In this document: positions 1 to 64,000 of the stretch, one piece after another
Numbering within the stretch: position 1 is the stretch's first letter
Layout: every line of letters starts with the position of its first letter
Source: Chlorophyllum brunneum
Taxonomy: Eukaryota > Basidiomycota > Agaricomycetes > Agaricales > Agaricaceae
DNA: 64,000 nt
NCBI GenBank assembly: GCA_963576785.1
Contig: OY756142.1
Span: 2,418,001 to 2,482,000 of the forward strand
Direction: 5' to 3'
Notes under the pieces: generated by a model
What the model was told of the DNA's origin: nothing
Database searches by the model: none
What the model saw: only the letters and a program-made list of their open reading frames with translations
Position numbers and translations under genes: made by a program

Positions 1-2114
1 TCTCTGTCTTCCTTCAGGAACTTCAGCAACAGATAAGGCGAGTACAGTCGACCCCATAGCTTTTCGGTCTTGGTATTCATTCAGTTGGCCATCTAAGTCC
101 AATTCAAAGTATACCAGCTCCGCGGAGCTGAGCGCGACGACGACTTGACGTTTGTTTGTTGTAGCTGCAACGATGGTTTTACCGGATGGAACACGCCATT
201 CGTTCACGCGTCGGTCGGCGAGGACATGTCGGATACCGTGTGGATGAACTTGAAGGAGTGCGTCGGACCCGATTTGTTGGACTGCTAGAGTAGGTGCGGA
301 GGAGAGGAAGCCCGTATCTTGGACTTCTTCGATCGTCTCGCCAATGGAAAGCACGAGTGTCCCATTGACGAAGGAGAGGATAATGTACGAGTCATATGGG
401 TCTTAAAGGGGTACGATGATTAGCAGCTAGCTACATCGAGGCACATACACAGACAATACTCACCATCTTCAGTACGTTTGGTTGTCCACACCGCATTAGG
501 GATACCAGGTAATTCTGAGCTTACAGACTCTTCAACTTCCAGACCATGTCGGAGAATTCTGAGGCTGCTTCGTGCACCACGTCCACAAGCAGCGAAGATT
601 TGTGGGGTATCAGAATTGGGGAGCAGGTTAAGGACTTTGGAGTCGATGATGGGGTCGAGAGATTCAAGTTCGTCAGCAAGCGCCAAGTTCTCCAAGGGGC
701 GAGGTGTGAAATAAGCGCGAGGGAGGGCAGCCTGTGGGTCGACCATCCCGAAAGTGGGGTATGACGTTGAACTGAACTCGGGTTCGTTGTCGTCATCTCC
801 CAACTTCTGGAACTGGTAAAGGTAACTGGTGATAGAATGAGCATCTGGAGGAATCAACGAAATATGCATGCTCACTGGTTGCCAAACTCTGATGCGATGA
901 ACAAGAAACCAGACTTCAAGATGCAGAGACTTGAAGCGACTGGGACAGTGTCAAAGTACTTGATCTTCAGCGCTTTGACTTCTTCCTCCTCGTGTTCAAT
1001 GGTTACCTTGAACAGATCACCGTCTTCGCTTTGAAGAAGGAAAAAGAATGCACCCTAGGCAGTAGGGTTAACGGAGTGAACAACATAAATGCCAATCCTC
1101 ACCTTCATCTTGTGCATGACGGCCGAGGTAATAATCACTCCTCTCTCCTTGTCCTCTAAAGGATGCCTCCTCCGAGGAATAGGCACACGGTGTTGAGGAA
1201 CGTCCATGTGCCGGTAGATAATATAGTCCTCGCAACAGACAAGCACTCCAGAGGGACCATCATAACGGTCTGACGATGCTAGCTGGCCGCCAGGAACCTG
1301 GACGAGAAGGTTTGCTCGTGGATCTGTTGGCTCGCTCCATTTGCGAACGACGTGGTTCAGTCCGAGGTCAAGTTCGTAATACGTCAGCATCTATCCCAAC
1401 GGTCAGAGGAGAATGTATCTATATGAGAGAACAACGAACTTTCTCAGCCTTGTTGAACGCGTCTCCCGTGGCATCCTGATCCGACTCTGAATAATCCACT
1501 TCCAGTGCTGCAAAAACAGGATTCTCGAATCCAACATCGAGCCCAATAATATGATAAATAACTGCCGAGTTCTTGTGCGCTTCCAGGGGCGACGAGATAG
1601 TCAAATTTGCAGCGGCGTCGCGGTTTAGAATATACACGAGCTTGGCCTTTTCCATAGCGGAGATCATGACACTGCGTCCCTTGGGGTCCGTGGCGAGATA
1701 CTGACCAGGAACAATACGACGCGCACCAGATTTGCCAAAGGTCTCCTGATGCAACTTTGTGAAGCTGCTGGTCTTGGCGTCATATTCCAGGATGTTGATG
1801 CGCCCAGAGTCCGATCCTAGGATGGCGTAGTCTGAGGAAATACAGGTCAAAGGCACCGCAAGAAGAAGGATATGTACATAGTGCTCACCCTTGGTCGCAC
1901 CAGTCAGTCTGAAAGACGCGAGTGATCGAATGGAGCCGAAGGCCTCTGTCGCGATGACCGTCGCGACTTTTCCTGTCTGAGGGTCTGGCCGGAGCAATTC
2001 GAGGCGAGTTCCATGACAAACGATTATTTCCTGCTGTCGGGCACCAGAAAAGTTGCCAACGACGGCGTGGAGGGCGGCAGTCGGTGGCTGGAGAGTAAGG
2101 TTGTAGAGGTGCAT
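1..2114 (-). CDS. RSE1: Splicing factor 3b subunit 3 (SF3b130/RSE1), 5' half, runs off window
   Basis: Core subunit of the U2 snRNP SF3b complex, a WD-like beta-propeller protein of the CPSF-A/DDB1 superfamily acting in the nucleus at branch-point recognition. Six exons are joined: 2114-1889, 1831-1440, 1390-1103, 1054-876, 825-464 and 401-1. Introns (57, 49, 48, 50 and 62 bp) all have GT..AG ends, and the joined frame stays open for about 616 codons. The start at 2114 gives the family N-terminus MHLYNLTLQ. Family blocks seen in order are [85 protein letters not shown] and ELPG.PNAVWT. The family is about 1,200 residues long, so the 3' half lies left of position 1. CpG content is normal and there are no in-frame stops, unlike the transposons beside it. 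Splice sites were called from frame and family match, not from transcripts. Confidence 0.96.
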
Positions 2115-2280
2115 TAAGGGCAGTCCTTACACCAGCCATCTCCGCATACCCGACTGTTGACACCTGTTTGCCATCATCCTCGTGCCCTCACAACCTATCC
2201 CGCATTCCGAAATGAAATACGACAGGTTAATAGTTCCTTGTCTTGAGCGTTCTGGGCATCGCAATCGCTACATACCACCT
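2115..2280. promoter_or_regulatory. Region immediately upstream of RSE1
   Basis: This short stretch holds the presumed 5' UTR and core promoter of RSE1 on the minus strand. I see no clear TATA box or other recognisable motif. It is inferred only from its position before the RSE1 start codon. Confidence 0.3.
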
Positions 2281-2284
2281 GATG

Positions 2285-2500
2285 TAACTACCCGAAAAAT
2301 ACTCTTGATTATCTCGTGGCCCAAGGTCTGTCCAAACATAATCTCATCGTGAGTAGGCAAGAAAGCTCATACACACGTACTAAGACCATTGTGTGCATTG
2401 AGGCTAACCCTTTGGAAATCCGACGATGGTCTTCCTGGAGTGAGCACAGAAAATCGTCCGGTTCGATATCCCTATGCACAATGTTTTGCAGCACGGAAAG
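2285..2500 (-). pseudogene. Protein kinase fragment (catalytic-loop region), degenerate
   Basis: Minus-strand translation contains HRDIEPDDFL, close to the HRDxKPxNFL catalytic loop typical of casein-kinase-1-like kinases, where the catalytic Asp and downstream Asn or Asp would lie. About 15 residues later there is a GLA resembling the end of a DFGLA motif, but the DFG itself is missing. No glycine loop or C-lobe can be assembled around it. It may be a kinase pseudogene remnant, or an exon of a gene I cannot reconstruct. The Lys after HRDI is Glu, so an active enzyme is unlikely. Confidence 0.4.
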
Positions 2501-3050
2501 CTAGCAAGACCATCTTTACAATCAGGGGATCGAGTGTGATTGCATAGACGGCACTCACCCCTTGTGCCACAATGCACGCAGAGGTGTTAACCAACAGGCT
2601 TTTGCCGTCCTGTGCCATCGTTGACATATTTGCTTATCTCCTGTCCAAGCAACTCCAATGCCAAGTATTCAAAGCATGGAAGATGGACGTAGCCATAAAT
2701 GGCTGGTACAGCTGGGTGTCCTTAAAGTAAATGAAGTATCCTACTCCTACATGTTAAGAGTAGGCCCACCTCCACTATCATCTCAACAGCCCCTGTCTGT
2801 ATTCTGTCGGTTATTTCTCTGTTCATTTTTCACTTGCCTTTTATCTAAACTCCATTTACCCTGGCTCATGATGCTACCTTTTCTTTATTACCTGTTTGCA
2901 GAGTTCTTTTTAGTTCAAGTTTCTGCATGTTATGCAACCATGTGTTATTCCCCTTTCACCTTAGTTGACATATTACTATTGTCACCCTAAGATAAGTTAT
3001 ACTATTACTACATATTAGGCTGATACACATGTTGAGTAGTTACTTTGTCA
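2501..3050. other. No recognisable gene
   Basis: This AT-rich stretch has short open frames on both strands but no domain or repeat that I recognise. CpG becomes rare from about 2.7 kb, which marks the transition from the RSE1 neighbourhood into the transposon block. Confidence 0.5.
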
Positions 3051-3059
3051 ATGGTTCAC

Positions 3060-3595
3060 TCAGGTCCTTGAAGAGGACTACAGCAAGACATATGCATATG
3101 TGACAAGACTGGGGTCTGTTGTTGGATGGTGTGTGCTGTCACTGCTTCTCACAACATACATCCCTAGCAGATTGATTTTGTTTCAGTCTTCTCAAACAGA
3201 GAGAATTTGTATAATATTTATATGGAACTGATAGAGGGTTTCAAGGAAGAAGAAGGTGGCTGTGTCTGGAAACTTCTCAAGACTCTCTACAAAATGATAT
3301 AAAGTACACAGAACTGGGCACAAAACCTTACACCAGACCTATGAAAGCTATAAATACTACAAGTCCAGAGCCAATACACAAGTCCACTCAGAGGTCAAAG
3401 GTAGTGAAACATGAATACACCCTTACTTCTACCTGGACAAACAATATTGTGGGTGCATCAAATAGTAAACCTAGCAGGTTTCTATGAATTTTCAGAAGTA
3501 TGGTAGTCTTTCCACTTGATTAGATATCTGAAATGGTTATTTATCTGTTTATGGTGAAGAATTACCTTGACTTTGTATTTTTCTTAATCATCAAC
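3060..3595 (+). pseudogene. Copia reverse transcriptase fragment
   Basis: Plus-strand frames carry separated pieces of a Ty1/Copia RT: TYAYVTRLGS near 3090, YMELIEGFKEEEGG..VWKLLKTLY near 3220-3290 (the family's YM..PEGF and VW.L.K.LYGLKQ blocks), and TLTSTWTNNIVGASNS near 3425-3470 in the place of the YVDD block. Several frameshifts and stops separate them. The YVDD aspartates are not preserved. No LTR can be attached to this scrap. It ends where the antisense Gypsy integrase begins at about 3600. Confidence 0.6.
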
Positions 3596-3599
3596 AAAG

Positions 3600-4687
3600 A
3601 AAGTGAGAGGCTAAGATGTGTATTATTCATAGATCATGTTTTTGATTGCAGAGGTAAGGAAAAAGGCATGAAACTTGTTGTAGATCTTCCATGTTTCAGG
3701 TAATTTTAGCTGAAACACAATAGGCAAGATCTTCTTGATAATTGTGAAAGGTTCTTTCCTTCTTTGGGCAATTTGCAGTTTATCTAACCATGATTTCACA
3801 GGTATGGTTGTATGCTTTGAGAGCTTGATATCATGCATTGGATAGTTTCTTGAGATTATCCTCAGTAGCAGATACATTTGTTAGCTCTAGAGTAGTGGGA
3901 ATACTTTTAATGCATAATTATAGAGTAGCTGAAAAGGTGACTCCTTTTGTCCAGCATAGGAGCAGTTGTTATGAGCAAATTTGTAGAGTGAGAGGAATCT
4001 TGCCCAATTGTTTGGTTGAGCTCAAGTGGCAAGTGCTAAGTATAGCTCAATTTCTTGATTGATCTATTTGGTTGATCTATTGGTTTGTGGGTAATAGGTT
4101 GTTGAATAGACAAGATTGATATCAAGTAGTTTATAGAACTCTTATATTACTTTGGCAGTAAATTGAGGATCTCAATCTAAGATGATTTTGTTAGGTATGC
4201 TGTATTTGGAAAAAAGGTAGTCAACTAGTAGCTGTGTAATTTACTGTGCATTGGTACTTTTGGTAGTTGGTACTAGAATTATCTTCTTTGATAATCTACA
4301 GTCTACTATGGATAAAATATGATCATATTCTCAGAACAGGGAGAGATCAGTGATAAGGTCCATTGATATCTGGGAAAATGGGCAGGTTAACTTGGGGGCA
4401 GGAATAGGCTGTAGTAGTAGTTTTGTTGGATGACAGTTAATCTTGAATTGCTGGCATCTTGGACATCCAGTAATGTATTTACAGATATAGTCCTTGATTT
4501 CTGGCTAATATGCATATTCCAATATCTTGGATAGGATAGCTGCTGCTCCTGAGTGGAGGTTTGGTAAGGCATTGTAAGCATGTTTGGTTATCCAAAGTTT
4601 CAATTCAGGATCATTCAGAATGATGATGCAGTCAACATTGTATCATCTAGGTTAGGGTCAATCATATTATGGTATTAATGTACTTTG
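3600..4687 (-). pseudogene. Ty3/Gypsy integrase (element G3), degenerate
   Basis: Minus-strand translation gives an integrase in order: zinc-binding N-terminus (HAYNALPNLHSGA .. YICKYITGCPRCQQFK, about 4600-4450), catalytic core (MDLITDLSLF .. ILSIVD, DPQFTAKVI, YYPQTN; 4400-4060), and a C-terminal domain with LDKLQIAQRRKEPFTIIKKI .. LPETWKIYNKFH at about 3780-3670. Stops (TGA, TAG, TAA) interrupt it at positions where the family has Trp, Arg or Gln. It is truncated at 4687 by the LTR of G1. It is a close relative of the integrase at 10620-11033 on the other strand and shares some of its stop codons. Confidence 0.85.
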
Positions 4688-5776
4688 TGTTATATCCAAA
4701 CCTTAAACCTATGTCAGAGATTACAATAAGTTCTCAGAAGCAATACCACTTGTACTACTACTATGATCCAATGATGCTATCATCAACTTTCTACTCTAAC
4801 TCACTTGGAAATATGTGCCATACTTACATGTGTGTAATACTGATGGACTCTACTTATACACTATCAAGAACAACCTTTATGACATATGGAATAACAGTTG
4901 GAAAGCACAACCCACCACTGAGGAAACAATGCAGTACATCCACTCTTACATATATACTTGCAGTCTAGTACTTGAAGCACTCATTCACCAATAAGTCACC
5001 AATGGAATCTATTGTATAGAGATGCAACCAAAGAACCTATCACCAGATGATAAACCCACTATACCCAGCAGTGACAACAATGACTCTCCCTATTTGCTAT
5101 TGCAATCTACTAGAGCCTTCATCAAGTCACCTGAGTCTTACCTCTCCAAAGAACCAACTATGTCAACATTATCATTATTATCTAATCCCAATCAACTGAT
5201 AGAAGCAGTTCTTCCATCACTACCATCATTACTATCATTACCATCTACCATCTCATCCTGTATGTCTTGTGACTGCAGCTGTTTCAATGAATCTCTATTG
5301 TCATTATCTGAGATCTCTGAGGATGAGTAAGCACTCATCTATTGTACTGTTATTAGTTTTACCTTGCCTTATATTTAGTTATTTCATCTTTATCAGTTTT
5401 ATGCTTATCTTTAGTAGTATTTTGCTTCATGTTTCATATTTATCAGTTTCACCTTGTTTCAGTCTCATTATCTATACTCCATATTATTTATAGAAAAGAA
5501 GTAGTTAGTATAAATAGCCGACTATATTAGGAAGTCAAAGCTTAAGCTTTGATCTTCTACAGAGATAGTCTTTTTGATCACCTAAGAAGAGTTTCTGTTG
5601 ACAGTTGCTGTCAATCAATAGAAGGTTACTTAACTGCTCAGGATTTCCATTTCTTGGTTGAGTAATGATAGTTTGATAATATTTGCTTATCTAGTTACTT
5701 AGCTGAGATAGGTATTGAGGCTATACTCTAGAGATTGCATCCTTTTCGATTGCCCTTTGTAGCTAAATCTGTAACA
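4688..5776 (+). repeat. 5' LTR of Gypsy element G1
   Basis: A 1,089-bp unit beginning TGTTATATCC and ending CTGTAACA, so it has the inverted TGTTA..TAACA ends of an LTR. The same unit lies inverted at 24698-25833 as a solo LTR with a 5-bp target duplication, which confirms the boundaries. The homologous 3' LTR of G1 is not in this window. A short CT-rich tract and an AAAGCTTAAGCTTTG palindrome (about 5538) are shared by both copies. Confidence 0.85.
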
Positions 5777-7000
5777 ATAGATCAAAGCTTCCACTGAGTA
5801 ATTTCAGTGTAGGAAACAAAAACCCCAGTATTATCTGTATCATTACCATTATTACTGAACAAGGATAATATCTTCCTGCATTATTGCCATTATTTCTGTT
5901 ACAGGAAGCCAAGAAGAGTTGTACACAGTGCCTATCTGCCACATAGGAGTGTAACTTGCTATCAGTCACTTAGGACCCACACTGCACCTGCCAGTACCTG
6001 GAGTACCCCTCAAGTTAGTAGGACTAAGCACAAAGACCTGCTCATAGAATATATGCTATCAACCAACTTTGTGGTTTCCTCCTTGAGAAGAAGAGAAACT
6101 TGCCTGCCATGTGTCCCACCTCTGGATTCCCAGCAAGAAGTACTCCAGTTGAAAGAAGCCCCAGAAGGAAGGTCATAACCACTAGGCTACAGAGAAGCTG
6201 TCCATAGAGAAACTAAACTGAGTGACTGCCATCTAGTCAGCCAGATAATACTAGCAACCATAAAGACACATCATACCTTGCTACTGTTATGCCAGTAACA
6301 GATTCCCTTGAAAAGTGAGAGCACTTGATAGAGGATACTCTCAAAACCTGTTGTATATCCCCAGAAAGTATAGGAAGAAGTTACAAATAATTGTTGATGA
6401 GATAAAGGTGTAACTCAGTCAAGATTGAACAAGTCTGACATTGTGCAAAGCAAAAGGAGACTACTCCACCTGCATCTCCAGTCTACAGAACTAGATTGCA
6501 ATCTAAGGCTACAAAACCTTACAATGTTGAGCCTACTCAACAAACCTTCCAGCAAAACCCAAAACCAGTTCAATATTCCCTACCAGCCTCCATTCAATGG
6601 TCTATCTCAACTACTTCCCAACCCTTTGAATGACCCTTGACTAGTGTAACAGCAAGTAAGATTAGAACCAGTGAACTTGCTCCAAGGCAGAGTTCAGAGT
6701 CTTATCAGACACCTGCTTACATGCAAACTAGGCACAACAAGCAATCTTGAGACAATAATCACAGCAATCCTAGCAATCCCAGCAGTCTGACCAATAGTAC
6801 AGAGAACCTATCTCTACTGAGTCAGAACACTCAAACAATCCCAAGCACTCCAAACATAGAAGTGAGCACTCTGAAGAGCCACCACCCCAGACACCAGAAC
6901 TTGAGCCCCAGTATGAATCTGATGACAACATATCAAACTCACCAAACCCACTCACTGGAGCTTTCCAGCTACTCAGAGAACAAAGAGAAAGAGAAGCTCA
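5777..7000 (+). other. G1 internal region upstream of gag
   Basis: Lies between the LTR and the gag remnant. It has only short broken frames, is rich in CA and proline/glutamine-type codons from about 6540, and contains nothing else that I recognise. It probably includes the primer-binding site directly after 5776, but I could not match that to a tRNA, and it may hold decayed N-terminal Gag sequence. Confidence 0.5.
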
Positions 7001-8264
7001 ATGAAATCAACCCAGCCAAATGACCAGCTATCAGTTAGCTACCTACCAGACAATCCAACCAGTGGTATCTGCCAGTACCCACCAGCAGACAACCAGAACA
7101 CCAGGACCTCCAATTACACTCAGGACAACCCAATAGCCACAAACCCGCCAATTGCCCCTATCAAACTCCCCAGTGAGCTCACCACCAAACTCACCCACAG
7201 GATCAAACATGCCAGACCCCAAGCTTCCAAAGCCCACCATTTTCTATAGTGACCTGCTTGACTATCCCAACTGGAAGCAGAACCTCCAAATCTACTTCAC
7301 ATCACAGCCCAACAATCTACCAAACAACAAGTCCAAAATCATGTACACTTTCCTTAGTATGGAAGGATTGGCCAGAGAATAGAAACAAGCCTATACCATC
7401 TCACACACCACCAACAATATCTTCAGCCCCACCCAGACCATTGAACAGTTCCTCACAGAACTTGACACTTCATTTCTACCTGCAAATGATACCCTCGTCA
7501 CCATCAATCAACTATCTAATATCACCCAGAATGGACGACCCACCATAGTCTATGTTGAGCAATTTAAGAATATGTGTACCTGAGCTGAAATCACCCATGC
7601 AAAGACCAAAATCATGTTTATCATTAAAGAACTGGATCCTATTACAAAAGGCTTGTCTACAGTCAGAACCTCACCCCAAACAACATCAATGCTTGGTACA
7701 CAGCCATGCAAAATGCAGTAACAATGGTGTACCTACAATAGAATTTTAGCTTAACAGGATATCATCACTTAGTATGACATACCTTCTATTGCTTGAAATA
7801 TTGCACTCTGAAAGCATCAAGTTTGATGTCTTATGTAAGACCTTACCAGCTGACTCAAAGAAGCAATAGTCCCCCAGGCTATGGTTCCATGGATGTTGAC
7901 CACATTCTTGAGCAGCAGCTCAATAATCTTTACCCAATGGGAGAAGAATCTGATGAAGAAGGAGAAGAATCTAAGGAAGAAGCATTATCAGACAATGATG
8001 AATATTCCAACACAACTATCTAGCAAGTCACCCACATGGTCACAAAACTTGCCACAGCCCAACTCAATACTATCTTATCACCTGAACTCCGGAAGTTATA
8101 CAATGAATGAAAATACTTTACCTACAAATCCACTAGATATTTCTCCAGAAATTGCCCACAACAAAGCCATGGAAAGAACTGTGCCAGCATGTCAAAGAAT
8201 ACTGCTTATAAGTCCAAATACTTCAACTGAAGCAAGCAATAATTCAAGTCTACCTAAATTGTGA
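7001..8264 (+). pseudogene. Ty3/Gypsy Gag remnant (G1)
   Basis: Structural protein of retrotransposon particles. The retroelement Gag core is readable near 7220-7390: LPKPTIFYSD, WKQNLQIYFTSQP, KIMYTFLSMEGLARE followed by a TAG where the family has Trp, then KQAYTI. It continues to about 7750 with an in-frame TGA and frameshifts. An acidic tail (EEGEESKEEALSD) lies near 7940-8010. Stops and frameshifts make it non-functional. No CCHC knuckle was identified. Confidence 0.75.
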
Positions 8265-11033
8265 ATATAATGGAAAATGCCTCCAATGAAGAGATAGAGA
8301 AACTTTTCAATGTTGCAGACAGTCATCCTGATGAAGACTTAATTAAATCTTTTGTCTGAAGAGACTAGCTACTACATCTAGATCTCAACCTATAAAGAAA
8401 CTGTAGATTTCTTATTCAATGCCACAACATGATGACTACCCCTAACCTAGACCATCTCAATAGTCCAATACCAAACAAATTGCCACCATCAATATTGTTC
8501 CAAAGAACAACACCATTTATGTCCCAACTACTGTCTACTTATCCAACATGACTACTGAACAACTTGCCCTCCTAGATTCAGAAGCAGCTGGAAATTACAT
8601 TGACTCATCTCTTGTAGAATGATGGAACTTACCAACCTGTCCACTTGACACACCAGTCACCATCCTTAATACCAATGGAACCACCAATGAATAAGGACAA
8701 GCTACCCATGATGCTGTCCTTAGACTTACCATAAATAGACAGTAAATGATTCTAAAACCAAGAATCATTGGACTAGAAATGCCACACCTAATCCTAGGAA
8801 TACCCTGGCTATCACAATTCAACCCAGAAGTTGATTAGTTAAGGAAGACTATGAAATAGAGAACCCTATTTATCAACAACCCCAAACTCAATTACCTTGT
8901 TACCTCCATGGATGACAGTACAAATAAGGCCAAACAACTAAACCATACCTATCTTAAACCTGCTGCATTTGAAGAAATAAACTTCAAAGCCAATGCCTCC
9001 TAGTTTATTGCCCAGCAATATGGAGAGAAAAAAGAGACTGATCCCATGAAAATAGTACCAGCCAACTTTCATGATTACCTCAATATATTCAGTGAACAAG
9101 CTGCTTCAAGATATCCACCCACTCAACTATGGGATCACAAAATTGAGATAAAGGAAGCTTTTGAACCAAAAGCTGGACCCACTTATCAACTATTGCCCCA
9201 AGAGACCAATGAACTCAATAAGTTCATTGAGGAGAATCTAGCTAAAGGATATATTTGACAATTGAAATCACTTATAGCCTCACCTTTCTTCTTTGTAAGG
9301 AAGAAAGATGGAAAACTCTGCCTGTGCCAAGACTATTAATACTTCAATAGTCATACTATCAAAAATGTGTACCCAATCCCACTCATTTCATCACTACTTG
9401 ACAAACTCAAAAGATCAAATTAGTTTACTAAACTTGATGTATGTACTGGATACAACAATATCCACATCTGAAAAGGTGATGAATGAAAAGCTGCATTCAG
9501 AACATCAAAAGGCCTATATAAGCCAACCATAATGTTCTTTGGGATATGCAATTTCCCAGTCACTTTTCAGTCTATAATGGACTATATATTCTGCCCTCTT
9601 ATTAACAAAGAAGGAGTTCTTGTATATATGGACAATATTCTCATATATGCCAAGACACAAGAAAAACTCCAACATCTTACCTGTGAAGTATTAAGACTAC
9701 TTCAAGAATATGACCTATTTCTCAAACCTAAGAAATGTAAATTCGAGAAATAACACCTCAAGTATCTTGGTGCTGTAATTTTCCTATCATCTATTGAGAT
9801 GGATGTAGCCAAGCTTGAAGGAATCAAGAATTGGCCAATACCCAAAACAACCCATAATGTGTGAAAATTTATAGGATTCTGTAACTTCTACAGAAGATTT
9901 ATCAAGAATTATACATGACATGCTGTACTACTAAACTTTCTCATATTCAAAAACATCAAGTTCCATTGGGCCAACAAGTACCAAACCACCTTCAAAGATC
10001 TGAAGAAATGCTTTATGGAGAAGCCTATCTTGATTGTACCAGATCCTGACAAATCTTTCAAAATTGAAACCAATACTTCTGTATATACCTTAGGAGCTGT
10101 TCTCACCCAACACAATGATAATAGAGTAGAGCACCCTATTGTCTTTATCTCCAGAGTATTTAATTCAACAGAACAAAACTACCATTGCTCAGAGCAAGAA
10201 TAGCTAGCTATCATACAAGCCTTAAAAGAATGGCACTACCATTTAGAAGGAGCCAAACATGAATTCATTGTATGGAGCAATCATGAGAACTTATCCCAAT
10301 TCAAGGAACCCCAGAGCCTTAATCAATGCCAAGCCTGATGGGTAGCCTATATAGAACACTTCAAACCTCAATTGAAGGTTAAGCACATACCCAGCCAAAA
10401 GAATGGCCCTGCTGATACACTATTATGACAACCTAACCATACTTCTGATGATAAAGACAACTAGGGAGTAACTATATTTGACAGTGCCATAGTGTACCTC
10501 CTTACTGAAGCTGATCTTGATGAAGTATGTTAATGCTGTGATATAATTGACCCTGATCTTGACAAGACACCTGATGGTAATCTCCCATATAATGCCAACT
10601 AAGTTATCATTCTAAACAATCCTGGGTTAAAATACCAGATCACTGAACATGCCTATAATACCTTACCAAACTTCCACCCAAGAGCAGTAGCCACTCTATC
10701 CAAGATATTGGATTATGCCTATTGGCCAGAAATCAAGGACTATATCTGCAAATACATTGCTAAATGTCCAAAGTGCCAGTAATTCAAGATTAACTGTCAT
10801 CCAACAAAGCCACTACTATAGCCTATTTCTGCCCCCAAGTTGACCTGCCCATTTTCCCAGATATTAATGGACCTTATCACTGATCTCTTCTTATTCTGAG
10901 AATATGATTGTATTTTATCCATAGTGGACCATAGATTATCAAAGAAGATAATTCTAGTGCCAACTACCAAAAGCACCAATGCACAGTAAATTGTACAGCT
11001 ACTAGTTGACCACCTTTTTCCAAATACAGCAAA
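8265..11033 (+). pseudogene. Ty3/Gypsy Pol: protease-RT-RNase H-integrase (G1), degenerate
   Basis: Domains in order: retropepsin-like region with LALLDSEAAGNYID at about 8560 (the DSGA glycine is Glu); RT from about 9060 (KAGPTYQLLPQE, SPFFFVRKKDGKL, FTKLDVCTGYNNI, TIMFFGICNFPVTFQ, VYMDNILIYA at about 9625); RNase H (ILIVPDPDKSFKIETNTS, EQNYHCSEQE, about 10020-10200); integrase zinc region (HAYNTLPNFH .. CPKCQ) and core start (MDLITDLFLF). About two dozen in-frame stops are present, mostly where Trp, Arg or Gln is expected. The RT active site reads YMDN instead of YMDD. It stops at about 11033, where it joins antisense LINE sequence. Confidence 0.88.
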
Positions 11034-11465
11034 CAAATTAAAAAGAACAGTGTATGCCCCCTTGAGGATGTCCAAGTTCTTGTCCCAAGTCTTAGCCTAG
11101 GTGACAATAGTACTATCATCAATATATGACAGTAGAGTACTTCCAGGGGAGGTAATCTGCAAGTCAAAGACCTTCATAAGAGGGGCAATATAGAGGCCTG
11201 AGAGAATGGGGGACATGGCAAAGCCCTGCCTGATACCTACATCAGTGCTCTGCGGATCAGAGGCAAAGCCGTTCCATATGTAAACAGTGGAGTAGCCTAC
11301 CAAGTAAGAAACAAAGAAGGTTCTCACATTAAGTGGGAACCCCTGCTTGGCAAGTATAACTATGAGCATGTCATGGTTCAAGAAAGGGAAGAACTGGGTG
11401 ATATCAAAAGCAACCATACTTGTCTTAAGACCTTTAGCCCACCTGGCACAAACCAGGTGGGTACC
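11034..11465 (-). pseudogene. LINE reverse transcriptase fragment (unit U1)
   Basis: Non-LTR RT palm: WAKGLKTSMVAFDITQFFPFLNHDML, FFVSYLVGYST, GIRQGFAMSPILSGLYIAPLMKVFD, then the active site SYIDDSTIVT near 11100, with both Asp kept. Downstream sequence (thumb, RNase H, 3' UTR) is absent because the fragment abuts Gypsy G1 at about 11033 within a short shared A-rich stretch. Upstream it is fused in frame to the leader module at about 11465. It is closest to the RT of unit U2 (37918 onward). Confidence 0.85.
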
Positions 11466-12914
11466 CACATACAGAGGCCCTTGAGGGAATAATACTCCTA
11501 GTAGCTCAGAAATGGGGGTCTTGAGATGAAGTGTGCCCATAGAATGCCCAGCATGTTCTCAGGCTCCCATATTGGTGTTGTATCCAGCCATGTTGCAGGA
11601 ACTTTGCCCCTCCCTCCTAAGAGGTAAAGCCTTTAGCTTGGGTAACCACCCTGCTACTAGAAAGGTGCAGTATTCCTGAGGACCAGCCTGCCATTCACTT
11701 GAGGCAGTCTTCCTATACAATGCATAGACAGAATCCCACCTCTTGACTGTGCATATCACCACCCCAGATCCAAACTGCTTGTATGGTAATAACTTAAATG
11801 GGTACACTCCATTATTGGCAGAGACCCACCGATAGAGGATTTTGACCTCTTGAGGTAGACCACCTCTTCTCAGAAACTGGGTAGCTTTTTTTAGTATGCT
11901 CCCAGAAAATAGCCTACTATGGTCCATCCAGTTGGGTAGGAATATAAGATCCCAGGTGCTTCTAGACCCTAGGCACTCCCTCCAAGATGCAATCCCTGGA
12001 CTGGTTTCCCATTTTCTTACAGCTGCTTTTGCTATGCCCTACTCCCAGAGGAGATGACTTGTCTTTGGGCACAGATCTGCATACTAATACTGATGGGGAT
12101 CTCTGTCTCGCAGGGGGTGCTACTGGGGTGGTGTTCACATTGGATTACCCAAGCAACCCACAGAATGGATTACCTAAGCATTCCACAGAACAGGCGCTAA
12201 TCAACCCGAGTTTCCCTGAGTTGACCCAAACCTACCTACTGCCCCAGAGTTTGGCTGATTCCTACTAACAACCAGGCACTACCCCTGAAGGGGTCCAAAC
12301 ATGGTGACACTGGTGAAGGGTGGCCTGTCCTTTCAGTCAGCTTGTTCTCACCTCAATACCCCCTCTTATTATCTTCTATCCTTTCAGTCCCTTTCAGGTA
12401 CAACAGAGCGGCTTTTTTCAGCACACTTCCCACCAACATGCAAGCACAATTGGGAGTGGGCCTGGATGTCTGTCATCAGCCAGGATAATCCAGCCTCAAG
12501 GTACTAGCTAGACTTGACCTGCAGTAGGGTAAAAACTCATATGCAAATCCTATACAGGACTGCAAATCCATTATATTGGTAGAAGGGCTGCCACCACTGA
12601 CAATCTAGCAAGTGCAAGCAAGTGAGGTAGCCAGTACTTCAGCCTTTAAGACCCTTTACCAAAGGGCCACCTCATTGATCTGTGTGTATAGGCATTAGTC
12701 AGATAAATAGTGGGGATATGCCTACCTTTAATTGCCTTCACCAAGGGCATGCTACCCATTGACCAACTAATGTTGCCACCTGGACTACTCTCCTACAGCC
12801 AGTGAAGGCTCAGAAAAGACACAGGCCCATAAGAGAAAGTCTGAGAAATGAATGGTGCAATAAGGAAAGGGAAGTGAAAAAGTGATGGTGATGGTAACAA
12901 GTCAAGGAGTGATG
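11466..12914 (-). repeat. LINE leader module, U1 copy
   Basis: About 1.45 kb, oriented right to left. It begins ATCACTCC at 12914, matching the ATCGCTCC start of copies at 57141, 60416 and 56661. It carries two copies of the GCTGAAAAAAGCCGCC-type motif (near 12410 and 11890) and ends in the CTCAAGGGGCTCC..CGGG-type boundary, here decayed. Near its end is a short frame (MAGYNTNMGA .. LKTPISELLG) that runs into the RT. Most CpG sites present in the younger copies are TpG or CpA here. Confidence 0.85.
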
Positions 12915-14037
12915 AGGCCTGAATGCCTTGGGCATTGAGTAGGATGGCTTGCCTGGTTTTGGTATGATAACCAACAAGCTACCCACATGTATGCAGGCAT
13001 TAGCTATCCCAATGAATAGCCAAAGAACATTGGGATCCTTAGTTCTCCTTGAGATGGGTCCATGTTATGTGGTCCAGCCCCAGGACAGACACTCCCAAGC
13101 AAGCACTCAGGGCATCCATCAGCTCTAAGACTGAGAAATGGACCCACTCCTGAGCTGGAAGGCTTGGCAGCAGGTCAAGGACTGAAATATCTACAGCTCA
13201 GCCAGAAACTAAGTTGTAAGTATTGTGAAGTGCATCCCAGAGATCTAGGAGTATGTGACATGGCTCTCTATTGTACTGGATAGCCTTGTAGGATGGAAGC
13301 TTCAGCTTTTGGACCTATTCCATAAGGTTTCATGGTCACTTATTTGAAGAGGCAATCTCCTCAATGCAAGCATCAAAGAAGTTGTACTTAGCATGCTTCT
13401 TAGCATGTCTGAACAAAGAGTAGTTGTTGTGAGAACAAGTCTCACAATATCTACTAAAGGTCTTGCAACATTCCTGGTTCCACTAGGGCTTAGATCACTG
13501 AGTGATCATGATGTCCACTGCATAGGCTTCCCAAGCAGTGGAAAAGGCCTCTGCTACAGCATGAACTGCAGCTTCAAGCTCATCAGGTGTAGTGGGTTCT
13601 GGAAGTCTAGCTACTTCATGGAGATCCTGGGTAAATATCAGTAAGGAAGAGTACTACCTCTTTGCCACCATCGTGTGGCAGGGTTTTCCTGTGAGTCTCC
13701 ACAATCATGGGTGTGACTGGAAGTGTCAGAACTAGTGGAACATGGTCTGACAGACCCCTAAGGGAGTAATCTAACCTGGGTCTATGGGAAATAGACAGGT
13801 CTGATGGAACAAATGCCAGATTGATGACTGAAGGCCAAAGATCCTCATTGTGTGGAATATGAGTAGGTCCAGGCTTGACTGGAAGGGCAAGATTTAGACC
13901 AATGTCAGCCCTGATGGAGATCAAAAACTGCAATGTACTTGAGTGGGAGCCATAATTAGGGTTCCAAAGCTCAGAATAGCAATTAAAATCACCATCTATG
14001 TAGATATGCCTGGGCAAAGTAGTAGATTGGTCTGATA
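12915..14037 (-). pseudogene. LINE ORF2 endonuclease and RT start (copy L1), degenerate
   Basis: Minus strand reading from 14037 down: endonuclease core (IYIDGDFNCYSELWNPNYGSH, then PGPTHIPHNEDLWPSVINLAFV and GLSDHVPLVL at 14020-13730, with the family's GDFN, DL.F and SDH catalytic blocks), the linker (RKTLPHDGGKEVV), then the RT N-terminal region down to KPSY..P-AFRP near 12920. The leader of U1 starts immediately below it at 12914. Frameshifts and stops are present. It is separated from its ORF1 part (14394-15486) by a short foreign piece and a LINE 3' end. Confidence 0.8.
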
Positions 14038-14111
14038 AGAATCAGATGTCCACAGAAGATGCTGGGATGCTCCTAACCCATATTGTTTGTGTAGGATAGA
14101 CCAAGGGCCTC
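14038..14111 (+). repeat. Short plus-strand LINE RT fragment
   Basis: About 70 bp matching, on the plus strand, the RT stretch that encodes STDDAGMLLTHIVCAGWAKGL at about 62497-62560. It sits between minus-strand LINE pieces. It is probably a rearrangement or truncated-insertion scar. Confidence 0.65.
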
Positions 14112-14393
14112 TTTTTTTTTAAAAAAAAAAATTATCATGTTTAAGATAGTATACAAACACAGTCTACCTGTATCTACTGTGACATATAGGCTATAAAGGT
14201 AATGCTACTCAAAAATAGGCTCTCCCCTGGCTGAACTAGACTGCCGACAGGTGGTCTGGGTGAATGGTTGCAGAAACATGTATGGATGCATGAATCCTAG
14301 ACCAGATAAGCAAGTGACCCCTAGCCTCCCCTCTCTAAGAAAAGTATGTGTCAATTCACAATTAACTTCTACACATATCAGAGATGTGGGAAA
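14112..14393 (-). repeat. 5'-truncated LINE family A 3' end
   Basis: Poly(T) at 14112-14120 followed by the family A 3' UTR in antisense (ATCATGTTTAAG .. GTAGAAGTTAATTG). The same sequence is next to poly(A)/(T) at 44130, 47291, 50730 and 52276. It interrupts the endonuclease coding region of copy L1 near the first catalytic block. I could not find a matching target duplication on both sides. Confidence 0.75.
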
Positions 14394-14580
14394 CATTGTC
14401 CCCCTTGATAAAACTTGTGGAGGGAGCAGATCTGATGAACTGCCAGAGAGGTTCTTGAATAAAGAGAATATCAAAGTAATCTTTGAGATTCTCAAGTAGA
14501 GTGTCCAATAAATCATAATTTTTATTTAGATTCTGTTGGTACATTCAGATACTTTGTAATTCTAAAGGTTGCCTATTCAT
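14394..14580 (-). pseudogene. LINE ORF2 start (copy L1)
   Basis: ATG at 14580-14578 lies inside the ORF1 end, overlapping the ORF1 stop codon at 14575-14573 (order ATGAATAG). The frame then reads the opening of an AP-endonuclease domain: YQQNLNKNYDLLDTLLENLKDYFDILFIQEPLWQFIRS, containing the family's QxNxxK and QEP blocks (Asn and Glu metal ligands). It breaks at about 14394, where the 3' end of another LINE is inserted. Confidence 0.75.
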
Positions 14581-15486
14581 TGGCATGCTGTAGAGTATGA
14601 GGGATGGTGAGGGGAGATCACTGTCAAAGATGGTTGTTACTCACCTTATGATAAAACTTCTTGATTTTCTCAGGTTCAAACTGAGCATCAAAATACTTGC
14701 ACTTCTTCGAGGTTGTATGGTGTGGACCTTGATAGTTGAGACAATGTGGTGTATGAGGACATGGCTCATCCACCAGTGTGGGAAGAATAGGAGGCTGCAC
14801 ATTAGGATTACCCCTGCAGTGCCTACAGAGAGTTTGATGGTGCTCCTTATAATGAGGACCACCATAAGTCAGGCATTTCAAGGCTTGTGCCTTGCAGAAT
14901 TGAATGGGGTGGCCCCAGTAGAAGCAATGCTTACATAGAGATACTCCTGGGGAAGTTGCAGAAGGCCTGATAACAGGCATATTCACCAATATGGAGCAAT
15001 TTCCAGAGTAGAGAGTTTGTCTATTGACCCTTCTGAGAGTCATGAATATTGAAGTACACTGTGGCAGTATCAGATGCCTCAGAATTCCTTGAAACACAGA
15101 GGGACCCTGTTAACATGAACAGGTTAGAAAACAAGGTATATTTCATGATCTGCTCAATCTTGAAAGAGGACCAGTGAGTTTTGCTGATTCTGAAGAAGGG
15201 GATGTTGATGACCTTAAGGTAGGACTTCAACTGAGGGAGGCCAACTGTAAAAACAGTTCCCTGAGGGACAGCCTTCAAGATTCACATCCTGGCAACCTCA
15301 AGGTCAGCAGGGGTGGGGATAGCATTGGTATGCAGAGCAAATCCCCCATACTTGGCAGAGGTAGACTCTATATGAATGTGAAGCCTCAAAGTCAATGATG
15401 ATCTGGCACTGAGAGGGGCCAGCAGTGGTCATCCTCAGCCTCTTTTTAGAGGCCTTGGACTTGGGAGGAGAGGGCTGCTTACCCAT
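14573..15486 (-). pseudogene. LINE ORF1, CCHC Gag-like protein (copy L1)
   Basis: RNA-binding ORF1p of the LINE. The start codon at 15486 opens MGKQPSPPKSKASKKRLR, a basic N-terminus. A middle region (LPQLKSYLKVINIPFF) is followed by zinc knuckles: CKHCFYWGHPIQFC, CLTYGGPHYKEHH..LC, CPHTPHCLNYQGPHHTTSKKC (about 14960-14690). Three frames must be combined (breaks near 15300 and 15060), and a TGA at about 14624 replaces an Arg codon seen in the copy at 52000. The 5' end lies 8 bp from the LTR of Copia O, so any leader is absent here. Confidence 0.8.
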
Positions 15487-15494
15487 AGTGAGGA

Positions 15495-15767
15495 TGTTAG
15501 AGTGTACAAGTTGTGATCTGCACCAAGTTATAGATTGTGAGGTGATAGATTGATTGTGTCATGTGATGGGTTGAACTTAGACACCTGTGGATGTCTCAGA
15601 GGCTTTTCTAGTCTCTAACAATAGTCCACAGGTGAGTAGAGTCATGTATACTTATTCTCTAGTCTCTAACAATAGTCCATAGTCTCCAGAGATATCTGGT
15701 CACTTAATAGACTTGTTTCTTGCTCTCTAGGACCGTTCAATGGTCCCACTGCATACTACCTTTTACA
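15495..15767 (+). repeat. 5' LTR of Copia element O
   Basis: 273 bp, beginning TGTTAGAGTG and ending CTTTTACA. A second copy of the same length lies inverted at 41208-41480. It is followed directly by GGTTATGGGCCC, the same post-LTR sequence that follows the LTR of Copia I at 17365, so this is the likely primer-binding site. Confidence 0.85.
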
Positions 15768-16796
15768 GGTTATGGGCCCCGAGCTTTAGAAGCAAGAAAT
15801 TCGAGATTTATTTATAATTTATCCTAACCAACTCATTATCCCCTCCTTACCTCAAATTATTTCCCTATCCTTTCACCAATGCTGTTACAAGTCCTCCACT
15901 ATGTCTACTACATTCTATATTACCTCTCCACGCTCTCAGCAATGCCCAATGACCGTTATTTGCGATTTCTGTACCAAGACTGGCCATGATATATTCAACT
16001 GCCATTATTACATTCAGGCTTGAAGCAAGGCCCAACTGGATACCAGAAATCAACAAAAGCGACACTCTAGACATTCTGAAAGGACTACCACACCTTCTAC
16101 ACCTCTTTCTGCCTGTCTAGCCCCAGCTACAGCCAGCTCAGCCATGGAATATGCCCAAAATACATCACTATCATCATCCACTGCCTCTCCAGCCTCTCCC
16201 ATTGCTTCCAGGCCTTCACTACACCACCAATGGCTTCCAGACACCGGTGCTACGTCCCACATGACCCCACATCGTCACTGGTCCAAGACCTACACTCCCT
16301 GTTGCACTCCTATCCATTTAGCAGACAACTTAGTGGTCTATATCTCTGGTGTTGGTTCTGTGGTCTTCCAACCCATTCTGGCCACAGAAAAGATCACAGC
16401 AGTCGAGTTTACGCGTGTTTTACACGTCCCAGAGCTCAAGAGCAACCTCCTATTATGCCTATACCTCACCCAGTACAAGAACTTCAATATCTTGATCACT
16501 GCTTGCTCTATAGAGTTCAAACTTGGAGGAAATATGCTTTTGACTGCCACCATCCATTCCAACAACTCAGCATTGCTTAACGGCATCACCAGACACTCTG
16601 AAACGGCTCTCCACACCTCTACCCTCCCTCTAGACCTTTCTTTATGGCACAGATGCTTCATCCACCCCAATTATGCTGATGTGAAGAAGATAGTCAGTCA
16701 AGACCTTGTCACAGGCCTCAAACTCAACTCTACCACCACTCCAGACCCTATTTGCGAACCATGCCTGGCAGGAAAGATGCATACGAACCCATTCCC
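15768..16796 (+). pseudogene. Copia O: Gag knuckle, protease, GAG-pre-integrase
   Basis: After the putative primer site the element goes almost directly into the end of Gag, a zinc knuckle ICDFCTKTGHDIFNC at about 15960, so most of Gag is deleted. Protease follows: WLPDTGATSHMT at about 16230-16265 (catalytic DTGA intact), and VEFTRVLHVPELKSNLL. The GAG-pre-integrase block has LWHRCFIHPNYADVKKI and CEPCLAGKMHTNPFP (16640-16795). The reading frame is open for 225 codons from 16144. It is cut at 16796 by insertion of Copia I and resumes at 24144. Confidence 0.88.
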
Positions 16797-17364
16797 TGTT
16801 GAAGTTTCGGACATATTCTAGAAATAGACTATGAAGTCATTATGATAATAATAGACTGATCCGTTACTTTCCAGTAACTTCAATCCGTAACCTCCTATGA
16901 GTTGCTCTGCATACAATGAGAGTCATAAGTACTTGATAGATTATTCTACATAGTACCAATGACTAGATACTATGTTCCGCAGTACTCCGTAGGCACTACA
17001 CTGCAGTTAAAGGGAGTCATAAGGAATAGTCTATGCATTACTAGTATTTTATGTAGTATGACTCACCTATGCTTCAATATGTATATAAACCCCATGTAGC
17101 AGACCTAATTCTGTATCTTGTTCAATCAAACAACCTCTTCATCATTTCCTACATTCTTCAGTACAACCCAAACACCGACTTACTTGACTTTGATCTTGTC
17201 AATACTGATATTGACCATTTTATCAATAATATCTGTCTATCCGAATTACCTTTCTACAGGTATCAGATAGAAGCTTATTATCTCAGTGAGTAGACCCTAT
17301 GTTCTCTCCCACTGTGTTTACTGCTGCCCCTAGCAAACAACTCGCTACAGTTGTTTCCTCAACA
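16797..17364 (+). repeat. 5' LTR of Copia I
   Basis: 568 bp, TG..CA ends. TATATAAACC near 17087 is a plausible TATA box and is conserved in the 3' copy. GGTTATGGGCCC follows directly as the probable primer-binding site. Confidence 0.92.
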
Positions 17365-17428
17365 GGTTATGGGCCCCAGTAGCCTTACCAATGGTTAAAC
17401 CATTATCATCCCCTCTAAACAAGAAAAG

Positions 17429-19879
17429 ATGATAGGGCTTTATCTGACAGAGTTATTCTTGCATTTTGATCATTGCCAATATGAGAATTTTCTTCTAGAA
17501 AGAAATACACTCGACGAAGATATTATATCTACAAATAATATTGTCGCTGGTTTGCCTAAGCTCAATGGGCCTAAGAACTATGCATTCTGGTCTAGAAGGC
17601 TTCAGGATGCCCTAACCCTCATCTCTGTCACTGGTTCTGACCAGTCTGGATAGACTGTGACAGACCAGGATCTCTCCCCTAAAAATCCTGCCATCTTAAT
17701 GGAGGAAGATAGAAGGAGAGAACAATTGAGAGGTCAGGCATTGACTGTTATAAATGGCACTTTACCTGATTCCCTATTACTCCATGGACATGATGCTCCT
17801 GGATTCCTTTGGAATGACTTGAAAACCCACTTTGGAACACCTTCTTCCGCTGCAGTATATTCAATCCTCCAAAGAATGCTGCGAAAGCACATATCAGGGA
17901 ATCAAGATCCAGCAATGGATCTAGCTGAATTGAGAACAATGGCTTCTCAATTAGAAACAGCTAAGGTAAAATTGCCAGAAGTTCTTGGCACGATGATCAC
18001 TTTGAATGCATTACTACCTGATTGGAATGCTGTGGCACAAACAACATTGGCAAATAATCACAATGTTGTAGATATGACCTGGGAGGTAGTTCAGCAGGCT
18101 ATAAATGCTGAGTGGTCAAGACATGAAGGGTCAAGACCTAACATGTCTAACCAGCAAGCATCTTTTGCTGCCACTGCCAACTACCAAGCTTGCCCTCAGG
18201 GCAAGTTTCCCAGGACTCGCCCTGGGCCACCCTGGAACTGCTTCCACCCTGGAGGCGATACCAGGGCCCAGCCTGCAAGAGGACCTTGCCACCCTGCCAA
18301 TCCAAGTGGATAGCTCCCTCAGCCTTCTCCTCCTACTCCCACCTGGATTAACATCCAGAAGAAGAAGAAGAAGCCCAAGAAGTACCAGGGTAAACCTCAG
18401 GCCCATATGGTGGAAGCCATGGTAGGCTTTGCCGCTGCCACAGAACTAGTAGTCTATTGCTTCACTAGTCTGGAGATGACCCCCTTTGACCTGATGAGGC
18501 ACATGGACATGCCTTGACCTACTCCTGCTCCCACTCCTCCAACCACTCGTGTTTTAGTGAGTGAGAGACCTAAGCCTGTTACTTGGGTTAATCCCAAGAA
18601 GGCCTAGCAGGTACGAGAGAATACTCATGTTGAGCTTGAGAAAAAGGTGCATGCTGAAGCACGAAACTTATGTTTCACCGCCCTCCTCGAAAACTCACTG
18701 CAGATCCAACAGGTGATCACCTGGCGTGACTGCGTCACTGGTCTTTCGCCTATGCAAATGGCGAAGAAATGTGCTCTTGATCATTATGATCGAAGAATGC
18801 ACGAGGTTTCTCATCCCCATACCCCACAAGGATGATTGGTGACATCTCCCAGTACACTTTCTGTTCCTTCTGGTCACCCCCCAGGTTGTACCTGTGAGGG
18901 ACACACGAGGGTGAGTAAATGGTTCTTAAAGCATAATAACCCTGATATTAATGTGACTCGCATCTGCTTTTCCTTTCTTTTACCCCTTGGTTTGCCATAC
19001 ACCTTATTGGTTTCTCCCAAATTTGGGACAAAAATTAATTTGGCTATGCACTATATGGTAAAGATCCCAAGCATGGACTCCATCACCTGGGGCAACTCGC
19101 TTGAACCTGGAGAGGTTCAGCCATTCTACCTTCCTCCTCTGGAGGAAATAGTAGCTCTGGCTGTCAGGACCTATGATGAGGAGTTTCCTTCTCTTTCTAG
19201 GGCCTCCTCTCCTATAGAGTGCTTTTAGAGTAAGAGATATTCTCTTACTCAGAAAAACAAGACCACTTATAGGCAACCTGCCACACTTACAGTGTTGGTA
19301 GATGAGGCCTTCAAGCAGCTTGAAGGTGAGCAGCAGGTTGATGACCTCATGGCACTGGCTCAGGATGTCGTAGGCGACATCTGCAATCCTAGGAACCCTG
19401 TGAACATTGCAGGACCCTCTTCTGGGCCTCTTCTGAAGTCCCCTAAGTCCGAACCTTTTACTTTGGCACCTCAATCTGAGGTGTCTCTCGGACTTTTGTT
19501 GACTGACTACAGAAGCAACTTCAAGAAGAAGAGAGGAGCTGGGTATATGATCAATTCAATCTCAGATACTCTTACTAACCCTGATACACAGTCCTGTCAC
19601 CAATATGCCAACTGGCCGTCTTCACAAGAAGAAGGGCAAAGGCAAGAGGAAGGGACGTTGGGGGCTGGGCATATAGATATGCTATGGGGATCTTTAGGAT
19701 CCCATAATAATGTATTTTCATGCAAATCAATGAATGAGAAGTGTTTTAACACTTCTCAATTATCTTGTTTCTCAACGCGCATGCCTGATCAGTATTTAAG
19801 AGTACCGGATCAAATAAGATCTCAATTGCTAAGCAATGATCGAATCATAATGCCACTAGAAGAATATAGTGACATATAA
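17429..19879 (+). pseudogene. Copia I Gag region with long unassigned extension
   Basis: From ATG 17429 in one frame: NIVAGLPKLNGPKNYAFWSRRLQDAL (Copia Gag N-terminus, about 17540-17610), GFLWNDLKTHFGTPSSAAVYS, LAELRTMASQLE, LPDWNAV. Arg/Gly/Pro-rich sequence follows near 18180-18300. Beyond about 18560 come some 440 codons before the protease, with no family I recognise (CTGLSPMQMAKKC, HPPGCTCEGHTRVSKWFL, LLPLGLPYTLLVSP, FYLPPLEEIVALAVRTYDEEFPSL). About seven in-frame stops occur. The Gag plus extension totals about 815 codons, long for a Copia Gag. Confidence 0.8.
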
Positions 19880-22800
19880 TTATTAGACTCAGGGGCATCA
19901 TGTCATTATACCCCTTATGCAGAAGACTTCATCAACTTCAAAGAACTCGAAGTTTCAATCCCAATTAAGACTGTAGGAGCACAAGGCCCCTACCTTAATG
20001 CGGTTGGTCTTGGCATAGTTATGCTTAAGCATAGAGTCTATAATGGGAAGACTGATAGTGTTCAACCAATGCAGATATTAATATATCCAGTCTTCCTTCT
20101 AAAAGGAACCTCTGAACAACTAATGTCAGTGGGACAGTTATGCCAAAATGGCAAAACTGTTAGAACAGATACCAACGAATCAGTAGTAGTTGATAGCGAA
20201 GGAAATGCTATTCTTCAAGCATATCCTTCAGCAAGTTGTAATATTACTTTATATTTTGTTAATACCAAAATTGTACATTCAGAACATGTAGCTATGGCTG
20301 CGGATCCAATTGTTGGCTACAAAGTTGTACATGTGAGATTAGGACATCCCTCTAATTGTATCCTCAATCATTTTGAGAAAAATATGATTGGGTTTACTCC
20401 GGTATGGATTTCCGAGCAAAAACCACTCTGTGATGGTTGTGCCAAGGGAAAGATGCACCAGAAACCCTTTAGAGAGAACCCTACATGTGCAAAGCATCCA
20501 TTTGAAAGAATTCACTCGGATTTAGTTGAACTTCCAATTCTTTCTTACCATAAATTTAAATAGGTCATGACCATAATGGACGACTTTTCCTCTCATGGAT
20601 GGATTCACTTCCTCCATAAGAAATCAGAAGCAGCAGAAGAAATGAAAAATTTCATTGCCTTAATTCAGACTTAATACGAGACTAAATTAAAAAATCTCTG
20701 CACTAATAGAGGAGGAGAGTATGCAACTGATGAATTACAATCTCATTAGGGATTATACATGAGACTAGTGCACTGCACATACACCAACAAAATGGTCGAG
20801 CAGAACACTTGAACCGAACTTTGATGGATAAAGCAGAAGCCATGAGGCATCATGCTTGTATTCCTGATGGTTGGTGGGAGTTTTCTATAGATCATGCAAT
20901 ACATATCTATAATAAAACACTGGTATCATGGCTCATGTGGAAAACACCTTATGAAGTGTTGAATCAGAAGATTCCAGACATCTCCAAAGAGAGAGTCTTT
21001 GGCTGCAGTACTTATGTCTTTCTTCCAAAAGAGATAAGAGACAATAAACTAATAGTAAAGTCAGAACTCATGATTTTCCTTGGTTGGACATCAGATAGGA
21101 AAAATTATTGCTTCATGAGGCACCTAAATGGAAATGTAATCTATACATCTCCAACAGCCATATTCAGTGAAAAATACTTTCCTAAATGTATTGGGAAGAA
21201 GTGAGAAGAGCGGATGAACCAACCATCATCTTCTACTTCTCAAAGCACATCTTCGGAGGTTATTGTCTTCCATGCTCCAGATCCATCTAATAGTTTACCT
21301 TTTGATAAACCACCCAGTTCTATACCCTGAACTTCTCCCAAAAGTTCTCTGGAAGATAGGACTTATAGACCTGTTCATGGACAAATTCCAACTCCTTTCC
21401 CTGAACCTAAAAAGAATAAAGGAAAGGGAAAAGCACCAAATATTGATACAGATGTTCAGGAGGAGTGGGATAGTATTATGCAAAACATTCTCTTTCTACC
21501 AAGAGAAGCACAAACACCAGAAGACAATGACAGTGATGGGTTATCATATGCTGATCCACCCAATCACCCAGAAGGTCCAAACCATCTGCCTTCTCAAAGA
21601 GATGATCCAGATATACAACCGTTTATACCCTATACCCCTGTCAAAGATGATTGGGATGCTGGTCCTTCTGTACCACAAGGTCACTCAGATCAAATACCGG
21701 TTCCTGAAATACCTCAGAGACCGCAAAGAACCAGAAAAGTACCTGAACGTCCAGGAAACTTCTATGGTTCTACAAAGCATCTGACCAAAATACTCCAAGA
21801 CTATGAGATGTTCCAACCTCCTAAGTTGAAGTTGACAAGTTCTACAAGTAGACTTGTTAGACAAATTCGATCAGAGGCTTCCAAACCTGGAATAATTGAT
21901 AGACGTTCTCAGCATGAAGCTTCTACATTAGAAGACTTATGCAGAGAAGGAGGAGTAGGAATGATCAATTATCTGTGCACTCAAAAAGTTGAATCACCAT
22001 TAGTTCCTATTTCTTTCAAGGATCTAGATTGACTACTATCAGAAGAAAAATGTAAATGGTGGAAAGCATGCTTAGAAGAGTTAAATTCACTCAGAGAAAG
22101 ATATGTTTATGACTTAGCTAAACTTCCACCTGGAAGAAAAGCAGTCAAAAATAGATGGGTCTTCACACCCAAATCAGATGGTCAATACTGTGCTCTACTA
22201 GTAGCAAAAGGATTCTCTCAGATAGAGGGAATTGATTATAATGAACTATTTTCACCAGTAGTCCGTTATAAGACAGTACGACTCATATTTGCAATCGCTG
22301 CCCTCAATGATTGGGAGATGCTCAGTTTAAATGTTAAAACTGCTTATCTCTATGGAAAACTGGATGAAGAGCTCTATATGGAACTTCCAGAAGGTTTCAA
22401 TACAGGTTGTAGTAATACAGTTTGGAAATTAAACCAAGCCATTTATGGGCTAAAGCAATCTGGACAACAATGGTGGAAGGAATTGACTAAGTCAATGACC
22501 GACCTAGGATTTGTCCAATCCAAACTAGATACTGGAGTCTATTATTACTATGATCCTGAAACCAAAGAGCTTATTATAGCTCTGGTCTATGTAGATGACT
22601 TAATGTTCGTCAGAATTAGAGGCTCTAGACTTCTACATGAGAAGCGAGCACTCTTTATGAAGAAATGGGAATGCCAAGACCTTGGTCCAACCAAAGAGTT
22701 TCTTGGTATGAAAATTTTGCGAAACCCTATAAACCAATCAATCACTCTAGACCAAATAGATTATCTAGGAAAAGTTCTTGATCGATTTAAAGTAATTGGA

Positions 22801-23538
22801 AAGGAAGAAATCCCATTACCAAATGGATTTATCTTTGAATCCAATACAGCACAAGCAATACCTGACTTCATAAAGGGGTATCAATAGTTAGTAGGATCAG
22901 TCATGTATCTAATAATAGACAGTCAGCCCAACATAGCTTTTGCCACTGTCAAGTTATCACAACATATGACCAACCTTACTAAAGCACATTATAATGCAGG
23001 CCTACATTTGCTAAAGTATCTTAATACTACTCGCAAATATAGAATTACCTATAATGGAAGTTCTATGCAAGGTCTTAATGCCTTTTCTAATTTTGATTGG
23101 GCTGGTGATCCAATTAGTCATAAATCTGTAACTGGATATTTCTGTTTATTAGCCAGCAAAGCTATCGCTTGGTTAAGTAGAAAACAGAAAACCATCGCAT
23201 TATCTTCCACTGAAGCTGAGTATATGGCTTTGTCAGATTGTAGTCGACAACTCGTTTGGACTGTCAATTTGTTGGAAGAAATTGGTATCCGATCATTGGC
23301 CCCTTATCTCTTCAGTGATAATGAGGGTTCAATATTTTGGGCCAAAAATCCAGTAACAGAAAAACAATCAAAACATGTCGATGTCAAATACCATTACATC
23401 CGTGACTTGGTAGAAGATGGAAAGATTGAAATATTCTCTGTGAAAGGCACAGAAAATCCTGCCAATATTCTTACAAAGAATTTGGATAAAATAAAATTCA
23501 ATCTAGTCCAACCTCACCTTGGCTTGATGTTTGAGTAA
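19880..23538 (+). pseudogene. Copia I Pol: protease-integrase-RT-RNase H
   Basis: Protease LLDSGASCHYTP at 19880-19915, catalytic DSG intact. GAG-pre-integrase VRLGHPSNCILNHF .. CDGCAKGKMHQKPF (20330-20475). Integrase core HSDLVELPILS, TIMDDFSSHGW and NRGGEYATDE, with the frame moving by one near 20750. A Pro/Ser-rich linker precedes RT: NRWVFTPKSDGQYCALLVAKGFSQ, LNVKTAYLYGKLDEELYMELPEGF, AIYGLKQSGQQWW, LVYVDDLMFVRI at about 22590 with both Asp present. RNase H follows: DWAGDPISHKSVTGY, ALSSTEAEYMAL, KHVDVKYHYIRDLVEDG. Four or more stops remain, so it cannot make an intact polyprotein. Confidence 0.92.
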
Positions 23539-23572
23539 TTAAAACTCTATATCAATACAGAGCAAGGAGGAG

Positions 23573-24143
23573 TGTTGAAGTTTCAGACATATTCTAGAAA
23601 TAGACTATGAAGTCATTATGATAATAATAGACTGATCTGTTACTTTCCAGTAACTTCAATCTGTAGTAACTTCCTATGAGTTGCTCTGCATACAATGAGA
23701 GTCATAAGTACTTGATAGATTATTCTACATAGTACCAATGACTAGATACTATGTTCCGCAGTACTCTGTAGGCACTACACTGCAGTTAAAGGGAGTCATA
23801 AGGAACAGTCTATGCATTACTAGTATTTTATGTAGTATGACTCACCTATGCTTCAATATGTATATAAACCCCATGTAGCAGACCTAGTTCTGTATCTTGT
23901 TCAATCAAACAACCTCTTCATCATTTCCTACATTCTTCAGTACAACCCAAACACCGACTTACTTGACTTCAATCTTGTCAATACTGACATTGACCATTTT
24001 ATCAATAATATCTGTCTATCCGAATTACCTTTCTACAGGTATCAGATAGAAGCTTATTATCTCAGTGAGTAGACCCTATGTTCTCTTCCACTATGTTTAC
24101 TGCTGCCCCCAGCAAACAACTCATTACGGTTGTTTCCTCAACA
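23573..24143 (+). repeat. 3' LTR of Copia I
   Basis: 571 bp, ends CTCAACA followed by the TTCCC target duplication. It differs from the 5' copy by scattered, mainly C/T and A/G, differences and a 3-bp length change near 23660. Confidence 0.92.
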
Positions 24144-24697
24144 TTCCCCTCTTCTCTCAGTCACAACCACTCCCCACTTGATCTGGTATACACAGACCTC
24201 CATGGACCACTCCCAGTCAGCATAGTTCAAGGGTACAAGTTCTGGATCTTGTTTATCAACGATTCTACATGTTTTCGAGCAGTTTACCCACTCAAGGCCA
24301 AGTCTGAGGCCTTTGAAGCATTCAAGGTCTACAAATCTTGGGCTGAGAACCAGTTGGGAATGAAAATTCAAGCTCTACAGGATGATAAAGGTGGTGAATA
24401 CATGTCTGAGGTTCACTGAGCAGGCTGGGATCAAAAGGAGGCACTCTACTTGCAACAGACCCCAGCAAAATGACCTAGCTGAACGAGAAAATCATACTAT
24501 GGGGGAGAGGATCACTGCTATGCTCTCAGAATCACAGTTACCACTGTTGTTTTGGGGAGAATGCCTTGTTTTGATGGTACATGTTTGGAACTGCCTTCCC
24601 TACAGCTTTTCTTGCAAATTCAACACCATTTGAAGTATTTTATGGCCATAAACCAGATGTTTCACACCTCAGAGTATGGGGGTATACTACCTATGTC
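24144..24697 (+). pseudogene. Copia O integrase core, first part
   Basis: Resumes Copia O after element I. SPLDLVYTDLHGPLPVSIVQGYKFW at 24175-24245 carries the first catalytic Asp, DDKGGEYMS at about 24385-24410 the second. The C-terminal core is in shifted frames (AERENHTMGERITAML, LPLLFWGECL, near 24480-24560). A TGA ends the frame at 24417. It is cut at 24697 by a solo Gypsy LTR. Confidence 0.85.
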
Positions 24698-25833
24698 TGT
24701 TACAGATTCAGCTACTAAGGGCAATTGAAGAGGATGCAACCTCTAGGGTATGGTCTTAATACCTATCTCAGCCAAGTAATCAGATAAGCAAATATTATCA
24801 AATTGTCATTACTCAACCAAGAAATGGGAATCCTGTTTATCTTGTAGCTCTGAGTAATGAGGGCAAGTAGAAAATAAGCAGTTAAGCAATCTTCTATTAA
24901 TTGATAGCAACTGTCAATGGAAACTCTTCTTGGGCAATCAAGAAGACTATCCCTGTAGAAGATCAAAGCTTAAGCTTTGACTTCCTAATACAGTTGGCTA
25001 TTTATACTAACTACTTCTTTTTTATAAATACTATAAAGTATAGATAATGAGACTGAAACAAGTTTCACAATGTAAAACAGATAGATATGAAACATAAGAC
25101 AAAATGTTACTAAAGATAGATATGAAACTGATAAATATAAAATAGTTAAGAATAGAGCAAAGTAGAACTGATAGAGGTGAAATGAATGAGTGCTTACTTA
25201 TCCTTAAAGATCTTGGATGATGATGATAGAGTTTCATTGGAATAGCTGCAGTCACAAGACATGCAGGACAAGGTGGTAGAGGGTGATAATAATGATGGTG
25301 GCAATGGAAGAACTGTATCTATAGGATAATTGGGGTCAAATGATAAGGATGACATCAATGCAATTGGTTCTTTGGAGAGGTAAGACTTGGGCAACTCAAC
25401 AAAGGCTCAAGTAGATCACAATAGCAGATGGGGAGAGTTGTTGCTGTCACTACTGGGTACAGCAGGTTCATTATCTGGTGATAAGTCCCTAGGTTGCATC
25501 TCTATACAATAGATTCCATTGGCAACTTACTAGTGAATGAGTGCTTCAAGTGCTGGACCACAAGTGTACATGTAAGGGTAGATGTACTGCATAGTTTCTT
25601 TGGTAGTAGGTCGTACTTTCCAACCATTATTCTAGGTGCTGTAGAGATTGTTCTCAATGGTACATAAGTAGAGTCCATTGGTATCACATACATGTAAGTA
25701 TGGTGTGTATTTCCAAGCTAGTCAAAGTAGAGAGTTGATGATGGCATCATTGGATTGTGGTAGTGAGATGAGTGGTATTGCTTCTGGGAACTTGTTATAA
25801 CCTCTGACATAGGTTCAAGGTTCAGACATAACG
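24698..25833 (-). repeat. Solo LTR of the G1 Gypsy family
   Basis: 1,136 bp, an inverted copy of the LTR at 4688-5776. The flanking pentamers 24693-24697 and 25834-25838 are both ATGTC, a perfect target-site duplication, so this is a solo LTR left by LTR-LTR recombination. The outermost base at 25833 is G where A is expected. Confidence 0.9.
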
Positions 25834-26568
25834 ATGTCCATGTCCAACAAGATAAGTAAAATTCCCTCCAACCACACTTCCAAAAATGTGTCTTTATTGG
25901 CTACCCAGCTGGCTACAAAAGCTGGAAGTTCTATAACCCAACCACTTGCAATGTCTATATCTCTGAATGAGCAGATTTTGATGAAAGACACTTCCCTAGC
26001 CTCTCTAGAGCAAAAATGGAAGCTATACCATTATTTGCTGGCCCACTACCCTCTCCAAATGATCTACCACCTTCTAACTCATCTACTGGCTCTCCATCAA
26101 CATTTCTGGACTTGCCTTCTTTTGGAGATGAAGAGGGTGATGTAGATGACCTCTATGCACTGCCACAAGCTCAGCAGCCTCAAAATACATCCACAGTTCC
26201 TCTCCCAAGTCAGCCAAGTCCACCACCACCTTCACCAATCATTCCAAAGCATCCCAGCACACCTCCATTGCCCTCACAGTCTTCTAGCTTGTCATCTACA
26301 CTATCTACAACCCCAACAACCCCTCCAGCTTGTTCTACACCCTCAACTGAACCACCACCTTGTAGGTATTCAAATCAAGTGAGAAAGGAGCCTGGGAAGT
26401 GGTGGAAGGTCAAAGTAAACCCTCTGGTTGAAGAAGAAGATGATGAAGAGGCTCTACTGGCTGATAGTGGTTTCTGTGAGATCAAGTTTGCTGCTAGTAT
26501 CTCTGAACCAGATCCTCAAACCTACAAGCTTGCCATGACCACCCCAGATGTCCAACAGTGGAAAGAAG
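25834..26568 (+). pseudogene. Copia O integrase C-terminus and linker to RT
   Basis: Begins with CVFIGYPAGYKSWKFYNPTT-type sequence in a shifted frame, the conserved stretch between integrase core and RT in Copia. A Ser/Pro-rich acidic linker follows (from 26016: PSPNDLPPSNSSTGSP .. FGDEEGDVDDLYALPQ), then CRYSNQVRKEPGKWW and PDVQQWKEV, the usual lead-in to Copia RT. It is cut at 26568 by a solo LTR inside the WKEA block. Confidence 0.85.
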
Positions 26569-26839
26569 TGTTAAGGGGTAACAAGAAAAAGGTAGAGAGA
26601 GTAGAGGATGATAAGAAAAGTGGAGAAGGAAAGACTCTGATACTAACACTGACACTGATACAGAAGGGAAGTTGATGACATTTGGGAAAGCTGAAGTGCT
26701 CCTTATATATGTACAGAGGGTGGTCTGTCCACACAAGACCATGTGACTACTATCTAATCTAAAGTTAGATAAAGAGTAGATAAGATTAGATAGACATTGA
26801 TAAGCCCAGATAAGATAAGATACCTGGTTATCTCTAACA
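26569..26839 (-). repeat. Solo LTR, small LTR family T
   Basis: 271 bp with TGTTA..TAACA ends, flanked by AGAAG at 26564-26568 and 26840-26844 (perfect 5-bp duplication). On the minus strand it has a GATA-rich part (several AGATAAG-type motifs between 26760 and 26830 on the plus strand), then a TATATAA-type box near 26708, then a GTGTCAGTGT-type repeat toward its end. Related copies are at 29014, 43109 and 45551. Confidence 0.9.
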
Positions 26840-28364
26840 AGAAGCATATGAAATGGAGATTTTCAATTTGCAGGCCAATGGGACTTGGAACATTGTTGAG
26901 CTTCCTCCAAGCAAGAAAGTGGTTGGTTTTGGTTGGGTATTCAAAGTTAAATACCATTCTGATGGTTCAATTGAATGCTACAAGGCCAGACTTGTTGCAA
27001 AGGACTATTCTCAATGTCTAGGCTATGACTATACTGAAGTCTTTGCTCCCATCTTTTGTCCTGCCTCCCTTTGCCTCATAATTGCTCTAGCAACCAGAGA
27101 CGGCTACCAGCTTTGATCTATCAACATTTCATCTACCTTTACCTATGGAGAACTTGAGTAAGAGATCTATATGCACCAGTCTGAAGGATACCATGTGGGA
27201 GGCCCCAACAATGTTTATAGGCTTCAAAAATTACTCTATGGACTCAAGTAGGCAGCCAAACAGTGGAATAAGAAGCTCCACAGTGTCATAATTACCTTGG
27301 GATACTCGAAATTGCATTCTGACAGCTCTATCTACCTTTATTCAAAGGGAGCAGTCAAGGTAATTGTCCCAGTCTTTATTGATAACATTACTCTGGTGTC
27401 AAAGGATGACTCAGCCATGCAATTAATGATCCAGGAACTCTCCAAACACTTCAAACTTCAAGATCTTGGTCCCACAATGTTCCTACTTACTGTACAAGTC
27501 CACCAAGACATTCAGAACTGTTCTATTTCACTCTTCCAGCAGCAATATGTCAAAGAACTCCTAGAACGATACCATATGGATGACTCTAAGCCTGTCCAGA
27601 CCCCTCTCTCACCTGGAACGGACCTCTCAGACATTGTACCCACTCCAGACAAGCAAGAAACAATGAAAATGGTTCCCTACCTTGCAGCAGTTGGTTCTCT
27701 GCAATATCTAGCCACCATGACATGTCCAGACATCACTTTTGCTGTCTCCTATCTTGGAAGGTTCAACCACAACCCAGCTCCCAAGCACTGGACCGCAGTC
27801 AAGCATCTTTTGCGTTATTTAAAGGGAACTACCAACTACAAACTTGTCTATCACTCCTAGAATGACCAGCAACTGTTTACCACCTATTCTGATGCATTTC
27901 ATGGCTCCTGCAAGACTACAGGATAAGCTACAGGTGGATATGTGACCTTGGTGGGTGGTGGAGCAGTTGGTTGGTCATCTAAACATTGGGGTTTTGTCAC
28001 TCTTTCAAGTACAGAAGCTGAGTACATTGCTGCTGTTAAGGCTGGAAAGGAAATCATGTGGACTCACAACATTCTGAGCGAATTTGGCTACTCCCTGGAC
28101 CATTCTTTGACTCTCTACATCAATAACAAGTCAGGTATCAGTGTAGCCAAGAACCCAGAGCACCACAGACACATGAAGCACTTGGACCTTTGCTTTTACT
28201 GGCTCCAAGATGCTGTAGATGAGGGAATCATTGATCCAGTGTTTGTACCAGGAAAAGAACAAGTTGCAGATGTATTTACCAAGGCAGTCTACCCTCAAAC
28301 AATCAAATTCTCTGTCCCCATGCTTGGGCTTAGTTGTTGAAGGATTGGTTGGATCAGAGGGGTG
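26840..28364 (+). pseudogene. Copia O RT and RNase H
   Basis: Reads on from the interrupted WKEA block: MEIFNLQANGTWNIVELPP, VGFGWVFKVKYHSDGSIECYKARLVAKD, YTEVFAPI, EIYMHQSEGYHVGG, VYRLQKLLYGLK. The RT active site is FIDN at about 27375-27390 instead of YVDD. RNase H: VGWSSKHWGFVTLSSTEAEYIAAVKAGKEIMW, HLDLCFYWLQDAVDEG, ADVFTKAVYPQTIKF. Stops at 27115, 27160, 27248, 27858 and 27925. A purine-rich tract (GATCAGAGGGGTG) ends at 28364, followed by only TGTTA of the expected 3' LTR. Confidence 0.9.
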
Positions 28365-29030
28365 TGTTAAAGAAACAATGGAGAGTTCCTGAAGATCCAA
28401 ATGGATCAATTCAAGAATCCTGGATATGCAAGATGTGTTCTTATGGTAGGTCTTGTTTAGCAGCTTTCCAAGCATACAACTAGGACAAATCTTCTGTTCC
28501 TTTAGTGGAAGTACCAGGATAGATTCCATGTGTTTCAGCACATATCCTAGAGCCTGATCAGATAGGTGTGCAAATCTTCAATACCATATATCATAGGATG
28601 TAGTATTTTTGTTGATTGATGCCAAGGAGAATCGAAGATCTCCATTATACAAGATATATGTGTTCATGAAGTAAACTTGGTTCAAAGAAGCACTCTGGTG
28701 ACATCATCTGCTCAGAAATGGTTTACCACAAACATCACAAATGATAGTCTTTCCATTGGACATTTCTGCCATCAGACTAGTTTTATCTGTGATGGATCCA
28801 GCTGAGAGAAGTCTCATATCTAACTTCAGTATGTAGTATATTGGGCAAAGATACAGAGTCTGCTGCTGAACTTTGCTGGACTCAAGTTTTACTTCTGTCT
28901 CTAAATAGACAGTGCCATAAAATCCAATAGAAAGTTGTTAGGTGATAACAGGTCAAGTCACCTGATAGGTCAGAAGTTCTGCATTCACATATACTCTGCC
29001 TTATATCTCAGTCTATTAGAGTTGACTAGC

Positions 29031-29215
29031 TATCTCACCTTATCAGAGCTTATCTAGTATTATCTCATCTTATCTCACCTTATCAGAGCTTATCTAGTAT
29101 TATCTCATCTTATCTCACCTTATCAGAGCTTATCTAGTATTATCTCATCTTATCTAGTATTATCTCATCTCATCTAGTATTATCTCATCTTATCTGGTTT
29201 ATCTCATCTTATCCT
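29031..29215. repeat. Tandem 40-bp repeat array of GATA motifs
   Basis: A 40-bp unit (starting TATCTCACCTTATCAGAGCT) occurs three times in a row, then shorter 20-bp variants follow. On the complementary strand every unit contains several TGATAAG or AGATAAG sequences, the consensus recognised by fungal GATA zinc-finger factors. Confidence 0.9.
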
Positions 29216-29306
29216 AGATAGCCTTAGATAGTTAGTCACATGATTTGGTAGTGCACAGACTACCCTCTGTACATATATAATTAACCATCCAACTCCTATA
29301 TACCAA

Positions 29307-29379
29307 GACCATATAGCTCAGTGGTTAGAGCTCCTGTGGTATTAACAGAGAGTCCCAGGTTCAAACCCTGGTGTGGTCA
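29307..29379 (+). tRNA. tRNA-like sequence (possible tRNA-Ile(UAU) relic) inside an LTR
   Basis: A cloverleaf can be drawn. Acceptor stem GACCATA/TGTGGTC has 7 pairs with one G-T. D arm is GCTC/GAGC around AGTGGTTA. Anticodon stem CCTGT/ACAGA has four pairs and a C-A mismatch at its base. T arm CCAGG/CCTGG encloses TTCAAAC. A box TAGCTCAGTGG and B box GGTTCAAACCC are near consensus (GGTTCGAACCC would need one CpG change). The anticodon would be TAT at 29340-29342, but base 33 is G rather than T, so a working tRNA is doubtful. It may be a decayed gene, or a pol III promoter carried by the LTR. Confidence 0.55.
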
Positions 29380-30447
29380 CTTTTCTCAATTAACAAAAGT
29401 GTAGATCCATCTGCAATCAATGCTGATCTGAAAGAACCTTTGATGATATCAACAAGATCCCTCTTGTTTGAAGTAACATTGAGAAAGGCACTAGAGTCCA
29501 AAAGCCATTCATTGCTCATTTTACAAGGTCACTTATTTATTGCACATCCACATATGCTATTGCAGCTATGTGTTATTTCACACATATTCTTCACTCCTAA
29601 AAACAGAGGAGAAAATTTTATTTCTAAAGTTTTATTTAATTGCACATGATTATATACATAGGTAGTCTAGCTATTTATCCAAGAATCTACATTGGCTGAG
29701 GTTGCACTCTATGCACCCAGTCAAGAGTCTTCTTGGACATCAGTGACACATATAATACTCCTACAGTGATCTTCAGATTCGTATGAAGAGCTAGCAAGAT
29801 TTGGCTTACCTACTATTGCTTTATCTGAGTAGTTCTTGTCCTCAGATCCCATCAACACTACATTCTTGTCCTTCTTGATGGTAGTTGGAGCTAGAATGCT
29901 CACAACTGGTTTGGCTACTGAAGTAGTGTCAAATAATTTGTCAACCTCTATAATAGAGATAGCTATTGGAGAAGAGGCCAGTCAGAGAAGAGAAGTGTTT
30001 TCCACGCATTTTTCATAAAGATCCAAGGCTTTTGCCTTGGCAGCTGCATATGGAAATAGATAGCACCAGAGATCTTGAGTCTTTTTCTTGGCAGGATTTG
30101 TTATCTGCAAAGGAAGGGAAGGTGGGAGAGATACAGAGGACCACACCTTTAAGACAAGACTGTGGGTACTCTTCTTTGGTTCAGTTGTCATCTTGGCAAA
30201 GCCAAAATTGATGGAGTCTGTAGTATAGGCCAGTTGCCCAGTGTCATTTTTGGAGGAAGCTGGTTGCCCAGCATTGACCTCATTCATTTGGTCTTTGCTG
30301 CTGCTGTGCTTGCCACATTGTCACTTCTTCTCTTCCTCCCCCTGAGACTGCTACTGTCACTGCTGCTGAGGGTGCAACTGCTGTCCTTGCTGTTGCTACT
30401 GCTGCTGAGGGCACAACTACTGTCCTTGCTGCTGCTACTTCTGTGGG

Positions 30448-30742
30448 TGTTATGACCTTAGTCTAGGACTCAGGTTGCAAGTCTTTGGATAAAGACAAGG
30501 AAGTAGAGAAAAGAGGAAGGGATGATACAATTGGTAAAGTATAAGGAATATATCAAGTATTACTACACTTTATATACTAGTGGTAAGTACTAAAAATAAG
30601 AGAATAGAGTAAAGGAGTTATAGGGACAAGTTAGTAAGAGTATAGCCATAAGGAATGAAATAGGGGATGAAGTAGATACATGAGAATGATGAGTACAATG
30701 GGTGCATGATAGGAATGTAATGTCTATCTATAGATTATAACA
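30448..30742 (-). repeat. 3' LTR of G2
   Basis: 295 bp, inverted TGTTAT..TATAACA ends. The 5' LTR copy is split into 36466-36541 and 40386-40611 by a LINE insertion. Confidence 0.88.
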
Positions 30743-30785
30743 AAACCTCTCTTTTTATGTTCATGACCCCATAAAGTGTAGTGCT

Positions 30786-31659
30786 CTACTTGTTGTTTTG
30801 ATCTTTGTACAAGGTGTTGACAAGTTGCCATTTGGTAGGGCCAATCATTGGGGTTCCTGACTTGCATTGACATCTGATCCAGAAGAGTGTGTAATCTTGT
30901 CCACCTCTAAAGAGGGCTATGGTGCATCCTTGGAATATGGCAGTATTATTAGTTTCAGCAGCAATGAAGTTGTGAACTATTCTTCCCAGTAGTTTTCCTC
31001 AAATTGTCCTCTGTCTTTGAGTGTGAGGTAGGATGGTAGTAGGTTGAATATTGTTAGTTTGGTTGGTGGGTCTATGTCAGGTAGTTGTATAAGGAGGTGG
31101 TCTACTTTGTGTCGCATATTGGGTTCCATTAGATGGTCTGGGACTGATTTGTCAATCCCTTTCATTCCTTCATCCAACCATTCTTGTTTGTCTTCTTTGT
31201 TGTATGGTGGTTTTGCCAGTAGTAAGGTGGGGGTGTATGAGTCAAGTTCTATTAAGTGGCAAGCTAGTTGGTATGCAAAGTTGTTACTGGAATTGGTGAG
31301 GTAGTTGAGATATTTACCTGTCATGACTAGAGCACTCTGTATGCAATGTTTGGCATCCATGTGTACCATTATGTTAAGGTCAGTGGCTGCTTTGTCTAAT
31401 AACTCTTTCATGAGTGTGTGCTTTTCTGGTATCATGGCTGCTGGGAGTGCTCTGATGGTAGTAATGAGCAGAATATAGCTCAAGGCTTTGGATTGGATTT
31501 GAATATTGTTGATAGCATGTGCAATGTATGTGAGGCCTTTGATGGTCAAGGTGTAGTATTCAATTCATCAGTTGTCTGTGCATCAAGGATGTTGTTGAGT
31601 TCTTGTTCAAATTCAGCATTGTTGGTTGGGTATGGGATAGGTCTGCATTCAGCAAACAT
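30786..31659 (-). pseudogene. Extra ORF of G2 between chromodomain and 3' LTR, unknown
   Basis: Starts with ATG at 31659 (MFAECRPIPYPTNNAEFEQEL), shifts frame near 31555 and is then open for about 190 codons (TIKGLTYIAHAINNIQIQSK .. PPYNKEDKQEWLDEGMKGID .. LDEG to QFEENYWEE). It shifts again near 30975 and ends at TAG 30788-30786 (TAIFQGCTIALFRGGQDYTLFW .. LVNTLYKDQNNK). The total is about 290 codons. No signal peptide, convincing membrane segment or known domain was seen, so I do not call it env. Its position and unusually long preserved frame suggest a real accessory protein of this element family. Confidence 0.65.
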
Positions 31660-31789
31660 GGTGTGTTATAGAGGTAGTTGGCAAGGTCTAGTGTGCAGTG
31701 AATACAACAAGAGGTTCTTCACATGTAGTGATTTCTTGGGATGTGAGGTTCCTTGTTCATAATTGTCACTTTCTACTCTCTCTTTTTAT

Positions 31790-33435
31790 AGGTTTTGTCC
31801 TCGAAATCTGGTTCAAAAAATCCTGTACTGCCTCTTTTGCATTTTCTAGGTCCAACTCATCTTTCTATATGTTCTCCTCAGAGGTGTACCCTTTCCAGTG
31901 TACTAGGTATTGATTTTGTCATCCTCTTTTGCAGTGTCCTTGGATCTCTTCTACTTCATACTGTTCTTCCTCATTAATGATCTCGGGCATCAGTGGTGGT
32001 GGAGTATGCTGGCTGTCAAACTCAGGTTTGTGATAAGGGGAGAGGAGCTAGCTGTTAAACATGTCATGTATTGCCCATGTTTCAGGTAGGTCCAATTGGT
32101 AACTTATTTCACCTATTTTTGCCTTTACTCAAAATGGTCCATAGTATTTATGATCTAGTTTCTTGGTTGGTCTTGTTGTCCTGATGTTGTTTGCCTCAAG
32201 CCATACTTGATTCCCTAGAGTATACTCATGTTCTGGTTTGGTACTGTTACATTTTTCCATTTGTGTCTGGCTATGCTGTAGTATCTTGATCATTTGTTGT
32301 CACATGTCCTGTAGCTCCTGTATTCATTCCATGATCACAGGTGCCTTGGTAATGTTTGTTATATCTCCTTTCTAAGGGTATCATCTGTAAACTATCTGGA
32401 ATGGCAAGTATCCAGTGGTGGTGTGAATCTTGCTGTTGTATTGGAATTCTGCTATGGTTAACCATTTTTTCCAGTTGTTCTGTGCATGGTTTATTATGTT
32501 CCTGAGGTATGTCTTGACTTCCTGGTTGATGCATTCCATTTGACCATCAGTTTGTGGGTGATATGCCATGGATAAGTTTTGTTGGGTACTGGTTGCTTTG
32601 TATAATTCTGCCATAAATTTTGATGTGAATTGTGGGCCTCTGTCACTGATAATTCTACAGGGTATTCTGTATGTTCTCCATATATTATCTTAATATATAT
32701 CTCCTAGCTCCTCAGATTTTAAGGTGGTGTTGACTGCATATAGCCTAATCATTTTGCTGAAACAATCAACTATGACAAGTATTACATCATATCCTTCTGA
32801 TTTTGGTAATGGTCTTATCAAGTCAATTGATATTTCTTCCCAAGGTTCCACCAGTATTGGTAGCAGATGGAGATGTGTTGTTGGTCTTGTTTGGAGTATT
32901 TTGTTTCATTGGCATGTATCACATCCTTTGATGTATCGTTTGACGTTGTTGTGCATTTGAGGCCACCAATAACTTTGTTTAAGGAGTTCAATTATTCTAT
33001 GTTATCCTGGGTGTCCTGTATCTGTTTTGTCATGGTGTGCTGGAGTATCTCTTGTCATATTTGACTGTTGGGTGGGATATATATTCTTCCTTCAAACATT
33101 AGTAATCCATCTATTTTCCATATCTCATCTGGTCACTTTTCCTTTTCTTTTAACCATTGTGTTTCCCTTTTTGTTTTCTTTTGTAGTCAGTGTTTCAGAT
33201 CTTCCTCCCCTGTGATTTTCCAGATTCATTAGATCATGGTGACTGTGCCATTTTTGAATAGATAGTCAGGTAATAAGGTGATGTCTGTATTGTCTTGGGT
33301 AGTGTTAGTTTTTGTCAATCTTGATAATATATCAGCTTTTGTGTTTGTCTTTCTGGGGATGTGTTTCAGCATGTAATGGTATTCTTGTAGTTCCATCTGC
33401 CACCTCACTTGTTATCCTGTGAGTTGTTATGGTTT
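31790..33435 (-). pseudogene. G2 integrase with C-terminal chromodomain
   Basis: Integrase piece on the minus strand at 32614-32271: MAELYKATSTQQNLSMAYHPQTDGQMECINQEVKTYLRN (core end with the third catalytic Glu region), NNWKKWLTIAEFQYNS and TTGYLPFQIVYR. The zinc-binding and early core portions lie between 33400 and 32640 in broken frames. Near 31980-31800 there is a chromodomain: EEQYEVEEIQGHCKRG, then QNQYLVHWKGYTSEEN, with TAG where Trp is expected, KDELDLENAKEAVQDFLNQ. Chromodomains target such elements to heterochromatin. Stops in both domains show it is inactive. Confidence 0.88.
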
Positions 33436-34560
33436 TCAGAAATATTCCAAGTTCTTGTAATTGGTCCAAATTTCAAAGGGTTCATTGGCATCAAGTAGGT
33501 ATTGTCTCCAGGTTTTGACTGCTTCTTGGATGGCTAGTAGTTCTTTGTCGTAAATTTGGTAGTTGCACTCTGCAGGTGTCATTGTTCTTGAGTGAAAGGC
33601 AATTGGATACCAGTGTTCTTTTTGCTTCTGTGATAGTACCACTCCTACTCCATAGCCTGATGCATCTACCTCTACTTGGTATTGTCCCTTGTCTTGTGGC
33701 ATTGCTAACACTAGTTCACTTGTGACCTTTTCTTTGATTTTCTTGAAGGCTTTCTGTTGTTGTTCCATTCATACCCATTGAGTATCCTTCTTCTTCAATT
33801 TGTGTAATAGGGCTGCTATGTTGCTGAAGTTGTGTATGAATTGTTGGTAGAAGTTTGTGAAGCCTAAGAATTTCTCTACATCCTTCAGGGATTTGGGTGT
33901 TGGCCAATCTTTTACTGCTTTCACCTTCTCCTCCTCCATTTTAATGCTGTCCCATCCTACCACAAATCCTAGTATTGGTATTTCTTTTGCATCAAACATG
34001 CATTTTGATCTTTTGAAGTACAGCTAGTATTTGGCTGTGATATCAAGGAATCACTTTGTTCTGTCTTCAAGTTCTTGTTGTGTAGTTCCTGGAATGACAA
34101 AATCATCCATATAGTTGATGACTGCTCCTTCATGTAACATTCCTTGGAAGACCATGTTCATCATCCTCTGGAATGTTGCTGGCAAGTTGCTCATTCCAAA
34201 AAACATAACTGTTGGTTCAAATAATCTGTTGTTTGTTACAAATACTGCTTTCCATTCATTGTCTTCTCTGATCCAGATGTTGTTGTATCCCCAAATAATA
34301 TCAAGCTTGTTAAAGACTTTCACATCTTTGAGTTGGTCAATAACTTTGCTTATCAGTGGAAGTGGCATTTTGTCTTTGATTGTGTGTTTGTTTAGCTTTT
34401 TATAATCCTGTACTAGTTGTTTGGTTCTGTCCTTCTTGGGTATAAAGAAGCATGGGGTGGTGTAAGGGGATTGTGATAGTTGAATTTGTCCTGAAGCAAT
34501 GTTTTTGTTGAGGAATTTCTGTAGTTCTTGTGTTTCTGTTATTGTCATGGGGTAGACTTT
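33436..34560 (-). pseudogene. G2 reverse transcriptase and RNase H
   Basis: RT at 34548-34051: ELQKFLNKNIASGQIQLSQSPY, TPCFFIPKKD, QDYKKLNKHTIKDKMPLPLI, FNKLDIIWGYNNIWIREDNEWK, VMFFGMSNLPATFQRMMN, INYMDDFVIPG, with both catalytic Asp intact. Connection 33999-33769: ILGFVVGWDSIKMEEEKVKAVKDWPTPKS, FLGFTNFYQQFI. RNase H 33768-33436: YQVEVDASGYGVGVVLSQKQ, HSRTMTPAECNYQIYDKELLAI. Interrupted by a few stops (for example near 34045 and 33768) where the family has Arg, Gln or Trp. Confidence 0.9.
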
Positions 34561-34599
34561 GGATTGCAGTACTGGTGGTGCATCTTCAGATAGGTTTAT

Positions 34600-35140
34600 C
34601 TTGTGGTCCTATATTGTGTGTTTGGGTAGTTTGTCAAAGTTCTTCTTGTTGAACAGGTGCATGTATTGCTATAGATATGTCAGTAGGTCTTCTGGATTTG
34701 TTTGGTCAGTCTTCTTCTCCTCTATGTGTTTTTTTATCATGCATATTCTTTCATTGAACTGTATGTCATTGTGGTGTGTGGTGCAATCCTTTGGACATCT
34801 TGTGAAGCATATTATATTGTTTGTCCAATCAATTTCTGGGCTATATTTGACTAGCCAGTCATATTTGAGATATAGGGCTGTACTTTCTAGTTGTATTACC
34901 ATTGCTTCAATTTCTTCTGTATGTTTTCCATTGTCTAGTACCAGGTGTGCTATGTCTGTTATTTCTCCTTTCTTGTTTTCAGTTCTGTTGGCATTGATTA
35001 CTCTTATCAGGGTTTCAAGAGATCTGGTTGGTATTTGTTCTTCTTTATTACTCTCTGTACTATGCATGTGTGGGTATACCTGGAGTCTACTAGTATAGTG
35101 ATTTATTTGGGTCCCTTTGTTGTTCTGATTGTTGAGTTGA
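34600..35140 (-). pseudogene. G2 aspartic protease region
   Basis: Minus strand near 35100-35060 reads ITILVDSRYTHTC, the retropepsin active site with the DSG glycine changed to Arg. Then follows a 132-codon frame (35067-34669) with LVLDNGKHTEEIEAMVIQL .. LKYDWLVKYSPEIDW, typical of the protease C-terminal half in Ty3/Gypsy elements, and CPKDC. The active-site change makes it inactive. Confidence 0.8.
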
Positions 35141-36465
35141 GGAGAAGTTCATGCATCAAGTTTCTTTTTTGTGGAATCACATATTATCTATTGTGAAATA
35201 AAACAGAAATTCTAGGGTTATTGGCTTGCAGGTTTGCACCTACTCAGAGCCTTTGGCAAAATCCTCCTTTGTCTCTTCTTGTTGTTCTGTCTCTTTGGTA
35301 ATCTCCCTGATATGTACTTTCTTTGGTGCTTTACAGTTCTTTGAGATATGGTCCTGCTTGCCACAATTATAGCACATTATTTTGGTGTATGTGGCTTTTG
35401 TTGTCTTGTAGCAATATTTGGCAATGTGCCCATATAGGTTGCAGTTGAAGCATCTTGGTTTTCTGTTCTGGTCAGTGTCTACCCTTTGTCTTCCAACCTC
35501 TATTGGTTGTCCTTCACCTCCATAAGTAACTCCAGTAGTAGTTCTAATGTCTCCTCAGGTGATGTCTGTGGTTTCATATCCTTGTCCTACTGCAAGGATT
35601 GTGGTTCTCCATTTCTTGTATGTTGTCAGAATTGAGGCTGCCAGATAGCCTATAATAGTTCTGATGATATCTGCTCTGGTGTGTTATTTGAGAAGGAATA
35701 TGGCATGTATGTTGTCCATTCCAGCTTGGGTCTTTAATGCTTCTAACTCTATTAAAAAGTCCATGGTGTTTCTCTTTCCCTATTTGAACAACTCAATTTT
35801 TCCCTCTACTATTGCTTTTCTATTTCCTAAGGAGAATGTGGCTACCATCTCCATTACAAAGTTATTGAATGCTGGTGTTTTCTTGTCTTGGATTGCCTGT
35901 AACTTAGCATTGGTGTAAGGACCTGCTAGTCCTCCTTTCATCCATGCTAATACTCCAATTATCTTTTGTTCATTATTGTTGATCTTGTTGAAGAGTGTCC
36001 ATAAGGACATTGCTCTCTACCAATCATCAAACTTGGTTCTATCTCCATTGAAGTATCCTGGTTCTGGGGCTAAGTTCTTTGGGAAATTAATTTTGTTGGC
36101 TATTTCTGGTTCTGTTTCAGGTTGTTCATACTCATGTGTTTCAGCAACTTCTGTGTTGGATGTAGTTTCAGCAACTTCTATGTTGAATAAGGTCTTGAAG
36201 AGAGGTATATCTTTGTCTGTACTATGGTCTGATTTCTGTTACTTAAGTCCTTTGGGGACTTCTGGTTCTTTTTGTCTTTTGGATCCAGTTGTGACTGGTG
36301 ATCCCTGAATATCTGTTGGTCTCAGAGCTCTGGGTCTTCTTGGTGTTCTTGATAAGCTGCTGCTGCTCACATACTGTTGTGCTGGTTGGAGGCTATTATT
36401 CCAAGCCTAGCTATGAATAGTGGCACCTCTCTTGCAAGATGAGTCAAATAACACTTTACCAAATG
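35141..36465 (-). pseudogene. G2 Gag with two CCHC knuckles
   Basis: Gag core around 36010-35780: MSLWTLFNKINNNEQKIIGVLAWMKGGLAGPYTN .. FNNFVMEMVATFSLGNRKAIVEGKIE. Two zinc knuckles near 35450-35340: CNLYGHIAKYC (first Cys of the CX2C pair just upstream) and CYNCGKQDHISKNC. The N-terminal part (36465-36010) is Pro/Ser/Lys-rich. Frame breaks and stops are present. Sequence just inside the LTR (TTTGGTAAAGTG on the minus strand) could be the primer site but was not matched to a tRNA. Confidence 0.82.
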
Positions 36466-36541
36466 TTACAACCTTAGTCTAGGACTCAGGTTGCAAGTCT
36501 TTGGATAAAGACAAGAAAGTAGAGAAAAGAAGAAGGGATCA
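36466..36541 (-). repeat. 5' LTR of G2, distal piece (continues at 40386)
   Basis: Matches 30448-30523 of the other LTR. It ends in AAGGGATCA, which is repeated as AAGGGATGA after the LINE poly(A) at 40386, the probable target duplication of LINE unit U2. Confidence 0.85.
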
Positions 36542-37917
36542 TTCATTTCTTGGGCTCTCTCTCATGGGCCCATGTCTTTTCTGAGCCTTTGCTGGCTGTA
36601 AGGGGGCAGTCCAGGTGGCAACGTTGGTCAGTCAATGGGCAGCAGCCCTTAGTGAAGGCAATTAAAGGTGGGCATATCCCTACCATTCATCTGACTGATG
36701 CCTATATGCACAGATCAATAGGGAGGCCCCTTGGTAAAGGCTGGAGTACTGGCTACCTCACTTGTTTGTACCTGCTGGATTGTCAGTGGTAGCAGCTTTT
36801 CTACCAATTTAATGGATTTGCAGTCCCATATAGGGTTCACATGTGGGTCTTTACCCCTAGTACAAGTCAAGTCCAGCTAGCATCTCAAGGCTGGATTATT
36901 CTGGTCAATGACAGACATTTAGGCCCACCCCCAATCATGCTTGCATGTCAGTGGGGAATATGCTGAAAAAAGCCACCCTGTTACACCTGAAAGGGACTGA
37001 TAGAATAGAGGATGATAAGAGGGGGCATTGAGGTGAGAACAAGCTGACCAAAAGGACAGGCCACCCCCCACCAGTGTTGCCATATTTGGACCACTTTGGG
37101 GGTAGCACCTGGTTGTTAGTAGGGATCAGCCAAACTCCAGGGCAGCAGGTAGGTTTGGGTCAACTCAGGGAAACTCGGGTTGATTAGCGCCTGTTCTGTG
37201 GAATGCTTAGGTAATCCATTCTGTGGGTTGCTTGGGTAATCCAATGTGAACACCACCCTGGTAGTGCCCCCTACAAGACAGAGATCCCCATTAGTATTAG
37301 CATACAGATCTGTGCCCAAAGACAAGTCATCTCCTCTAGGGATAGGGTATAGTAAAAGTGGCTGTGGGGGAATGGGAAACCAGTCCAGGGGTTGTGCCTT
37401 GGAGGGAGTGCCTAGAGTCTAGAAGTGCTTGGGATCTCATGTCCCTACCCAACTGGATGGACTATAGCAGGCCATTTGCTGGGAACATACTGAAAAAAGC
37501 TGCCCGATTTCCGAGAAGGGGCAGCTTGGCTTGAGAGGTCAAAATCCTCCATCAGTGGGTCTCTGCCAATAACAGAGTGTACCCATTTAAGTTGTTACCA
37601 TGCAAGCGGTTTGGATCTGGGGTGGCATGCACAGTCAAGTGGTGGGATTCTGTCCATGCACCATATAGGAAGACTGCCTCAAGCAAACAGCAGGCCAGTC
37701 CTCAGGAATACCATGCCTTCCTAGTAGTGGGGTAGTTGTCCAAGCTGAAGGCTTTACCTCTTAGGAGGGAGGGGCAAAGTCCCCACAACATGGCTGGATG
37801 TGACACCAATATAGGAGCCTAGGAACATGCTAGGCATTCTATAGGTATACTTTGTCTCAAGACCCCTATTTCTGAGCTGCTAGGAGTATTAATCCCTCAA
37901 GGGGCTCCATACGTAGG
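36542..37917 (+). repeat. LINE leader module, U2 copy (5'-truncated)
   Basis: Lacks about 65 bp of the leader start. It carries the two GCTGAAAAAAGCCGCC-type motifs near 36960 and 37492. It ends TCAAGGGGCTCCATACGTAGGTCC and is fused to the RT coding region at an internal point. The short leader frame (MAGCDTNIGA .. LKTPISELLG) contains a stop and is out of frame with the RT here. Confidence 0.88.
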
Positions 37918-40385
37918 TCCAAGCAGGGGTTTCTGCTTAATGTGCAAATCTTTTTTGCTTCTTACTTAGTCAGCCGTTCTACTATTTACACATGGAACAG
38001 CTTTTCCTCTGACCCCTGGGGCACTGATATGGGTATTGGACAGGGCTCTGCCATGTCCCCCATCCTCTTGGGCCTCTATTTTGCCCCTCTTATAAAGATC
38101 TTTGACTTGTGGATTACCTTCCCTAGAAGTACTCTACTATCATACATTGATGATGGTACTATTGTCACCCAGGCTAAGACCTGGGACAAGAACTTGGACA
38201 CCCTCAAGGGGGTGTACATTGTTCTCTTTAATCTCTTTGTAGCATTTGCACTTGTCATGGAGTATGACAAGTCTGAACTTTTCTACTTCTCTAGGAAACC
38301 TGGAGATACTAACCCCCCCCCCCTTGACTTGGGCTTCAGTCCATTCACAGGGAACATTCCTCTTCACCCTAAGTCCTATTGGAGGTACTTGGGCTTTTAT
38401 TTCAATTGTGTCCTGAATTTCCAGGAGCACATTTGACACTATTCTACCAAGGCTCTTTCTACCATGAAAGTAATAGGGATACTTGGTAATTCCTCCTGTG
38501 GTCTGACCCCCAAGCAGAAGTGGCTCCTTTACAGGTCATGTGTCATACCCATTGTGATATATGGCTTCTGTCTGTGGTATCCTGACAGGGCTTAATGCAA
38601 GGGCCTTCTCAAATCCCTCAATACTATGTAATGTAAGGCTGCATTGTGGATCCCACCCTTTTCAATCTTTCCTTGATTGTCCAAATGCCAAGAGTGCCTC
38701 CCTACACCCTCTCTCTGTCTCTCTCTTGACCAATTGCCTTGTCAGGCAGGTCAAGGACTCTCTTATGAAAGCTGTCTCCATGCTTCTATCTCTTACTGAA
38801 CAGTTTGATCCCTGCTCTACAGTGGCTCAGCCTGCTCATTGTCTCCTGGGCTGCAAAGCAGTCCAGGTATTCTTTCACAACTCTCCTTGTTCTCGTGACA
38901 AGAGGGCCATGCATATACAGCATCTAAACAACACTTTGCATGCCAACTCTCAGATTCTCACTATAGCAATGGATGCAAGTCTACTACTACAGGGGGAATT
39001 CCAGGCAGTTTCTGCTGCCCAGATCTACCAATCAGGCCAGCATGTCTTCCAGATGAGACATGCAGCCAGTCGAGTGACAGCTCCTGATGTAGAGTTGTAT
39101 GCTATCTGGATTGCAGTTGGAAAGGCTACCAGCCTCCCTGACTACGACTTCATTGTTCTATTCACTGACTTCCCTGGTACTGCCAGGAGAGTGGTGGACC
39201 CCTCCATTCACTCTGGCTAGGCTCACTTGCTTACCATATGTAACACTCTCATGGAGTGGTTTGGGGGTCACCCTGAATACTCTCTTCATATCTGGCACAC
39301 TTACTCTTTGGAGAAATAGTCCATTCATGGTACTATACACCAGTACTATACCAAACTTCAGGTTGCTGCAGGTTCCTGTCTACAAAGCTCTCTCAACTCC
39401 CTTTGTCAGAAGGTTGTCAAATTCTGCCAGGATGTCTGGATCACTCGATTCCAGGATCCTACCTACTCAGGTAGCCAATTCATGGCTCTTGAAGGGCATA
39501 ATGGTAAGCCCCTCCAGCCTACTTACCTCCATGGAGGTTCATGGCTGCCTTCTGCCACAGCTGAGTCCAACTTGCTGTTGGCCCGCATGTGTAGGGTTAT
39601 ACTCAACCATGTGCCAATTGGGGCCTATAAGTCTCGGTTCTTCCAGGACAAACCATTTTGGTGTCCATATAGGGCTCTCTTCAAGTCTTGTATACATATT
39701 CTTACCTCTTGTAAGAGGTTTGACATTTCTAGGGGGTACCCTGCTATACCGGGTGCCCCCATCAAGTTCTTGAAGACAAACCCTCAGGTGCTCACCTTCC
39801 CATCTATTCCTCAGGGAATTGGATAACTGGCTCAGGGTAGGTGGGTTATTGTCCAGCACTAGAGAACCCCAGTGGAAGTCTGGTAAAGACGTATGGAGTT
39901 TTATGACCAGAGTTGTCCCCTTTGGCGACTAGGTGTGGTGAAGATGCCAATAGCTGCACAAATGGTGCAGCCTATTATTCTGGCAAGGGTAACCATGGCT
40001 GGGGGGCTGACTCTCAGTAAGAAGAACTCCAGGGGCTAGTAGCTAGGCTGGTAACTGGGTATGTTTCCACCATCTAGTATTTACAGTGAATTAACACCTA
40101 CTGACTGGGCCTAGTCTTTGGATTGGGTTGCTGGTTAGGGGACCTCCCTACCCACTTGCCTCCTCTGGCATCCACTCCCCTCACCCTTTGGGCTTAGGAG
40201 TAGGACATAACTCCTTCTACTGTTGGTCTTAGGCAACTGTACTTTTGCTTTGCAAGGTATAACTACTCTTTTTCTGTAGATACCCACTAGTCTACTCTTT
40301 TGTAGTCTGGCCATGGGCTCTGTTTGAGCACCATATAATAAATTGGCCTTAGGCCATGATTAAAAAAAAAAAAAAAAAAAAGATA
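37918..40385 (+). pseudogene. LINE ORF2 RT/RNase H part with 3' UTR and poly(A) (unit U2)
   Basis: RT palm: IFFASYLVSRSTIYTWNSF, GIGQGSAMSPILLGLYFAPLIKIFD, SYIDDGTIVTQAKTWD at about 38140-38190 (both Asp kept), EYDKSELFYFSRK, RYLGFYFN. Beyond 38440 frames break. RNase H-like pieces (IAMDASLLLQGEFQAVSAAQIY, TAPDVELYAIWIAVG, VLFTDFPGTARRVVDPSIHSG) are at 38960-39220, and a tail with CRYSR-like zinc residues is near 39620-39720. The 3' UTR (39830-40360) is unlike that of family A copies. It ends AGGCCATGATT plus about 20 A residues, then the AAGGGATGA target duplication. Confidence 0.85.
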
Positions 40386-40611
40386 AAGGGATGATACAGT
40401 TGGTAAAGTATAAGGAATACATCAAGTATTACTATACTTTATATACTAGTGGTAAGTATTAAAAATAAGAGAACAGAGTAAAGGAGTCATAGGAACAAGT
40501 TAGTAAGAGTATAGCCATAAGGGATGAAACAGGGGATAAAGTGGATACATGAGAATGATGAGTATGACAGGTGCATGATAGGATCATAATGTCTATCTAT
40601 AGATTATAACA
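40386..40611 (-). repeat. 5' LTR of G2, proximal piece
   Basis: Matches 30520-30742 of the 3' LTR, ending GATTATAACA. Together with 36466-36541 it makes one complete LTR. Confidence 0.88.
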
Positions 40612-41207
40612 GCAAGGGACTGTACTACTGCTGCTGCTGCTGCTGCCCCTAATAACATGGGGGTGTGCCTTGGGGTTTTATGCCAGAGAACTTGTTAATT
40701 TTCTGGTTCATTTTGATAGTAGACCAGTGGTTTATTGTGGCATTTCTTACTTTGTTAAATGTAATATTTCAGATGGTTATATTGACTGTGAGGAAAGGAA
40801 TGGTGATATTCCACTGGTTTGGAATACCAGCAAAAAGGGTTATTACCTGGATTACCTCCAGAATGTCACAGTCACCAGTTGAATTCAGCTGCTAGTACAG
40901 CAATTCCAATCAGGTAATAGGACCAGATAGGTCCTGGTCAGGATGGAGATGGAAATGAATTGTCTTGACATATGAGCTATAGAGCCCTGACACAGAAATG
41001 GTTCCATAGGTGGAGTGTAATGTGGTCCAGATTTCTGTAGTATCAGCAAAGGGCCAGTTGATTATATTAGCTGGCAATTTTGACTTCATGAGTGTATAGA
41101 CCATTTTGGCCAGTTGCATGTAGGTAGTGTGCTCATTAATGTTGTGAGCAGGGTTTGGATTGGTGATATTTCCATCAGCATCAACCAGATTCTCATAGGC
41201 AGAGTAC
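40612..41207 (-). pseudogene. Copia C3 Gag, 5' part
   Basis: Minus strand 41119-40910: MQLAKMVYTLMKSKLPANIINWPFADTTEIWTTLHSTYG, the Copia Gag pattern of a short helix followed by a W..L...Y/F block. The frame ends in stops toward 40910 and runs down to a CTG/CAG-type low-complexity run at 40622-40650. The continuation is at 30447 on the other side of G2. No 5' untranslated region or primer site separates it from the LTR at 41208, which suggests a deletion or a chimeric join. Confidence 0.7.
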
Positions 41208-41480
41208 TGATAAAAGTAGTATGCAGTGGGACCATTGAATGGTCCTAGAGAGCAAGAAATAAGTCTATTAAGTGACCAGATATCTCTGGAGACTGTGGAC
41301 TAATGTTGGAGACTAGAGAAGGACTATACATGACTCTACTCACCTGAGGACTAATGTTAGAGACTAGAGAAGCCTCTGAGACGTCCACAGGTGTCTAAGT
41401 TCAACCCATCACATGACACAATCAATCTATCACCTCACAATCTATAACTTGGTGCAGATCACAACTTGCACACTCTAACA
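41208..41480 (-). repeat. LTR of the Copia O/C4 family
   Basis: 273 bp, same length as the LTR at 15495-15767 and clearly the same sequence in inverse orientation, TGTTAGAGTG at the 41480 end. It is the 3' LTR of the Copia fragment at 41481-42489 and abuts the Gag of C3 on its other side. Confidence 0.88.
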
Positions 41481-42489
41481 CACCCTCCTGATCCAACCAA
41501 TCCTTCAATGACTAAGTCCAAGCATGGGGACGGAGAATTTGATTATTTGAGGGTAGACTGCCTTGGTGAATATGTCTGCCACTTGTTCTTCTCCTGGTAC
41601 AAACACTGGATCAATGATTCCCTCATCTACAGCATCTTGGAGCCAGTAAAAGCAAAGGTCCAAGTGCTTCATGTGTCTGTGGTACTCTGGGTTCTTGGCT
41701 ACACTGATACCTGACTTGTTATTGATGTAGAGAGTCAAAGAATGGTCCAGGGAGTAGCCAAATTCGCTCAGAATGTTGTGAGTCCACATGATTTCCTTTC
41801 CAGCCTTAACAGCAGCAATGTACTCAGCTTCTGTACTTGAAAGAGTGACAAAACCCCAATGTTTAGATGACCAACCAACTGCTCCACCACCCACCAAGGT
41901 CACATATCCACCTGTAGCTTATCCTGTAGTCTTGCAGGAGCCATGAAATGCATCAGAATAGGTGGTAAACAGTTGCTGGTCATTCTAGGAGTGATAGACA
42001 AGTTTGTAGTTGGTAGTTCCCTTTAAATAACGCAAAAGATGCTTGACTGCGGTCCAGTGCTTGGGAGCTGGGTTGTGGTTGAACCTTCCAAGATAGGAGA
42101 CAGCAAAAGTGATGTCTGGACATGTCATGGTGGCTAGATATTGCAGAGAACCAACTGCTGCAAGGTAGGGAACCATTTTCATTGTTTCTTGCTTGTCTGG
42201 AGTGGGTACAATGTCTGAGAGGTCCGTTCCAGGTGAGAGAGGGGTCTGGACAGGCTTAGAGTCATCCATATGGTATCGTTCTAGGAGTTCTTTGACATAT
42301 TGCTGCTGGAAGAGTGAAATAGAACAGTTCTGAATGTCTTGGTGGACTTGTACAGTAAGTAGGAACATTGTGGGACCAAGATCTTGAAGTTTGAAGTGTT
42401 TGGAGAGTTCCTGGATCATTAATTGCATGGCTGAGTCATCCTTTGACACCAGAGTAATGTTATCAATAAAGACTGGAACAATTACCTTG
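41481..42489 (-). pseudogene. Copia C4 3' part: end of RT and RNase H
   Basis: Nearly identical to 27355-28364 on the plus strand: DDSAMQLMIQELSKHFKLQDLGPTMFLL, LSPGTDLSDIVPTPDKQE, VGWSSKHWGFVTLSSTEAEYI, ADIFTKAVYPQ. It shares the FIDN active-site variant (GATAAC) and a stop after VYHS. It is followed by the purine tract GGATCAGGAGGGTG and the LTR. Truncated at about 42489, where LINE endonuclease sequence starts on the plus strand. Confidence 0.9.
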
Positions 42490-43108
42490 ACTTCAACATT
42501 CTCTTTATTCAGGAACTACCCTGGCAGTTCATCAGATCCACTTCCTCTGCAACTTCTGTTAAGGAGGACAATGGTATTGGCACCCCCAAGTACCCAGAGT
42601 GGCTGTGCATGGTATGTGCCCTGGAGCCTGGCTCTAACCCATAGGTTATGACATTTGTCCATAACCAGTTGGCTTCTCTAAGACTATCCTATTGGACAGA
42701 TCTCATCAATTACCATGATATCATGGTTCTGTCTCTCTTTTTGGGGGGCAAGACCCTGAATCTCATGAACATTTATTCTGATTTGGAACACATGGCAATT
42801 CAGTTCTTTTTGGACCAGTCTACTACTTTGCCCAGATACATCTATATGGGTGGTGATTTCAATTGCCAGTCTGAGCTTTGGGACCTGAATTATGGCTCCC
42901 ACTTGGGTACATTGCAGTCACTAATCTCTATCAGGACTGACATTAGTCTAGACCTCCCTCTTCCAGTCAAGCCTGGACCTACTCATATTCTGCATAATGA
43001 GGATCTTTGGCCTTTGGTCATTGATCTTTTGTTTGTCCCATCAGACCTGTCTATTTCCCATAGACCTAGGTTGTATTACTCCCTTAGGGGCCTGTCAGAC
43101 CATATTCC
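42490..43108 (+). pseudogene. LINE ORF2 endonuclease (copy L11)
   Basis: AP-endonuclease domain: FIQELPWQFIRS at the start (the catalytic Glu of QEP is kept), SYWTDLINYHDIMVLSLF, YIYMGGDFNCQSELWDLNYGSH (GDFN block), PGPTHILHNEDLWPLVIDLLFV, SHRPRLYYSLRGLSDHIP (SDH block). One frame is open for 177 codons from 42648. It is cut at 43108 by a solo LTR and resumes at 43413. Confidence 0.88.
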
Positions 43109-43412
43109 TGTTAAAGGTGGGAACACAGAAGGGGGTAGAAAGGGTAGAGGCAACACAAAGAGAATGATAAAAGAGAGATGAGATACAAACACAGGCACAG
43201 ACACAGACACTAACACTGACACATAATGGGTAAAGGATTAACATTTGGGGGAGCTGGGGTGCTCCTTATATATGTATAGAGGGTAGTCTGTGTACTACCA
43301 AATCATGTGACTAACTATCTAAGGCTATCTAGGATAAGATGAGATGAACAAGATAAGATGAGATAACACTAGATAAGTTCTGATAAGATGAGATAGCTGG
43401 TCAACTCTAACA
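43109..43412 (-). repeat. Solo LTR, family T
   Basis: 304 bp, TGTTA..TAACA ends, flanked by ATTCC at 43104-43108 and 43413-43417 (perfect 5-bp duplication). Removing it rejoins the LINE endonuclease sequence. On its own strand it starts with repeated TTATC (GATAA) sequences, then a TATATAA box near 43268, then GTGTCAGTGTTAGTGTCTGTG-like repeats. Confidence 0.93.
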
Positions 43413-44128
43413 ATTCCACTGGTTCTGATGCTTCTAGTCACACCCACAATAGTGGAGACTCACAGGAAAACCCTGCCACATGATGGTGGTAAAGAAGTAG
43501 TACTTTTCCTCACTAATGTTATCCAGAATCTCTGTGAAGTTGCTAGGCTTTTAGAACCTACTACAACTGATGAGATTGAAGCTGTGGTTCATGCCGTGGT
43601 AGAGGCCTTTTCTACTACCTAGGAAGCCCATGCAGTGGATATCATAATCACTTGCCAATCTAAGCTCTAGTAGAACCAAGAATGTCACAAGACTTTTGGG
43701 AGATATTGTGAGACTTGGTCTCACAATGACTACTCTAATTTTAGATGTGCTAAGAAGCATGCTAAACACAACTTCTTTGATACTTGCATTGAGGAGATTG
43801 CTTCTTCTAATAAGCAACTGTGGAATCTTATGGAATAGGTCCAAAAACAGAAGTTTCTACCCTGCAAGGCTATCCAGTACAATGGAGAGCCATGTCATGT
43901 ACTCCCAGATCTCTGGGACACACTCCACAATACTCACAACTTGGCTTCTGGCTGAGCTGTAGATATTTCTGTTCTTGATCTGCTGCCAAGCCTCCTAGTT
44001 CAGGAGTGGGTCCATTTTTCGGCTTTAGAGCTGATGGATGCCCTGAGTGCTTGCTCAGGTGTGTCCACCCCAGGACCACATAATGTGGACCCACCTTAAG
44101 GAGATTACTGAGGATCCCAATGTCCTTC
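43413..44128 (+). pseudogene. LINE ORF2 endonuclease end and RT start (L11 continued)
   Basis: Continues with TPTIVETHRKTLPHDGGKEVVLFL, CEVARLLEPTTTDEIEAVVHA, FRCAKKHAKHNFFDTCIEEIAS, then KAIQYNGEPCHVLPDLWDTLHNT and HFSALELMDALSACSGVSTPGP (RT N-terminal block). Stops occur where Trp or Arg is expected (EAHAVD preceded by TAG; two stops before NQECHK). Bases 44116-44128 (CCCAATGTCCTTC) are duplicated at 45095-45107, around the LINE insertion in between. Confidence 0.88.
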
Positions 44129-45094
44129 CTTTTTTTTTTGTTTTTTTTTAAATTAACATGTTTAAGGTGGTGTGTGATTGCAGTCCACCTGTATCTACTA
44201 TGACATGCAGAATACAAAGAGTAGTTTACAAAGATAGGCTCTCTCTTGGCCAAACTAGACTGCCAACAGGCGGTCTGGGTGAATAGTCATGGAAATGTGC
44301 ATGGATACACAAATCCTAGACTAGAATGATGAGTGACCCCTAGCCTTCCCTCCCTAAGGAGAGTATGCATCAATTTGCAATTAACTTCTACACACATCAG
44401 AGATGTGGGAAGCTAGCAAGGGCTGTACCATGTTATCCAACCCCTGCAAGCAGTATGTTGGCCTTAAACATGAACACAGAGGGATTGTGTTTAAGAAAAC
44501 TAACTAGCTGGTCAATAGAGACCAGCAGGCCATAACATCTCTTGTACAATGGACAAGAGCACAAGATATAAGTGTGGGTCTTGAGAGGAGCCCCACACTC
44601 ACAGCCAATTGGCTCTAGAGGATGAAACTGGGAGCAGTACTCACCAGTCAGTGTATGCCCAAGGATGGCACAATTTGCCCTTGTCACAATAGACTGAGAG
44701 GAAAAGAAAGGAAGCTATGAACCTCTGTGGAGGTACATTGGCTGTATAACTTTGTTCTTACTATCCTTGAGGGCAAGGAAGTTTGAACCTTGATAAGAGG
44801 AGTCCTGGAAAGAGACTTTCCAAGCCTTCTGAATAGTTGCTACATTGATCTTATACAGTGAATCAATAGACATTGCTGGATGGTGTCCAGTAGCAACTTG
44901 AAGGTTGGTAGCATATTCATGCACCCTCTGATAAATGGACCATTTTGCCAAAGACGGAATGGACCAGAAAGTGAGAGAACAGTCAGGATGATCCCTGAAC
45001 CATTCCAACAGAAGATGACAGACAGCCAGGGAATATTCCTGGCTAGAATGTAGGGATGGGTCAAGAGCTTACTTGGCAGAACCAATTGAGTTCC
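44129..45094 (-). mobile_element. 5'-truncated LINE family A copy
   Basis: A 966-bp insertion with poly(T) at its low-coordinate end (44129-44150), so it lies on the minus strand. It is flanked by a perfect 13-bp duplication CCCAATGTCCTTC. It contains the family A 3' UTR and the C-terminal part of ORF2: RNase H end and the zinc region CECGAPLKTHTYILCSCPLYKRC (about 44610-44540). Truncated at its 5' end within RNase H, as expected for incomplete target-primed reverse transcription. Confidence 0.93.
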
Positions 45095-45125
45095 CCCAAT
45101 GTCCTTCAGCTATTCATCAGGATAG

Positions 45126-45550
45126 CTAATGCCCCCTTCTCCTGTTGATACCAAAGGCTTTAGATGGTGTGATCTCACTAGCTCTGGTTGTTACAGGTGT
45201 GGAAGATCTGGTCATATTGCTGTCAGGTGCATTTTTCCTATGCCCTTAGAGGTTCAAGATTGGGTTATGTCTAGTGTTTCCTGGCATTCTGTCAGGGCTG
45301 TCCATCATCACTCCTATCCCACTTCACCTCCATCATCTCCTGGTTTCCATCACTCTTCCACTTCTGTGTTTCCACCATTACTTCCTGTTACCTTCTCCTC
45401 TATACCCTTCTTAGGTGCTGTTTGGTCCCCTTTCTCTTGTCTACCCCCTATTTTGATTTGATTCTGGACACTGTTTAGATTTGGTGGGAGTTTTATTTTT
45501 CTTTCTTTTTTTTGGTGTTTCTTGTATACCCTCATCAGGTCAGGTGGAAG
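45126..45550 (+). pseudogene. CCHC Gag-like frame directly before an LTR (Gag-only LTR element)
   Basis: A 110-codon frame from 45129 begins SPVDTKGFRWCDLTSSG and has one zinc knuckle CYRCGRSGHIAVRC (CX2CX4HX4C), then a Ser/His/Pro-rich tail. It ends at about 45461. A purine-rich tract (CAGGTGGAAG) and an LTR of family T follow at 45551. There is no pol gene between, so this looks like the 3' half of a non-autonomous terminal-repeat element with only a Gag knuckle. The 5' half is missing: it joins LINE RT sequence at about 45125. Confidence 0.6.
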
Positions 45551-46963
45551 TGTTAGCAAATGACCTGTTTAGATAGTCACATGATCTAGAGTGCACAGAC
45601 TATGTAGTTTTGGTATATAGGGAGTGTCCTAGCTCCCTCAAATATAAGGTTTTTACCTACTTTTGTGTCTGTGTCTGTGTTTGTGTCTGTGTTTGAGTCC
45701 TCTCTCTATTGGGGGTAGGGCATAGTGAAAGTGGCTGCAGGGAAACAGGAAGCTAGTCCAGGGGTTATGCCTTGGAGGTACACCTTCATGGCCTCTGCCT
45801 GCCCAACTAGTGGACTGTAGGGGGCCATTTACTGGGAGCACACTGAAAAAAGCTGCCCAGTTACCGAGAAGGAGCAGCCTGGCTCAAGAGGTCAAAATCC
45901 TCTGTTGGTGGGTCCCCGTAAAGATTGGGGTGTACCCATTTGAGTTGTTACCATGTGAGAGGTCTGGATTTGGGGTGGCGGTATACACAGCTTGTGGTAA
46001 GATCCTGTCCATACACTATATAGAAAGAGTGCCTCAAGTGAATAGTGGGCCAGTCCTCAGGGATACTGTGCTCTCTCAGTAGCGGAGTGTTTGCCCAAGC
46101 TAAAGGCTTTACCTCTTAGGAGGGAGGAGCAAAGTCCCCACAATATGGCCAGATGCAACACCAATATGGGAGCCTGGGAACATGCTAGGCATTCTACGGG
46201 CACATAACATCTCAAGACCCCCATCTTTGGGCCTCTATGAGCTTTATTCCCTCAAGGGGCTCCATATGTGGGCTCCTACTGCAGTTCAAACTTCCTTGTT
46301 CTCAAGGATAGTAAGAACAAGGTTCTACAGCCAATGTACCTCCATGGAGGTTCTTGGCTTCCTTTTTTTCTCTCTCAGTCCATTGTGACAAGAGCAAACT
46401 GTGCCATTCTCGGGCATGTGCCAACTGGAGAGTATTGCTCCTGGTTTCATCCTCTAGAGCCAATTGGCTGTGAGTATGGGGCTCCTTTGGAGACTTGCAC
46501 TCATATCTTGTGCTCTTGTCCATTATACAAGAGACATTGTGGCCTACCAGTCTCTATTAACCAGCTAGTATCTTTTCTTGGGTGCAACCCTGCTGCATTT
46601 GTGTTCAAGTCCAACACACCGCTTATGGGAGTTGGATAATATGACATGGCCCCTGCTAGCTTCCCACATCTTCAATGTGTGTAGAAGTTAATTGCAAATT
46701 GATGCATACTCTCCCTAGGGAGGGGAGGCTAGGGGTTGCTCATTGTTCTGGTCTGGAATTCACACATCCATACATGTTTCTGCAACTGTTTACCCAGACT
46801 GCTGACAGACAGTCTATTTTGGCCAGGGAAGAGCCCATCTTTGATTACCCTCTATCATATGTACATGTCATAGTAGATACAGGTGTGATCATGCACCACC
46901 CTAAACATGATGATTTAAAAAAATAAAAATAAAAAGTCCTCTCTCTATTCTCCTTCCTTAACA
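45551..46963 (+). repeat. LTR of family T, split by LINE unit U6
   Basis: Begins TGTTAGCAAATG at 45551, includes TATATAGGG near 45615 and a GTGTCTGTGT-type repeat, and is interrupted at 45710. The remaining 14 bp (CTCCTTCCTTAACA) are at 46950-46963. Net LTR length is about 174 bp, shorter than the solo copies because the GATA-rich part is largely missing. Confidence 0.75.
45711..46935 (+). mobile_element. Leader-LINE chimera U6
   Basis: Flanked by a perfect 14-bp duplication GTCCTCTCTCTATT (45697-45710 and 46936-46949). It starts inside the leader (GGGGGTAGGGCATAG), has one GCTGAAAAAAGC motif near 45845, reaches the leader boundary TCAAGGGGCTCCATATGTGGG at about 46272, and is fused to the RNase H C-terminal part of family A ORF2. 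The leader frame runs in frame into SNFLVLKDSKNK .. CEYGAPLETCTHILCSCPLYKRH (ORF 46268-46636). The family A 3' UTR and an imperfect A-rich tail end it. Confidence 0.92.
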
Positions 46964-47290
46964 GGTCAAGGCCATAGGCATGCTTGGTAACTTGTCCCAA
47001 GGCCTTCTTCCTACCCAGAAGAGGATTCTTTATTGCTCATGTATAGTGCCTATTGCTATGTATGGGTTCTGTCTTTGGTTTTACAAAGGTGCCCATAATA
47101 AGGCCCTTCTGAAACAACTTAATACCATACAGTGTAAAGCTGCATTATGGATCACTGGTACATTCTGCACTAGCCCTACTGGAGGGGCTGAAGCCTTGGC
47201 TGGCCTCATTCCCATCTATCTCTATCTCAAGAAACTGGCTACCCATACCATCCATAGGGTAGCCACACTTTCTGAGACCCATCCTGTGCT
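46964..47290 (+). pseudogene. LINE ORF2 thumb/connection fragment (copy L9)
   Basis: Open frame MLGNLSQGLLPTQKRILYCSCIVPIAMYGFCLWFYKGAHNK .. AALWITGTFCTSPTGGAEALAGLIPI .. HTIHRVATLSETHPV, the region after the RT palm in family A. It may be the displaced continuation of L11, with about 1 kb of RT missing. Cut at 47290 by the poly(T) end of LINE L8. Confidence 0.85.
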
Positions 47291-49085
47291 TTTTTTTTTT
47301 TTTTTTATCAACATGTTTAAGGTGGTGCGCGATTGCAGTCCACCTGTATCTACTATGATATGCAGAGTACAAAGAGTAGTTTATGAAGATTGGCTCTCCC
47401 CTGGCTGCACTAGACCACCAACAGGTAGTCTGGGTAAACAGTCATGGAAACACACATGGATGCACAAATCCTAGACCAGAAAAATGAGCAACCCCTAGCC
47501 TCCCCTCCCTAAGGAGAGTATGTGTCAATTCACAATTAACTTCTACACACATCAGAGATGTGGGAAGCTAGCAGGGGCCATGCCATGTTATCCAACCCCT
47601 GCAAGCAGTATGTTGGCCTTAAACATGAATGCAGAGGGATTGCATTTAAGAAAAGATACCAGCAGGCCACGACATCTCTTGTACAATGGACAAGAGCACA
47701 AGATATGAGTGTGGGTCTCCAAAGGAGCCCCACACTTGCAGCCAATTGGCTCTAGAGGATGGAACTGGGAGCAGTACTCTCCAGTTGGCACATGCCCGAG
47801 AATGGCACAGTTTGCTCTCATCGTAATGGACTGAGAGGAAAAAGAAGGAAGCCAAGAACTATCATGGAGGTATATTGGCTATAGAACTTTGTTCTTACTA
47901 TCCTTGAGAACAAGAAAGTTTGAACTGCAGTAAGAGAAGTCCTAGAAAGAGACTTTTCAGGCCTTCTGAATAGTTGCTACATTGAGTTTATGCAGCAAGT
48001 CAATAGATGTTGCTGGACTACATCCAGTGGCAACTTGGAGATTAGGGGCATATAAATGCATCTCCTGATGAATGGACCATTTTGCCGACGACAATGGACC
48101 AGAAAGTGAGGGAGTGGTCAGGATGATTCCTGAACCACTCCAAGAGAAGACGACATACAGCTAGGGAATGTCCCTGACCAGAGTGTATGGATGGGTCGAG
48201 AGCTCGTTTGGCAGAACCAATCGAGTCTGTAAAGACTGCAATGTGTACAGCCTCAGAAACTGCCGCAGCAGTTCCCAAGGCCATATAAATGGTGAAAAGT
48301 TCAGCATCTGGGGCTATAACTTTGCCAGCTGGATGTTGCAATGCACAAAGCAAACACGTCCCCCTGTAAATGTGGGCAGCCAAGACTACCTGGTAATCTC
48401 CAATCAGTGGTAGACTTGTGTCTGTTACTGCATAGACAACCTGTCTATCCTCCCGATACCCATGAAGAGTATTGTTGAGCAAATCCACCTGACAACCCAC
48501 AGGGTTTCCACTGAGTGAGGCATCATATGTTTTATAAGTCACCTGGGCCGCATAGTGGTCCAGGAGATGAGAACCTGGCAACACTTTGAGCACAAATGGC
48601 TCAAACATCTCTATTAAGTCTGGCAAACAAGAGTTTGCCTCTGTGACCGGCCCCTTGATCTTGACTGTCTGAGTAGGGGTCATGAGAGTGATCGATCTTG
48701 GGTGTGGAACACAACTCCCTATATACTGACACCCCATGATGGAGTGAACAGGGTGGTTCTCAGAAAGGGTGGCTACCCTGTGAATGGTATGGGTAGCCAG
48801 TTTCTTGAGATGGAGGTGGATGGGGATGAGGTCAGCTAAGGCTTCAGCTCCTCCGGTAGGGCTGGTGTGGAATCTGCCCACACAGGGGTCGAATCCTTGC
48901 TTCCGTAAAATTGCCAACAACATATTGTGGTTGAGCAAAGAAAAGAACTGAGCAATGTCAAAAGTGACAATGCTAGTCTTGAGGCCCTTGGCCTACCCTG
49001 CATGAACAATGTGGGTTAGGAGCATCCCAGCATAATCAGTGGACCTCTGACAGATACCACTAAGCTGATTTGGATGGAAGATTCC
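47291..49085 (-). pseudogene. LINE L8, 3' half: thumb, RNase H, zinc tail, 3' UTR
   Basis: Poly(T) at 47291-47307 marks the 3' end. Above it lie the family A 3' UTR, the C-terminal zinc region (CKCGAPLETHTHILCSCPLYKRC, 47760-47690), and a 298-codon frame (48938-48042) with TSPTGGAEALADLIPI, VYAVTDTSLPLIGDYQVVLAAHIYRG (RNase H Asp), APDAELFTIYMALG and IAVFTDSIGSAKRALDPSIHSGQ. A long deletion joins CVGRFHTSPTGG near 48870, removing much of the RT palm and thumb. Interrupted at 49085 by U7; the 5' half continues at 50753. Confidence 0.88.
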
Positions 49086-50752
49086 GTCGGCCTAATGGTC
49101 GAGTGGTTTGGGTGTAGGCTTAATTCCTACCAGGCTGCTTGGCTAGAAGGTCCTGGGTTCGAAACCTGTGGAAGGGGATTTATTCTCAACCGTGGGAAGT
49201 ACCAGTGTGCGAGGCGTGGTTGCTTAGCAATATTCCTGGGTGACACCGGATTAGGTTGTGTGGTCCTGTTTGGCATTGTTTGGTGCTGTCACAGGCTAGC
49301 ATGGGAGTTGTCATACCCAGCTACATAGCAAGTCACATAGTGACGTCACACTGTCACGGTGTGACCCAGCTGTATGCATTGCCCAAGTCCAATATTGGCC
49401 AAAGGCGGTGGTGCCCTAATGCCGGGGCCTAACTTGGAAGGATTACCTAAGCCACTGCTGGAGATAGGGCATTATAAGAAGGGGAATGTCGTGATAATAG
49501 TCCGACTCAGAGCGTGCTGAAAAAAGCCACCGAGATAGGATACCCCTCCCGGTCCGCTTTGGCATAGTTCCGGTAGTTAGTAGATATAACCCAATCTCCA
49601 GATTGAGGATGCTGACTAAGTTGGCTTAAAATAACCTCAGGACCAATCTGGTAGTGGTGTCTGCAAGGTGTAGATCTCAGACAGTTAAGCACAGGGATCC
49701 GGGCCGTAAGGCATACCGAACTGGCTGCTGAGGAACGGGAAGCAACTCCGGGGTAGCGCCTGGGTGAAGTTGTGGGCCGTAGCAGGTGATGTACCGGGGC
49801 GTGCTAAAAAAAGCCGCCGGTTATCAGAGAATGCTCACCTGGCTCGAGAGGACTAAATCCTACATTGGTTGGCCTGGTACAGGAAAAATAGCCAGGTTCC
49901 AGCTCAAGTTGATTCCACGTTGCCATTGGCTAAGGCTGGTGGTAAGAGACCTCTCAAGAGGCTCCGTAGACGGGTTTACAAGTTGCCGCTGGACGTCGTC
50001 CAGTCACATCTATTGATTCGCTGCGTAAAGTCAATGTAGCAACCATTCAGAAGGCCTGGAAAGTCACTTTCCAGGACTCCTCTTATCGAGGTTCTAACTT
50101 CCTTGCTCTCAAGGATAGTAAGAACAAAGTTTTACGGCCAACGTACCTCCATGGGGGTTCTTGGCTTCCTTCTTTTCCCTCTCAGTCTATTGCGACAAGA
50201 GCGAACTGTGCCATCCTCAGACACACTCTAACCAGCAAGTATCGCTCCCGGTTCCATCCTCTAGAGCCTGTTGGCTGCGAGTGTGGGGCTCCTTTGGAGA
50301 CTCGCACTCATATCTTGTGCTCTTGTCCTCTGTACAAGAGACGTCGTGGCCTGCCGGTCTCTATTGACCAGCTGGTAGGTTTCCTTAAGTGCAATCCTTC
50401 TGCGTTTGCATTTAAGTCCAACACACCGCCTGTGGGAGTTGGATAACGCAGCGCAGCCCCTGCTAGCTCCCCACGTCTCTGATGTGTGTAGGAGTTAATT
50501 GCGAATTGACGCATACTCTCTCTAGGGAGGGGAGGCTAGGGGTCACTTGTTTTTCTGGTCTAGGATTCGCACGTCCATGTGTGCTTCCGCGACCGTTCAC
50601 CCAGACTGCCTGTCGGTGGTCTAGTTTGGCCAGGGGAGAGCCAATCTTCAATTACCATCACTAGTGTAGCCTACATGTCACAGTAGATACAGGTGGACTG
50701 CGATCGCGCACCACCTTAAACATGTTGATTTAAAAAAAAAAAAAAAAAAAAA
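49086..50752 (+). mobile_element. U7: tRNA-headed leader joined to LINE tail (giant SINE-like unit)
   Basis: Flanked by a 14-bp duplication (GGATGGAAGATTCC 49072-49085; GGATGGAAGACTCC 50753-50766). Order inside: tRNA-like head with A and B boxes (49086-49185); a body of about 300 bp, unlike the other leaders; two leader-type segments with GCTGAAAAAAGCC and GCTAAAAAAAGCCGCC motifs (49517, 49806); the leader boundary GAGGCTCCGTAGACGGG at about 49976; the family A RNase H end with CECGAPLETRTHILCSCPLYKRR (about 50275-50345); the family A 3' UTR; and a 22-bp poly(A). CpG is abundant, so it is young. The architecture (pol III-type head, body, LINE-derived tail) is that of a SINE, but much longer. 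Confidence 0.85.
49096..49166 (+). promoter_or_regulatory. Putative pol III internal promoter (A and B boxes) of U7
   Basis: TGGTCGAGTGG at 49096-49106 fits the tRNA A-box consensus, and GGTTCGAAACC at 49156-49166 fits the B box exactly. The 50-bp spacing and the YGGTCGAGTGG form resemble tRNA-Leu or tRNA-Ser. A full cloverleaf could not be closed by hand, so this is called tRNA-related rather than a tRNA gene. Confidence 0.65.
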
Positions 50753-51890
50753 GGATGGAAGACTCCATGTTTGACAGAGTCAAACTGGAGGCAATTCGAG
50801 ATCATCTTCTTGATGAGCTTGCCAAAGGTATTCAGGAGCACAATGGGCCTGAATGCCTTAGGCATTGAGTAGGACAGCTTGCCTGGCTTTGGTATGATAA
50901 CTGACAAGCTTTCCTTGAAATGGGATGGCCAATGACCCACATGCATGCAGGCATTAGCTATCCTGATGAATAGTCGAAGGATGTCGGGGTCCTCAGCAAT
51001 CTCTTTGAGGTGGGTCCACGTTATGTGGTCTGGCCCCGGGGCGGACACACCTGAGCATACACTCAGGGCATCCATCAGCTCTAAGGCTGAGAAATGGACC
51101 CACTCCCTAGCTGAAAGGCTTGGTAGCAGATCAAGAATAGCAATATCTACAGCTCGGCCAGAAGCAGAGTTGTAGGTATTGTGGAGTGCATCCCAGAGAT
51201 CTGGGAGCATATGACATGGCTCCCCATTGTACTGGATAGCCTTGCAGGGTGGAAGCTTCCGCTTCTGGACCCATTCCATAAGATTCTACGGTCACTTGTT
51301 AGAAGAAGCAATCTCCTCAATGCAAGTATCAAAGAAGTTACGTTTAGCGCGCTTCTTAGCACATCTAAAATTAGAGTAGTCATCGTGAGAATGAGTCTCA
51401 CAATATCTCCTGAAGGTTTTGCAGCATTCCTGGTTCCACCAGGGCTTAGAGCGGCAAGTGATCATGATGTCCACTGCATGGGCTTCCCACACAGTAGAAA
51501 AGGCCTCTACCATGGCATGAACCACAGCTTCAATCTCATCAGTTGTAGTAGGTTCTAAAAGCCTAGCAACTTCACAGAGATCCTGGATAACATCAGTAAG
51601 GAAGAGTACTACCTCTTTACCACCATCATGTGGCAGGGTTTTTCTGTGAGTCTCCACAATTGTGGGTGTGACTGGAAGTACCAGAACCAGCAGAATGTGG
51701 TCTGATGGACCCCTAAGGGAGTAATCTAACCTAGGTCTATGGGAGCAGATCTGATGAACTGCCAGGGAGGTTCTTGAAAAAAGAGGACATCAAAGTAATC
51801 TTTGAGGTCCTCAAGTAGAGTATCCACTAAATCATAATTCTTATTACAATTCTGCTGATATACACGGATATTTCGTAGTTCTAAAGGTCG
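50753..51890 (-). pseudogene. LINE L8, 5' half of ORF2: endonuclease (deleted) and RT start
   Basis: Reading down from 51899 (ATG of ORF2 overlapping the ORF1 stop): RVYQQNCNKNYD, then the endonuclease is cut near 51745, where the QEP..FIRS part is joined directly to SHRPRLDYSL, so the central catalytic blocks are deleted. Then HRKTLPHDGGKEVVLFLTDVIQDLCEVARLLEPTT, FRCAKKRAKRNFFDTCIEEIAS, VQKRKLPPCKAIQYNGEPCHMLPDLWDALHNTYNSASGRAVDI, PSLSAREWVHFSALELMDALSVCSGVSAPGPDHITWTHLKEI and PKAFRPIVLLNTFGKLI (RT blocks). It is cut at 50753 by U7. Confidence 0.88.
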
Positions 51891-51891
51891 C

Positions 51892-52275
51892 CTATTCATT
51901 GGCAAGCTGTAGAGTACGAGGGTTGGTGAGGGGAGATTGCCGTCGAAGACAGTTGTTACTTACCTTGTGGTAGAACTTCTTCATTTTCTCAGGTTCAAAC
52001 CGAGTATCAAAAAATTTGCATTTCTTCGAGGTCATATGGTGTGGACCTTGGCAGTTGAGACAACATGGCATATGAGGACAGGGTTCATCCACCGGTGTGG
52101 GGGGAATGGGGGGCTGCATGCTGGAGTTACTCTTGCAGTGACCACAGAAAGTTCAGTGGTATTCCTTATGATGAGAACCACCACAGGTCAGGGATTTTAG
52201 GGCCTGCACCTTGCAGAATTGAATGGGGTGACCCCTGTGGAAGCATTGCTTGCACAGAGACACCCCTGAAGAGGC
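51892..52275 (-). pseudogene. LINE L8 ORF1 C-terminal part (zinc knuckles)
   Basis: Minus-strand ORF1 end with knuckles CKQCFHRGHPIQFC (about 52250-52205), CGGSHHKEYH (TGA) TFCGHC and CPHMPCCLNCQGPHHMTSKKC, ending RTLQLANE with TAG at 51894-51892. The ORF2 start ATG (51899-51897) overlaps the end as ATGAATAG. One TGA replaces an Arg or Gln codon at about 52155. It is truncated at 52275 by the poly(T) end of unit U3. Confidence 0.85.
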
Positions 52276-52652
52276 TTTTTTTTTTTTTTAAATCGTCATG
52301 TTTAAGGTGGTGTGCAGTTGCAGTCCACCTGTATCTACTGTGACATGTAGGCTACAAAAAGAGGGTAATCGAAGATTGGCTCTCCCCTGGCTGAACTAGA
52401 CTGCCGACAGGTGGTCTGGGTGAATGGTCATGGAAACACGCACGGGCGCGTGAATCCTAGACCAGAAAAATGAGCAACCCCTAGCCTCCCCTCCCTAGGG
52501 AGAGTATGCGTCAATTTGCAATTAACTCCTACACACGTCGAAGACGTGGGGAGCTAGCAGGGGCCACGTCGCGTTATCCAACTCCTGCAGGCGGTGTGTT
52601 GGACTTAAACGCAAACACAGAAGGATTGCACTTAAGGAAAACTACCAGCTGG

Positions 52653-55184
52653 TCAATAGAGACCAGCAGGCCACGACGTCTCTTGTACAGAGGACAAGAG
52701 CACAAGATATGAGTGCGAGTCTCCAAAGGAGCCCCACACTCGCAGCCAACAGGCTCTAGAGGATGGAACCGGGAGTGATACTCGCTGGTTGGTGCGTGCC
52801 CGAGGATGGCATGATTTGCTCTTGTCGCAATGGGACTGAGAGGGGAAAGACGGAAGCCAAGAACCCCCATGGAGGTACGTTGGCTGTAGCAGTTTGTCCT
52901 TACTATCCTTGAGAGCAAGGAAGTTCGAACCACAATAAGAGAAGTCCTGGAAAGTAACTTTCCAGGCCTTCTGAATGGTTGCCACATTGAGTTTATGCAG
53001 TGAATCAATAGTCATCGCTGGATGATGTCCAGTGGCGACCTGAAGGTCGGTGGCAAATAAATGCACCTCCTGATGAATAGACCACTTTGCTGAAGATGGA
53101 ACAGACCAGAAAGTGAGAGAGCGGTCAGGACGATCCCTGAACCACTCCAACAAGAGACGACAAACAGCCAGGGAGTGTCCCTGGCCAGAATGTACGGACG
53201 GGTCAAGAGCTCGCTTGGTGGAACCAATCAAGTCTGTAAAAACCGCAATATGTACAGCCTCAGAGACTGCCGCAGCAGTCCCCAAGGCCATACGAATGGC
53301 AAAAAGTTCAGCATCTGGGGCTGTAACCTTGCCAGCTGGGTGACGCGTTGCCCGAAGCAAACGTGTCCCCCTATAAATGTGGGCAGCAGAAACTGCCTGG
53401 AAGTCTCCAACCAGTGGCAGACTTGCGTCTGTCACTGCATAGACAACCTGTCTATCCTCACAATACCCACGGAGGGTATCATTGAGCAAATCCACCTGAC
53501 GACCTGCAGGGTTTCCACCGAGCGAGGCGTCATACGTTTTGTAAGTCACCTGAGCCGCATAGCGGTCCAGGAGACGAGAACCTGGGGATGCTTTGAGCGC
53601 AAATGGCTCGAACGTCTCCGTTAAGTCTGGCAAACGAGAGTTTGCCTCTGTGACTGGCCCCTTGACCTTGACCACCTGCGCGGGAGTCATGAGGGCGATT
53701 GATCTGGGGTGTGGAACACATCCCCCTATGTACTGATGCCCCATAATGGAGTGGACAGGGTGATTCTCAGAAAGTGTGGCAACCCTGTGGACGGCACGGG
53801 CAGCCAGCTTCTTGAGATGAAGATGGATGGGGATGAGGCCAGCCAAGGCCTCAGCTCCTCCGGTAGGGCTGGTGCAGAATGCACCAGTGATCCACAATGC
53901 AGCCCTATGCTGCATGGTGTTAAGTTGTTTCAGAAGGGCCTTGTTATGGGCACCCTCATAAAACCACAAACAAAACCCATACGTAGCGATAGGCACTACA
54001 CACGAGCGATAAAGGGTCCTCTTTTGAGCAGGAAGAAGACCTCGTGAAGAGTTACCAAGCATGCCCATGGCCTTGACCGTGGACAGAGACTTGGTAGCGT
54101 AATGTTGAACATGCTCTTTGAACGTAAGAGCACGATCGAAGAAAAAACCCAAGTACCTCCAATGGGTCTTAGGGCGTAACGGAGTGTCACCAGTATGGGG
54201 AGCATACCCCAAATCCAGCGGTGGGTTATCATCTCCCCGTTTACGGGAGAAATGAAAAACTTCGGACTTGTCGTGCTCGACGGCAAGCCCAAATGCAGTA
54301 GTCAAGCGATAAATAATCTGGTACGCCTGCTTGAGGCACACCAAATTAGGCTCCCAAGCTTTAGCTTGGGCGATGGCAAGGCCATTGTCAACATATGAGA
54401 GCAAGCTGCTCCCAAGGGCAATTGCCTCCCTATCATAAAGCTTCATGAAGGGAGCAAGATAAAGGCTGGAGAGGACAGGAGAGAGCGAAGAGCCCTGACC
54501 GACCCCAACGTCCGCCTGCCTGAGATCAGACTTGTGGTTCCCCCACGCATACTGCGTAGAGCGGCCAACCAAATAAGAGGCAAAAAATCTACTCACACAG
54601 GGGTCGAATCCTTGCTTCCGTAGAATTGCCAACAACATACTGTAGTTGAGCAAAGGAAAGAACTGAGCGATATCAAATGCGACAATGCTAGTCTTGAGGC
54701 CCTTGGCCCACCCCGCATGAACGATGTGGGTTAGGAGCATTCTAGCATCATCAGTGGACCTCTGACGGATGCCACTGAGCTGATTTGGACGAAAAACTCC
54801 ATGTTTGACAGAGTCAAACTGGAGGCAATTTGAGATCATTTTCTCAATGAGTTTACCAAAGGTGTTCAGGAGCACAATGGGCCTGAACGCCTTGGGCGTT
54901 GAATAGGATGGCTTGCCTGGTTTCAGTATGATAACCAACAAGCTTTTCTTGAAGTGGGATGGCCAATAACCCACATGCATGCAGGCATTTGCTATCCCGA
55001 TGAACAGCCAAAGGACATCAGGGTCCTCGGTAATCTCCTTGAGGTGGGTCCACGTTACATAGTCCGGCCCCGGGGTGGACACACCCGAGCATGTGCTAAG
55101 GGCATCCATCAGCTCTAAGGCTGAGAAATGGACCCACTCCCTAGCCGGAAGGCTTGGCAATGGATCAAGAACAGAAATATCCAC
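52653..55184 (-). CDS. LINE RT-RNase H protein of U3 (843 codons, active site altered)
   Basis: Long uninterrupted frame with RT blocks FSALELMDALSTCSGVSTPGPDYVTW, KAFRPIVLLNTFGKLIEKM, GIRQRSTDDARML, IVAFDIAQFFPLLNYSML, GVGQGSSLSPVLSSLYLAPFMK and RYLGFFFDRAL. The active site reads SYVDNGLAIAQ (about 54400-54370), the second catalytic Asp having become Asn. RNase H: VYAVTDASLPLVGDFQAVSAA, APDAELFAIRMALG, VAVFTD-type block, HQEVHLF. Near 52835 one extra base moves the C-terminal zinc region (CECGAPLETRTHILCSCPLYKRR) into another frame (53008-52574). The leader frame upstream is out of frame with it. Probably inactive despite its length. Confidence 0.9.
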   Translation of the reverse strand: MDISVLDPLPSLPAREWVHFSALELMDALSTCSGVSTPGPDYVTWTHLKEITEDPDVLWLFIGIANACMHVGYWPSHFKKSLLVIILKPGKPSYSTPKAFRPIVLLNTFGKLIEKMISNCLQFDSVKHGVFRPNQLSGIRQRSTDDARMLLTHIVHAGWAKGLKTSIVAFDIAQFFPLLNYSMLLAILRKQGFDPCVSRFFASYLVGRSTQYAWGNHKSDLRQADVGVGQGSSLSPVLSSLYLAPFMKLYDREAIALGSSLLSYVDNGLAIAQAKAWEPNLVCLKQAYQIIYRLTTAFGLAVEHDKSEVFHFSRKRGDDNPPLDLGYAPHTGDTPLRPKTHWRYLGFFFDRALTFKEHVQHYATKSLSTVKAMGMLGNSSRGLLPAQKRTLYRSCVVPIATYGFCLWFYEGAHNKALLKQLNTMQHRAALWITGAFCTSPTGGAEALAGLIPIHLHLKKLAARAVHRVATLSENHPVHSIMGHQYIGGCVPHPRSIALMTPAQVVKVKGPVTEANSRLPDLTETFEPFALKASPGSRLLDRYAAQVTYKTYDASLGGNPAGRQVDLLNDTLRGYCEDRQVVYAVTDASLPLVGDFQAVSAAHIYRGTRLLRATRHPAGKVTAPDAELFAIRMALGTAAAVSEAVHIAVFTDLIGSTKRALDPSVHSGQGHSLAVCRLLLEWFRDRPDRSLTFWSVPSSAKWSIHQEVHLFATDLQVATGHHPAMTIDSLHKLNVATIQKAWKVTFQDFSYCGSNFLALKDSKDKLLQPTYLHGGSWLPSFPSQSHCDKSKSCHPRARTNQRVSLPVPSSRACWLRVWGSFGDSHSYLVLLSSVQETSWPAGLY

Positions 55185-55230
55185 AGCTCGGCCAGAAGCC
55201 GAGTTGTAGGTATTGTGGAGTGCGTCCCAC

Positions 55231-56661
55231 CTGCGTACGGAGCCCCTTGAGGGAATAAAGCTCCTAGAGGCCCAGAGATGGGGGTCTTGAGATGTCGTGT
55301 GCCCATAGAGTGCCCAGCATGTTCCCAGGCTCCCATATTGGTGTTGTATCTGGCCATGTTGCGGGGACTTTGCCCCTCCCTCCTAAGAGGTAAAGTCTTT
55401 AGCTTGGGCGAACATCCCACTACTGAGAGAGCACGGTATCCCTAAGGACCGGCCTGCCGTTTGCTTGAGGCATCCTTCCTATATGGTGCATGGACGGGAT
55501 CTCACTGCTTGACGTGCACGCCACCACCCCAAAACCAGACCTCTCGCGTGGTAACAACTCAAATGGGTACACCCTGATCTTCACGGGGACCCACCGACAG
55601 AGGATTTTGACCTCTCGAGCCGGGCCGCTCCTTCTTAGTAACCAGGCAGCTTTTTTCAGTGCACTCCCAGTAAACGGCCCGCTACGGTCCACTAGTTGGG
55701 CAGGCAAAGGCCACAAAGGCATACCTCCAAGGCACGACCCCTGGACTAGCTTCCCGTTCCCCTGCAGCTGCTTTCACTATACCCTGCCCCCAGAGGAGGC
55801 GACTTGTCTTTGGGCACGGATCCACATGCTAATACTGGCAGGGATCTCTGTCTCGCAGGGGGCGCTACCAGGGTGGTGTTCACATTGGATTACCTAAGCA
55901 ACCCACAGAACGGATTACTTAAGCATTCCGTGGAACGGGCACCAATCAACCCGAGTTTCCCCGAGTCAACCCGAACCCGCCCATGCCCTGGAGTTTGGCG
56001 TATCCCTACTAACGACCAGGCACTACCCCCAGAGGGGTTCCCAAAGGCATGGCAACACTGGTGGGGGGTGGCCTGTCCTTTCAGTCGGCTTGTTATCACT
56101 CTGTTCCCCCTATTATCGTCCCCTATCCTTTCAGTCCCTTTCGGGTATGACAGAGTGGCTTTTTTCAGCATGCTCCCCACCGATGTGCAAGCACAATTGG
56201 GGGTGGGCCTGGATGTCCGTCGTCAGCCGGTATAGCCCAGCCTCGAGATACTAGCCAGACTTGAGCTGCAGCAGGGGTTAAAACCGCCATGCAAACCCTA
56301 TACGGGACTGCAAGCCCATCTAATTGGTAGAAGGGCCGCCACTACTGACGACCCAGTGAGTGCAAGCGAGCGAGGTGGCCAGTATTCCAGCCTTTAAGAC
56401 CCTTTACCAAGGGGCCACCTCGTCGATCTGTGCATATAGGCATCAGTCAGATGAACGGTGGGGATATGCCCACCTTTAATCACCTTTACCAAGGGTGCGC
56501 CACCTATTGACCGACTAACATTGCCACCTGGACCGCCCCCCTACAGCCAGCGAAGGCTCAGAAAAGACACAAGCCCATGAGAGAGAGCCCGAGAAATGAA
56601 TGGTGTGATGAGGAAAGAGAAGTGGAAAAGTGATGGTGGTGGTAACAAGTCAAGGAGCGAT
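55231..56661 (-). repeat. LINE leader module, U3 copy
   Basis: About 1,430 bp. GCTGAAAAAAGCC-type motifs near 56165 and 55655 (about 510 bp apart). Ends CAAGGGGCTCCGTACGCAGG at 55231. Highly similar along its whole length to 57141-58560 and 60416-61848. The short frame near the end starts ATGGCCAGATAC and reads NTNMGAWEHAGHSMGT. Confidence 0.92.
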
Positions 56662-57140
56662 GCCCTGTGAGGCTATCCAGTTTAACAGACAGCCCTATCA
56701 TGGTATGGACTCCCTTTGGGATGTCCTCCACTTGATGTACAACTCTGCTGCTGATTGGCAGTGCGACACATCTGTTCTTGACCCTCTTTTTCGGTGTTGG
56801 AGCTCACGGAGGCCTTGTCCTCTTGCTCTGATACATCCTCTCCAGGGCCGGACCATGTTACATGGTCCCACCTCAAGTACATTGTCATTGATGAAGATTG
56901 TTTGACAGTGTTCCTGTGCCTGGCCAATGCCTGCCTTACAGTGGGTCATTAGCCCCACAGCTTCAAGGAGTCGCTCTCGGTTATCATTCCGAAACTGGGG
57001 AAGCCCTCCTACTCTATTTCCAAGGCATTCAGGCCTATTGTCCTCCTGAACATGCTTGGTAAATTGGTTGAGAAAATGCTTTCCAACCATATCCAGTTTG
57101 ATGCCATTAGATATGACATCTTTCATCCCCATCAACTCAC
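56662..57140 (+). pseudogene. LINE RT N-terminal fragment of a divergent family (L12)
   Basis: Plus strand: PCEAIQFNRQPYHGMDSLWDVLHLMYNSAADWQ, TSVLDPL, then in other frames SVIIPKLGKPSYS-, KAFRPIVLLNMLGKLVEKMLSNHIQFDAI. It aligns block for block with family A RT but is clearly divergent in amino acids, so it is another LINE lineage. It is truncated at both ends by leader starts (56661 minus, 57141 plus). Confidence 0.8.
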
Positions 57141-58560
57141 ATCGCTCCTTGACTTGTTACCACCACCATCACTTTTTCCACTTCCTTTCCCCATCGCACC
57201 TTTCATCTCCTGGGCTCTCTCTCATGGGCCTGGGTCTTTTCTGAGCCATCGCTGGCTGTAGGGGGGCGGTCCGTGTGGCAACGTTACTTGGTCGATGGGC
57301 GGCGCGCCCTTGGTAAAGGCGATTAAAGGTGGGTATATCCCCACCATTCATCTGACTGACGCCTATACGCACAGGTCGACGAGGCAGCCCCTTGGTAAAG
57401 GGTCTTAAAGGCTGGGATACTGGCCACCTCGCTCGCTTGCGCTCGCTGGGTCGCCAGTGGTGGCGGCCCTTCTATTAATCCAATGGAGTTGCAGTCCCGT
57501 ATAGGGTTCGCATGGCAGTTTTAACCCCTGCTGCAGCTCAAGTCCAGCTAGCATCTCGAGGCTGGGTTATCCTGGCTGACGACGGACGTCCGGGCCTACC
57601 CCTAATCGTGCTTGCACGTCGGTGGGGAGTGTGCTGAAAAAAGCCGCCCCGTTGCACCCGAAAGGGACCGAAAGGATAAGGGATGGTAATAGGGGGTATG
57701 GAGGTGAAAACAAGCCGACCGAAAGGACAGGCCACCCCCCACCAGTGTCGCCATGCCTTCGGGAACCCCTCTGGGGGTAGCACCTGGTCGTTAGTAGGGA
57801 TACGCCAAACTCCAGGACACCGGGCGGATGCGGATTAACACGGGGAAACTCGGGTTGATTGGCGCTTGTCCCGCGGATTGCTTAGTAACCCGTTCCGCGG
57901 GTTGCTTATGTGATCCAATGTGAACACCACCCTGGTAGCGCCCCCTGCGAGACAGAGATCCCTGCCAGTATTAGCATGTGGATCCGTGCCCAAAGACAAG
58001 TCGCCTCCTCTGGGGGCAGAGTATAGCGAAAGCGGCTGCGGGGGAACGGGAAGCTAGTCCAGGGGTCGCGCCTTGGAGGTACGCCTTCGTGGCCTCTGCC
58101 TGCCCAACTAGTGGACCGTAGCGGGCTGTTTACTGGGAGCGCGCTGGAAAAAGCCGCCCGGTTACTGAGAAGGAGCAGCCTGGCTCGAGAGGTCTAGATC
58201 CTCCGTCGATGGGTCTCCGCCAACAACGGAGTGTACCCGTTTAAGTTGATACCACGTAAGTAGTCTGGATTTGGGGTGGCGATATGCGCAGTCATGTGGT
58301 GAGATCCCGTCCGTGCACCATATAGGAAGGATGCCTCAAGCAAACGGTGGGCCGGTCCTCAGGAATACCGTGCTCTCTCAGTAGCGGGGTGTCTGCCCAA
58401 GCTAAAGGCTTTACCTCTTAGGAGGGAGGGGCAAAGTCCCCGCAACATGGCTGGATGCGACACCAATATGGGAGCCTGGGAACATGCTGGGCATTCTACG
58501 GGCACATATCGTCTCAAGACCCCCATCTCTGGGCTGCTAGGAGTTTGCCTGCAAGGGACT
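57141..58560 (+). repeat. LINE leader module, U4 copy
   Basis: Begins ATCGCTCCTTGACTTG. GCTGAAAAAAGCCGCC near 57634 and GCTGGAAAAAGCCGCC near 58142. Ends GCAAGGGACTCCGTGTACGGG, after which ORF1 sequence follows. It holds no long ORF of its own except the terminal short frame starting at ATG 58447. Confidence 0.92.
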
Positions 58561-60319
58561 CCGTGTACGGGCTCTCGACCTATCCCAGCTCCTGGTGCAG
58601 AAGCCAGGGCTTCGTCCCTCCCCCCGTCTTCCCCTCCTCCCGCCTCTCCAGAGGCTATGGAACAGGACGACCAGGAGGAGCCCACTGCCGCCCCCCTCTC
58701 TATCCTGGGCATCAATATTAGTGCCAGAGAGGACGCCGATGCGATCCAATGGTCGCTCGAGATTGTTGCCGACTTCATGAAGACGGCGCATCTCATTCCC
58801 CAGGAGGACGCTCCATCCTTCCATCCCATCGCCTCTCGACTATCTGAGATAGTCCAGACGGTCGCATCCTCCCCTATGTGGCGTGAAACCTACACAGGGG
58901 TGAGTGACTCTCTCTCCCTGAGGGACTTGATCGCTTCGGCGTTTCCTGCTCTCCCAGTGGTGACTTATAGGCCCCCGGCTACCCCTCCCAGGGTACCAGG
59001 ACCTTCTACCCTCGCCCCCCCCCCAGCGCAGAGTCCCTGTGCAGGAGGAGGACGATCTTATGGACCCGGAGAAGACTCCAGTCAAACGCCCGCGCACAGA
59101 CCCTAAGGGGAAGGCGCCAGTCCGACCTGTTAAGGCTCCTACTAAGCCTCAGGTCCCCTATGAGAGGCCCTCTGGTCCTCCTCCCTCCACGATCACTTCG
59201 AAGCCCAAGCCAGGACAGAAGGCTTACTCGGCTGCAGCGAAACAACCGGCCGCGTCCAAGTCTGGGGCGGAGCCGCTTTCTGCATTGAAAGCGGCCTTCC
59301 CCCATCTCTCCACAGAGCAGCTCCTCAACCTTCATTCACAGGCTGAGGCTGCGAAGCAATCCCCCTCGTCGAATGCTCGCCCTAAGAAGCCAGCATTCAC
59401 GATTCCCGGACCGTCGCGAAAGCAGGTCCTAGTTTCCTATGAAGACAAGTCGAACGCCTCGGCTGGTCTCCATACTCTTACCCAGCAGGCCTGTAAGGCG
59501 CTGAAGGCTGGGAGAAGCTCTCTGATCGTGGAAGGTGCCACGCTCGCATATGATGGCTATTCCATGGCCACCAACAAACTCGCCACAACCAAGGACATTG
59601 AGATCCTTAGGGCGTTGGTTGAACGTCTGTCCCCTCCAGGAGCCCCCTTCTGGATTGGACTCCCATCTTCGGTGTCGTACCTCCGTGTGGTTGACGTCCC
59701 GTACCTCAAGAACTCTGCCGCTGGAGTTCCGTGTACTCCAGCAGACGTCGAGAAGGTTCTTACCTCGTCGGTGCATGCTCCCCTCATCAGCCTGAAGGGT
59801 CCCCCTAGGCTGGTGCGCAACTCCAGGATGTCTGACTCTTGTACGGCGTTTTTTGACATCTGGGACTCCATGAGGGGTACCCGAGCTCTCGGTCTTCTGA
59901 ATAAGAAGATCATGTTTGGGAACAAGCAGTGCGTGATACTCTCTGCTAACCCTCGTCGTAACGAGTCGCTGTGTACCCACTGTTACAAGTGGGGCCACGC
60001 CTCCTCCTGGTGCAAGGCCGATGGCCCAGCATGTCCCGACTGCGGTGGTGCGCACTCTCGTGCTAATCACCGCACTTTTGCTCTGTGTTGTAAGGGGCAA
60101 CCGAAGGCTACGCCTCCGGTTCCTGCTACCCCTACTGGTCAACCGTGCCCCCATCCTCCTCACTGCTGTAACTGCAAGAAGGAGCATCCCGCTGATTCCA
60201 GGAAGTGCACTTTCTGGAACCACAAACATGACCGGGCCTGGCTGACTGCCCGCTATCGAGAGGTGCGTGACAGACGTCGTCACTCTCCCATCCCCCCTCA
60301 TAACCTCCCTTATGCCTAG
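58447..60319 (+). CDS. LINE ORF1 (Gag-like, CCHC) with leader-derived N-terminus, one frame change
   Basis: RNA-binding ORF1p of a second LINE family. From ATG 58447 the leader frame (MAGCDTNMGAWEHAGHSTGT) leads without a stop into MEQDDQEEPTAAPLSILGINISA and a Pro-rich stretch up to a run of ten C (59015-59024). The remaining protein continues in the next frame from about 59030 (EEDDLMDPEKTPVKRPRTDPKGKAP) for over 420 codons to TAG 60317-60319. Knuckles: CTHCYKWGHASSWC (CX2CX4HX4C), CPDCGGAHSRANHRTFALCC, CCNCKKEHPADSRKC. The lower half is intact and CpG-rich. The C run is a single base out of phase, which could be a mutation, an assembly homopolymer error or frameshifting. Confidence 0.88.
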
Positions 60320-60415
60320 GAACAACCTGGGCCATCTGGAGGGCATTAGGGTATTCTCATTTAACGTCGCAAAATCATATATATACGTTGATGTACTGCT
60401 CGAGAAGTTGAAATC
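60312..60415 (+). pseudogene. LINE ORF2 start of U4, cut by U5
   Basis: ATG at 60312-60314 overlaps the ORF1 stop (ATGCCTAG). The frame reads MPRNNLGHLEGIRVFSFNVAKSYIYVDVLLEKLKS, an endonuclease opening with the Asn of the FN/QN block, divergent from family A (VYQQNCNKNYDLVDTLLEDLK). After 34 codons it is interrupted at 60416 by the leader of U5. Confidence 0.82.
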
Positions 60416-61848
60416 ATCGCTCCTTGACTTGTTACCACCACCATCACTTTTTCCACTTCCTTTCCCCATCACACCTTTCATCTCCTGGGCTCTCTCTCAT
60501 GGGCCTGGGTCTTTTCTGAGCCATCGCTGGCTGTAGGGGGGCGGTCCGTGTGGCAACGTTACTTGGTCGATGGGCGGTGCGCCCTTGGTAAAGGCGATTA
60601 AAGGTGGGTATATCCCCACCATTCATCTGACTGACGCCTATACGCACAGGTCGACGAGGCGGCCCCTTGGTAAAGGGTCTTAAAGGCTGGGATACTGGCC
60701 ACCTCGCTCGCTTGCACTCGCTGGGTCGTCAGTGGTGGCGGCCCTTCTACTAATTAGTTGGGCTTGCAGTCCCGTATAGGGTTCGCATGTGGGTTTTTAC
60801 CCCTACTGCAGGTCAAGTCTGGTTAGTATCTTGAGGCTGGGCTATACCAGCTGACGACGGACATCCAGGCCCACCCCCAATCGTGCGTACATGTCGGTGG
60901 GGAGCGTGCTGAAAAAAGCTGCCCTGTCGTACCCAAAAGGGACCGAAAGGATAGGGGACGATAATAGGGGGAACGGAGTGATAACAAGCCGACCGAAAGG
61001 ACAGGCCACCCCCCACCAGTGTCGCCATGCCTTCGGGAACCCCTCTGGGGGTAGCACCTGGTCGTTAGTAGGGATACGCCAAACTCCAGAGCACGGGCGG
61101 GTTCGGGTTGACTTGGGGAAACTTGGGTTGATTGGCGCCCGTTCCGTGGAATGCTTAAGTAATCCGTTCCGCGGGTTGCTTAGGTAATCCAATGTGAACA
61201 CCACCCTGGTAGCGCCCCCTGCGAGACAGAGATCCCTGCCAGTATTAGCACGCGGATCCGCGCCCAAAGACAAGTCACCTCCTCCGGGGGTAGGGCATAG
61301 CGAAAGCGGCTGCGGGGGAACGGGAAGCTAGTCCAGGGGTCGCGCCTTGGAGGTACGCCTTCGTGGCCTCTGCCTGCCCAACTAGTGGACCGTAGCGGGC
61401 CGTTTACTGGGAGCATGCTGAAAAAAGCCGCCCGGTTACTGAGAAGGAGCGGCCCGGCTCGAGAGGTCAAAATCCTCTGTCGGTGGGTCCCTGTGAAGAT
61501 CGGGGTGTACCCATTTGAGTTGTTACCACGCGAGAGGTCTGGTTTTGGGGTGGCGGCGTGCGCAGTCAAGCGGTGAGATCCCATCCGTGCACCATATAGG
61601 AAGGATGCCTCAAGCGAACAGCGGGCCGGTCCTCAGGGATACCGCGCTCTCTCAGTAGCAGGGTGTTCACCCAAGCTAAAGGCTTTACCTCTTAGGAGGG
61701 AGGGGCAAAGTCCCCGCAACATGGCCAGATGCAACACCAATATGGGAGCCTGGGAACATGCTGGGCATTCTACGGGCACACGATGTCTCAAGACCCCCAT
61801 TTCTGGGCCTCTAGGAGCTTTATTCCCTCAAGGGGCTCCGTACGCGGG
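60416..61848 (+). repeat. LINE leader module, U5 copy
   Basis: Full leader from ATCGCTCC at 60416 to CTCCGTACGCGGG at about 61848. Motifs GCTGAAAAAAGCTGCC near 60907 and GCTGAAAAAAGCCGCC near 61416. Richest in CpG of all copies, including CGCGG runs, and so probably the youngest. Confidence 0.92.
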
Positions 61849-64000
61849 TAACTTTAGACGTGCTAAGAAGCGCACAAAGCGCAACTTCTTTGATGCTCGC
61901 ATCGAGGAGATTGCTTCTACAAACAAGCGACCGTGGGACCTTATGGAATGGGTCCAAAAGCGGAAGCTTCCACCCTGCGAGGCTATCCAGTACAATGGAG
62001 AGCCGTGTCACACGCTCCCGGATCTCTGGGACGCACTCCACAATACCTACAACTCGGCTTCTGGCCGAGCTGTAGATATTTCTGTTCTTGATCCACTGCC
62101 AAGCCTTATGGCGCGGGAGTGGGTCCAATTCTCAGCCTTAGAGCTGATGGACACCCTTAGCGCTTGCTCAGGTGTGTCCGCCCCGGGGCTGGACCATGTA
62201 ACATGGACCCACCTCAAGGAGATCACCGAGGACCCCGATGTCCTTCGGCTATTCATCGGGATAGCCAATGCCTGCATGAGTGTGGGTCATTGGCCGTCTC
62301 ACTTTAAGGAAAGCTTGTCGGTTATCATTCCGAAGCTGGGCAAGCCGTCCTACTCAACACCCAAGGCGTTCAGACCCATTGTGCTCTTGAACACCTTCGG
62401 TAAACTCATCGAGAAGATGGTCTCGAATCGCCTCCAGTTTGACTCTGTCAAGCATGGAGTTTTTCATCCAAATCAGCTCGGTGGTATCCGTCAGAGGTCC
62501 ACTGACGATGCTGGGATGCTCCTAACTCACATCGTTTGTGCGGGGTGGGCCAAGGGCCTCAAGACTAGCGTTGTCGCGTTTGACATCGCTCAGTTCTTTC
62601 CTTCACTCAACCACTCTATGTTGTTGGCAATTTTACGGAAGCAAGGATTCGACCCCTGTGTGGGCAGATTCTTTGCCTCTTATTTGGTGGGCCGCTCTAC
62701 GCAATATGCGTGGGGAGACCACAAGTCCGACATTAGGCAGGCAGACGTTGGGGTCGGTCAGGGCTCTTCGCTCTCTCCTGTCCTCTCCGGCCTCTATCTC
62801 ACCCCCTTCATGAAACTTTATGATAGGGAGGCAATCGCTCTTGGGAGTACTTTACTCTCATACGTCGACGATGGCCTTGTCATCGCCCAAGCTAAAACTT
62901 GGGAACCTAATTTGGTGTGCCTCAAGCAGGCGTACCAGATTATTTATCGCCTGACTACTTCGTTTGGGCTTGCCGTCGAGCACGACAAGTCCGAAGTTTT
63001 TCACTTCTCCCGTAAACGGGGAGATGACAACCCACCGCTGGATCTGGGGTATGCTCCCCATACCGGCGATACTCCGCTTCGCCCTAAGACCCATTGGAGG
63101 TACTTGGGCTTTTTCTTCGATCGCGCTCTTACGTTTAAAGAGCACGTTTGGCATTATGCTACTAAGTCTCTGTCCACGGTCAAGGCCATGGGCATGCTTG
63201 GTAACTCTTCACGAGGCCTTCTTCCTTCTCAGAAGAGGACTCTGTACCGCTCATGCGTAGTGCCCATCGCTACGTATGGGTTTCGACTCTGGTTCTATGA
63301 AGGTGCCCGTAACAAGACCCTTCTGAAGCAACTTAACACTATGCAGCGCAAAGCTGCATTGTGGATCACTGGTGCATTCCGCACCAGCCCTACCGGAGGA
63401 GCTGAAGCCTTGGCTGGCCTCATCCCCATCCACCTTCATCTCAGGAAGTTAGCTGCCCGTGCCGTCCACAGGGTGGCTACGCTTTCTGGTCATCACCCTA
63501 TTCGTTCCGTTATGGGGCGTCAGTATATAGGGGGTTGTGTTCCACACCCCAGATCGATTACTCTCATGACCCCCGCCCAGGCGGGTAAGGTCAAGGGGCC
63601 GGTCACGGAGGCAAACTCTCGCTTGCCAGATCTAACGGAGACATTCGAGCTGTTTGTGCTCGAGGCGTTGCCAGGTTATCGTCTCATGGACCGCTTCGCG
63701 GCCCAGGTGACTTTTAAAATGTATGACGCCTCGCTCGGTGGAAACCCTGCGGGCCGTCAGGTGGATTTGCTCAACGATACCCTTCGTCGGTATTGTGAGG
63801 ATAGACGGGTTGTCTACACAGCGACGGACGCAAGTCTGCCACTGGTTGGAGACTTCCAGGCAGTTTCTGCTGCCCATGTTTATAGGGGGACACGCTTGCT
63901 TCATGCAACGCGTCACCCAGCTGGCAAGGTTACAGCCCCAGATGCTGAACTCTTTGCCATTCGTATGGCCTTGGGTACTGCTTCCGCAGTCTCTGAGGCT
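61721..64000 (+). CDS. Leader-RT-RNase H fusion ORF of unit U5, intact to window edge
   Basis: One open frame of 760 codons running off the window. It starts at ATG 61721 in the leader (MARCNTNMGAWEHAGHSTGT), crosses the leader boundary in frame (..APYAG/NFRRAKKR.. at about 61849) and continues as LINE RT: FSALELMDTLSACSGVSAPGLDHVTW, KAFRPIVLLNTFGKLIEKM, GIRQRSTDDAGML, VVAFDIAQFFPSLNHSML, GVGQGSSLSPVLSGLYLTPFMK, the active site SYVDDGLVIAQ at about 62857-62890 with both Asp, EHDKSEVFHFSRK and RYLGFFFDRAL. RNase H then begins (TATDASLPLVGDFQAVSAA; DAELFAIRMALG with Asp and Glu). There is no endonuclease domain and no ORF1. It is the only RT in the window free of stops and with all visible catalytic residues. 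The fused N-terminal 43 residues may or may not be translated. Confidence 0.9.
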   Translation, partial: MARCNTNMGAWEHAGHSTGTRCLKTPISGPLGALFPQGAPYAGNFRRAKKRTKRNFFDARIEEIASTNKRPWDLMEWVQKRKLPPCEAIQYNGEPCHTLPDLWDALHNTYNSASGRAVDISVLDPLPSLMAREWVQFSALELMDTLSACSGVSAPGLDHVTWTHLKEITEDPDVLRLFIGIANACMSVGHWPSHFKESLSVIIPKLGKPSYSTPKAFRPIVLLNTFGKLIEKMVSNRLQFDSVKHGVFHPNQLGGIRQRSTDDAGMLLTHIVCAGWAKGLKTSVVAFDIAQFFPSLNHSMLLAILRKQGFDPCVGRFFASYLVGRSTQYAWGDHKSDIRQADVGVGQGSSLSPVLSGLYLTPFMKLYDREAIALGSTLLSYVDDGLVIAQAKTWEPNLVCLKQAYQIIYRLTTSFGLAVEHDKSEVFHFSRKRGDDNPPLDLGYAPHTGDTPLRPKTHWRYLGFFFDRALTFKEHVWHYATKSLSTVKAMGMLGNSSRGLLPSQKRTLYRSCVVPIATYGFRLWFYEGARNKTLLKQLNTMQRKAALWITGAFRTSPTGGAEALAGLIPIHLHLRKLAARAVHRVATLSGHHPIRSVMGRQYIGGCVPHPRSITLMTPAQAGKVKGPVTEANSRLPDLTETFELFVLEALPGYRLMDRFAAQVTFKMYDASLGGNPAGRQVDLLNDTLRRYCEDRRVVYTATDASLPLVGDFQAVSAAHVYRGTRLLHATRHPAGKVTAPDAELFAIRMALGTASAVSEA

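What the first reader, a model, noticed from the sequence alone, without database searches (positions are those of the whole stretch)
55231..61848. A ~1.43-kb leader with one fixed 3' boundary is fused to seven different points of LINE sequence
Seen directly: the same leader ends at the CAAGGGGCTCCGTACGCGGG-type boundary in units U1 (11465), U2 (37917), U3 (55231), U4 (58560), U5 (61848), U6 (46272) and, diverged, U7 (49976). The sequence after the boundary differs each time: ORF1 start in U4; FRRAK of ORF2 in U5; WDALHN in U3; CAGWAKG in U1; KQGF in U2; early and late RNase H in U7 and U6. Known: LINE reverse transcriptases can jump templates during target-primed reverse transcription, giving chimeras such as U6 snRNA/L1. 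A constant upstream partner with a constant 3' end would mean a discrete donor RNA whose 3' end lies at that boundary, or a conserved acceptor. Inference: the leader may be a separate RNA repeatedly captured by truncated LINE cDNAs, a modular way to regain a promoter.
Basis: partly seen in the sequence, partly recalled or inferred. Interest (0 to 1): 0.82.

Follow-up and report, generated by a model that had tools for sequence, protein, structure and literature searches.

The report
Mushroom LINEs repeatedly capture structured RNAs
In what is probably a mushroom genome, a 1.4-kilobase non-coding sequence has been inserted into the chromosomes again and again, each time glued by the same end to a different broken-off piece of a jumping gene, mostly next to one short sequence motif; it resembles a case known from the rice blast fungus.

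Summary
The 1.43-kb leader has two fixed ends (5' CATCGCT, 3' CGGG). Of 46 leader 3' ends read, 45 run into sense LINE A or B; one is cut by a later insertion. The 43 used define 29 LINE breakpoints. Duplications enclose leader plus LINE as one unit in 6 of 11 units inspected. Full-length LINEs lack the leader. The nearest relative of a leader has a different junction in 25 of 30 cases, so joining recurred from a common source. Breakpoints follow a motif, (A/T)CT(C/T), absent from leaderless truncations. Splicing, nested insertion and solo-LTR readings fail. The leader's 3' end closes a covarying RNA domain. This is MINE-type chimera formation, known as WEIRD-MGL in Magnaporthe (Gogvadze 2007), here in an agaric-like genome. 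New: two RNA families with their own junction motifs on the same LINE templates, and a structured boundary. Reverse-transcriptase template jumping is the likeliest route; RNA joining beforehand is not excluded. No solo source gene was seen, but the decisive genome scan did not complete.

The parts
11464..12915 (-). U1: leader (family LD1), old copy, about 80% identical to U5
11030..11463 (-). U1: LINE A from position A3820
36540..37917 (+). U2: leader from about leader nt 63
37918..40377 (+). U2: LINE A from A3932 to its 3' end
45711..46272 (+). U6: 5'-truncated leader (leader nt 872-1434)
46273..46935 (+). U6: LINE B from B5592 to its 3' end
49072..49085 (+). U7: 5' copy of the 14-nt target duplication GGATGGAAGAYTCC (3' copy begins at 50753)
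49086..49974 (+). U7: second leader family LD2, 889 nt, tRNA-Leu-like head
49975..50752 (+). U7: LINE B from B5487 to its 3' end
52276..55229 (-). U3: LINE B from B3304 to its 3' end
55230..56662 (-). U3: leader LD1, full length
57140..58571 (+). U4: leader LD1, type 2 tail GTGTACGGG
58572..60414 (+). U4: LINE A from about A364 (ORF1 region), interrupted by U5; resumes at 64987, beyond the window
60402..60414 (+). U5: 5' copy of the target duplication GAGAAGTTGAAAT (3' copy follows the poly(A) before 65000, beyond the window)
60415..61848 (+). U5: leader LD1, type 1 tail GTACGCGGG (reference copy)
61849..64000 (+). U5: LINE B from B3126, continuing to 64986 beyond the window
61526..61532 (+). 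5' strand of the helix that closes the leader's 3' domain (CCACGCG, one bulged A)
61843..61848 (+). 3' strand of that helix (CGCGGG), ending exactly at the leader boundary
61814..61839 (+). 3' hairpin of the leader (GGAGC ... GCTCC)

Best explanation
The leader is the copy of a discrete, structured, apparently non-coding RNA with defined 5' and 3' ends. During (or just before) LINE retrotransposition it is joined by its own 3' end to the 5' side of a truncated LINE A or B sequence, and the chimera is inserted as one unit with one target duplication. Shown from sequence: fixed leader ends, constant sense orientation, enclosing duplications, many independent breakpoints, a breakpoint motif, and a covarying RNA fold that closes at the boundary. 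Inferred: that the leader exists as a free RNA, and the route. The likeliest route is template jumping: the LINE reverse transcriptase copies LINE RNA from its poly(A), stops just 3' of (A/T)CU(C/U), moves to the 3' end of a leader RNA and copies it to its 5' end. Two leader families are used, one starting like the LINEs, one with a tRNA-like head.
For: 45 of 46 leader 3' ends run into sense LINE A or B; 29 breakpoints. TSDs around leader+LINE in U5, L039, L040, L043, L044, L048, and around U7 and a tripartite LD2-LD1-LINE B unit. No leader in front of 12 full-length LINEs. Nearest-neighbour leaders carry different junctions in 25 of 30; in the tree the type-2 clade of 8 has 7 different junctions. 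Motif: exact 15 of 29 against 0.9 expected; 0 of 18 leaderless truncations. 3' domain: 97.1% of cells paired against at most 51.7% when slid, last leader base paired in 25 of 25. Nearly the same features are described for WEIRD-MGL in Magnaporthe, where template switching is proposed (PMC2104539).
Against: The junction motif differs between leader families LD1 (CTY) and LD2 (CGW, four readable sites, one of them read by eye) and is offset by one base between LD1 types 1 and 2, which simple pausing of the enzyme on LINE RNA does not predict. No leader joined to an intact LINE 5' end was seen among the 43 used. No free leader RNA or source gene was seen. A few sites do not fit the motif. U1, U3 and U4 showed no duplication. 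No RNA data.
Confidence: 0.62

Rival explanations
1. RNA joining before reverse transcription: LINE RNA is cut at the motif and its 3' piece is ligated or trans-spliced to the leader RNA's 3' end, perhaps directed by the leader; the chimeric RNA is then retrotransposed like an ordinary messenger.
For: Motif depends on the leader family (CTY for LD1, CGW for LD2) and lies in the LINE bases that are lost; the leader's 3' end closes a conserved RNA fold. RNA ligation is considered for mammalian U6/L1 chimeras (PMC13174262, passages).
Against: LD2 rests on four sites. No known ribozyme or other Rfam family reached its threshold in the two stretches searched. Gogvadze et al. explain a similar motif by pausing of the enzyme. 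No ligase or nuclease is implicated.
Confidence: 0.28
2. A few chimeras formed once and were then amplified as non-autonomous elements.
For: C7a/C7b and L030/L031 share junction and near-identical leaders (0.8% and 0.6% different).
Against: 29 breakpoints among 43 junctions; 25 of 30 nearest neighbours differ in junction; L039/L040 share a junction but are not nearest neighbours, and L038/L042 are not sisters in the tree.
Confidence: 0.05
3. Cis-splicing: the leader is the 5' exon of a LINE transcript and is spliced to various acceptors (like SpIREs of human L1, recalled).
For: A fixed leader 3' end with varying downstream joins is what a splice donor would give.
Against: LINE sequence before the breakpoints ends CTC, CTT and the like; among the 34 contexts none ends in AG. 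No locus with the leader upstream of an intact LINE was seen.
Confidence: 0.02
4. The leader is an independent element (solo LTR or other) inserted into LINEs, or LINEs insert at a preferred target inside the leader.
For: Both leader ends are fixed; U4 and U5 leaders flank an ORF1 region as two LTRs would.
Against: In the 20 loci and the C4, C12 and C7 stretches annotated, I saw no leader with one LINE copy continuing across it. TSDs enclose leader plus LINE, not the leader alone. The LINE part after each leader is in sense, 45 of 46.
Confidence: 0.02

Closest known systems
MINE (WEIRD-MGL chimeras) of Magnaporthe grisea; Gogvadze et al. 2007, PMC2104539 (abstract, main text to the end of the expression section, sections 8, 9 and 11 read)
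   Same: Full-length non-coding RNA of about 1 kb with fixed ends, joined in sense to 5'-truncated LINEs at many sites with hot spots; 10-20 bp duplications; a sequence motif just upstream of the LINE breakpoint; a tripartite copy; no solo copies of the RNA found.
   Different: There one RNA (1.1 kb) and one LINE plus a SINE, motif GCC|A/U. Here two RNA families and two LINE families, motifs CTY|Y and CGW|Y depending on the RNA, and a covarying RNA fold at the boundary. WEIRD's sequence was not compared here.
U6 and other RNA / LINE-1 chimeras of mammals (PMC13174262, passages only)
   Same: RNA joined in sense to the 5' side of a truncated LINE, with duplications; template switching or RNA ligation proposed.
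   Different: Mostly small known RNAs; here the 5' modules are 0.9-1.4 kb RNAs of unknown nature, and joining follows a motif.
R2 template jumps and R2/R1 hybrid SIDEs of Drosophila (PMC3414825, abstract and passages)
   Same: Non-LTR elements carrying tRNA or U12 sequence at the 5' end; hybrids of a fixed 5' RNA module with another LINE's 3' end.
   Different: R2 SIDEs are element families with their own fixed structure; here the LINE breakpoint differs from copy to copy.
tRNA-derived SINEs (general knowledge)
   Same: LD2 has a tRNA-like head and a body, and seems to depend on a LINE 3' end.
   Different: A SINE has one short fixed LINE-like tail; LD1 and LD2 carry LINE pieces of hundreds to thousands of nt with varying junctions.

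Membership tests
MINE-type LINE chimera | 5' part is a full-length copy of a non-LINE RNA with fixed ends | tested here: met
   27 of 33 leader hits of 500 nt or more start at nt 1-8; 43 of 46 3' ends at the same boundary. That it is an RNA is inferred.
MINE-type LINE chimera | 3' part is a 5'-truncated LINE in the same orientation | tested here: met
   45 of 46
MINE-type LINE chimera | short direct repeats enclose the whole chimera | tested here: met
   6 of 11 LD1 units inspected by eye (L040 with 1 and L039 with 2 mismatches); L030/L031 exchanged; U1, U3, U4 none seen. LD2: U7 and the tripartite unit.
MINE-type LINE chimera | sequence motif at the LINE breakpoint (GCC|A/U in Magnaporthe) | tested here: not met
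   a motif exists but is another one: CTY|Y for LD1, CGW|Y for LD2
MINE-type LINE chimera | 5' module is WEIRD | not tested
MINE-type LINE chimera | the 5' RNA is expressed as a separate transcript | not testable with these tools
   no RNA data
tRNA-derived SINE (LD2) | tRNA-like head with boxes A and B | tested here: inconclusive
   ARAGORN calls tRNA-Leu (taa) in 1 of 5 LD2 copies and none in U7; boxes seen by eye in the alignment
tRNA-derived SINE (LD2) | one fixed short tail | tested here: not met
   six LD2 3' ends, five different joins
SpIRE-like spliced LINE | breakpoint at a splice acceptor (AG) | tested here: not met
   none of 34 contexts ends in AG
known RNA family (Rfam 15) | match to a curated family | tested here: not met
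   window 55000-64000 at E up to 1 and 48900-50100 at E up to 5: three sub-threshold hits in all, none in LD1; one at 2.5 in LD2

The most novel reading that the evidence does not exclude
The leaders are RNA parasites that choose their own attachment site: a shared structured 3' domain lets each leader family recognise its own short motif in LINE RNA and become covalently joined there, so that the parasite borrows a fresh LINE 3' end at each insertion and needs no tail of its own. WEIRD of Magnaporthe would be another member of this class.
Probability: 0.17. Interest if true: 0.87.

Novelty: new variant of a known kind. Interest (0 to 1): 0.6.

Why it matters
It is a second case, apparently in a basidiomycete, of a long non-coding sequence seen only as the front half of LINE chimeras, so the Magnaporthe observation is probably not a curiosity of one species. 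Two RNA families on the same LINE templates with different junction motifs make an open question directly testable: is the joining site picked by the enzyme, by the LINE RNA or by the captured RNA? It also gives RNA biologists a covarying fold to search for and test.

Tried and rejected
Endonuclease nick of a LINE as origin of the motif: the U5 target site looked like CTC|, but LINE A/B target sites as listed (59 three-prime ends, not all with an identified target; judged by eye) do not show CTY; dropped. Nested insertion and solo LTR: against the enclosing duplications. Splicing: no AG. Pairing of the leader's 3' GGG with CUY: fits LD1, fails for LD2, and the same GGG is paired inside the leader; dropped as a general rule. 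A guide sequence elsewhere in the leader: only short complementary stretches were seen, which chance would give; not pursued. Mucor/Grem-LINE1 (search listing only) dropped when the ORF2 relatives proved to be Agaricales. A telomerase template in the leader: no CCCTAA, TTAGGG, CTAACCC or CCCTA in the majority sequence. Structure at the junction: upstream 40 nt more stable than random (0.5% of 400 random sets as low), but the -60..0 stretch is not (16%), and the sites are only weakly more unpaired than unused CTYY sites (P 0.036). The U5 3' domain is not more stable than shuffles (87 of 100 fold as well). In one search two of five measures do not stand out from shuffles (33 and 145 of 500). Much of the two-sided change on the whole-leader fold can be CpG decay.

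Rows dropped. Of 46 leader 3' ends: C4 reverse-strand 58844 (LD1 inside the tripartite unit; boundary mis-set by the script), L035 (leader ends at 1393 with GGG shared with the parent LINE: a microhomology-type junction), L052 (cut by a later insertion). L055 (leader cut at 1140) never entered the set. The boundary of L053 is probably also mis-set by the script; it was kept. L006 (LD2) was unreadable. Leaderless control: 18 of 38 rows used; left out were 8 rows starting at a locus edge, 3 joined to LD2, 5 short LINE B tails and 4 continuations after nested insertions. Two of the 18 lie at or near leader breakpoints (B5696, the same position; B5348, 2 nt off), and a third (A6305) follows masked bases, so the control is not wholly clean. 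Types 1 and 2 were labelled by me; L057 could be type 2, and the difference then weakens from 5.0e-5 to 2.1e-4.
Full report
What was checked. A self-comparison of the window and boundary reading confirm six copies of the same 1.43-kb leader (here LD1): U1 11464-12915 (-), U2 36540-37917, U6 45711-46272 (5'-truncated), U3 55230-56662 (-), U4 57140-58571 and U5 60415-61848. The leader's start is fixed as well as its end. U7 is another module (LD2), discussed below.

Setting. The window is part of contig C4 of a 38.9-Mb, 14-contig assembly. Leader and LINE matches are clustered, one block on most contigs and two groups on C7 (capped lists). This suggests pericentromeres; that is inference. The LINE ORF2 of U3 (909-aa open frame, RVT_1) has its best named relatives in Agaricales (Cyclocybe, Candolleomyces, Psilocybe), so the host is probably an agaric; it is not named.

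The LINEs. Reading 204 kb of C4 resolved two LINE families: A, 6.5 kb, and B, 6.3 kb, about 68% alike in the reverse-transcriptase region. 8 copies of A and 4 of B with intact 5' ends begin with CATCGCTTCTT or a close variant; the leader begins CATCGCTCCTTG. None of the 12 carries the leader in front.

One insertion, two sources. U5 sits in LINE A. LINE A stops after GAGAAGTTGAAAT, then come the leader and LINE B from B3126 to its poly(A), then GAGAAGTTGAAAT again, and LINE A resumes. Leader and LINE B therefore arrived together. By eye (11 units looked at), L039, L040, L043, L044 and L048 also have enclosing duplications (L040 with one and L039 with two mismatches). L030 and L031 carry each other's duplications, as an inversion between them would give. 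U1, U3 and U4 gave none.

Junctions. I read 46 leader 3' ends. 45 run into sense LINE A or B; L052 is cut by a later insertion. After dropping 3 rows, 43 junctions (36 B, 7 A) fall into 29 LINE breakpoints, or 34 exact sites when leader type is kept apart. The leader side ends in GTACGCGGG (type 1) or GTGTACGGG (type 2), or what look like decayed forms of these. On the LINE side, the bases just upstream of the breakpoint in intact LINE copies, which are lost from the chimera, are (A/T)CT(C/T), and the first kept base is mostly C or T. Type 1: -4 A/T 20/26, -3 C 21/26, -2 T 24/26, -1 C/T 23/26, +1 C/T 22/26. Exact CTY|Y occurs at 15 of 29 against 0.9 expected, 25 of 29 fit at least 3 of 4 positions against 5.7 expected, and at other offsets from -10 to +10 it is met at most 3 times. 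The motif was drawn from these data; at the 28 of 34 sites that contain no window unit it still holds at 11 of 28 against a 3.3% background. 18 truncated LINE copies without a leader (of 38 rows; selection in Tried and rejected) give 0 exact and 4 loose matches, and LINE target sites, judged by eye, do not show it. The motif goes with leader joining rather than with truncation or endonuclease cutting.

Repeated capture, not amplification. The nearest neighbour of a leader has a different junction in 25 of 30 cases; the five exceptions are C7a, C7b, L030, L031 and L042. In the tree the type-2 clade of 8 is poorly resolved and has 7 different junctions (B5773 occurs twice), and the two B4352 copies, L038 and L042, each group with a copy of another junction. 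Only C7a/C7b and L030/L031 look like copies of one chimera. Spots such as B5592 (type 1) and B5594 (type 2) were used more than once. So a common source was joined afresh many times.

A second module. U7's leader (LD2, 889 nt; five copies aligned) starts with a tRNA-Leu-like sequence (ARAGORN call in 1 of 5 copies, and none in U7 itself; boxes A and B by eye), matches LD1 in its body (869-936 and 971-1062 at 77-80%) and ends in the same kind of 3' element...CCCTCAAGGGGCTCCGTAGACGGG. It too is joined to LINE A or B, and U7 has a 14-nt duplication with one mismatch. In one unit (window-numbering 127199 to 123383, minus strand, beyond the window) LD2 is joined to LD1 at about nt 241, which is joined to LINE B, and one duplication encloses all three: a tripartite chimera like that of Magnaporthe. 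Six LD2 3' ends give five joins; the four readable ones are CCGA|Y (two copies), GCGA|C, TCGT|C and TCGA|C (the last, in LD1, aligned by eye with 3 of 12 mismatches), i.e. CGW|Y. CG at -3/-2 is seen at 4 of 4 LD2 sites against 0 of 34 LD1 sites (Fisher 1.4e-5; 1.3e-4 without the by-eye site). Small as it is, this says that the captured RNA, not only the LINE template or its enzyme, influences where joining occurs.

Structure. Whole-leader folding suggested that the leader's last bases pair with CCACGCG about 310 nt upstream. On 25 aligned leaders the 21 pairs of that 3' domain form in 97.1% of cells against at most 51.7% when slid; eight pairs change on both sides, including an A-U to U-G or C-G change that CpG decay does not explain, and the final G of the leader pairs with C in all 25; two of the five measures do not exceed the shuffles clearly (33 and 145 of 500). 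LD2 keeps such a closing helix with its own letters (CCACGUU/GACGGG; CCAUGUC/GAUGGG; read by eye). The U5 3' domain is not more stable than its shuffles (z 1.13). So the boundary is where a conserved RNA domain closes, which is what a discrete donor RNA would show. Rfam gave nothing above threshold in the two stretches searched.

How it most likely works. Gogvadze et al. 2007 (PMC2104539; abstract, main text to the end of the expression section, sections 8, 9 and 11 read) describe MINE: a full-length 1.1-kb non-coding RNA, WEIRD, fused to 5'-truncated MGL LINEs, 33 chimeras with 28 sites, consensus GCC|A/U, sites used twice, target duplications, a tripartite copy and no solo WEIRD. They propose template switching at pause sites. 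Most of these features recur here with different sequences, so template jumping is my first choice. Two facts strain it: the leader-dependent motif, and the one-base offset between type 1 and type 2 (T at -2 in 24 of 26 against 1 of 8; Fisher 5.0e-5, or 2.1e-4 with L057 relabelled). RNA-level joining would accommodate both. Ligation and template switching are both considered for mammalian L1 chimeras (PMC13174262, passages). R2 jumps to tRNA and U12 RNA and R2/R1 hybrids are further relatives (PMC3414825, abstract and passages).

Limits. No RNA data. The source gene was not found, but only the 40 best of 162 candidates were scored, and the pattern scan did not complete. WEIRD itself was not compared. 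My literature searches (open-licence PMC papers only; listings, of which I opened few) showed no second fungal chimera of this kind; subscription papers were not searched.

Noticed in passing
window numbering: near -8700 to -7750 (left of the window), 86152-86925 and 170870-171830 (right of the window); C12 about 1850520-1851483: Another repeat family, alike over 785-979 nt at 78-85% in four copies, carries the last 65 nt of LINE B plus poly(A) with the same junction (B6198) each time: a conventional non-autonomous LINE partner.
   Followed up: partly
L030 and L031 (C11 around 804662-810802): Two inverted copies of one chimera carry each other's target duplications, as an inversion by recombination between them would give.
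   Followed up: partly
57137-57140 and 69367 (beyond the window): LINE A on the two sides of unit U4 is in opposite orientation at nearly the same position (A3774 and A3764), which suggests another inversion after insertion.
   Followed up: no
5' ends of LINE A, LINE B and leader LD1: All three begin CATCGCT(T/C)CTT although the rest of their 5' regions differs; this may mark a shared initiation site or a need of the insertion process.
   Followed up: partly
L035 (C11:886743-889135): One leader is joined to LINE B from inside the leader (nt 1393) at a GGG that both partners share, unlike the other junctions.
   Followed up: no
19880-22884: Broken Ty1/copia-like element (Pol_BBD, gag_pre-integrase and RVT_2 matches in separate frames).
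   Followed up: no
29031-29213: Tandem array of a 40-nt unit (about four copies, 93% matches), next to a predicted tRNA-Asn at 29307-29380.
   Followed up: no
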